Positions 1 to 42,780 are shown, counted from the first letter of the stretch. The stretch: DNA of 42,780 nucleotides from a virus (IMGVR_UViG_3300024949_000020:1-42780), one strand, 5' to 3'. Notes: a model not told the origin generated them from the letters alone. Translations and numbers: made by a program.

Positions 1-341
1 TCATCATCGTCTCGTCGATCGGCGGCCTGCGCGGCTCGCCCATCATCGGCGCCTACTGCATCAGCAAGGCCGCCGACATGCAGCTGGCGCGCAATCTGGC
101 GGTGGAACTGGGCCCGGACAATGTGCGGGTGAACTGCATCGCCCCGGGGCTGATCAAGACCGACTTCGCCAAGGCGCTGTGGGACAACCCCGACGCCCTG
201 GCCGCGCGCAATGCCGAGACCCCGCTGCGCCGCATCGGCGACCCCGACGAGATCGCCGGCGCCGCGGTCTACCTGGCCGCCCCGGCCAGCCGCTTCATGA
301 CCGGGCAGTCGCTGGTGATCGACGGCGGTGTGACGATCTGA
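1..341 (+). CDS. SDR-family oxidoreductase, 3' part (host gene)
   Basis: This is the C-terminal part of a host short-chain dehydrogenase/reductase, reading in frame from base 3; its start lies outside the window. The active-site pattern is visible as a serine pair (SSIG) followed by Y-C-I-S-K, the YxxxK catalytic motif. Next comes NVRVNCIAPG, the conserved segment after the active site, and the protein ends in the usual TGQSLVIDGG tail. These enzymes reduce or oxidise alcohols and ketones with NAD(P)H in the cytoplasm. The substrate cannot be read from this fragment. It lies outside the prophage. Confidence 0.93.
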   Translation, partial: IIVSSIGGLRGSPIIGAYCISKAADMQLARNLAVELGPDNVRVNCIAPGLIKTDFAKALWDNPDALAARNAETPLRRIGDPDEIAGAAVYLAAPASRFMTGQSLVIDGGVTI

Positions 342-485
342 GTGGCCGGCGTGCCGGGGCGGGCGGTTCATGCCCGTTTTCGGCGCGTTGCTGCCTTTGT
401 TGTGTTGGCTTGAGCAGACCTTCGTAGGTCTTGAGTCGTGCGCTTGGCCGAGGCCACCGGGTAACCGGCTGCCTCCATGTCCTCC

Positions 486-520
486 GGCTTCAGCCGGGGC
501 GGCTGAAGCCTCCCCCTTTA
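486..520 (+). terminator. Hairpin downstream of the SDR gene
   Basis: A perfect 11-bp inverted repeat (486..496 with 500..510) closes a GGG loop and is followed by TCCCCCTTTA. It lies about 145 bases after the dehydrogenase stop codon and could end its transcript. The T-run is short, so strength is uncertain. The rest of 342..629 shows no convincing gene. Confidence 0.45.
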
Positions 521-624
521 CTTACGGCATCCGGTCACCCGGCGCCCTCGGCCCCTCCACCATCACCGCCTGCGCAGGTTTTGGACCTGGGCATGCCGCG
601 GTGATGGCACAAGCGGCGGGGTGG

Positions 625-629
625 GTTGG
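625..629. repeat. Target-site duplication, left copy (GTTGG)
   Basis: GTTGG lies directly before the TGTGAAG left end and is matched by GTTGG directly after the CTTTACA right end. Mu-type transposition duplicates 5 bp of target. Confidence 0.8.
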
Positions 630-808
630 TGTGAAGAACCAGTTGGTCTGGGGTGAAGGCGGGAAGGGACGGGATGGGCCGGGAATGGCTGGGATGGCCC
701 AAAGAATCAACGACTTAGGGTAATCGGCCCCCAGAGTCCGCGCTCCACTTTGGCGCCACTTGGTCTGCGGGATGGCTAGCTGCGGCCGGCGGATGGTTTG
801 CCAGGGCT
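630..808. repeat. Left attachment end with transposase sites L1, L2, L3
   Basis: Three 22-bp segments resemble the right-end sites: L1 at 637..658, L2 at 754..775 and L3 at 787..808. L1 starts 7 bases from the end, the same distance as R1 on the right. The shared core is CCANNTGGTYTG. L2 matches R1 at 15 of 22 positions, L1 matches L2 at 14 and L3 matches R1 at 12. The spacing (one site at the tip, two more about 120 to 160 bases inside) resembles attL of phage Mu. L3 is the weakest. Confidence 0.7.
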
Positions 809-859
809 GCAAACCGCCTTCACACCTGGGAAGAAGCCCCCGGACTCGACCCCGAACCC

Positions 860-1008
860 CCGAACTGTCGCGCGCCGGAAGTGTTGCGGAAGTGGAGCGC
901 CGAAGTGTCGCGCCGCCCCCCGCCCCCGCTACCCCGCCCCTCCTATGAGGACCGCGCCCGACACCCGACCAGCCCGAAAACCGAACTGGCGCACCGAAGT
1001 GACGCGCC
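860..1008. repeat. Five copies of a 15-bp repeat CCGAASTGNCGCGCC
   Basis: Copies are seen at 860..874, 875..889 (diverged), 900..914, 981..995 and 994..1008, sharing CCGAA(G/C)TG followed by a CGC-rich half. They fill the noncoding stretch between the L sites and the methylase gene. No function is known to me. The rest of 809..1135 is GC-rich with no supported gene. Confidence 0.55.
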
Positions 1009-1135
1009 ACGCAACAGTTCCAGCCCGGAAATCGGCCCTCCAGATCGCGCCAGGATCAACGATCGCCACCCGCCCGGCACCCTGGCCCAACCCGGCCCGC
1101 TGCGGCGCTCCTGGGGCCCGTATTCCGGCCGACGA

Positions 1136-1912
1136 TCAGGACCAGTTCCTGATGATCAGCTCGCCGGTCGGTTTGCGCTTCGCGGTCTCGGCCGCCACCG
1201 TGTAGGTGATCGCCACCCGCTGCATCGTCAGCCCGGCAAAGGCCTCCCGCATCTCGGGCACGTCGTTCACCGTCACCACCGCCCGGCCCTTGATGCTGCG
1301 CATCAGCTCAGCCATCCGGGCGTACTGCGGCAGCCCGAAGTCCACCCCGTAGCCCTCGGTCCCCCAGTACGGCGGGTCCATGAAGAACAGGCTGTGCGCC
1401 CGGTCGTACTTGGCCACGCAGGCATCCCACGGCTGGTGCTCCACGAACACCCCGTTCAGCCGCAGGTGTACCTCGCTCAGGTCCTCCTCGATACGCAGCA
1501 GGTTCAGCCTGGCCGGCGTGGTGGTGGCCGTGCCGAAGGTGCGGCCCTGCACCTTGCCGCCGAAGCCCAGCTTCTGCAGGTAGAAGAACCGGGCGGCGCG
1601 CTGGATGTCGGTCAGCGTCTCGGGTGACGACAGCTTCGCCCACTCGTAGAGCTGCCGGCTCGACAACGCCCACTTGAACTGGCGCACGAACTCTTCGAGG
1701 TGGTGCTGCACCACCCGGTACAGGTTGACCAGGTCACCATTGATGTCGTTGAGCACCTCGACCTTGGTACGGTGCTCTCTGAAAAAGAACAGGGCCGCTG
1801 CGCCACAGAAGGGCTCGACGTAGCAGCTGTGCTCGCGGTCGGCGAGCAAGGGAAGGATCTTGTCTGCCAGGCGGCGTTTGCCACCTATCCAGGGGATCAT
1901 GGGTTGGGCCAT
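1136..1912 (-). CDS. D12-class DNA N6-adenine methyltransferase
   Basis: This 258-aa protein transfers a methyl group from S-adenosylmethionine to adenine N6 in DNA. Residues 7-13 (PWIGGKR) and 33-40 (EPFCGAAA) form the N-terminal and AdoMet-binding motifs. NDIN follows at 55-58, the catalytic DPPY motif is at 179-182 (with YWGTEGYG after it), and the C-terminal TGELIIRN is typical of Dam-like enzymes. It is the last gene of the left late arm, next to the prophage end. As a phage gene it probably modifies the phage's own DNA against restriction, a role that mom plays in Mu. The recognition sequence cannot be told from the protein alone. Confidence 0.9.
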   Translation of the reverse strand: MAQPMIPWIGGKRRLADKILPLLADREHSCYVEPFCGAAALFFFREHRTKVEVLNDINGDLVNLYRVVQHHLEEFVRQFKWALSSRQLYEWAKLSSPETLTDIQRAARFFYLQKLGFGGKVQGRTFGTATTTPARLNLLRIEEDLSEVHLRLNGVFVEHQPWDACVAKYDRAHSLFFMDPPYWGTEGYGVDFGLPQYARMAELMRSIKGRAVVTVNDVPEMREAFAGLTMQRVAITYTVAAETAKRKPTGELIIRNWS

Positions 1913-2005
1913 TGCGGACTCGCTTCGTTGATACTTGCCCCGCCTCCCGGGAGGTGTCAGGGCCTTGGCTGAGTCGCAGGCTTGCTCTGCGGTGAGGTGA
2001 CCGGC

Positions 2006-2025
2006 GGGGGTGTTGACGCACCCCC
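2006..2025 (-). other. Hairpin between gpG and the methylase gene
   Basis: A perfect 7-bp stem (2006..2012 with 2019..2025) closes a 6-base loop, TTGACG. No T-run follows on the minus strand, so it is more likely an attenuator or mRNA-stability element than a strong terminator. A 12-bp palindrome, CCTCCCGGGAGG, lies further down at 1943..1954. Confidence 0.4.
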
Positions 2026-2085
2026 ATCGGTCGCCCTGTTCTACGGTTCAGGCGGCGGCATCCTCCTGGTGCTTACTGTTCGCGC

Positions 2086-2685
2086 TCATGCCCCCCACCG
2101 CGCCTGCAGGAATCGCTCGATCACACCGATCAACTCCACACGGTCTGCCGCGCTCGCACCCAGGAACGGCCGCGCCGGCATCGTCACCTGGCGCCGCAGC
2201 AGGTACTGCGTCACGCCCTTGCCGTCGACCAGGATGAACTGGCCTTTCAGCGTCTGCGCCACGTGCAGACCGGCCATGTTGCGCGGGCTGCCAGCGGCGC
2301 GTGCCGCCGGCGTCACCGGGATGCTCAGGAACGGGCCGCTCTTGGCCCGGATCACGCCGCCGAACTGGTGGATCGCCGCATAGGCCACGTTGGTGCCCAC
2401 CGCCACGCTGCTGTTGGTGGCCTCGAAGGTCACGCTGTTGCGCAGCCGGCGCGTCAGGCTCAGCGTCTGTCCGCCTTCATGCTTTGCGCGGAAGCTCTTC
2501 TCCCACTGCTGGCCGTCCGGCCCGATGGTGCTGCGGAATCGCAGCTGCGTGGCCGTCTTCAGCACCCGACCCATGCCCTGCATCGCCGGCAGCATGCTGC
2601 CGCCCAACGGCAGGCCCAGCCGCAGCCGCTCCAGCGCCGTGCGCACCCCCGAGTCCTCGATCTTGATGCTCGCGTCACCGGCCAT
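2086..2685 (-). CDS. Phage virion morphogenesis protein (Mu gpG-like)
   Basis: A 199-aa protein of the Mu G / phage tail-completion family, thought to act at the head-tail joining stage. The central region (FGGVIRAKSG and the C-terminal PARPFLGAS) matches the family pattern in which an ATG-xHQFGG segment is followed by PARPFLG. The start at 2685 has an AGGAG ribosome site and is preferred over an upstream in-frame ATG. It overlaps the end of the gpF-like gene, so the two are translationally coupled. In Mu this gene sits next to protease I; here the neighbour is a methylase, which marks one edge of the inferred inversion. Confidence 0.85.
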   Translation of the reverse strand: MAGDASIKIEDSGVRTALERLRLGLPLGGSMLPAMQGMGRVLKTATQLRFRSTIGPDGQQWEKSFRAKHEGGQTLSLTRRLRNSVTFEATNSSVAVGTNVAYAAIHQFGGVIRAKSGPFLSIPVTPAARAAGSPRNMAGLHVAQTLKGQFILVDGKGVTQYLLRRQVTMPARPFLGASAADRVELIGVIERFLQARWGA

Positions 2686-3439
2686 CGCGGAACTCCTGTT
2701 GCTTGGCCGCCAGCTGCTCGCGCAGCAGCTCCACCCGGCTCGATCCCGGCGCATAGGCCCAGCCCGCCCCAACGCCCTTGGGCACCTGCTCCACCTCGCC
2801 GGTGCGCGGGTTCACCCAGTCGCGCATCTGCACCGGCGGCGCCGTGTCCGGGCCGTCCTTGCCCACCTGGTCGGCGCTCAGCTGGATCACACCGCAGCGG
2901 CAGCCCCAGTCGTTGGGCGGGTAGTGCGTCTGCCACCACGGGTCATCCGCCCGCAGCACCAGGCCATCCCACGCCGCATGCTCGGGCCGCGTCTGGGCGT
3001 CGTTGACCGCGTCGTACATCAGGAACGGCGCGTCCTTCTCGGTCTGCTGGATCTGGGTCCAATGCCCCGCCGCATAGGCCGTCTGCATATTGGTCTCGAA
3101 GATCACCCGCAGCCGGCGCGGGCTACCCAGCTGCACCAGGCTCGTCTCGCCCGTGGCCGGGTCGGTCATCTCCGCCCGGCCCCACCAGCCGGCCTCCACC
3201 AGGCGCGGCTTCAGCGCCTCGCGGAACTGGTCCAGCGTCTGCCCGTCGCTGATCGCCTTGTCCACCGCTGCGCGCACGTCCTTCAGCAGGTCCACCTGCA
3301 TCATCTTGGCCACCGTGAAGGCCTCGTCGTGCTGGTACTGCCACACGTCCTGCCAGGCGAAGCTGGTCGCGTAGCCCTTGCCCTTGAAGAACTCCAGGGC
3401 CTTGCGCGGGGCGAGGTCAAAGCGGGCTTCAGCGGGCAC
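2675..3439 (-). CDS. Minor head protein (Mu gpF-like, SPP1 gp7 family)
   Basis: A 254-aa minor capsid protein thought to sit near the portal and take part in head assembly or DNA injection. The segment RVIFETNMQTAYAAG (about 111-125) and the C-terminal PPNDWGCRCG (about 174-183), with a Cys-x-Cys pair, are typical of the family. I chose the GTG at 3439, which overlaps the stop of the upstream gene; the reading frame stays open further upstream to 3496. It overlaps the gpG-like gene by 11 bases. Confidence 0.85.
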   Translation of the reverse strand: MPAEARFDLAPRKALEFFKGKGYATSFAWQDVWQYQHDEAFTVAKMMQVDLLKDVRAAVDKAISDGQTLDQFREALKPRLVEAGWWGRAEMTDPATGETSLVQLGSPRRLRVIFETNMQTAYAAGHWTQIQQTEKDAPFLMYDAVNDAQTRPEHAAWDGLVLRADDPWWQTHYPPNDWGCRCGVIQLSADQVGKDGPDTAPPVQMRDWVNPRTGEVEQVPKGVGAGWAYAPGSSRVELLREQLAAKQQEFRDGR

Positions 3440-3977
3440 GGTGCATCGCCTCGTCGACCGCTTCCAGCGTGAAGGGCTGCAGCCGGCAGTCGGCACGCAG
3501 CATCAGCGGGTGCGCCGGATAGCCACTGCGCGTGATCTGCAGGCACCACGGCGTGTACCCGTTCCGCCACAGCATCGGCATCACATCCTGCACTCGGCGC
3601 TCAACCCGAAGGTGTGACGCGTGTGCACCCCATGCCACGCAGACCTTGTGGGACCAGCGCACGGCGGACTCGATCACCGCATCGTTCTGCGGTCCCACCG
3701 GGCAGCCGACCCTTTTCAGGTCGGCCGGATACGTGGTACGGAAGGCGAACAGGTTCACAACTTGCATCGCTTCGTAGGCATGTGCCTTGGCAAATGCGAT
3801 GCAACGCCGGATCGTCGGATCGTCCACGTCGGCGTCTGCCGTGCTCGGGTTGAGCATCACGAACAGCAGCGGCCTGGTGCCGCCGTCTCCAGCCCAGCGG
3901 CGCGACAGCAGGTAGCGGAACTGGCCGCATTCGCTGATCAAGGCACCCCTCTTCATGGCATGCAGCTGTGCAATCAT
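3429..3977 (-). CDS. DUF1643 family protein (accessory gene)
   Basis: This 182-aa protein shows the signature of the DUF1643 family: LNPSTAD (42-48), DPTIRRC (53-59), NLFAFRTT (75-82) and GPQND (95-99). The family's biochemical function is not established. It sits between the portal and gpF genes, where Mu has no extra gene, so it is probably an accessory (moron) gene. It overlaps the gpF-like gene by 11 bases. Local GC content is lower than in its neighbours, in line with separate acquisition. Confidence 0.85.
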   Translation of the reverse strand: MIAQLHAMKRGALISECGQFRYLLSRRWAGDGGTRPLLFVMLNPSTADADVDDPTIRRCIAFAKAHAYEAMQVVNLFAFRTTYPADLKRVGCPVGPQNDAVIESAVRWSHKVCVAWGAHASHLRVERRVQDVMPMLWRNGYTPWCLQITRSGYPAHPLMLRADCRLQPFTLEAVDEAMHRAR

Positions 3978-4005
3978 TTAGAAACTACCACTGCTGGAGC
4001 ACACC

Positions 4006-4209
4006 TTGAATGAAGAGCACAAAGCCAACTCCCCATCTTCCAAAGTTGAACCTGAAATCTGGGCAGACCAAGTGGCCAAAAATGGACGGTGGTTTTGGCG
4101 CATCAGCGTCAACGGGATTTATCGCGAAGACCAAGACGGCAGCCCGACAAAGGCGATGGCACTCGCACGTGGAACAGAAGAAGCCAAGAAGCTGGCTTCA
4201 GGTGCCTGA
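4006..4209 (+). CDS. Small hypothetical protein on the opposite strand
   Basis: A 67-aa protein, mostly charged and polar, with the motif NGRWFWRISVNG near residue 26. The TTG at 4006 has GGAG about 8 bases upstream. An overlapping ATG at 4010 opens a different frame, which looks less protein-like. It is the only plus-strand gene in the left half and lies convergent to the gp49-like gene, with 12 bases of overlap. Its DNA is clearly AT-richer than the surroundings. With its neighbours it forms an inserted accessory block. I recognise no function. Confidence 0.6.
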   Translation: MNEEHKANSPSSKVEPEIWADQVAKNGRWFWRISVNGIYREDQDGSPTKAMALARGTEEAKKLASGA

Positions 4210-4578
4210 CGCGGAACTGAGCCGCTCGCGCAACGCATAGCCCATCAGCGGCCAGATCTTCTGCACCGCGTTGGCGCGTGCGATCTTGCGGCCGATCTCG
4301 GCATCGAAGTTCTCGGGCGACACACAGGCCGACTCGCCGGTGACGGTGAAGCCGTTCTTGAGCACCAGCACGCAAATCGTCAGCAGGTTCAGCGGGATGC
4401 TGGCTTGCTCCGTTTCGGTGGTCGGTTTGAACATCGTTTGAGTGCCATCCACACCCAGGCAATCCGCCGGGGTGAAGTAATGCTCAAGCACGATGTTCGC
4501 CTCGACGTCCTCCGGCAACACACGCGCCGCCGTCTTGCCCTTGGCCTGGATCTCGGCCTCGATCTGTTCATCGTTCAT
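4198..4578 (-). CDS. Gp49-family phage protein
   Basis: A 126-aa protein matching the phage Gp49-like family. The core is LTICVLVLKNGFTVTGESAC (66-85), followed by ENFDAEIGRKIA (89-100) and IWPLMGYALRERL (108-120). The family is common in phages and prophages, but its role is unknown. It follows the portal gene with only 3 bases between, and AAGGGG serves as ribosome site, so it is co-transcribed with the portal gene. Confidence 0.8.
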   Translation of the reverse strand: MNDEQIEAEIQAKGKTAARVLPEDVEANIVLEHYFTPADCLGVDGTQTMFKPTTETEQASIPLNLLTICVLVLKNGFTVTGESACVSPENFDAEIGRKIARANAVQKIWPLMGYALRERLSSASGT

Positions 4579-4581
4579 CGG

Positions 4582-6213
4582 TCACCCCTTGAAGGCTTGC
4601 TTGATCCGGGACAGCAGCCCCGGCTTCTTCGGCGCCAGCCCACGCCCCATCACATTGGCTGCGAAGGTGGCTTGCGCAATGCGCTGCACCACCTCCGGGT
4701 CAGGCTTCGCATCCAGCAGCGTGGCCAGCCGCTCGCGGAACTGCACCAGGTCGCCGCCACTGGCCTCGGCCAGCGCCAGCACGTCCTCCACCGGCTTGCG
4801 CACCAGGGCCTGCCACTCACCGGCCAGCACATCGGCGCCGGCCGTGATCGCGTCCTGCCGCGCCTTCGTGAAGGCCCGCTGCTGCCCCGCCTTGCCCAGC
4901 GGCGCACCGTCGGCAAAGCGCACGGTGTCGGTCTGCGGGTCAGCTGGGTCATCAGCCGTGTTGCCCTGCGTGTCGACCGGCAGTGCAGCGTCCTGCGGCT
5001 GTGGCACTGGCAGGCCGGCAGCTGGCGGCGCGGCCGGCGGCGCCTTGCGCGTCCAGCCCTCGCCGTAGGTCTCCAGCATGTAGGCGTCGGTCGGCTCCCA
5101 GCCCAGCTCGCCCAGCGTCTTGTCCCGCGTGGCGCGCGCCGCCAGGTCTTCGGGCACCTCGAAGTCGTGCTCCACCTTGGGCAGGCCGGCGCCCGGCATG
5201 TTGAACTCGACGATCCAGCGCACCAGCGTGTCGTTCAGCGTCTCGTCCAGCTCGTCGCCATCGTCCTTGGCCACCTCCAGCCGCACGTCGTTCTGCACGC
5301 TGGCCTGGTTGCTGCCCAGGCCGCTGCTGGCGGCCGTGGTGCTCATGGTCTCGCCCAGCACCGCCTTGCTCATCTGCTCGTCCATGTACCGGACCAGCTT
5401 CTCGTAGGTGTCCACGCTGCCGCTGCGGCTGGCTTCGAGCAGCTCGATCACCATGCCCTCGGGCACGATCACGCCCGCGTCCTGGGCAATCTTTCCCAGC
5501 GCCTGCAGCAACTTGGCCTGCTCCGGCTTGCCCGAGCCGGCCGGGTACTTGCCCACCGCCGTCGGGCTGCCGAACTTGTCGGCAAAGGTCAGCCAAAAGG
5601 TGATCGTGTTGCGCTTGAAGAACACCGGCCAGAACAACATGCCGCCCACGCCGCTGCCGTAGGGGCTGTCATCGTCCGCGCCGCGCCGGTGCACCACGAA
5701 CTTGCGCGCGGGCATGGCCTCGCCCTGCAGCATGTGCTCCCTGGTCAGCAGCCGCAGCTCGTCGTCCAGGCCGAACACGAAGCGCCGCGGGTCACGGGCG
5801 ATCAGCCGCGCCGGCAGCACCAGCCCATCGCGGATCTCCCACATCACCTCGCTGACCGCAAAACCCTTCAGCGTTGCCTCCAGCAGCCGCTTGCACACGT
5901 GGTTGAAGCGCAGGTGCTTCAGCGCCATCTCCACCAGCTCGGCCGCCTTCTTGTCCACCCGCTTGTCGCTGGCCGGCTCCACCGACCAGGCGCGCGAGGT
6001 CACCGCCAGCTTGCGCTTGGCCAGCACCGCACCGGCATGGCTGTCGCGCTTGAGCTCCTCGTAGATCTTCAGGCCCTTGGCGCCGCCGCGGGCCTTGAGC
6101 GTCTCGTCCTCGTTGAACTGCACACCGCCATAGAACACCCGGTGGATGTCCCGCGTGATGCTGGCGATCTCTTGCTGGATGGGCTGGCCGTGCTGGTCCA
6201 GGATGTCGGCCAT
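4582..6213 (-). CDS. Portal protein (Mu gp29-like, DUF935)
   Basis: A 543-aa protein of the DUF935/Mu gp29 portal family, close in size to Mu gp29. The N-terminus reads MADILDQHGQPI, followed by segments typical of the family such as SRAWSVEP, GFAVSEVMWE and GMVIELLEA. The portal forms the ring through which DNA enters the head and to which the tail attaches. The C-terminal 100 or so residues are Pro- and Gln-rich, then helical. It starts 1 base after the terminase stop codon, and portal and terminase are expected to work together in packaging. Confidence 0.92.
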   Translation of the reverse strand: MADILDQHGQPIQQEIASITRDIHRVFYGGVQFNEDETLKARGGAKGLKIYEELKRDSHAGAVLAKRKLAVTSRAWSVEPASDKRVDKKAAELVEMALKHLRFNHVCKRLLEATLKGFAVSEVMWEIRDGLVLPARLIARDPRRFVFGLDDELRLLTREHMLQGEAMPARKFVVHRRGADDDSPYGSGVGGMLFWPVFFKRNTITFWLTFADKFGSPTAVGKYPAGSGKPEQAKLLQALGKIAQDAGVIVPEGMVIELLEASRSGSVDTYEKLVRYMDEQMSKAVLGETMSTTAASSGLGSNQASVQNDVRLEVAKDDGDELDETLNDTLVRWIVEFNMPGAGLPKVEHDFEVPEDLAARATRDKTLGELGWEPTDAYMLETYGEGWTRKAPPAAPPAAGLPVPQPQDAALPVDTQGNTADDPADPQTDTVRFADGAPLGKAGQQRAFTKARQDAITAGADVLAGEWQALVRKPVEDVLALAEASGGDLVQFRERLATLLDAKPDPEVVQRIAQATFAANVMGRGLAPKKPGLLSRIKQAFKG

Positions 6214-6214
6214 G

Positions 6215-7735
6215 TCAGGCTCCGATGTAGTCGCTCAGGTCGCTGCTGATGCGCTCGACGCCCAGCGCCTCGAACTCGATGGGCGACACCTCCGCCCGGC
6301 TCGCCGCATAGGCCAACAGCAGGGCCACGCCGGCATCGCCGTGGCGCTTGGCACCGTCGGCGCCGGTGGTGCGGCGGTCGGGGATGCGCGGCACACCCTT
6401 CATCACCTCGAACGCGCGCAGGTCGTTCAATGTGTCCGCGTCGCGCGGCAGCTCGATGGTGGCGTCTTCGAACGCCGCCTTGAACGGCGCCGTGTTGTCC
6501 CGGTACCAGCCCTCGCTGAGCATCACCTGCTCGATGCGCGCGCTGCCATAGCGCTGCATCGCCACCTCGGCCAGGTACTGGCCATTGCCCCGCGCGTCGA
6601 ACTTGCCGTGCATGAAGCGCGGCAGCCGGTCCAGCAGGTAGAAGGCGATCTGCTCCTGCTGCTTGAAGGGCACGTTGCGCAGCTCCACCGTGAACGGGAT
6701 CTTGCGCATCAGCTGCTGCGTCACCTGCACCGGCACGTTCACCGTCAGGTCGCCGCTGCGGCCGAAGTCGCTGCCGAAGTAGCTCTGCAGCCGTGGGTCC
6801 AGCTTGGCCAACTCGGGCGCCAGGTGCTCGTCGATCCAGTCCTGGCAGTCGGCCCTGCGGATGTGCTCGGGCAGCGTCTCGAAGCCCGGCTTGCATTCCC
6901 AGCGCAGCACCGCCGCCGCCACCATGCGGCTCTCGATCAGCGTGCGGCTCAGCCAGGCGCCGCCGCTGTTGGCCGGGATGCAGTCCAGCTCCTCGGCCGC
7001 GCCGGCGCCGTAGAAGCTGTACACCCCATCCACCCAGTCCAGCTCGTCGGCTGGCGACCACGGCTTGTCCAGCCGCAGGCACACCCGCTTGAACAGGCCT
7101 TCAGCCACCGCCTGGCGGAACGGGATGTGGTGCAGCGTGCCGGCCCGCTTGCCGGCGGCGATGTCGGTCTTCAGCTCATTGAACGGGTTTTCGGTGCCGT
7201 TGTGCGTGCTGATCACGCGCACCTTGCCGCCCCAGATCAGCATGGCCATCGCTGCCTTCAGCAGCTCGCTCAGCTTCTCGTGGAAGGCTGCCTCGTCGAT
7301 GACGATGATCCCCTGCCGGCCGCGCAGGTTGCTGGGCCGGCTGCTCAGCGCCACCACCCGGAAGCCCGAGCCCGGGAACCGGATGGTGAAGGTCTTGATG
7401 TGCTTGTCTTCCTCGTCCTCGTCCCAGAACCCCTGTTCGATCTCATCCGCCGCACGGTTGAAGGCCTTGGCCCACATCGCGCACGCCTGGATGTACTCGA
7501 TGGTCATGTCCTGGTTGTAGGCGATGTAGTAGACGTTCTGCCCACCCGCCTGGCGGCTGCTGCTGGCCGTCAGCACATCGTCGGCCGCCTCGGCCCAGGT
7601 CAGGCCGGTCCGGCGGCTCTTCTCGGCCATCTTGAACGGGCTCGGGTCGGCGATCCACCGCTGCTGGTACGGCAGCAGCACGGCCGGCGCATCAACGCCG
7701 GCCGTGTTGGGCAGGTCGACGGCCAGGTCGCTCAT
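6215..7735 (-). CDS. Terminase large subunit (Mu gp28-like)
   Basis: A 506-aa DNA-packaging ATPase and nuclease. EKSRRTGLTW (38-47) is the deviant Walker A segment of the Mu gp28 type, and IIVIDEAA (143-150) is Walker B with the catalytic glutamate. STHNGTENPF follows as the coupling motif, and SYFGSDFGRSGD (318-329) provides the first acidic residue of the nuclease fold. The start at 7735 overlaps the stop of the upstream gene as ATGA; a longer in-frame version is a read-through of another gene's frame. It cuts phage-host junctions and fills heads by a headful mechanism in Mu relatives. Confidence 0.93.
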   Translation of the reverse strand: MSDLAVDLPNTAGVDAPAVLLPYQQRWIADPSPFKMAEKSRRTGLTWAEAADDVLTASSSRQAGGQNVYYIAYNQDMTIEYIQACAMWAKAFNRAADEIEQGFWDEDEEDKHIKTFTIRFPGSGFRVVALSSRPSNLRGRQGIIVIDEAAFHEKLSELLKAAMAMLIWGGKVRVISTHNGTENPFNELKTDIAAGKRAGTLHHIPFRQAVAEGLFKRVCLRLDKPWSPADELDWVDGVYSFYGAGAAEELDCIPANSGGAWLSRTLIESRMVAAAVLRWECKPGFETLPEHIRRADCQDWIDEHLAPELAKLDPRLQSYFGSDFGRSGDLTVNVPVQVTQQLMRKIPFTVELRNVPFKQQEQIAFYLLDRLPRFMHGKFDARGNGQYLAEVAMQRYGSARIEQVMLSEGWYRDNTAPFKAAFEDATIELPRDADTLNDLRAFEVMKGVPRIPDRRTTGADGAKRHGDAGVALLLAYAASRAEVSPIEFEALGVERISSDLSDYIGA

Positions 7736-7995
7736 GCGCGCGGCGGCCAGTAGGCGGCGATCGCACCCGAATTGCCGAAGCACGCCGCCCGCGCCTGCTC
7801 GACATCGTCGTACAGCATCACGCTGCCGCGGTTCACCGGCGGCGCACAGTCGGGGAAGATCGTCAGGTTCACGCCCACCGGGCCATCGGCCGTGCTGCGG
7901 TCGCTCCACGCCCGGGTGATCACGGCGGGCTGCTCGGTGGTGCCGTTGCTACTGAAGTTGTGCACGATCACCGTGCGCCCGATGGTTGCCTTCAA
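7732..7995 (-). CDS. Conserved small phage protein
   Basis: An 87-aa protein with the pattern IGRTVIVHN...QPAVITRAWS...VNLTIFPD seen in a widespread family of small phage proteins, probably a compact beta fold. The start is TTG at 7995, preceded by AGGAG at 6 bases. It lies between the small and large terminase genes and overlaps the large subunit by 4 bases. Function unknown. Confidence 0.7.
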   Translation of the reverse strand: MKATIGRTVIVHNFSSNGTTEQPAVITRAWSDRSTADGPVGVNLTIFPDCAPPVNRGSVMLYDDVEQARAACFGNSGAIAAYWPPRA

Positions 7996-8004
7996 GGCCT
8001 TCTC

Positions 8005-8529
8005 CTACTGGGCGATGCCCAGGATGGCGCGGCGAATCTCCGCCGCCGAGTCTTGCGACAGCCCGCCGGTGCGGGCCAGCTTGTCCACCGATTCGGCCGC
8101 GGCCTTGGCGCGCTCGGCCACGTCACGCATGAACTGCTGCTGCGCAATGCTGGCGCGCACCAGCGGCGCCATCGCCTTGGCGATCTTGGCGATGTCCACG
8201 CTCTCGGGGTCGATCTCGTCCATGTCGCGCAGCAGGCCGAACAGGCGCTGCTGCAGCATCTGCATCGTGGCGCGCGCCATTGCATCGCTGTCGTCGGGCG
8301 CAGCCGCCACCAGGGCCCGGGCCTCCTCGGTGCTGCGGCGCAGGTCGGCCAGGCGCTGCTCCATCGCGCTGCCGTAGCGGTGGATGCTGCTCTTGCTCAC
8401 CTCGTAGCCCTGCTGGCGCAGCCAGGCCTCCAGCTCCACATAGCCGCTGAAGCCGCCGCGGATCAGCCGCTCATCCAGCGCGCTGCGCGTGCCCTCGGGC
8501 AGGTCCAGGATCTTGCTGCGCTCGCCCAT
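8005..8529 (-). CDS. DUF3486 family protein, probable small terminase (Mu gp27-like)
   Basis: A 174-aa mostly helical protein with the opening pattern LPEGTRSALDERLIRGGFSGYVELEAWL and SKSSIHRYG, a helix-turn-helix typical of DUF3486/Mu gp27. It probably recognises DNA for packaging and loads the large terminase. A long helical middle (about 70-150) suits oligomerisation. It ends 9 bases before the next gene. Confidence 0.85.
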   Translation of the reverse strand: MGERSKILDLPEGTRSALDERLIRGGFSGYVELEAWLRQQGYEVSKSSIHRYGSAMEQRLADLRRSTEEARALVAAAPDDSDAMARATMQMLQQRLFGLLRDMDEIDPESVDIAKIAKAMAPLVRASIAQQQFMRDVAERAKAAAESVDKLARTGGLSQDSAAEIRRAILGIAQ

Positions 8530-8533
8530 GCCG

Positions 8534-8860
8534 TCAGCCCACCATCACCTTGGGCCGCGCAATGCCCGGCTCGCAGTCGATCGTGTACTCCACCAGGTCG
8601 ACGCCCAGGCGGTTCAGCTCGCAGTGCCAGCGGTGGCCGTCCGGTGCCTTCTCGATCTCGATCAGCTTGCGGTCGCCCAGGTAGTCCAGCTCGCGGCGGA
8701 TCTCCTGCTCGGTCGCGTCCGGGTAGTTGGCCTGGATCACGCTCAGCAGCACCGTCGTGGGCGCGCCGGCCGGCCGGCTGACGTTCAGCGCCACCAGCAG
8801 ATACCAGCGGATCTGTTCGCGCCGCAGCCGCTGCATGGTGAGGATCACTTCGGTGGTCAT
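8534..8860 (-). CDS. Winged-helix phage protein (Mu gp26 position)
   Basis: A 108-aa protein with an apparent winged helix: LRREQIRWYLLVALN, then a helix around PDATEQEIRRELDYLGDRKLIEI and a hairpin with GHRWHCELNRLG. It resembles the small conserved proteins found between gp25- and gp27-like genes in Mu relatives. It overlaps the upstream gene as ATGA. The exact role is unknown. Confidence 0.72.
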   Translation of the reverse strand: MTTEVILTMQRLRREQIRWYLLVALNVSRPAGAPTTVLLSVIQANYPDATEQEIRRELDYLGDRKLIEIEKAPDGHRWHCELNRLGVDLVEYTIDCEPGIARPKVMVG

Positions 8861-9237
8861 GGTGCGTCCCGGTGGGTGGGTTGGTTGGCCTTCAGGGCCT
8901 GGGCGTAGGCATCACGCACCGCCTGCTGCATCAGCAGCGTGGCGTGATCGATCTTGGTCATGATGGTTGCGATGGTCTGGGTGTAGTCCTCGCGTCGCAC
9001 GTAGTCGCGCGGCAGCTCGGCCTTCAGCCCCATCAGGTCGCGCTCGATGCGGCGCATGTCTTCGCTCTGGCTTTTGATCAGGTCGCTCTGCGCCTTGATC
9101 AGGTCGCTGATCGCGCCGAACTTCTCGCCGATGGACCGTTGGCTGGCCGCGATCAGCATCTGCGCCAGCCCCCAGAAGGCACCCACCACGGTGATCAGCA
9201 GCGTGATCAGGTGCCACAGTTCCAGCTCGATCTTCAT
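8857..9237 (-). CDS. Membrane-anchored coiled-coil protein (Mu gp25 / DUF2730-like)
   Basis: A 126-aa protein with one N-terminal membrane helix (LWHLITLLITVVGAFWGLAQML), then a long coiled coil rich in DLIKAQ/SDLIKSQ heptads. The position matches gp25-like proteins of Mu phages. The topology is also that of an inner-membrane spanin, so a lysis role is possible. The start at 9237 overlaps the zinc-finger gene's stop. A longer in-frame version to 9279 is less likely. Confidence 0.7.
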   Translation of the reverse strand: MKIELELWHLITLLITVVGAFWGLAQMLIAASQRSIGEKFGAISDLIKAQSDLIKSQSEDMRRIERDLMGLKAELPRDYVRREDYTQTIATIMTKIDHATLLMQQAVRDAYAQALKANQPTHRDAP

Positions 9238-9488
9238 TTGCCGTATCCCCTCTCCAGGCGGGCCTGGCAGTCCACACACAGGCGCACGCCCGGCAGCAGC
9301 CGGCGGCGGTCATCGGGGATAGGCTCGCCGCAATGGGAGCCCTCGCATTCGCTGGCGCTCAGCACGCGCCACTGCGCAGCGTCGGCCATGCGGCCCACCT
9401 GTACGGCCGCCTTCAGGCGCTGCGCTTCGAGGGCCTGTCGCAGCAGCATCTCGGCGCGCTCCTGGCCACGGTCGAAGATGTCCGTCAT
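9234..9488 (-). CDS. TraR/DksA-type C4 zinc finger protein
   Basis: An 84-aa protein with GEPIPDDRR...LCVDCQARLE, the hallmark of the phage TraR/DksA zinc-finger family, and cysteines 48, 53, 71 and 74. Family members bind RNA polymerase through its secondary channel and adjust transcription initiation. The first pair is spaced C-x4-C, with His52 next to the second Cys, where the family normally has C-x2-C. It overlaps both neighbours by 4 bases. Confidence 0.8.
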   Translation of the reverse strand: MTDIFDRGQERAEMLLRQALEAQRLKAAVQVGRMADAAQWRVLSASECEGSHCGEPIPDDRRRLLPGVRLCVDCQARLERGYGK

Positions 9489-9748
9489 GCGCCCGGCCCG
9501 CCTGGGTCGGCCGCACTGCGCTGTGCCAGCAATGCCGACTTCTCGGCGCTGCCCCGGCTGCTGCCGAACTCGTACTGGAAGGCATCACGCACGCAGGTGC
9601 CGAAGATGCCGGCGATCGTGCTCACGATGCCCACCACTTCGCCCGGCACGTCCTTGCGGTACAGGGCCAGCACCGCCAGGCAGGCGATCAGGCCCAACAC
9701 GGCGCCGATCACCAGCACATTGGCCCGCGTGTCGCTGTGCGGCGCCAT
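9485..9748 (-). CDS. Two-helix membrane protein, holin candidate
   Basis: An 87-aa protein with two membrane helices (about 11-30 and 37-52) joined by a short charged turn, and a polar C-terminal tail. Size, topology and position before the DksA-like gene fit a small phage holin, which makes the timed lesion in the inner membrane. No sequence motif proves this. The ATG at 9748 is chosen over an upstream in-frame start because the extra residues look like out-of-frame GC-rich sequence. Confidence 0.62.
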   Translation of the reverse strand: MAPHSDTRANVLVIGAVLGLIACLAVLALYRKDVPGEVVGIVSTIAGIFGTCVRDAFQYEFGSSRGSAEKSALLAQRSAADPGGPGA

Positions 9749-9750
9749 GC

Positions 9751-10056
9751 TCAGCCTCGGCCCGCGCGGCGAGCGCGCAGCTGGTTGCGGCGCTTGCGCG
9801 CCATGCGCTGGCCCTGGCGCACCGTGTAGCCCGGCCGCGGGTGGCGCCACCAGACTTGGCCGTGGTAGCCGCCGCTGATCGCCTGCGCTGCCGCCGCGAC
9901 GCCGCTCAGGCCAGCCAGCCCGCGGACTGCCTTGGTGTGCTGGGTGCTGTCGCGCACCGTGGTCACGTCCCGGTCGGCGACGGTGGTGATCGGCATCGCA
10001 CCCAACCCCAGGGTCAGGGCGGCGGCTGCGAGAACGTGGCTTCGGGTGCGCTGCAT
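9751..10056 (-). CDS. Small exported protein with basic tail
   Basis: A 101-aa protein with a clear signal-type N-terminus (MQRTRSHVLAAAALTLGLGA), a Gly/Ala-rich middle and a strongly basic C-terminus (RMARKRRNQLRARRAGRG). It is the first gene of the left late arm after the terminator at 10103..10131, and it follows the dyad at 10092..10105. It is not a recognisable lysozyme or spanin. Function unknown. Confidence 0.6.
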   Translation of the reverse strand: MQRTRSHVLAAAALTLGLGAMPITTVADRDVTTVRDSTQHTKAVRGLAGLSGVAAAAQAISGGYHGQVWWRHPRPGYTVRQGQRMARKRRNQLRARRAGRG

Positions 10057-10091
10057 GCTGGCATGGTGGCCAGCCGTGGGCGCGGCGTCAT

Positions 10092-10105
10092 TTCGCGGGT
10101 GCGAA
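10092..10105. promoter_or_regulatory. Dyad TTCGC-N4-GCGAA at the start of the left late arm
   Basis: A 14-bp inverted repeat, TTCGC-GGGT-GCGAA, lies just past the leftward terminator and before the first left-arm late gene. The same dyad with a different 4-base centre occurs at 22780..22793 before the right late arm. The half-site GCGAA also occurs in the central operator. It is probably a binding site for a phage regulator. Confidence 0.5.
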
Positions 10106-10131
10106 AACACAAAGGCCCACCGAGGTGGGCC
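10103..10131 (-). terminator. Rho-independent terminator ending the leftward early operon
   Basis: On the minus strand, a GC-rich stem (10114..10121 with 10124..10131) is followed by TTTGTGTTTT. It lies downstream of the gene at 10156..10725 and before the late gene ending at 9751, so it separates the early and late leftward units. Confidence 0.75.
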
Positions 10132-10155
10132 CACTGTTGGGGGATGGCCCGCCGG

Positions 10156-10725
10156 TCAGTTGCGGTCCCAGGCCACCACCTTCTCGTTCATCACCACCAG
10201 GTGCAGCCGGCCGCTGCGGTAGACCGACGCCACACCGTCCTTGCGGTTGACCTGGCTCACCAGCACCACGTCGCCGACGCAGCTGCGCACGCGGCTCAGG
10301 TCCATGCCCACGGTCGGCCGCGCATAGTCGCTGCCGCACACCTTGCGGCGCACCTTGTCCTGGCGCAGCGCCTCGCGCTCGTCCGCCGCTGCCTGGGCGT
10401 TGATCTTGTCGGTCTGAACCTTGCGCTGCGTGTCCCAGTAGCGGTCGGCCTCGATGGTGGCCGATGCGGCGCTCGATGTCGCCGCCGCTGCGGCCCGCTG
10501 CTGCGCCTGCAGCTCGGCCTCGGAACGCATGGCCCGGTCGGTGGCCGCCTGGCCGCGCGCCTGGTCGGCGGCATCGCGCTCGGCCGCCCGCCGCAGGCCA
10601 TCGCACACCGCGGGCTTAATCTCCGACCCATTGGCCCAGCGGCAGGCGGCCAGGTCTTCGCCCTTGGCCGCCGACAGCAGGGGCAACAGGGCGAGCAGCG
10701 AGCAGGCGGCGATTCGGGTCAGCAT
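10156..10725 (-). CDS. Exported coiled-coil protein with BamE-like C-terminus
   Basis: A 189-aa protein with a signal peptide (residues 1-20), an Ala/Gln-rich helical section (about 45-125) and a C-terminal part (about 133-189) in which VGMDLSRVRSCVGD is followed by short strands. That pattern resembles the BamE/SmpA-type fold. Four cysteines could pair in the periplasm. It follows the Mor-like activator and precedes the terminator, in the zone where Mu keeps lysis genes, but no lysozyme motif is present. Function unknown. Confidence 0.65.
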   Translation of the reverse strand: MLTRIAACSLLALLPLLSAAKGEDLAACRWANGSEIKPAVCDGLRRAAERDAADQARGQAATDRAMRSEAELQAQQRAAAAATSSAASATIEADRYWDTQRKVQTDKINAQAAADEREALRQDKVRRKVCGSDYARPTVGMDLSRVRSCVGDVVLVSQVNRKDGVASVYRSGRLHLVVMNEKVVAWDRN

Positions 10726-10773
10726 GGTGGCGGTCTCCAGGGCCGAAGTCTATCGGGGTGCACAGCGCGGGAA

Positions 10774-11187
10774 TCACCCCGGCTGTTGATGCGCGAGATC
10801 GCCGAACAGGTCAGGCTGCTGTCGCAGGCGGATCTCGTGGCGCGCCACCTGCAGCACCCGGTAGATCTGGCTCAGGCTCATGCCGTAGCGGCGCGCCAGG
10901 GCGATGTGGTTGCCGCCCGTGAAGGCCTCCCAGATCTCCCACATGCGCCGCCGTTGCCGCATCGTCATGCCCTTGGCGATGTAGATCGGCGTGCCGCCGA
11001 AGTTGGCCCGCACATGCTCGGTCACCGTCTCGGCGACCGCACCGGCCAGGTCGGTCTCGATGCCGATCGCGCGCAGCTCGCGCTCCATCACGTCGGCGAT
11101 CTCGCGCAGCACCTCCGGGTATTCCGGGTCTGCATGGATGGGCACGCGGGCCGTGGCCTGCATGGACGACTTCAATTCTGAGGACAT
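10774..11187 (-). CDS. Mor-type transcription activator
   Basis: A 137-aa protein of the Mor/C family that activates middle or late promoters in Mu. GGTPIYIAKG (64-73) is the conserved dimer-linker segment, and NHIALARRYGMSLSQIYRVL (93-112) is the helix-turn-helix. The start at 11187 has AAGGGA upstream. It is the only activator of this type in the window, so it presumably has to switch on both late arms. It overlaps the end of the previous gene by 16 bases. Confidence 0.9.
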   Translation of the reverse strand: MSSELKSSMQATARVPIHADPEYPEVLREIADVMERELRAIGIETDLAGAVAETVTEHVRANFGGTPIYIAKGMTMRQRRRMWEIWEAFTGGNHIALARRYGMSLSQIYRVLQVARHEIRLRQQPDLFGDLAHQQPG

Positions 11188-11696
11188 GACAAGGTTCCCT
11201 TGGACGTATCGATCGCACCAGTCGTGTCTGCGCCAACTTGGTGCGAAGGGTTGACAGTGCCGCAAGGTGCCGCCAACGGGCAACCCCCTGGGATAGGCGT
11301 GTCAGCTCTTACAGCCCGCGATCGCGGGATTGCCACCACCACCTGGTCGGCCAGCCGCCGGCGCAGCGCGGCCAGCGCGGCGCGCCGGTCCTGCGTCATC
11401 TCCGGCCGCGGCGCCGGCAGCTGGTCCAGCTGCGGCCGGGGCGGCAGGTGGTCCAGCAGCTGCTTCGGCGCCGGCCAGTGGTCGACCTGGCGCGACAGGC
11501 TGAAGAAGCCCGCCGTCAACCGGCTGCTGTCGAGCGCTTCGTCCCACGCCACCGGGCTGCGCCACAGCACCTCGATCCAGCCGGTGGTGGTCAGCGGGGC
11601 CACCTCGGCCGCCGGAAACCCGCGCAGGTTCAGGCTGTACAGCAGCTGCACACCCTCCACGATTGCGTTGTGAAACCAGGCCGGGATCGGGTTCAT
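11172..11696 (-). CDS. Hypothetical phage early protein
   Basis: A 174-aa protein whose N-terminal half (WFHNAIVEGVQLLYSLNLRGFP...HWPAPKQLLDHLPPRP) matches a pattern common in early regions of Mu-like phages: a helix, then a Trp-Pro and Pro-Pro-Arg motif. The C-terminal third is low-complexity and overlaps the Mor gene. The start overlaps the upstream stop as ATGA. Function unknown. Confidence 0.72.
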   Translation of the reverse strand: MNPIPAWFHNAIVEGVQLLYSLNLRGFPAAEVAPLTTTGWIEVLWRSPVAWDEALDSSRLTAGFFSLSRQVDHWPAPKQLLDHLPPRPQLDQLPAPRPEMTQDRRAALAALRRRLADQVVVAIPRSRAVRADTPIPGGCPLAAPCGTVNPSHQVGADTTGAIDTSKGTLSCPQN

Positions 11697-12163
11697 CGCT
11701 TCATGCCCTCCAGTGCCATCAGCGCGCCGCCCGCCTTGCTGCGTGCCACCACAGGGGTGACAGGCTGCATCTGTGCAGCGCCGTCCTGCACGGGCGCTGT
11801 CGTCACCACCCCACGCGCCGCAGCACTTTCAATGCAGCGCCTGAGGTAGTTGTGGTTGCCCAGCGGCTTCCATCCCGGCGCGGCGCGCTTGTCGTCCAGC
11901 GTGCGGGCCGCCTCGGCCAGGCCCACCACCAGCACGTCCACCGGCACCACATCCAGCGCCAGCACCTCGCGCATCAGGCGCAGGGCCCGGCCCCAGCCCA
12001 GCTGCTGCCTGGCCGGCCGGAAGTAGGCCAGGTAGTGCAGCAGCAGCCGGCTCAGCTCAGGCTGCATGCCGGCCAGCATCACCATCACCTCGCGGCCGGC
12101 TTCGTGCTGCAGCGCGGCCTCCAGCGGGAACGCGGCGTGGCACACGGGGCAGTTGAGCTGCAT
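11693..12163 (-). CDS. Hypothetical phage protein with N-terminal CxxCH
   Basis: A 156-aa protein that starts MQLNCPVCHAAFPLEAAL; the C-x2-C-H set may bind zinc, and the rest is mainly helical. GWGRALRLMREVLAL and GNHNYLRRCIESA resemble proteins seen between gp16- and Mor-like genes in Mu relatives. The start at 12163 shares a base with the upstream stop (TGATG) and has GAGGAG as ribosome site. Function unknown. Confidence 0.7.
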   Translation of the reverse strand: MQLNCPVCHAAFPLEAALQHEAGREVMVMLAGMQPELSRLLLHYLAYFRPARQQLGWGRALRLMREVLALDVVPVDVLVVGLAEAARTLDDKRAAPGWKPLGNHNYLRRCIESAAARGVVTTAPVQDGAAQMQPVTPVVARSKAGGALMALEGMKR

Positions 12164-12438
12164 CACGCTGGCTCCTCGGAGTCGTCGTTCCGGTCCTTGT
12201 CCAGCTGCAGCGCCGTGCGGCTGATCAGCTTGCACTCCACGCGCAAGCGCTGGCCGTTGCGGTAGACATAGCCCAGCTTGCGGTCGTAGGCCTCGTCGGT
12301 GGTGATGGCCTTGGCCAGCAGCGGCAACATCTTGTAGGCCACCGCTGCAGGCAGCACCAGGTGCTCCATGCCGATCGTGATGGCGGCCAGGTCGCCCGCC
12401 GGTGCGGCAGGTCGGGTGTCGGTGTTGGCACGGCTCAT
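12163..12438 (-). CDS. Hypothetical phage protein
   Basis: A 91-aa protein with a central helix (LVLPAAVAYKMLPLLAKAI) and a C-terminal stretch, YVYRNGQRLRVECKLISR, that looks like two strands. The tail is acidic. It overlaps the GemA-like gene's end by 4 bases, so it is part of the same early operon. I do not recognise a family. Confidence 0.68.
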   Translation of the reverse strand: MSRANTDTRPAAPAGDLAAITIGMEHLVLPAAVAYKMLPLLAKAITTDEAYDRKLGYVYRNGQRLRVECKLISRTALQLDKDRNDDSEEPA

Positions 12439-12944
12439 TCGAGACCACCTTTCATGTCAGCCTGTGCTTGGCGACGGGATGCCGCCGCCAGCGCGGCAGC
12501 AGGGTCGCGCTTGATGCGGCGCGCCTGGTCGTACTCCAGCCCGGCCACGATGCGCCACAGCTGGTCGGCGTCGCAGAACTCCAGGCGGTCGACCTTGAAC
12601 ATGTGCCGCGCCATGCCGTGGGCATAGGCCCAGGGCCGGCCGGCGTCGGCCAGGTGCGCCTCGATCTTGTCCATCAGCGCCTGGCGGTCCAGCGCCGGCC
12701 GCCGCGGCTTTCCGGCGTGGTCGCCCGGCCGGCGGGCGCTGTCCTTGAAGCCGCTGGCCTTCAGGTGCGCCAGCACCCTGGCGCGGCCGGCGTGGTCCAG
12801 ATCCTTGGCGCTCTTGACGCGGGCCTGGGCCCACAGCATGGCGCGGTAGGTGTCGTCGTCCAGGCCCAGCTGGACCTTGGCGATGTGGATCTGCGCCAGC
12901 GCGTTGTTGCGCGGCTGGGCGGGGCGTGCGGCGGGGCGGGTCAT
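12435..12944 (-). CDS. GemA-like regulatory protein (Mu gp16, DUF1018)
   Basis: A 169-aa protein of the gp16/GemA family. IHIAKVQLGLDDDTYRAMLW (19-38) is the family's start, and WAYAHGMARHMFKVDRLEF is the conserved C-terminal block. In Mu, GemA influences host gene expression and DNA topology. The ATG at 12944 is preceded by AAAGGAG, a strong ribosome site; a much longer in-frame version is not supported. It is an early gene between Gam and Mor, as in Mu. Confidence 0.9.
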   Translation of the reverse strand: MTRPAARPAQPRNNALAQIHIAKVQLGLDDDTYRAMLWAQARVKSAKDLDHAGRARVLAHLKASGFKDSARRPGDHAGKPRRPALDRQALMDKIEAHLADAGRPWAYAHGMARHMFKVDRLEFCDADQLWRIVAGLEYDQARRIKRDPAAALAAASRRQAQADMKGGLE

Positions 12945-13189
12945 GCGGCGCTCCTTTGGCTGATCTGCCAGACCGACATGCAGGGCCCCAGGCCCTTGGC
13001 CGGCAGCTGGCGCGCGGCCAGCATGCCGACGGGCAGCGCCAGCGCGATGGTCAGCTTGTCGACCAGGCGGCCCACCGCCGTCTCGGCGCTGCTGGTGCTG
13101 CTGGCTCGCTGGCCGGCCACCGCCTGGGTGGTGTAGGCCCCGCCCTGGCCGTTCACCTTGATGTTGAGGGGGAATTGAAGGGGTTTCAT
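12941..13189 (-). CDS. Hypothetical phage early protein
   Basis: An 82-aa protein with a beta-like N-terminus (MKPLQFPLNIKVNGQGGAY) and a moderately hydrophobic section, LTIALALPVGMLAARQLPA, too weak to call a membrane helix. It overlaps both neighbours by 4 bases. Not recognised. Confidence 0.65.
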   Translation of the reverse strand: MKPLQFPLNIKVNGQGGAYTTQAVAGQRASSTSSAETAVGRLVDKLTIALALPVGMLAARQLPAKGLGPCMSVWQISQRSAA

Positions 13190-13446
13190 TTCGCCATCTC
13201 GTAGTGTTCGCAGACGCCACCAGCGGCCACCTTGAAGCCGCCCACCTTGCAGTTGAAGACCTCGCGCTCGTTCCAGCTGCCGGTGTCCAGCAGCGTGTGG
13301 CCGCGGAACAGGCAGCCCTTGCAGTTGTCGCTGCGCTGCTGGGGGCCGGCATAGCCCATCAGCTGGCGGCGGCCCTCATTGCCCTTGACGGAAAACGCCG
13401 GCTCGGCCAGCTCCAGCCGGGCCTTGAGTTCATCTGCGCGGCTCAT
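13186..13446 (-). CDS. Small Cys-rich phage protein
   Basis: An 86-aa protein with Cys42-x2-Cys45, Cys66, Cys79 and His81, in the order CKGC...FNCKVGGF...GVCEHY. This pattern recurs in small phage proteins and could hold zinc or an iron-sulphur cluster. I chose the ATG at 13446, which overlaps the upstream stop as ATGA, over a start at 13512 inside the upstream gene. Function unknown. Confidence 0.65.
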   Translation of the reverse strand: MSRADELKARLELAEPAFSVKGNEGRRQLMGYAGPQQRSDNCKGCLFRGHTLLDTGSWNEREVFNCKVGGFKVAAGGVCEHYEMAK

Positions 13447-13844
13447 AGCTGGCCCGCCTTCCGCAGCAGCGCGATGTGCTGCATGTGCTCGGGCACGAAG
13501 CGCTTCGGGCACTTGGTGATCACCCAGCCGTCCAGCAGATCGCAGGCGTCCTTCAGCGCGCCCCGCATGGCGGTGATGCGCTCGGCCAGGTCCAGCGTGG
13601 CAGCGGTGCTGCGCGCCGGCAGGTCGGCCCAGGCCACCACCTTGTCATCGTCCAGCGGCTCGGCGCACACGTCGCGCCACTGCGGGCCATCGTGGTCCAG
13701 CGTGAGAAAGCCCTCGGCGCTGGTGCCATCGGCCAAGAACAGCAGCACGTTGGTCTCAGGGTCAGGCAGGCCCACGGTCACCGGGGTCAGGCTCAGCTGC
13801 ACGGCCGCCGGCCAGGGGCTGCCGAGGGTGTTGTCCTGTTGCAT
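13443..13844 (-). CDS. Hypothetical phage protein (DUF551-like region)
   Basis: A 133-aa protein. Residues 20-80 (VGLPDPETNVLLFL...GPQWRDV...KVVAWADLPA) resemble the DUF551 pattern of phage proteins, in which a V-L-x-F strand is followed by a W-A-x-LP end. The C-terminal half is helical. It belongs to the early operon next to Gam. Function unknown. Confidence 0.65.
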   Translation of the reverse strand: MQQDNTLGSPWPAAVQLSLTPVTVGLPDPETNVLLFLADGTSAEGFLTLDHDGPQWRDVCAEPLDDDKVVAWADLPARSTAATLDLAERITAMRGALKDACDLLDGWVITKCPKRFVPEHMQHIALLRKAGQL

Positions 13845-13853
13845 GGCGCCCCC

Positions 13854-14132
13854 TCAGTCCGTGGTGCCAGCGCGCGCCGGCTCGGTGCCCAGGCCGCCGG
13901 CCGGCGGGAACAGCAGCAGCTCGCTCGCGGCGAAGTCCGTGTGGATCAGCTGCTCGCGGATGACGTTGGTGGTGCCGGCGCTGAACACCTGCGCATTGCC
14001 GGCGTCGTCCACCAGCACCAGCTCGCCGCTGTTCAGCACACCTGCGCGCAGCGGGGTGCGCGCCGCGGGCTTGCCAGCCAAGGCAGCCAAGCCGGCCCAG
14101 GCGGACGCCAGAAAGGCAGCGGCGGCGCTCAT
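13854..14132 (-). CDS. Hypothetical phage protein
   Basis: A 92-aa protein with a hydrophobic Ala-rich N-terminus (FLASAWAGLAALAG), possibly a weak membrane anchor, then a beta-rich part (GVLNSGELVLVDDAGNAQVF). The start overlaps the Gam stop codon. Not recognised. Confidence 0.6.
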   Translation of the reverse strand: MSAAAAFLASAWAGLAALAGKPAARTPLRAGVLNSGELVLVDDAGNAQVFSAGTTNVIREQLIHTDFAASELLLFPPAGGLGTEPARAGTTD

Positions 14133-14707
14133 GCCACCACCGCCTCTTGCTCGAACGGCTCGATGGAGAAGTCCTCCAGACCCGTCACCACCTCGATACC
14201 GCTCACGCCGCCCAGCTTCTCGGCCTCGGCCAACAGCTCGGTGCGGTGGGCATCGTCGGCCGTGGCGCCCTTGGCGGCGCTGTGTGCGGCCAGGATGGCG
14301 TCCTTGTCCACCTCCTCCTTGGTGCGCAGGTAGCGGCCCAGGCCCAGGGCTTTCAGCGTCTTGATGACGGCCTCGGCCTTGGTGATCTTCACGCTGGGCG
14401 GTCGCTGCCGCCAGGTCACCATGCCCGTCAGCAGGTTGGCGAACTTCACCTTCCCGCCGTCGGTGATCTCCTGGCGGTTGGCCTCGCACCAGGCCTGCAC
14501 GCGGGCCTGCAGGCGCTTCACCTCGGCGCCCATGCGCTCCAGCTCGGGCTCATGGGTGGCGGTGATGGCGGCGATCGCGTCGTTCATCTCGGTGCAGCGG
14601 CGGGTGAAGGCGCGCTGCAGGTCGCCGATGGCGCGGATGTCGGCAGCGCACTCGCTGCGGGTCTGGGGCGCGCTGGCGGCAGCGGCCTTGAGCTTCTTGG
14701 TGGCCAT
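14129..14707 (-). CDS. gam: Host-nuclease inhibitor Gam
   Basis: A 192-aa Gam-family protein that binds DNA double-strand ends like Ku and shields them from exonucleases. The first 90 residues form a long helical hairpin (IGDLQRAFTRRCTEMNDAI...VKRLQARVQAWCEANR). Then come GGKVKFANLLTGMVTWRQRPPSVKI, the core beta segment, and a family-typical LKALGLGRYLRTKEEVDKDAIL. It lies in the early operon between B and GemA, as in Mu. Confidence 0.92.
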   Translation of the reverse strand: MATKKLKAAAASAPQTRSECAADIRAIGDLQRAFTRRCTEMNDAIAAITATHEPELERMGAEVKRLQARVQAWCEANRQEITDGGKVKFANLLTGMVTWRQRPPSVKITKAEAVIKTLKALGLGRYLRTKEEVDKDAILAAHSAAKGATADDAHRTELLAEAEKLGGVSGIEVVTGLEDFSIEPFEQEAVVA

Positions 14708-14742
14708 GTGGTGGGCTCTCCTGTGGGTGGGTGGTAGCGGGA

Positions 14743-15030
14743 TCAGTGCGCGCGCTTCGCCGCGGCGATGGCGGCGTCGGCATCGCCGCTGAAGGCGCCA
14801 GCGGCGGCATCGCGTGCAGCGCGCAGCTCGGCGGCGATGTGCTCCAGCACGTCGATCGAGCTGTCGTGGCAGCAGGGGTGCGCCAGCGCAATGGCCTTGG
14901 TCAGGCCCATCAGCGCGCCGAGCGCATCGCCGTGTCTCACGCCAGGTGCCAACAGCACGTCGGCCAGCTTCTTGGCCAGCACACGGGTGGGGTGGGACGG
15001 GTCATCGTTGATCATGGGCGGCAGGGACAT
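14743..15030 (-). CDS. Hypothetical phage early protein
   Basis: A 95-aa helical protein (LAKKLADVLLAPGVRHGDALGALMGLTKAIALAHPCC...HIAAELRAARDAAAGAF). Two adjacent cysteines lie in the middle. It sits 12 bases downstream of the winged-helix gene, in the early operon. No family recognised. Confidence 0.6.
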   Translation of the reverse strand: MSLPPMINDDPSHPTRVLAKKLADVLLAPGVRHGDALGALMGLTKAIALAHPCCHDSSIDVLEHIAAELRAARDAAAGAFSGDADAAIAAAKRAH

Positions 15031-15043
15031 GGGTGCCTTTCGG

Positions 15044-15403
15044 TCAGGTGGGCAGGTGAAGCTGGCCCAGCAGGTCGGCCAGCGGGATGCGGCGCAGCTG
15101 CGCCTCGATGTGCAGGCTGTGCATCGCCCGGCTGCGCAGGAAAGCGCAGCACTGCTGCAGCTCCTCGGCCGTCTCGGCGATGTAGTAGCCGGTTGATGGG
15201 GTGCCCGCGATGGCCATGCCCTCGGCCCGCGCCTCGCTGATCAGCGTGCGCAACATGCGCTCGCTGGTGCAGCAGCGGGCCGCCAGCGCCGTGGCGCCGA
15301 TGCCGTTGGCCGCGCCGGTATGGCTGCTGGCCAGCACCTGCAGCAACAGCGTCTTGGCGCGCTCGGGCGGCAGGTGCGGCATAGGAATCAGGATCGTGTC
15401 CAT
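15044..15403 (-). CDS. Winged-helix phage protein
   Basis: A 119-aa protein with a helix-turn-helix core: NGIGATALAARCCTSERMLRTLISEARAEGMAIAGTPSTGYYIAET (about 33-78). It is followed by a helical tail, EELQQCCAFLRSRAMHSL. This arrangement is common in phage early or replication regions and probably binds DNA. It could regulate early genes or assist replication by transposition. Exact role unknown. Confidence 0.7.
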   Translation of the reverse strand: MDTILIPMPHLPPERAKTLLLQVLASSHTGAANGIGATALAARCCTSERMLRTLISEARAEGMAIAGTPSTGYYIAETAEELQQCCAFLRSRAMHSLHIEAQLRRIPLADLLGQLHLPT

Positions 15404-15428
15404 CGGGGCTCCAGGGGTCAGGGCTGGG

Positions 15429-16190
15429 TCACGGTTGGCTCAGCGGCGGGCGGTGGGCCACCAGCGCTTCACCGCGGCGCGACGGCGCCGCCAGGTGCGC
15501 CTGGCCGCCGGCGCGGATGTACGGCCCGTGCGGGCGCAGCAGGCCGCCACCCGGGCATGGCGGCGCCGGCGGTACCGGCGGCTCGGCCGGGCGGTTCAGC
15601 AGGCCCTGCGGGTCTTGCACTGGCGCATGGCGGAAGTGGCGCGCCGGGTCGGCCAGCACGGTGCCGGTCAAGCCGGCCGGCTCGGGCGGCGCCACCAGCC
15701 GGCTGCCGGGCAGCGCCATCGGCCGCTGGGCCGCGCTGTGCCCGCGCAGGGCTGCCGCCTGGCGCTCCTGGGCTGTGCGCTCCCGGGCGGCCTGGCGGGC
15801 CTGAGCAGCGGCCTCCCGGCCTGCCGCGGCTGCGCTGGCCAGCGCAGCGCGCCGCTCCTCGGCGCGCTGCGCCTTGGCCCGGTCCTGCGCCTGGCGGATG
15901 CGCTTGATCTTCTGGGTCAGCTGCTCACGCTGCACCTGCAGCGACAGCAGGTCGGTGGCACCCGTCGGCACCCGCGCCGCGCCCTGGGTGCTCAGCTGCC
16001 AGCGCATGCGGCCGGAGCCGGTGCCAGGCAGCCGCTCCAGCCAGTCATGGCGCTCCATCTGCGCCAGCCGGCTCGCCACGTGCTTGGCATCGGTACCCAG
16101 CAGCGCCTGCACCTCGGCATTGCTCACCGACTTCTGCGCCAGCACCAGGCCCAGGATCTGGTCGCGCACGGAACCACGTTCGGCGCGCAT
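15429..16190 (-). CDS. Hypothetical protein with N-terminal winged helix
   Basis: A 253-aa protein. Residues 8-70 look like a winged helix (ILGLVLAQKSVSNAEVQALLGTDAKHVASRLAQMERHDWLERL), then a basic, Ala/Gln-rich coiled coil (about 85-150), then a Pro-rich disordered tail. A DNA-binding role in the early operon is likely. The start at 16190 is 3 bases from the previous stop codon. Confidence 0.68.
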   Translation of the reverse strand: MRAERGSVRDQILGLVLAQKSVSNAEVQALLGTDAKHVASRLAQMERHDWLERLPGTGSGRMRWQLSTQGAARVPTGATDLLSLQVQREQLTQKIKRIRQAQDRAKAQRAEERRAALASAAAAGREAAAQARQAARERTAQERQAAALRGHSAAQRPMALPGSRLVAPPEPAGLTGTVLADPARHFRHAPVQDPQGLLNRPAEPPVPPAPPCPGGGLLRPHGPYIRAGGQAHLAAPSRRGEALVAHRPPLSQP

Positions 16191-16193
16191 GGC

Positions 16194-16565
16194 TCAGGCC
16201 CTCGCCATGATGGCCAGCCAGCCGATCCATTGCTCCACCGCTGGCCAGCTGTTGCTGACGTCGATCACCAGGATCACGATGATCAGCACCAGCACGCTGC
16301 CCCACAGCCAGACGGGCTGGCCGATCTCGCGCGCGATGGTGTCGTCGATCACATGGTCCAGCTCGTCACGCGGCGGGTCCAGGGCCACCGGGCTGGGCTC
16401 GGGCCGGGCCCGGCGGGCCCGCCGGTCTTCCAGGTAGTCACCCCACAGCGTGGCGGTGACGCAGCGCACGCCGTTGACGAAGTCCACCGCCAGGGCCCAC
16501 ACGCACACCGCAATGGCGGCCACCGTGACGTACAGGCTGGGGTTCGTGGTGCGGATGATGGCCAT
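16194..16565 (-). CDS. Two-helix membrane protein
   Basis: A 123-aa protein with membrane helices at about 11-30 and 85-103, joined by a charged loop rich in Arg and Pro. It lies in the early operon and ends 3 bases before the next gene. An early-expressed membrane protein might alter the host envelope or exclude other phages, but nothing in the sequence proves this. Confidence 0.6.
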   Translation of the reverse strand: MAIIRTTNPSLYVTVAAIAVCVWALAVDFVNGVRCVTATLWGDYLEDRRARRARPEPSPVALDPPRDELDHVIDDTIAREIGQPVWLWGSVLVLIIVILVIDVSNSWPAVEQWIGWLAIMARA

Positions 16566-17159
16566 TCAAAGCTCCCGGTCGGTGGTTGAGGCGGAGGCGG
16601 CTGCCGGCTTGGCCCCGGCGCCGTTGAAGTGCGGGCACTGGCCCGCCCGGGCGAATCGCCCGCTGCCGCGGCAGGCATGCCAGGCCTGCGCGTGCTGCGG
16701 GTTGCCGATGCCGGTGCCGGCCTTGCCGGGCTGGCGCTCCTGCACGTCCTGGCACACGCGGGTGGACACCTCGCCCATCACCGGGCAGGCGCAGGTGGCG
16801 CCCATCAGCTCGCCCCGCACACGGCGCTCGATGCGCAACGTCTTGGCGGCATAGGTGCCGCTCAGCACCTGGCTGGCAGTGGTGTCGCTCACACCGATGC
16901 GGCGCGCCGCGGCGCCCTGGGTGGTGCGCTCGGCCTCGGCGCGCAGGGCACCCATCCAGTTGTCGGCGTCGCTCAGGCGCTCACGCACCCGCTGCGCCAG
17001 GTTGGCGGTATCGGCCATGTAGATCCCCTTCAGGGCCTGGTTGATGGTGGTGGCGCTGTAGCCCAGCACGGCCGCCGCGCGGCGCTGGCTGTGCTGGCGG
17101 CAGTAGTCGCCCAGCTGCTGCAGCCAGGCGGGTGCGGCCGCGGCGGTGGTCGTGCTCAT
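16566..17159 (-). CDS. Phage protein with two tandem helix-turn-helix repeats and Cys-rich tail
   Basis: A 197-aa protein. Two similar segments (about 24-62 and 79-118) share the pattern R-A-A-x-x-x-G-x-S-x-T-T-x-x-Q-x-L-x-G-x-Y followed by R-V-R-x-x-L, which reads as a duplicated helix-turn-helix. The C-terminal third has cysteines at 123, 125 and 136 plus a later C...C-P-H-F set, which could bind metal. It overlaps the upstream gene by 4 bases. Related proteins occur in early regions of Mu-like phages; the role is unknown. Confidence 0.7.
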   Translation of the reverse strand: MSTTTAAAAPAWLQQLGDYCRQHSQRRAAAVLGYSATTINQALKGIYMADTANLAQRVRERLSDADNWMGALRAEAERTTQGAAARRIGVSDTTASQVLSGTYAAKTLRIERRVRGELMGATCACPVMGEVSTRVCQDVQERQPGKAGTGIGNPQHAQAWHACRGSGRFARAGQCPHFNGAGAKPAAASASTTDREL

Positions 17160-17764
17160 GGCTGCCACCCCGGCGGGCACACGGCGTCGCAGACAGTCTT
17201 GTCGTGCTCGGCCAGCGCCCGGCCAGCGGCCGTCAGCGTTCCGGCCTGGTCGATCAGGCCCCGCATGCGCAAGCCGTTGAGCATGCTGCTCACCGCGCCG
17301 CAGTTGCCCGGGTCGCGCAGCGCGGCACTGGCCGGCCGGCCTTCCAGAATGCAAACCAGGGCGACGCGCTGGGTGTCGGTGGCCGGCCTTGGCGGTCGCG
17401 GGGCACCCGGTTCCCTGGTGGGCGTGATCACCACGCCGCCGTCGCCCCATGTGATGCCGGTGTTCGGGTCGTACACCGTCACCGACTCGCGCCGCATCAT
17501 GGGCGGCAGCGGGCCGGTGTTGCGCACCAGGGCCATCACGTTGCGCTCGCCCACCTGGCCAAGCCGGCCGCGCCGGGCCAGCACCACGTAGCCGCAGCGG
17601 GTCAGGCGGTTGACGTACTCACGGGCATAGCGGGTGCCCACGCCCACACTGGCGATCACCAGCTGGTCGACCGTCCAGCGGCGCAGGATGCGCATCGCCT
17701 GCCAGATCTGGTGCAGCTTGGGGTGCTGACCACGCACCTTCACCGTGCCATGCACTGCGCTCAT
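17156..17764 (-). CDS. Hypothetical phage early protein with winged helices
   Basis: A 202-aa protein with two possible winged helices, one near the start (MRILRRWTVDQLVIASVGVGTRYAREYVNRLTRCGYVVL) and one at the end (SSMLNGLRMRGLIDQAGTLTAAGRALAEH). A proline-rich linker joins them. It resembles early regulators of Mu-like phages, without a precise family name. It overlaps its neighbours as ATGA. Confidence 0.68.
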   Translation of the reverse strand: MSAVHGTVKVRGQHPKLHQIWQAMRILRRWTVDQLVIASVGVGTRYAREYVNRLTRCGYVVLARRGRLGQVGERNVMALVRNTGPLPPMMRRESVTVYDPNTGITWGDGGVVITPTREPGAPRPPRPATDTQRVALVCILEGRPASAALRDPGNCGAVSSMLNGLRMRGLIDQAGTLTAAGRALAEHDKTVCDAVCPPGWQP

Positions 17765-18084
17765 GCCCGGCCTCCGGTGGCTTTGCTGATGGCGTGGCCC
17801 GCGATCTCAGCCAGGGGCCGGATGTCGACGCTGGCCGCGTTCGGGTCCATGTCCATGATCGGCTTTGCCTTGATCGCCCCGGACTTCAGCCCCCGCAGCA
17901 CCAGGCGGGCGAGGTCCAGAAGCTCGGGCGCCGCGGCGATCAGCTGGGCATTGGCGACCGTTACCGCTGCAGGGTGCAGCACCGTGACGAATGCGACCTC
18001 GTGTGCCGCGTCATGCGTGCAGACCTGATTGAGCTGGATCGGGTTGACCACCCACGGCCCCGGGGTGTGTGCGGCGCCGCTCAT
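17761..18084 (-). CDS. Conserved small phage protein (HTPGPW...LIAAAPELL type)
   Basis: A 107-aa protein with the HTPGPW start and NAQLIAAAPELLDLARLVL, two motifs of a family very common in phages and prophages, whose function is unknown. The ATG at 18084 is chosen because the family begins just before HTPGPW; it overlaps the MuB-like stop codon. Confidence 0.78.
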   Translation of the reverse strand: MSGAAHTPGPWVVNPIQLNQVCTHDAAHEVAFVTVLHPAAVTVANAQLIAAAPELLDLARLVLRGLKSGAIKAKPIMDMDPNAASVDIRPLAEIAGHAISKATGGRA

Positions 18085-18797
18085 GCCCGGCCCCGCGGTG
18101 CGCCGCCCAGGTGCAGCTTGCGGCCGCCCCACTGCTCGGCGCTGATGCGCGCCCAGCCGTTGGCGCGGGCCAGCTGCTCGATGCGGGCCAGGCCCACCAC
18201 CAGCAGGCGCACGCTGCCGCCGCTCTCGGCATGCACGTGCTGCAGCAGCTCGTCGTCCAGCTGCACCTCGCAGGTGGCGCGGGCGATGTCGCGGGCGTCG
18301 TCCAGGTCCGACCGCAAAAACTCCACCCAGTGGCTGATGCGGCCGGCCAGCTGCGGGCGCGCCTTGAGGCGCTTCTCGATGCCCTCCATGCCGACCATCA
18401 CCACCGGCACGCCGCTCAGGTCGTGGATGTCGCGCAGCGTCTCGATCATCGCGGCGCTGCCCAGCAGGTAGTCGGCCTCGTCGACGAACAGCGGGCGGTT
18501 CTGCTCGGTGAGCTGGCTCACGATGTAGTCCACCATCGCCGCGTTGCGGCCCATCGGCGCCGCGCCCAGCTCGGCCAGGATGCGGGCCAGCATGGTGTTG
18601 GGCGTCCAGGTCTGCATGGCGCGCACGTACACGCCGCGGGTGCGGTTCACCAGCCAGGTGATGGCCGTGGTCTTGCCGGCGCCGGTGTAGCCGTGCACCA
18701 GGGCCATGCCCGGGATGCCGTAGCTGCGGCCCTCCAGTTCCTCGTAGGCCACCTGCAGGGCGGCCACACTCTTGGTGATAGCGAGTTGGTTGCGCAT
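18081..18797 (-). CDS. DNA transposition AAA+ ATPase (MuB-like)
   Basis: A 238-aa ATPase that picks target DNA and activates the transposase. GYTGAGKTT (36-44) is Walker A, LFVDEAD (103-109) is Walker B, and PVVMVGMEG (131-139) is the sensor-1 region. It is shorter than Mu B (about 312 aa) and appears to lack the N-terminal helix-turn-helix extension. It lies directly downstream of the transposase, 36 bases away, in the same operon. Confidence 0.93.
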   Translation of the reverse strand: MRNQLAITKSVAALQVAYEELEGRSYGIPGMALVHGYTGAGKTTAITWLVNRTRGVYVRAMQTWTPNTMLARILAELGAAPMGRNAAMVDYIVSQLTEQNRPLFVDEADYLLGSAAMIETLRDIHDLSGVPVVMVGMEGIEKRLKARPQLAGRISHWVEFLRSDLDDARDIARATCEVQLDDELLQHVHAESGGSVRLLVVGLARIEQLARANGWARISAEQWGGRKLHLGGAPRGRA

Positions 18798-18833
18798 ACC
18801 ATTCGTTCCTTCTTGATGGGCTTCAAGCCCGTT

Positions 18834-21170
18834 TCAAACCGCCCCGGTGCCGCCTGCAATGCGTCCCGGGGCGTCTTCTTGCGGGCCGGCCTGGTCGAGC
18901 TGCTGCCCCACCAGGTCGGCCATGCGGCGATAGCTGGCGGGCTGGGCCTGCCGGTAGGTGGCCAGGCAGTCGGCCTCCTCGGTGCTGAGCGGGCGCGTGC
19001 CGGCCTGGCGCAGCAGCCACGCCACGCGCTGGGCCAGGCTCTCGAACAGCGGCGTGGCCACGCCACCGCCGGCCATGCGCCGGGCCGCCAGCTCGTTGGG
19101 CGTGCCCGTGGGCACCTGTGTGGCCACGATGCGGGCCTGGGCTGCCTGCAGGGCCTGCAGCTGCTCGATGTCGGCCGTGCTGCGGCGCGGCGCCAGGGTC
19201 GCGGCAGCGGCATCGGCGGCAGCGGTCAGCCCGGGGCTGGTGTGGGCCACGGCCGGCCGGGCCGGCAGCGTGGCCAGCTTGCCGGCCTGGGCTGCCCGGC
19301 TGCGCAGGATCTCGTCCACCACCTGGTCGGTGCCCACCCGCTTTGCTGCGGCACGCAGCGCGCGGCGCTCGTCCTGCACGCGCTTGGTCTGGATGGCCTT
19401 GGCCTTCAGCGCGACCTCGTGGCGGTTCATGCCGGTGCGCTCGGGCGCTTCCGCCACGCAGATGAACTGCAGGTCATCGCCGCCGAAGACATACAGCCTG
19501 CCCAGGTCGTGCTGCATGGCGTCGTAGCGCACCTGCACCTCGCGGCCCACCCAGGCCTCCAGCTCGGGGGCGATGAAGTGGGTGTCATCCAGCCGGATGC
19601 CTTTCTTGGCCACCGTGCGCCGGCCGCCGTTGCCCGGCGCCTCGGCCAGCAGGATGTCCAGCGCATGCGCGTCGTCGATGGTGCGGCGCTCGGCCGCACC
19701 GCGGGCAGCGGCCTCGAAGGGGGTGATGCCGCCCAGCCCCTCGTGGGGGTTGTGCATGTAGACCGAGTCGATCCACTGGTCACAGAAGGCCTGCAGGTCG
19801 GCCGCCGACATGTGCACCCGCACCACCTCGTCGCGCTTCATCAGCCGGTCGGCAAAGCTCTGGCGCGCCTCGATCGCGCTGCGCTCGGCCACGTCGTGCC
19901 CGATGAAGCCGGGGCACAGCTCGACCAGGTCGCGCGTGAACGTGCCGAAAAAGCGCTCGATGTGCGGCTTGTGCCAGGGCTGGAACGGGGGGCACAGCTC
20001 CTGCATGTCCTCGCCCGCCGGGCTCAGCGCGCGGAAGACGCGGGCGATGTGGTGGCTGGTGTAGTCCGACCCGTTGTCGGTCTTCACCCGCTCGGGCACA
20101 CCCATGTCCAGCAGCATGCGGCGCACCAGGGCGGCCACCGCGGTGGCCTTGCTGGTCTTGCTGACCACCAGGCGCGGCCAGCGCGTGCCAACGTCGATGC
20201 CGCCGATCAGGCTGACGCGGCCGTCGTCCGTCATCAGGTCGGCCGGGCTGCTGTCCAGCTCCCACAGCTGGTTGAGGCGGTCGATGCCGTCGCTCTTGCT
20301 GCCGAACGCGACCATCTGGCGGTTCTTCCAGGCGTCGGGGTTGGCCAGGGCCAGCAGCGTGCCGGCGTTGGCCGTGCGCCACTGCTCCATCCAGCGCTCC
20401 AGGCTGCGCAGGCTGGGCAGCACCGCCCGCACCGGGCTTGATGCCGCGCCAAAGCGGGCTTGCAGGCCCTGCATCACCTGGGTGGCGCGGGCGTGCGGGT
20501 AGGTCACCAGCATCGCCTTGATGAAATCCTGCAAGGCGGGCTGGCTGTCCACCCGGCCCGAGCCGGCGCGGTTGCCGTAGCTGCCGGCCAGCGCGGTGAT
20601 GCCGTGCTTGCGCAGCTGGGCCTGCCAGCGCTCGATGCTGGTGTCGCTGGTGGTGGCCACCTCGGCGCGCACGCTGGCCGGCACCTCCAGGGCACCACTG
20701 TTGTATTGCAGGGTGAAGGCGATGCGCGCCTGGTGCGCCGGCAGGCCGCTGGCGCGGGTGAAGGTTTCGCAGGCGCGCACCACCGCCAGGCGGGCGTCCA
20801 TGCGGGCCTGGGCGGCGGGCGCCAGCTCGGCCGCCTGGCGCAGGCTGGTCTGCTGCCGGGCCTGGGCGGCGCGCTGTGCCAGCCCGCCCTGCAGCGCCAG
20901 GCGGGCGCCCTCAACCGTGCCGGCGGCGGCCACCTGGGCACGCGCCTGCTCGGGGTCCACCCCAGGCACCACCACCGCCGGCTGGCGCCAGGCCAGCGCG
21001 GCGCGGGTGTCGGCGGGCAGCTGGTCCACGCTGTACAGGCGCCGCACGCCGCCGCGGCCGGGCTGCTCCTCGAAGTGCCAGCCCTCGCGCTCGGCGCGGC
21101 GGATCACGGTCGACTTGGGCACACCCAGCACCTGGGCGATCTGTGCAGCGGTGGCGAGGGGGGCGGTCAT
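18834..21170 (-). CDS. Mu-type DDE transposase (MuA-like)
   Basis: A 778-aa transposase that joins phage ends to target DNA for integration and replicative transposition. The N-terminus (1-60) is a winged helix like the enhancer-binding domain of Mu A (AAQIAQVLGVPKSTVIRRAEREGW). The next 190 residues would bind the 22-bp end sites. The catalytic triad is Asp306 (ELDSSP), Asp365 (KTDNGSDY) and Glu405 (PHIERFFGTF). A C-terminal helical part would contact MuB. It overlaps the regulator gene by 4 bases as ATGA. It is slightly longer than Mu A (663 aa). Confidence 0.96.
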   Translation of the reverse strand: MTAPLATAAQIAQVLGVPKSTVIRRAEREGWHFEEQPGRGGVRRLYSVDQLPADTRAALAWRQPAVVVPGVDPEQARAQVAAAGTVEGARLALQGGLAQRAAQARQQTSLRQAAELAPAAQARMDARLAVVRACETFTRASGLPAHQARIAFTLQYNSGALEVPASVRAEVATTSDTSIERWQAQLRKHGITALAGSYGNRAGSGRVDSQPALQDFIKAMLVTYPHARATQVMQGLQARFGAASSPVRAVLPSLRSLERWMEQWRTANAGTLLALANPDAWKNRQMVAFGSKSDGIDRLNQLWELDSSPADLMTDDGRVSLIGGIDVGTRWPRLVVSKTSKATAVAALVRRMLLDMGVPERVKTDNGSDYTSHHIARVFRALSPAGEDMQELCPPFQPWHKPHIERFFGTFTRDLVELCPGFIGHDVAERSAIEARQSFADRLMKRDEVVRVHMSAADLQAFCDQWIDSVYMHNPHEGLGGITPFEAAARGAAERRTIDDAHALDILLAEAPGNGGRRTVAKKGIRLDDTHFIAPELEAWVGREVQVRYDAMQHDLGRLYVFGGDDLQFICVAEAPERTGMNRHEVALKAKAIQTKRVQDERRALRAAAKRVGTDQVVDEILRSRAAQAGKLATLPARPAVAHTSPGLTAAADAAAATLAPRRSTADIEQLQALQAAQARIVATQVPTGTPNELAARRMAGGGVATPLFESLAQRVAWLLRQAGTRPLSTEEADCLATYRQAQPASYRRMADLVGQQLDQAGPQEDAPGRIAGGTGAV

Positions 21171-21400
21171 GCCGGCTGCGCCTCGCTTGGCTCGGAGTGC
21201 TCGTCCAGCACGCCGTCCTTCATGCCCAGCAGTACAGCGGCACGGTGCGCCAGGCCACGGTGTCCCTTCGCTTTTTCGCTCAGCAGGTCGCGCACGGTCT
21301 GCTGCGGCAGCTGGTGCTGGCGAGCGAAGGCGGCGATCGATACGCCGCGGCGGCGTAGATCTTTCCTTACCTCATCCGGTGTACGAGTTTTCTTGGCCAC
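21167..21400 (-). CDS. Ner-like DNA-binding regulator
   Basis: A 77-aa helix-turn-helix protein: TPDEVRKDLRRRGVSIAAFARQHQLPQQTVRDLL, then KGHRGLAHRAAVLLGM. This matches the small Cro/Ner-type proteins encoded just before the transposase in Mu-like phages, which damp early transcription. The start is GTG at 21400 with AAGGAT 8 bases upstream. It is the first gene of the leftward early operon and diverges from the repressor. Confidence 0.85.
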   Translation of the reverse strand: MAKKTRTPDEVRKDLRRRGVSIAAFARQHQLPQQTVRDLLSEKAKGHRGLAHRAAVLLGMKDGVLDEHSEPSEAQPA

Positions 21401-21420
21401 GCGCTGTATCCTTGTTCCCT

Positions 21421-21462
21421 AAGCGAATCGAAGCGAATCAATGCAAGCGAACTTTAGCGAAT
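21421..21462. promoter_or_regulatory. Operator: four tandem AAGCGAAT-type half-sites
   Basis: Four direct copies start at 21421 (AAGCGAAT), 21431 (AAGCGAAT), 21445 (AAGCGAAC) and 21455 (TAGCGAAT), spaced 10, 14 and 10 bp, so they lie on nearly one face of the helix. They sit between the divergent Ner-like and repressor genes and cover the predicted leftward -10 element. This is the expected place for repressor and Ner binding and, in Mu, the transposition enhancer. Confidence 0.75.
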
Positions 21463-21479
21463 TAAATCCAGGGGATCAA
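21444..21479 (-). promoter_or_regulatory. Predicted leftward early promoter
   Basis: On the minus strand, TTGATC (21474..21479) and TAAAGT (21451..21456) are 17 bases apart and match sigma-70 boxes at 4 of 6 positions each. Transcription would start near 21444, inside the operator array, so repressor binding would block it. This is a prediction from sequence only. Confidence 0.45.
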
Positions 21480-22013
21480 GTGAAAACTTCACTCGCCGAC
21501 CGGATCCGCTGGGTGCTGGCGCACTTCGGTCTGCAGCAGCAACAGCTGGCTGAGGCAATGGGGGTCAAGCTCGACCGGGTGAAGACCCTGGTGCTCGGGC
21601 GAGCGAAGAAGCTCCGACAGGACGAGCTGGTGCAGCTACAGGCGAACTACGGGCTGTCGCGCGATTGGCTGGTGTCCGAGCAGGGCCAGCCGCTGCCCGG
21701 TGTGGCGTATCGGCCGGGGCCGGCCGGGCCGGCGCCCGCGCCGCACGCCGGGGCGCCGCCTGGGGACATGGCCCTGCTGGCCACGGAGAGCGCGCGTGGG
21801 AAATACCGGCCGGTGCCGACGCCAGGCGACGCCCAGCTGCTACAGCGGGTGGTGGATGCCACCGCTGCGGCCTTGGGTGCCCGCGGCCTGGTGCTGCCGC
21901 CCGAGCGGCGGCTGCGGCTGTACTGGGCCGTCTTCGAGCTCAGCCTGCCGGCTGGCGAGGTCAACCTGGCCGCGATCGGGCCGCTGTTGACGCTGGCCGA
22001 AGTGCCGAAGTGA
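21480..22013 (+). CDS. Phage repressor (c-like), helix-turn-helix
   Basis: A 177-aa protein with a lambda-type helix-turn-helix at its start (ADRIRWVLAHFGLQQQQLAEAMGVKLDRVKTLVLG...ELVQLQANYGLSRDWLVSEQG), a Pro/Ala-rich linker and a C-terminal helical domain. It should maintain lysogeny by binding the operator just upstream. I prefer the GTG at 21480, with AGGGGA 5 bases before it. The in-frame ATG at 21441 lies inside the operator repeats and would add 13 residues. No Ser-Lys protease dyad of the LexA/CI type is visible. Confidence 0.85.
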   Translation: MKTSLADRIRWVLAHFGLQQQQLAEAMGVKLDRVKTLVLGRAKKLRQDELVQLQANYGLSRDWLVSEQGQPLPGVAYRPGPAGPAPAPHAGAPPGDMALLATESARGKYRPVPTPGDAQLLQRVVDATAAALGARGLVLPPERRLRLYWAVFELSLPAGEVNLAAIGPLLTLAEVPK

Positions 22014-22072
22014 AAAACGCGCCCAGGCGAAGTTTTCGACCCAGGGGCGCCCCGTGGATATGCCGGGCGGTC

Positions 22073-22102
22073 GATTAAACGCGCCGCGGCCCGGTTAAAC
22101 GC
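22073..22102. promoter_or_regulatory. Two direct repeats GRTTAAACGC, 20 bp apart
   Basis: GATTAAACGC (22073..22082) and GGTTAAACGC (22093..22102) are spaced exactly 20 bp, two helical turns, in the gap between the repressor and the orphan gene. They may be an operator or part of a promoter for the downstream gene. Confidence 0.4.
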
Positions 22103-22139
22103 CCGGCCGGTGCCTTTGCGGGTGGGGTGGAGGGGCGGG

Positions 22140-22724
22140 ATGGGGTTGTTTTCATGGATCGAGGCAATTTTTGGGCGGCCGGCGCTGCCGGATGCGCAGG
22201 CTGAGCAGCTGCGCGACGAGCGGTCAGAACGGCAGGCGAGCGGCGTGATCGCACCGCGTGCCGACCTTGAGGTGGCGCGGCGGCTTGCCACGGCGGGCCA
22301 TGCGGCGGCAGCGCTGGAGGATCTACGTGCCGAGCTCGACCTGGTCGAAAAACTGACACGGCAGGAGTTTCCGCAATGCACCGCGGCCGAGCAACGCGAC
22401 TTGGCGGCCATGCGCCGCAGCGAGATCTACGGGGCATGCACGCTCGCTGTGCGCGGCAGCCCAGCCGAGGCGGTCTACGCACTGGTGGCGCATGCCTGGT
22501 GGATCTGCGGCCTGGTTGGCGCTGGCGATCGTGGGCAAGAGCTGCGACTGGCAAGGCGCCGTGAGCGATGGGGCGAGCAGACATCGGCCCTGCGGGATCT
22601 GCCCGCGCTTGTGGACATGGCCTTTGCCTTCAAGCCGCTGCGCACTGCCACGGACGTAGAGCAGCTCGCGGCACAGCTGTGGGCGCATGCGGGCTTGCCC
22701 GACCGGGATCGACTGCGCGCCTGA
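22140..22724 (+). CDS. Orphan gene downstream of the repressor
   Basis: A 194-aa mainly helical protein. It starts MGLFSWIEAIFGRP, an amphipathic segment that could touch the membrane, and contains two long helical blocks (RLATAGHAAAALEDLRAELDLVEKL and AVYALVAHAWWICGLVG). The ATG at 22140 has GGAGGGG upstream. It is co-directional with the repressor and closed by a terminator, so it is probably expressed in the lysogen. Genes in this place often protect the lysogen or block other phages, but no known domain is seen. It marks the right edge of the inferred inverted block. Confidence 0.7.
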   Translation: MGLFSWIEAIFGRPALPDAQAEQLRDERSERQASGVIAPRADLEVARRLATAGHAAAALEDLRAELDLVEKLTRQEFPQCTAAEQRDLAAMRRSEIYGACTLAVRGSPAEAVYALVAHAWWICGLVGAGDRGQELRLARRRERWGEQTSALRDLPALVDMAFAFKPLRTATDVEQLAAQLWAHAGLPDRDRLRA

Positions 22725-22750
22725 TGCCGGCCTAGAATGACGCGACACCC

Positions 22751-22781
22751 AGGCCCGCCACAGTGCGGGCCTTTCGCTTTT
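22751..22781 (+). terminator. Rho-independent terminator after the repressor unit
   Basis: A perfect 8-bp stem, AGGCCCGC (22751..22758) with GCGGGCCT (22765..22772), is followed by TTCGCTTTT. It separates the repressor/orphan transcript from the right late arm. Confidence 0.8.
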
Positions 22782-22793
22782 CGCAGCTGCGAA
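22780..22793. promoter_or_regulatory. Dyad TTCGC-N4-GCGAA at the start of the right late arm
   Basis: A perfect 14-bp palindrome, TTCGCAGCTGCGAA, lies directly after the terminator and 27 bases before the first late gene. It matches the dyad at 10092..10105 in half-sites, spacing and position relative to a terminator. Confidence 0.55.
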
Positions 22794-22820
22794 TAGAGCG
22801 CAACGTCGGCCCCACCCACA

Positions 22821-30321: not shown

Positions 30322-31779
30322 ATGAGCCTCAGTTTCAACACCATCCCGATGAACATCCGCACCCCGGGCCAGTACATCGAGCTGGACAACAGCCGCGCCG
30401 TGCAGGGCCTGCCGGCCGTGGAGCACAAGATCCTGGTGATCGGCCAGCGCCTGGCGGCGGGCACGGTGGCCGCGGGTGTGCCCACGCGCATCCTGAGCGC
30501 GGCGCAGGGTGAGGACTTCTTCGGCCGGGGATCGATGCTGGCCGCGATGCTGGCCGGGCTGCAGGGCGCCAACACCTACACCGAGTGCTGGGCCGTGGCA
30601 CTGGACGACAACGCGGCGGGCGCCTTTGCCTCGGGCACCATCACCCTGGGCGGCAGCCCCACCGAGGCCGGCACGCTGAACTGCTACGTGGCCGGCCAGC
30701 TGGTGCAGGTGGCGGTGGCCAGCGCGGCCACCAGCGGCAGCCTGGCCACGGCCCTGGCTGCCGCCATCACGGCCGACACCACGCTGCCGGTGACCGCGGC
30801 CGCGGTGGGATCGGTGGTGACGCTGACGGCGCGCCACAAGGGCGAGGTGGCCAATGGCCTTGACCTACGCTTCAACTACTACAGCGGCGAGCGCACGCCC
30901 AAGGGCCTGACCACCACCATCGTGACCATCGGCAGCGGCACTGCCAACCCGGACGTGCAGGCGGCCATCACCGCCATCGGCGACGAGCAGTTCCACACCG
31001 TGGTGATGCCCTACACCGACACCAGCAACCTGGCCAAGCTGGAGGCGATGCTGGCTGCACGCTTCGGCCCGATGGTGCAGAAGGAGGGTCACGCATTCGC
31101 TGCTGCTGCCGGCACGCACGGCACCATCACCACCCTGGGTGGTGGCCGCAACAGCCCGCACCTGACGATCATGGGTGCCGGCAAGAGCCCCACGCCCACC
31201 TACGTGTGGGCGGCCGTGGCCGCCGCGGTGGACGCCTACGAGCCCGACCCGGCCCGGCCGCGCCAGACGCTGGTGCTGCCCGGCGTGCTGGCCCCGGCCA
31301 TTGCCGACCGCTGGACGCGCGACGAGCGCAACCTGGCGCTGTACGACGGCATCAGCACCACGGTGGTGGACGCCGGCGGCCAGGTGCTGATCGAGCGGCT
31401 GATCACCACCTACCAGACCAACGGCTTCGGCGTGTCTGACACCAGCTACCTGGACGTGGAGACGGTGCGCACCATCGCCTACCTGCGCTACACGGTGCGG
31501 GTGCGGATTGCGCTGAAGTTCCCGCGCCACAAGCTGGCCGACGACGGCACGAAGTACGGCCCCGGCCAGGCGATCGTGACGCCCAACGTGATCCGCGCCG
31601 AGTTGGTGGCGCTGTTCATGGATTGGATGGACGCCGGCCTGGCCGAGGGGCTGGAGCAGTTCAAGCGCGACTTGATCGTGCAGCGTGCGGCTGATCCGAA
31701 CCGGGTCGACGCGATCATCCCGCCGGACGTCGTCAACCAGTTCCGCGTGTTCGCGGCGCAGGTCCAGTTCCGCCTCTGA
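30322..31779 (+). CDS. Tail sheath protein (Mu gpL-like)
   Basis: A 485-aa contractile sheath protein. It begins MSLSFNTIPMNIRTPGQYIELDNSRA, the usual sheath N-terminus, and ends with the conserved core (RDERNLALYDGISTTVVDAGGQVLIERLITTYQTNGFG...DVVNQFRVFAAQVQF). Size is close to Mu gpL (495 aa). AAGGAG lies 7 bases before the ATG. Its presence shows a myovirus-type tail. Confidence 0.95.
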   Translation: MSLSFNTIPMNIRTPGQYIELDNSRAVQGLPAVEHKILVIGQRLAAGTVAAGVPTRILSAAQGEDFFGRGSMLAAMLAGLQGANTYTECWAVALDDNAAGAFASGTITLGGSPTEAGTLNCYVAGQLVQVAVASAATSGSLATALAAAITADTTLPVTAAAVGSVVTLTARHKGEVANGLDLRFNYYSGERTPKGLTTTIVTIGSGTANPDVQAAITAIGDEQFHTVVMPYTDTSNLAKLEAMLAARFGPMVQKEGHAFAAAAGTHGTITTLGGGRNSPHLTIMGAGKSPTPTYVWAAVAAAVDAYEPDPARPRQTLVLPGVLAPAIADRWTRDERNLALYDGISTTVVDAGGQVLIERLITTYQTNGFGVSDTSYLDVETVRTIAYLRYTVRVRIALKFPRHKLADDGTKYGPGQAIVTPNVIRAELVALFMDWMDAGLAEGLEQFKRDLIVQRAADPNRVDAIIPPDVVNQFRVFAAQVQFRL

Positions 31780-31815
31780 CGGCGCCTGCGTTTTAGCGCC
31801 TGCGAAAGGACATCG

Positions 31816-32001
31816 ATGTCGATTCGAGTGACGATCAAGCACGACGAGCCCGAGGCCGCCGGCAAACACCTGAAGGTGACGGTGGTGACGGTGGGCAACA
31901 GCGACGCGCAGGAGCACCAGGTGCTGCTGGATGCTGGCCAGGCCACCACCGTGCAGGTGGGCCCGGGCCAGTTCGTGATGGTGGATGACAAGGAGGCCTG
32001 A
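31816..32001 (+). CDS. Small hypothetical protein between sheath and tube genes
   Basis: A 61-aa protein (MSIRVTIKHDEPEAAGKHLKVTVVTVGNSD...) with alternating strands and an acidic end. GAAAGGA precedes its ATG, and it ends 2 bases before the tube gene. Not recognised; possibly a tail assembly helper. Confidence 0.68.
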   Translation: MSIRVTIKHDEPEAAGKHLKVTVVTVGNSDAQEHQVLLDAGQATTVQVGPGQFVMVDDKEA

Positions 32002-32003
32002 TC

Positions 32004-32366
32004 ATGGGCATGAGGCATTCGAGGGCCTACATCAAGGCCGATGGGGCATTGTTGGAAACGCTGCCTGGCGCCAAGTTGGACCTGGGCGGCGTGGAGCGCA
32101 CGGCGGTCGAGGGTGACCACGCGGTGCTGGGCTACACCGAGAAGACCAAGGCCAGCGTGCTGACCTGCGAGATCTCGCTCGGTCAGGGCATCAGCCTGGC
32201 GCAGCTGCAGAAGATCACGGGCGCGACCGTGACCTACGAGGCCGACACCGGCCAGACCTATGTGCAGCGCAATGCCTTCGTCACCAAGACGCTCAGCGTG
32301 AGCAGCGGCGACGGCAAGGTGGCCCTGGAGTTTGCGGGCGACCCGGCCGAGGAGATGGGTGTATGA
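32004..32366 (+). CDS. Tail tube protein (Mu gpM-like)
   Basis: A 120-aa protein matching the Mu gpM tube family in size and place, with GALLETLPGAKLDLGGVERTAVEGDH and TCEISLGQGISLAQLQKITGATVTYEADTGQTYV. It forms the inner tube through which DNA passes. It overlaps the chaperone gene by 4 bases. Confidence 0.9.
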   Translation: MGMRHSRAYIKADGALLETLPGAKLDLGGVERTAVEGDHAVLGYTEKTKASVLTCEISLGQGISLAQLQKITGATVTYEADTGQTYVQRNAFVTKTLSVSSGDGKVALEFAGDPAEEMGV

Positions 32367-32659
32367 GCGGCGAGCAAGCGGAGTCGACGGTCTATGCGCT
32401 CAAGCACGCGGTCGAGCTCAAGCGTGCCGATGGGTCCGTGGCGGAGACGCTGACGGAGCTGACGTTCCAGCGCCTGAAGGGCGGTGCCGCGCGGCGTGCA
32501 CTCAACGCCAAGGACAAGGGCACCGGCGAGTTTGTGGCCGCGTTGGTCTGTGCCAGCGCGCAGATCCCGCCCAGCACCTTCGACATGCTGGACGCCGAGG
32601 ACGTATTCGGCGCGATGGAGATCGCCACCGGTTTTTTCGGGGTGTCCCTGCCAACCTGA
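32363..32659 (+). CDS. Tail assembly chaperone, short form (Mu gp41-like)
   Basis: A 98-aa protein (VYALKHAVELKRADGSVAETLTELTFQRLKGG...AALVCASAQIP...) matching gp41-like tail assembly chaperones, which coat the tape measure before the tail tube polymerises. Its last codons run through a T TTT TTC slippery sequence at 32632..32638; a -1 shift there makes a longer product with a GpE-like tail. Confidence 0.87.
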   Translation: MSGEQAESTVYALKHAVELKRADGSVAETLTELTFQRLKGGAARRALNAKDKGTGEFVAALVCASAQIPPSTFDMLDAEDVFGAMEIATGFFGVSLPT

Positions 32660-32793
32660 TCGAGGTGATGGCGGAGGTGGCCTACGTGTACCACTGGCCG
32701 CCCAGCGAGTTGGACGCGATGACGGTTGACGATCTGCTGCTGTGGCACGGGCAGGCAGCACGGATCCAGCGCGAAGTGAACAAGGCGCCTTGA
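32638..32793 (+). CDS. Frameshift extension of the tail chaperone (GpE-like)
   Basis: This stretch has no good start of its own. It continues from 32363..32638 after a -1 slip, giving a 143-aa fusion. The added residues include EVMAEVAYVYHWPPSELDAM and DDLLLWHGQAARI, matching the P2 E+E' / GpE pattern (FHWPPSE...LxxW). Phages commonly make such a fusion in a fixed ratio to the short form. Confidence 0.8.
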   Translation, partial: RGVPANLIEVMAEVAYVYHWPPSELDAMTVDDLLLWHGQAARIQREVNKAP

Positions 32794-32835
32794 CGAAAGT
32801 CGGGCGCTCGGCGTTTGAAAGGCGAGTGACCCACG

Positions 32836-34347
32836 ATGTTGAAGCTGCAGTTCGTGATCGAGGCGGTCGACAAGGCCACCGCACGGCTGGGCGCTGTCAA
32901 CAAGGCAGTGGACACCTCGGTGGACCGCATCACCGCCCCGGCCCGCAAGCTGCGCGCCGCACTCAACGGCCTGGTGAACGAAAGCGGCATCGATCGTATC
33001 GGCGCGGCCTGGTCGAATGTGCAGGACAAGCTGATGCGGCTGCCGATGGTGGCCGCGATCTCGATGGGCGGGGCCTTCACCGTGATGAAGCACACCATCG
33101 ACGAGACCGACCGCATGGTGGACGCGGCCCGCAAGCTCAACGTGCCGATCGAGCAATACCAGCGGCTTGGCTTTGCAGCCAGCGTGAGTGGCAGCAGCAT
33201 CGAGGAGATGGGCGGCAGCCTGCAGTTTCTCAGCCAGAACATGGTCGAGGCGATCAACGGCAGCAAGGATGCCCAGCTGTGGTTCGCACGCGTGGGCATC
33301 CCGCTGGCCCAGCTCAAGAAGATGAACGCCGTGGAGGTGTTCGAGCGCATTGCCGACAAGTTCAAGGCAGTGGGCGATGCAGGCCAGAACGCCGAGAAGA
33401 AGATTGCGGTGACGCGTGCCCTGATGGGCCGTGGTGGTGCTGAGCAGGTGCAGATGCTCAACCAGGGCAGCGCGGCCCTGCGCGAGTACTACAAGGAGGC
33501 CGATAAGTACGGCGTGCTCAACGCCAAGCAGGCCGATGAGTTCAAGGAGTCGGCCGACAACTTCAAGCGGTTCGAGGCATCGCTGCGCGGGCTGCTGGCG
33601 GCCATCACGTCGGCTGCGCTGCCGGGCCTGGACAAGCTGCTGCTCAAGGTCGCATCCATGAATGCCCAGAACCGGCTGGAGCTGGGCGAGAAGATCGGCG
33701 CCATGCTGGGCGCCTTCGTCGAGAAGATGCCGAAGGTGCTGATGTCGCTGGGCCAGATCAGCAAGGCCGTGGTGATGCTGGTCGGCGCACTGGATTCGCT
33801 GGCACAGGCCTTCGGCGGCTGGGACACACTGATCGTGGCCTTCAGTGCCGTGATGGTGGCCAAGGGCGTATGGGGTATCTATCAGCTGGTGGCGGCGCTG
33901 GGTGTGCTGAGCGGCGCCATCGTGATGACGCCGGCGGGCTGGTTCATCCTGGCCATCACTGCGATCGCCACTGCGGCCTACATGATCACGAAGCACTGGG
34001 AGCCGATCAAGAAGTGGTTCTCGGACCTGTGGGACGGCATCATCGGCGGCGCCAAGCGCGTGGGTGATTGGCTGGCCAGCCATCTGCCGGCCTGGCTGCT
34101 GCCCGGTACCGGCGGCGTGTCCGCGGGTGGCGCGACGGTATCGACCGGCCCGTCGGCGGCCAGCGTGGTGGGCGCTGCGGCGGCGGGCAACCGCGGCACC
34201 TCGCCGATCCGGCCCGAGTTGAGCGGCACACTGAAGATCGAGTTCGATGATCAAGGCCGGCCGCGTGTGCGCGAGCTGCGCAAGGCGCCTGGCGGCCTGC
34301 TGGACTTCGATGTCTACAGCGGCGCGGTGATGGTGGGAGGCTCATGA
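32836..34347 (+). CDS. Tail tape measure protein
   Basis: A 503-aa protein, helical at the start, with DRITAPARKLRAALNGL and then segments typical of tape measures. Hydrophobic stretches lie at about 305-330 and 335-395 (ALGVLSGAIVMTPAGWFILAITAIATAAYMITKHW), and the tail end is Gly/Ser-rich. It sets tail length, and its hydrophobic part may enter the host membrane. At 503 aa the tail would be short for a myovirus. It is co-directional with the tube and baseplate genes. Confidence 0.92.
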   Translation: MLKLQFVIEAVDKATARLGAVNKAVDTSVDRITAPARKLRAALNGLVNESGIDRIGAAWSNVQDKLMRLPMVAAISMGGAFTVMKHTIDETDRMVDAARKLNVPIEQYQRLGFAASVSGSSIEEMGGSLQFLSQNMVEAINGSKDAQLWFARVGIPLAQLKKMNAVEVFERIADKFKAVGDAGQNAEKKIAVTRALMGRGGAEQVQMLNQGSAALREYYKEADKYGVLNAKQADEFKESADNFKRFEASLRGLLAAITSAALPGLDKLLLKVASMNAQNRLELGEKIGAMLGAFVEKMPKVLMSLGQISKAVVMLVGALDSLAQAFGGWDTLIVAFSAVMVAKGVWGIYQLVAALGVLSGAIVMTPAGWFILAITAIATAAYMITKHWEPIKKWFSDLWDGIIGGAKRVGDWLASHLPAWLLPGTGGVSAGGATVSTGPSAASVVGAAAAGNRGTSPIRPELSGTLKIEFDDQGRPRVRELRKAPGGLLDFDVYSGAVMVGGS

Positions 34348-35546
34348 GCTGGCGCGACCAACTCCAGCCGGCCAGCTTCCGCGGAGTGCCCTTCTTCGTT
34401 GAGAGCCACGAGGCCGAGGTCGGCCGGCGCGGCGAGGTGCACGAGTTTCCTCAGCGCGACGTGCCCTATGTCGAGGACTTGGGCCGGCGCGGCCGTGTGC
34501 TGACCGTCGAGGCCTATGTGCTGGGCACCGGCTACATCGCCCTCCGAAATCGGCTGATCGAGGCAGTGGAGCTGAAGGGCCCTGGTGCCCTGGTGCACCC
34601 GTACCTGGGCGAGCTGCGCGTGTCGGTGAGCACCTGCAAGCTGCGCGAGTCGTCCGAGGAGGGAGGCCGTTGCCGGTTCACCATCCAGTTCGTCGAGGCT
34701 GGCGAGGCCCGGTTTCCGTCTGCCAGCATCAGCACTGGCGCAGCAGCGTCTGCGGCAGCCGATGCCGCTGTGATGGCGGTGCAAACCAGCTTCACGGCCC
34801 GTCATTCTGTGGCGGGCAAGCCGGCGTTTGTGGCCAATGCCTCGGCCGGCATCTTCACGCAGGCCCTGGCCGGCATGCAGGCGGCCGTGGCCAAGGTTCG
34901 TGGTGCCGCCGACCAGGTGGCCCAGCTGCAGCACAGCCTGGATGAGCAGCGCCGCGACCTGACCACCTTGATCTATGCGCCGGCCAGCGCCGCCCAGGCC
35001 TTGGTGGGCAATATCCGCCAGCTGCTGCGCAGCGTGGCCACCACGCCGCGTGATGCGTTGAGCCTGGCCCGCACGCTGTACAACTTCGGCGCGTTGCTTC
35101 CGGCGGTGAGCCCCAGCACCACAAGCCGTCGGGCCCAGTACAACAACCAGCGCGAGCTGGTGCGCCTGGTGCGTGTGGTCTCGGCGGCCGAGGGTGCACG
35201 CGCTGCCACCGGCGTGGCGTGGGAGAGCTTCCAGGATGCCGTGGGTGCCCGCGATGAGCTGGTGGCGACGCTGGACGATGTGATGCTCGACGCCGACCTG
35301 GTCGACGAGGTTTACCAGGCCGTGCGCACCCTGCGCTCGGCGCTGGTGCGTGATGTGGCGGCCCGCGGTGGCGACCTGGCGCGCCTGGTCACATGGGTGC
35401 CGCAGGCCACCGCGCCTTCGCTGGCGCTGGCGCAGCGCCTGTATGCCGATGCGATGCGCGAGCCCGAGCTGGCGGCCCGCAATGCGATCCGGCACCCACT
35501 GTTCGTGCCGGGGTCCGTACCGCTGGAGGTGCTTGCAGATGGCTGA
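34344..35546 (+). CDS. DNA circularisation / baseplate protein (Mu gpN-like)
   Basis: A 400-aa protein that begins MSWRDQLQPASFRGVPFFVESHEAEVGRRGEVHEFPQRDVPYVEDLGR, the DNA_circ_N pattern of Mu gpN and relatives. Despite the family's name it is a baseplate component in Mu. It overlaps the tape measure and the next gene by 4 and 8 bases. Confidence 0.9.
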   Translation: MSWRDQLQPASFRGVPFFVESHEAEVGRRGEVHEFPQRDVPYVEDLGRRGRVLTVEAYVLGTGYIALRNRLIEAVELKGPGALVHPYLGELRVSVSTCKLRESSEEGGRCRFTIQFVEAGEARFPSASISTGAAASAAADAAVMAVQTSFTARHSVAGKPAFVANASAGIFTQALAGMQAAVAKVRGAADQVAQLQHSLDEQRRDLTTLIYAPASAAQALVGNIRQLLRSVATTPRDALSLARTLYNFGALLPAVSPSTTSRRAQYNNQRELVRLVRVVSAAEGARAATGVAWESFQDAVGARDELVATLDDVMLDADLVDEVYQAVRTLRSALVRDVAARGGDLARLVTWVPQATAPSLALAQRLYADAMREPELAARNAIRHPLFVPGSVPLEVLADG

Positions 35547-36624
35547 CGCTGCGCTGGACCTGCTGGTGGGCGGTCGCAGCTACGCGGGCTGGAAAGAGGC
35601 CCGTGTGCAGCTGAGCATGGAGCACTGCGCCGGCGGCTTTCGCCTGCGCGTGAGCGAGCGCTGGGCTGGCCAGGCCGACGATCGTGCGATTCCGGCCGGT
35701 GACCGCTGCGAGCTGAGGGTCGACGGTGAGACGGTGATCACCGGCTATGTGGACAGCACCGAGTGCAGCATCGACGCCAAGGCGCACGATGTGGAGGTGT
35801 CCGGTCGTGACGCCACCGGTGACCTGGTCGACTGCAGTGCGGTGCGCAAGGCGGGCCAGTGGCGGGGCCTGCGCATCGAGCAGATCGCGGCCGAGCTGGC
35901 GGCGCCCTACGGTGTGGCGGTGCGGGCCGATGTGGACACCGGCAAGGCGCTGGCCAGCTTTGCGCTGCAAGAGGGTGAGTCGGTGTTCGACGCCATCGAG
36001 CGTGCGGCGCGGATCCGCGCGTTGCTGCTGGTGAGCGACAGCAAGGGCGGCCTGCTGATCACGCGGGCCGGAACCAGCCGTGTGGCGATGCCGCTGGTGC
36101 TGGGCGTCAACATCCTGGCGGCCAAGGCGGGGCTGGACATGCGCGAGCGATTCAGCAGCTATACCGTCAAGGGCCAGGCGCCTGGCAGCGACTTCTTCAA
36201 CGGCCCTGCGGTGTCGCAGATCAAGGCCCAGGCGGTCGACCCGGCGGTGCAGCGCCACCGGCCGTTGATTGTCACCAACGACACGCCCGACGTGGCGGCC
36301 ACGCTGGTGCAGCGTGCGCAGTGGGAGGCGAAGGTGCGGGCCGCCAAATCGGTGGAGGTTGAGGTGACCGTGCAGGGCTGGCGCCACCCGGCTGGCCTGT
36401 GGCGGCCGAACGCGCTGGTGCGCGTGGTGGCTGCGCCGTTGCGCCTGGACCATGACCTGTTGATCACGGCCTGCGCTTTCAACCTGGACGACAAGGGCTC
36501 GACCACGGTGCTCAAGCTCACCCGGGCCGACGCGTACACGCTGCTGCCGATGACGGCCCCCGGTGCGGGCGCGGCCGGCTTCTGGACGCTGCCCAAGCCC
36601 CAGGGCACGGGAGCCACGCCATGA
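35539..36624 (+). CDS. Baseplate hub protein (Mu gpP-like)
   Basis: A 361-aa protein in the Mu gpP / late-control-D-like family: LDLLVGGRSYAGWKEARVQLSMEHCAGGFRLRVSERW and ITGYVDSTECSIDAKAHDVEVSGRDATGDLVDCS. It forms the hub that holds the central spike. The ATG at 35539 overlaps the previous stop; the longer in-frame version lacks support. Confidence 0.9.
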   Translation: MADAALDLLVGGRSYAGWKEARVQLSMEHCAGGFRLRVSERWAGQADDRAIPAGDRCELRVDGETVITGYVDSTECSIDAKAHDVEVSGRDATGDLVDCSAVRKAGQWRGLRIEQIAAELAAPYGVAVRADVDTGKALASFALQEGESVFDAIERAARIRALLLVSDSKGGLLITRAGTSRVAMPLVLGVNILAAKAGLDMRERFSSYTVKGQAPGSDFFNGPAVSQIKAQAVDPAVQRHRPLIVTNDTPDVAATLVQRAQWEAKVRAAKSVEVEVTVQGWRHPAGLWRPNALVRVVAAPLRLDHDLLITACAFNLDDKGSTTVLKLTRADAYTLLPMTAPGAGAAGFWTLPKPQGTGATP

Positions 36625-37184
36625 GCGGCCTGCAGCGCGTTTTGCGGCCGCTGGTGCAGCGCATGCAGCTGATGATCGGCCGTGCCGTGGTGCTGCTGGT
36701 CAACGACGGCACCAAGCTGCAGGGCCTGCAGGTCAGCCTGCTGGCCGATGAGGTGCGGGGCGATGTGGAGCGTTTTCAGGACTACGGCTTCACCAGCCAC
36801 CCGCACCCGGGTGCCGAGGCGGTGGCGGCGTGCGTGGCCGGCAGCCGAGACCATGTGCTGGTGATCGCGGTGGACGATCGCCGCTACCGCCTGGCCGGCC
36901 TGGCCCAGGGCGAGGTGGCGATCTACACCGACGAGGGCGACAAGATCGTGCTCAAGCGTGGCGGCACCATCGAGGTGACGGCTGCGACCAAGGTGCGTCT
37001 GGTGGCACCGGTGGTGGAGTGCAGCGGCAACCTGACCGTGGCCGGCAGCATCACATCGGGCGCCAGCATCACGGCTGCGGCCAACGTGGCCGACCAGGGC
37101 GGCGCCAAGACGATGGCCGGCATGCGCACGGCCTACAACAGCCACGACCACAGCCCAGGCCCCACGCCTGACCCGGGGATGTGA
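36621..37184 (+). CDS. Baseplate spike protein (Mu gp45-like)
   Basis: A 187-aa spike protein. The N-terminal OB-like part is followed by repeated strands (VEVTAATKVRLVAPVVECSGNLTVAGSITSGASIT), a beta-helix, and a tip with His175-x-His177 (SHDHSPGPTP). In Mu gp45 a His-x-His motif holds an iron at the tip that pierces the membrane. It overlaps the hub gene as ATGA. Confidence 0.92.
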   Translation: MSGLQRVLRPLVQRMQLMIGRAVVLLVNDGTKLQGLQVSLLADEVRGDVERFQDYGFTSHPHPGAEAVAACVAGSRDHVLVIAVDDRRYRLAGLAQGEVAIYTDEGDKIVLKRGGTIEVTAATKVRLVAPVVECSGNLTVAGSITSGASITAAANVADQGGAKTMAGMRTAYNSHDHSPGPTPDPGM

Positions 37185-37185
37185 C

Positions 37186-37629
37186 ATGAGCGACATCCGT
37201 ACCGTGTGGCGTGATCAGGGTGGTGAGTGGCTGGTGGCCGGCCCGTCGCTGGCCGACGACGATGGGCTGGAGACGGCCGTGGTGCTGAGCCTGTTCACCG
37301 ACCGGGTGGCCACCGAGGGCGACACCTCGGTGGAGCCCACGGCCCGCCGGGGCTGGTGGGGCGATGCCTACCCGGAGGTCGACGGCGACCGCATCGGCTC
37401 ACGCCTGTGGCTGCTGGCCCGGGAGAAGCAGACGCCGGCGGTGCTGGCCCGCGCTGAGCTGTATGCCCGCGAGGCCCTGCAGTGGCTGGTGGACGACGGT
37501 GTGGCCAGTGCGGTGGATGTGTCGGCAGAGCAGGTGAGCCTGGGCGTGCTTGGCCTGGCCATCACCATCACGCGCAGTGCGCAGCCGGTGCTGCGCTTCC
37601 GCTTCGATTCGTTTTGGAAGGGGGCTTGA
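37186..37629 (+). CDS. Baseplate wedge protein (Mu gp46-like)
   Basis: A 147-aa protein with ARRGWWGDAYPEVDGDRIGSRLWLL, the signature of the GP46 family, and SVLRF-type strands at the end. It is a lysozyme-like wedge component related to P2 W in role. It ends at the overlapping start of the gp47-like gene. Confidence 0.9.
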   Translation: MSDIRTVWRDQGGEWLVAGPSLADDDGLETAVVLSLFTDRVATEGDTSVEPTARRGWWGDAYPEVDGDRIGSRLWLLAREKQTPAVLARAELYAREALQWLVDDGVASAVDVSAEQVSLGVLGLAITITRSAQPVLRFRFDSFWKGA

Positions 37630-38682
37630 ATGCCGTTTGCACGACCCACTCTGGCCGAGCTGATCGAGCGCGCGGCGTCCGACATCGAGGCCGGCCTGCC
37701 TGGCACCGATGCACGCCTGCGCCGCAGCAACCTGGCGGTGATGGCCCGCATGCATGCCGGCGCAGTGCACGGCCTGTATGGCTACCTGGACTGGCTGGCC
37801 CAGCAGCTGATGCCGGACACCGCGGAGACGGTGTTCCTGGATCGGTTCTCGGGCATCTGGGGCGTGATTCGGGTGCCGGCGTCGTTCGCCTCGGGCCCGG
37901 TGACGGTGACCGGTACGTCGGGCGTGGTGGTGCCCTCTGGCACGCAGATGCAGCGCAGCGACGGTGCCGCCTTCGTGACCACAGCGGATGCAACGCTGGC
38001 CGCAGGCACTGTGGCACTGCCGGTGGCTGCGGTTGTGGCAGGCGCTGCCGGCAACGCGGTGGCTGGCACGCAGATGACGTTCGTGCAGCCGGTGGCAGGG
38101 GTGGCCAGCGCCGGCAACGTGGCAGCCGGTGGCCTGGTGGGAGGCGCTGACCGGGAGACGGACGATGCACTGCGCGGCCGTGTGATGGCGCGGATCCAGC
38201 AGGCACCGATGGGCGGCGCCCAGGCCGACTATGTGGCGTGGGCGTTGGAGGTGGCGGGCGTCACCCGCGCCTGGTGCTACCCGCTGGAGGGCGGCCCGGG
38301 TACGGTGGTGGTGCGCTTCGTGCGCGATACCGACGCCAGCCTGATCCCTGATGCGGGCGAGGTGGCCGCGGTACAGGCCTACATCGATGACCGGCGACCG
38401 GTGTGCGCGCAGGTGACGGTGCTGGCGCCGACGGCCGCAGCGCTGAACATGTCGATCACGTTGACGCCGGGCACTGCGGCGGTGAAGGCGGCGGTGACGG
38501 CTGAGCTGGCCGATGTGCTGCAGCGCGAGGCCTATCCCGGCGGCACGATCCTGCTGAGCCACCTTCGTGAGGCGATCAGCGTGGCCGCGGGCGAGACGAA
38601 CAACGTGCTGGTGTCACCCGTTGCCGATGTAACGCACAGCGCTGGCCAGATGCCGGTGCTGGGCACCATCACGTGGAGCTGA
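37630..38682 (+). CDS. Baseplate J-like protein (Mu gp47-like)
   Basis: A 350-aa protein of the baseplate J family: LAELIERAASDIEAGLPG at the start, then VFLDRFSGIWGVIRVPASFASGPVTVTG, a central beta domain, GGADRETDDALRGRVMARIQQAPMGG and a C-terminal YPGGTILLSHLREAIS. It forms the wedge ring that holds tail fibres. In Mu the next gene is gp48; here fibre genes come in between. Confidence 0.93.
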   Translation: MPFARPTLAELIERAASDIEAGLPGTDARLRRSNLAVMARMHAGAVHGLYGYLDWLAQQLMPDTAETVFLDRFSGIWGVIRVPASFASGPVTVTGTSGVVVPSGTQMQRSDGAAFVTTADATLAAGTVALPVAAVVAGAAGNAVAGTQMTFVQPVAGVASAGNVAAGGLVGGADRETDDALRGRVMARIQQAPMGGAQADYVAWALEVAGVTRAWCYPLEGGPGTVVVRFVRDTDASLIPDAGEVAAVQAYIDDRRPVCAQVTVLAPTAAALNMSITLTPGTAAVKAAVTAELADVLQREAYPGGTILLSHLREAISVAAGETNNVLVSPVADVTHSAGQMPVLGTITWS

Positions 38683-38686
38683 TGCG

Positions 38687-40708
38687 ATGACGGTGGTGCG
38701 CCGGCTGACCGAGGGCGATGGCCTGCAGCTGCTGGAGGATCCGGTGGCGCAGCGGCTGACCGCGACGGTGCGCCGCGATGTGGTCGCATTCCTGGCCGAC
38801 CTGGCCAGCGTGAGTCGGCCTGACCGTGGCGCTGGCGTGGTTGGCTTCAGCACGGCAGTGGCCTATCCCGCCGGGACCATCGGCTCGCGGATCAATGCCA
38901 TCCTGACTGGCATCGGCGAGGGCCAGCCCTGGGCCGACGTGGATGCGCTGGTGGCCGACCTGGCTGGGCGCTTGCCCACGGGTGCGCTGAGCAGTGAGGT
39001 GCAGGACGTGCTGGCGCTGGTGACGGCCAATGCCGCGGTGGCCGGCAGCGTGTCGGCGCGCATCAAGGCCGAGGCCGATCTGCGTGTGGCCGACATTCAG
39101 GCCGAGGTGCTGGCGCGGCAGTCGGCCATCTCCGCAGCGGTCGACGGCCTGGTGGCAGAGGTGGTGGCGCTGTTCGAGGCGGGGGATGAGACGGTCAACA
39201 GCCGTATCACGACCGAGGTCGGGCAAAGCATTTCGCGCGACAGTGCGCTGGGGGTGCGCGTGGACTCCGTCAGCGCACGGCTGGACAGCGGCGACATAGC
39301 GACGTCGCTGGCGGCCGCTGCCACCTATGCCTACACCAAGGCCGCTGTGGACGCCGCGCTGGCCAGCACCAGCAGCACGCTGCGGGCTGAGTTCAGCGGC
39401 GCGGACGATGCGATCAAGGCTCGGCTGAATGCCGGCGGCGACATCGCCACGGCGATCGCCAGCGCCGCCAGCTACGCCTACACCAAGGCGGCGGTGGACA
39501 GCGCGCTGGCCAGCACCAGCAACACGCTGCGGGCCGAGTTCAGCGGTGCGGACGATGCGATCAAGGCCCGCCTGAATGCCGGCGGCGACATCGCCACGGC
39601 GATCGCCAGCGCCGCCAGCTACGCCTACACCAAGGCGGCGGTGGACAGCGCGCTGGCCAGCACCAGCAACACGCTGCGGGCCGAGTTCAGCGGCGCGGAC
39701 GATGCGATCAAGGCTCGGCTGAATGCCGGCGGCGACATCGCCACGGCGATCGCCAGCGCCGCCAGTTACGCCTACACCAAGGCGGCGGTGGACAGCGCGC
39801 TGGCCAGCACCAGCACCTCGCTGCGCACAGAGTTCAGCAGTGCTGACAATGCGATCAAGGCGCGGCTGGACAGTGGGGACATCGCGTCGGCGATTGCCGC
39901 TGCGAGCAGCTATGCCTACACCAAGGCGGCAGCCGACTCGGCGATTGCAGCGTCGGCGTCCAGCCTGTACTCGTCGATCGCCGGGCCTGGTGGTGTGGTG
40001 AGTGCTGCCGTGGGGGTGGAGGCCAGCGCGCGTGCTACCGAGACCGGTGTGCTCAATGCGCAGTGGGCGCTGAAGGTGGTGGGCACGCGGTCTGATGGGC
40101 GCCGGGTCTTTGGTGCCATCGGCCTGGCGTCGACGGCCGCGGCGGCTGGATCTGGGTCTGAGTCGCAGATCATCCTGCAGGCGGACCGCCTGCTGTTCGT
40201 GCCGTCGAGCAATCTCAACGCCGACGCGACGAATGTTTTCGAGCTCGGCACCGTTAATGGCGTGACGACGCTGACTGTTCCCAGCGCGCGCATCGGTGAT
40301 CTCACGGTCGGCTCCAAGGCGCTGGCCAACAATGCCACCTCGAAGGTGATCGGCTCGACCGTGGCCTATCAGACCGTGGCGCAGACGACGCTGGTGATTG
40401 AGGCGAGCGACATACCGGCCGGGCAGGCCACGGTGCCGGTCACGATCATCGGCAGCGCCGATTCGATCGGTGGGTCGATCTATTTCGACATTGCGTACTT
40501 CGCGGCTGGGACGGCGAACTGGAACTTCGCCGGGAACCTGCTCGCGGCACAACCGCCGGCGGGTGTCGGTGCCTCGGTGCACGTGGTGGCCCTGGGTGTC
40601 GGCACGTGGGTGATCGGTTGCTACAACCACGGCGGCAGCCCGTCCACGAGCGTGTACGACGGCAATTCGCGCAGCCGTAGCGTGGCTGTTTTCATGAGCA
40701 AGAAGTGA
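38687..40708 (+). CDS. Repeat-rich tail fibre protein
   Basis: A 673-aa fibre. After a 200-residue N-terminal part it has four tandem copies of a 49-aa unit with the core SYAYTKAAVDSALAST and FSGADDAIKARL (residues 203-397), then a partial fifth copy to about 433. The repeats read as a trimeric coiled coil. The C-terminal 240 residues are beta-rich, with DRLLFVPSSNLN and VPSARIGDLTVGSKAL, like the distal region of lambda J-type fibres, and should contact the host. ATG 38687 has GGAG upstream. Copies 2 and 3 are nearly identical in DNA. Confidence 0.87.
   Translation: MTVVRRLTEGDGLQLLEDPVAQRLTATVRRDVVAFLADLASVSRPDRGAGVVGFSTAVAYPAGTIGSRINAILTGIGEGQPWADVDALVADLAGRLPTGALSSEVQDVLALVTANAAVAGSVSARIKAEADLRVADIQAEVLARQSAISAAVDGLVAEVVALFEAGDETVNSRITTEVGQSISRDSALGVRVDSVSARLDSGDIATSLAAAATYAYTKAAVDAALASTSSTLRAEFSGADDAIKARLNAGGDIATAIASAASYAYTKAAVDSALASTSNTLRAEFSGADDAIKARLNAGGDIATAIASAASYAYTKAAVDSALASTSNTLRAEFSGADDAIKARLNAGGDIATAIASAASYAYTKAAVDSALASTSTSLRTEFSSADNAIKARLDSGDIASAIAAASSYAYTKAAADSAIAASASSLYSSIAGPGGVVSAAVGVEASARATETGVLNAQWALKVVGTRSDGRRVFGAIGLASTAAAAGSGSESQIILQADRLLFVPSSNLNADATNVFELGTVNGVTTLTVPSARIGDLTVGSKALANNATSKVIGSTVAYQTVAQTTLVIEASDIPAGQATVPVTIIGSADSIGGSIYFDIAYFAAGTANWNFAGNLLAAQPPAGVGASVHVVALGVGTWVIGCYNHGGSPSTSVYDGNSRSRSVAVFMSKK
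39293..39985 (+). repeat. Tandem 147-bp repeats in the fibre gene
   Basis: Units start at 39293, 39440, 39587 and 39734 (147, 147, 147 and 144 bp), with a partial fifth from 39878. Units 2 and 3 differ at only about three positions by eye, a sign of recent duplication. Confidence 0.9.
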
Positions 40709-41184
40709 TGGCCGACATGGATCAAGTGACCAGCACGGACCATGTGATCTACCGTGTGTCCAGCGGGGAAATTGTCCGGACCTTCGCCGGGCCTGAAGCG
40801 GATGTGGCGCACCAGCTCGTCGACGGCGAGGCTGCTCTTCCTGGAACTGGCAGTTGGCTGACCCACCGTGTGGTGGATGGTCAGGTGATCGCCTTGAGCG
40901 AGCCGCGGCGGCCCCCATTCGACGGCGCGCGCTTTGACTTTGACAGCGGGCTTTGGTTCGACCCATTGCAACGCGCCGAGACAGCGGCGGCGGCGCGTCG
41001 AGAGCTGCGTGATCGCATCGCGCAACGGATTGCGGGGCTGGAGGCACGCCAGCATCGGCCGTTGCGCGAGATCGAGATCGCCCGTGCGCTGGGCGCTTCG
41101 GTGCCGGCGGCTGCTGTGGCCGTGCTGCAGGAGCTGGAGAGCCAGGTGGCGGGTCTGCGGGCTCAGCTTGCAGGCCTGTCCTGA
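40708..41184 (+). CDS. Small tail protein, fibre-assembly-like
   Basis: A 158-aa protein. The first 95 residues are beta-rich (VIYRVSSGEIVRTF...GARFDFDSGLWFDP) and the last 60 form a coiled coil with LEARQHRPLREIEIARAL. This order, with a 'fdx..lWfDp' strand and 'R-P-L-R-E' helix, is common in proteins that follow phage fibre genes and may help fibre folding or attachment. It overlaps the fibre stop as TGATG. Confidence 0.72.
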   Translation: MADMDQVTSTDHVIYRVSSGEIVRTFAGPEADVAHQLVDGEAALPGTGSWLTHRVVDGQVIALSEPRRPPFDGARFDFDSGLWFDPLQRAETAAAARRELRDRIAQRIAGLEARQHRPLREIEIARALGASVPAAAVAVLQELESQVAGLRAQLAGLS

Positions 41185-41280
41185 TGCGGCGTCATGGCGG
41201 AGCGCGACTATCTCTACGTCGTCAGCGGGACGGGTGTGCCGCTGGTGTGGGGGCCGGCGGCCCTGATCTGGGAGACAACG

Positions 41281-41904
41281 ATGCTTGAGCAGCTGCGTGA
41301 GCAGTTCGGGCTGGTGACCCATTCCGAGGTTGAGTTTCGGGATGCTCTCGCTGCCCTGTTGCCGTCCGGTGGTGCCTGGCCGCGGGATGATGGTTCGGCG
41401 CTGATGCGCCTGCTCGGGGCATTGGCGGCAGAGCTGTCGCGGGTGGACATGCGGGCCGGCCAGTTGCTGGGTGAGACCGATCCTGCAAGCACGACCGAGC
41501 TGCTCGTCGACTGGGAGCGGGTGGTCGGCCTGCCGGACCCGTGTGTCACGCGGGTGCAGACCGTTGCTGAGCGGCGCATGGCGCTGGAGGGGCGGCTGAC
41601 CAGTGCCGGCGGACAGTCGCGGCGCTTCTTCATCGAGCTGGCAGCTCGCCTGGGCTACACCGTGACCATCGATGAGTTCGCCTCTGCGGCTGCTGCCACT
41701 GCTGCCGGTATTTTGTTTTCAGGCAGCGAGTGGGCTCACACCTGGCGGGTCAATGTGCCGAGTGCGGTCGCCGTGACGCCGTTTCGGGCTGGGTCGGGTG
41801 CCGCAGGTGAGCCTCTTCGCACCTGGAGCAACGAGGTGATCGAGTGCCAGTTCAACCGGTACAAGCCGGCTCACACACGCGTGCTCTTTGCCTACGGCAC
41901 CTGA
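41281..41904 (+). CDS. Baseplate wedge / DUF2313 protein (Mu gp48-like)
   Basis: A 207-aa protein of the YmfQ / DUF2313 family (ALLPSGGAWPRDDGSALMRLLGALAAELSRVDMRAGQLLGETDP...ELLVDWERVVGLP...RRMALEGRL). It links baseplate and fibres. I chose the ATG at 41281, with GGGAG 7 bases upstream. The frame is open back to an ATG at 41194, which would add 29 residues and has no ribosome site. Confidence 0.85.
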   Translation: MLEQLREQFGLVTHSEVEFRDALAALLPSGGAWPRDDGSALMRLLGALAAELSRVDMRAGQLLGETDPASTTELLVDWERVVGLPDPCVTRVQTVAERRMALEGRLTSAGGQSRRFFIELAARLGYTVTIDEFASAAAATAAGILFSGSEWAHTWRVNVPSAVAVTPFRAGSGAAGEPLRTWSNEVIECQFNRYKPAHTRVLFAYGT

Positions 41905-41924
41905 CCTTTGAAGGGAGTTTGAAC

Positions 41925-42578
41925 ATGCATCGAATCGATGGACCCGCCGCTGCCCCTGGTGGCGTTTTCACGGATGGTGATCCTGCGGTCGGTACGCCGG
42001 CCACGGTGGTGACCGACGACTGGCTGAATGCCGTGCAGGAGGAAATCGTCGCGGTGATCGCCAGCGCCAGCATTGGCCTGGTGAAGGCGAACAATGCCCA
42101 GCTGCTGGCTGCGATCCAGGTGCTGACCGCTCGGGCTGTACCTCCCGGGGCGATCCAGGCGTTCGGGATGAGCAGCGTGCCGGCTGGGTGGCTGGCCTGC
42201 AATGGGGCCGTGGTCTCGCGCAGTGCGTACCCTGCGCTCTTTGCGGCGATCGGCGTGACCTATGGTCCTGGCGACGGATCGACGACTTTCGGTCTGCCCG
42301 ACCTGCGCGGGGAGTTCTTGCGAGGGGTGGATGCTGGCCGTGGTGTGGATGTCGGCCGTGCGCTGGGTAGCGCTCAGGCTGATGAGCTGAAATCCCACGA
42401 CCACGATGTGGTCAACGCGGTTGGGGGCTCAGCCACCTACGGTGTGCAGCTGAGCCATGCACAGGTCTATGGTGCTGGGCAGGGCGACGAGTTGGTGGTA
42501 CATGGGGCGATCCTGGCCCGAGGTGGGGTGGAAACGCGCCCGCGGAACGTGTCTGTGGCCTTCGCTATCCGCACCTGA
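41925..42578 (+). CDS. Tail collar / fibre tip protein
   Basis: A 217-aa protein. The N-terminal part (GPAAAPGGVFTDGDPAVGTPATVVTDDWLNAVQEEI) is a typical attachment segment, and residues 73-135 form the tail collar domain (PGAIQAFGMSSVPAGWLACNG...TYGPGDGSTTFGLPDLRGEFLRGVD). Collar-domain proteins sit at fibre tips and contact the host. AAGGGAG precedes the ATG at 41925. It is the last gene before the right end. Confidence 0.9.
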   Translation: MHRIDGPAAAPGGVFTDGDPAVGTPATVVTDDWLNAVQEEIVAVIASASIGLVKANNAQLLAAIQVLTARAVPPGAIQAFGMSSVPAGWLACNGAVVSRSAYPALFAAIGVTYGPGDGSTTFGLPDLRGEFLRGVDAGRGVDVGRALGSAQADELKSHDHDVVNAVGGSATYGVQLSHAQVYGAGQGDELVVHGAILARGGVETRPRNVSVAFAIRT

Positions 42579-42580
42579 GC

Positions 42581-42653
42581 TGACCGAATCCGCCAGTTGG
42601 TTTGATGCCTCAAACTATGTGGCGTGATGCCTCAAACCATTTGGCGCTTTACA
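42581..42653. repeat. Right attachment end with tandem transposase sites R3, R2, R1
   Basis: R2 (42603..42624) and R1 (42625..42646) are two abutting 22-bp repeats that start TGATGCCTCAAAC and end GGCG; they differ at only three positions. The preceding 22 bases (42581..42602) match more weakly, at TGA and CCANTTGG, as an R3 candidate. CTTTACA follows, and the phage ends in CA at 42653. Tandem R1-R2 in a 22-bp register is what Mu attR has. Confidence 0.82.
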
Positions 42654-42658
42654 GTTGG
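42654..42658. repeat. Target-site duplication, right copy (GTTGG)
   Basis: GTTGG directly follows the CA right end and matches 625..629. Confidence 0.8.
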
Positions 42659-42733
42659 TGTGTTCTGCGCAGGTAAAGGAGGAGGTGGCGGCCGCAGGCC
42701 GACGCCGGGGGACACGGAGCAGAACACGCCAAC
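42654..42733. repeat. Host inverted repeat at the insertion site
   Basis: GTTGGTGTGTTCTGC (42654..42668) and GCAGAACACGCCAAC (42719..42733) are inverted copies with one mismatch in 15, separated by 50 bases. They lie in host DNA, and the prophage sits exactly at the outer edge of the left copy. The rest to 42780 shows no gene. Confidence 0.6.
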
Positions 42734-42780
42734 CTGGCCCGGCGCGTCCGCGCCAACCTACGAACGACCGCTGCCAGCAA

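Follow-up and report, generated by a model that had tools for sequence, protein, structure and literature searches.

Paired inverted repeats as predicted Mor-family activator sites in the two late promoters of a Mu-like phage with divergent arms

Two spaced dyads, each standing ahead of one of the two late arms of a Mu-like transposable prophage, are very probably the binding sites of the phage's own Mor-family activator, and form part of a matched pair of late promoters predicted to give rise to leaderless late mRNAs. The prophage, whose arms are divergent, was analyzed as a virus record of 42,780 bases (hereafter, the window). The best reading of its sequence is that the two promoters would correspond to Plys and PI of Mu and be driven by a single activator, with one promoter serving the lysis/packaging arm and the other the protease/head/tail arm.

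Results

The leftward genes of the window encode Ner, the transposase, Gam and a Mor-family activator (10774-11283), followed by lysis, terminase, portal and F functions, and the rightward genes encode the repressor, an unknown protein, the protease, and head, tail sheath, tape measure and baseplate components. The first left late ORF (9751..10056, minus strand) encodes 101 aa with a hydrophobic N-terminal stretch and heads the DksA-like, terminase and portal genes; it opens with an ATG at 10056 that lacks a Shine-Dalgarno sequence, and its homologues in relatives have the same start position. The first right late gene (22830..23996, plus strand) encodes the head maturation protease (phrog_976, E=4.2e-111) and likewise lacks a Shine-Dalgarno sequence, with a GTG start at 22830 and another in-frame GTG at 22821. 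Directly past the last tail gene, TGATGCCTCAAAC occurs twice without mismatch, at a distance of 22 bp (42603-42637); the copies are probably transposase-binding repeats of the phage right end.

The first-pass annotation had described the same dyad at the start of both late arms. The left dyad, TTCGC-ACCC-GCGAA (10092..10105, minus strand), appears in the window as TTCGCGGGTGCGAA, the minus strand being TTCGCACCCGCGAA, and the right dyad, TTCGC-AGCT-GCGAA (22780..22793, plus strand), established by direct reading and alignment, appears as TTCGCAGCTGCGAA. Half-sites and spacing are the same, but the inner 4 bp differ (ACCC vs AGCT), so that the two elements are identical only in their arms. The transcribed strands read as had been claimed, GGGCCTTT-GTG-TTTTCGC-ACCC-GCGAA on the left and GGGCCTTT-CGC-TTTTCGC-AGCT-GCGAA on the right, and each dyad indeed lies a few bases past an intrinsic-terminator-like hairpin (ending at 10113 on the minus strand and at 22772 on the plus strand) and precedes the first late gene of its arm, the 101-aa ORF on the left and the head maturation protease on the right. 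Searching the entire window returned TTCGC-N4-GCGAA exactly twice, with no further exact copy; an order-3 Markov model of the window predicts 0.04 exact dyads per window, and two exact dyads occurred in 0 of 150 simulations under this model.

The hairpin scan places the intrinsic terminators at 10113..10132 (minus strand) and 22751..22772 (plus strand). The left one would end the early/middle transcript, halting the early operon before the lysis genes, and the right one would end the repressor-side transcript before the protease gene, barring both RNAs from the late genes. A sigma-70-like promoter, TCGACT-18-TAGAAT (22709-22738), is the sole scan match within 8000-24000; it lies at the end of the gene ahead of the right terminator, and its TAGAAT is also present in the Rubrivivax relative. 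We considered this stretch as an attenuated start, which would run into the right terminator, and set it aside.

Relatives were obtained via transposase, protease and small terminase; the transposase query alone gave no genome relatives, but an alignment query did. As proposed at first pass, related phages were searched for the dyad, which precedes the same two genes in Rubrivivax, Paucibacter and metagenomic relatives, with both sites present in Rubrivivax pictus (L028/L032), Paucibacter sp. KBW04 (L029/L031) and a metagenomic phage (L030). It also occurs at the left site of another locus (L091) and at the protease site of L151, L153 and the host genome G131. All ten arm positions are invariant over the 11 sites aligned, which come from at least six phages, with the inner spacer 45% identical and the following 23 bases 45% identical, although many of these sites are homologous and the counts overstate their independence. 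Over five left sites the arms are 100% conserved and the spacer about 50%. Among relatives, then, spacer, flanks and terminator stem drift while the dyad arms stay. A 12th exact-dyad site came from a search with a sequence model. Run against 399 host-family genomes, the sequence model of the module gave five matches of at least 45 bits (four of them in two known prophages and the fifth ahead of another protease gene), the next match scoring 26 bits; host-genome hits of 26 bits or less were taken as noise. In three whole host genomes, TTTTCGCN4GCGAA has a handful of matches, including the late sites of the Paucibacter and Rubrivivax prophages, and the other copies in these genomes have no -10 element at the right distance.

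Alignment of the sites suggests that the dyad belongs to a promoter of fixed layout, consisting of the dyad, an nnGACn -35 element, 17 bp, an nAnnnT -10 element, 6-7 nt and an ATG or GTG start codon. The distance from dyad to -10 hexamer is 23 nt, and A2 and T6 of the hexamer are invariant in 11/11 aligned sites. On the left, a degenerate -35 element, ATGACG (10086..10091, minus strand), lies 17 bp from the -10-like CACCAT (10063..10068, minus strand), and on the right TAGAGC (22794..22799, plus strand) lies 17 bp from the -10-like CACAGT (22817..22822, plus strand), both -10 elements having been assigned from the alignment. Outside the dyad, the best match to TTGACA is the first six bases after it, with a 17-bp spacer from the -10 hexamer; at this spacing 2-4 of 6 positions match in exact-dyad sites, and the scan values at 21-23 bp stem from bases of the dyad itself. 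Agreement of the -10 elements with TATAAT is poor, with C at position 1. In an offset control covering 222 distinct perfect TTnnn-N4-nnnAA dyads from all loci, the pattern of dyad, N bases, nAnnnT, 6/7 nt, RTG and ORF was found 12 times for N=23 and twice for N=24, while other offsets averaged 0.15. The dyad centre lies 30.5 bp before the predicted -10, that is, at -42.5 or -43.5 from the predicted start with a 6- or 7-nt discriminator, respectively. Both traits of Mor/C-type promoters are found: two 5-bp inverted repeats, in a perfect 5-4-5 arrangement at both sites, and a weak or missing -35 element with a recognizable -10.

The proposed reader of both dyads is the Mor-family activator encoded at 10774..11283 (minus strand; PF08765 Mor, E=6.6e-26), upstream of the left dyad. 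Its product matches phrog_532, late transcriptional activator (E=1.1e-28), and the solved structures of Mor (1rr7) and C (9l0x); the true start is likely an internal ATG near 11187. This is the one recognized Mor/C-family protein in the window, where a separate C was not found. In more distant phages both half-sites change together and the spacing is kept, with variants based on TTAAA (L124, L053) and TTAAC (L007) and imperfect versions in five other loci (L036, L015, L046, L157, L035). The Mor helix residue that follows a conserved Tyr (or Arg) varies with half-site position 4, being R/K in combination with G and Asn/Gln in combination with A; the same residue is R/K in the TTCGC phages and N in the TTAAA phages. 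We regard this correspondence, suggested by the sequences, as a lead: the perfect-dyad cases number four vs two, the remaining cases were located with the promoter architecture, as were several of the distant sites overall, and the B3-like phage PM105 is an exception, with Glu at the helix position and half-sites outside the R/K-G, N/Q-A rule. The L036 site (8008-8021; half-site TTTAC/TTAAC) belongs to a Pelomonas aquatica prophage remnant comprising the transposase and the protease arm; no Mor gene was detected in the stretch fetched, which has host genes in place of the left arm.

The first-pass annotation had proposed that one protein, be it repressor, Ner or Mor, could coordinate the two late operons. 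A single reader is probable, and the conservation of the dyad on both arms at the Mor distance to the -10 favors Mor, not the repressor or Ner, as the main one. That the dyads are instead silencing operators, at which a GCGAA-reading repressor or Ner would shut the late promoters in lysogens, is improbable, despite the observation, correctly made at first pass, that the repressor/Ner intergenic region has GCGAA as its core as well. There, (A/T)AGCGAA occurs at 21421, 21431, 21445 and 21455 (21421..21461, plus strand), four AAGCGAA-type direct repeats between ner and the repressor gene that overlap the repressor start codon, with a 10-14-10 start-to-start spacing kept in three relatives carrying the TTCGC dyad; they likely constitute a cooperative operator. 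This operator, however, is built of direct repeats and tolerates AAGTGAA, whereas the late sites are single inverted repeats with invariant arms at activator distance and lack the 10-14-10 direct-repeat arrangement. Moreover, weak promoters that require an activator need no added repressor, and L151 and L153 keep TTCGC late dyads with no GCGAA array between ner and repressor. The persistence of the dyad in these two loci, together with the covariation of half-site and Mor helix, is what favors Mor over repressor/Ner. In phages where GCGAA is common to both, the repressor may bind the late dyads secondarily.

It is still less probable that the dyads act as RNA elements, either as the second hairpin of a tandem terminator or as a leader signal for antitermination or processing. 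A terminator hairpin does precede 11 of the 12 exact-dyad sites, and the dyad is able to form a 5-bp stem; yet the arm sequence is invariant while the terminator stems vary in sequence, the loops are not of stable tetraloop types, the distance from dyad to -10 and start codon is fixed, and the TTAAA, TTAAC and Paucibacter right sites have the dyad without a strong terminator hairpin. Recent duplication or chance, with no regulatory role, would account for the approximately 20 matching bases over terminator tail and dyad in the window, but is scarcely credible and was rejected on conservation in relatives, both arms being conserved in three other phages with diverged flanks and exact dyads being so rarely expected (0.04 per window).

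The preferred reading, activation of both late promoters by Mor, is also consistent with the translation signals of the first late genes. Their Shine-Dalgarno pairing averages -2.5 kcal/mol, vs -7.1 for other phage genes and -4.1 at random positions, making them the weakest (p=8.6e-6, on sites that are not fully independent). On this weak pairing and the spacing from promoter to start codon, we predict that the late mRNAs of both arms probably begin at the start codon and are leaderless. Leaderlessness is not universal: in L007 the promoter is followed by a leader of about 50 nt that contains AGGA.

An inverted repeat, different in sequence from site to site, often encloses the -10 element in its loop and extends its 3' arm up to the start codon. 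In the window, the left repeat, GCTGGC-CACCAT-GCCAGC (10057..10074, minus strand), has the -10 in its loop and abuts the ATG at 10056, and a predicted hairpin on the right (22807..22830, plus strand), with the -10 in or beside its loop, extends to the start codon; TGCGGGC-CATTATA-GCCCGCA-TG provides a second example of such a hairpin. Late starts have a mean folding z of -1.29, whereas other gene starts average +0.36 (p=5e-6) and random positions -0.14. The hairpin stands out at some sites but is missing at L151, L153 and L036. Where present, it would hide the start codon in read-through RNA and leave it free in Mor-initiated RNA.

Taken together, these observations suggest a mechanism in which Mor, as the product of the early operon, would bind as a dimer between about -49 and -36, adjoining the degenerate -35 element, and recruit host RNA polymerase to the weak -10 (10063-10068 or 22817-22822). 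Transcription would start at or within 1-2 bases of the start codon (about 10056 and 22829-22830), resulting in leaderless late mRNAs. The sequence itself shows the conserved dyad, its fixed spacing, the -35/-10 pattern, the missing Shine-Dalgarno sequences and the Mor gene; Mor binding, the start sites, leaderless translation and a hairpin lock on read-through RNA are steps that we infer. A joint proposal, in which late operons are doubly locked (by the lack of a ribosome site and by the -10 hairpin at the start, so that only Mor-initiated mRNA is translated) and half-sites follow a Mor code of R/K-G and N/Q-A at position 4, is tentative and on balance doubtful.

A Mu-type set, with copies at the lysis block and at protease gene I, is present in the window. 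A possible third, degenerate site, TTAGC-GCCT-GCGAA (31793..31806, plus strand), lies past the tail sheath gene and is the candidate for a copy ahead of the tail (P) block; it scores a weak 14 bits under the model. The Rubrivivax prophage keeps this site, and Paucibacter retains half of it. Because its GCGAAAGGA coincides in part with the Shine-Dalgarno sequence of the next gene, a third late promoter at 31793 is a weak candidate. In Pseudomonas phage Fc22 (L167), where every late gene points the same way, the genome contains exactly three copies of TTCGCN4TCCAA (11774, 20166 and 25672), which stand ahead of the holin, protease and tape measure genes and are each followed by a -10 at 23-24 nt; these copies are predicted to be the unmarked late promoters of an isolated phage. 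The literature searched yielded no late-promoter mapping for D3112-like phages. At 13975 and 22396 of RcapMu (L164), the endolysin and protease genes are each preceded by one repeated terminator, CCCCCGGACCTGTGTCCGGGGG, and after it an element that contains TTCG. Both a Chromohalobacter phage and RcapMu carry repeated elements of their own ahead of the lysis and protease genes, to which no -10 could be fitted confidently.

Discussion

The notion, raised at first pass, that the pair of sites solves a problem made by the inversion of one arm is not supported, given that the co-directional Mu and Fc22 have separate late promoters too. These co-directional cases indicate that the pair is probably older than the divergent layout; a separate protease promoter was probably there before the inversion, rendering it tolerable. 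The presence of an activator-site copy on each arm suggests why the head-tail arm could invert.

The sequence rule described here locates late promoters of Mu-like phages outside enterobacteria, for which no mapped late sites were found in the papers searched. Half-site changes tied to the Mor recognition helix make activator specificity testable, and leaderless late mRNAs heading both late operons, if so, would be an unusual layout.

Parallels for single components exist in other phages. In T4 late genes such as lysozyme e, a hairpin in early read-through RNA hides the ribosome site. Similarly, a hairpin formed in read-through RNA alone would cover the start region in the window, and a late promoter inside the hairpin would free the start; unlike in T4, the late mRNA is predicted to be leaderless, and host polymerase with Mor would take the place of the T4-modified polymerase. 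The lambda cI mRNA made from PRM is leaderless, and in the window, too, the start codon is predicted to lie at the mRNA 5' end, here for the first genes of two late operons in a Mu-like phage.

The closest counterparts are in Mu, from which this kind of promoter is already known. The binding site of Mu Mor consists of two 5-bp inverted repeats, is centred at -43.5 and takes the place of a -35 element (PMC4390567, PMC4287176). Like Mu Pm, the late promoters of the window have two 5-bp inverted repeats upstream of the -10, with a predicted centre near -43, a PF08765 activator and a terminator-like hairpin, seen just upstream in the Mu sequence; they differ in their 4-bp spacer (6 in Mu), the half-site TTCGC, the control of late instead of middle genes and a predicted start at the start codon. 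In Mu, where late genes are co-directional, separate C-dependent promoters serve lys, I, P and mom (PMC4461284). The window resembles Plys and PI with C in the positions at the lysis block and protease gene I and in a dyad upstream of non-consensus -35 and -10 elements, but it has one Mor-family protein and no separate C that we could find, its arms are divergent and its first late genes lack Shine-Dalgarno sequences. As far as the papers searched show, what appears to be new relative to Mu is the half-site with its 4-bp spacer and the apparent use of one Mor-family activator for both arms, along with the spacing rule that locates late promoters in other Mu-like phages and the predicted leaderless layout.
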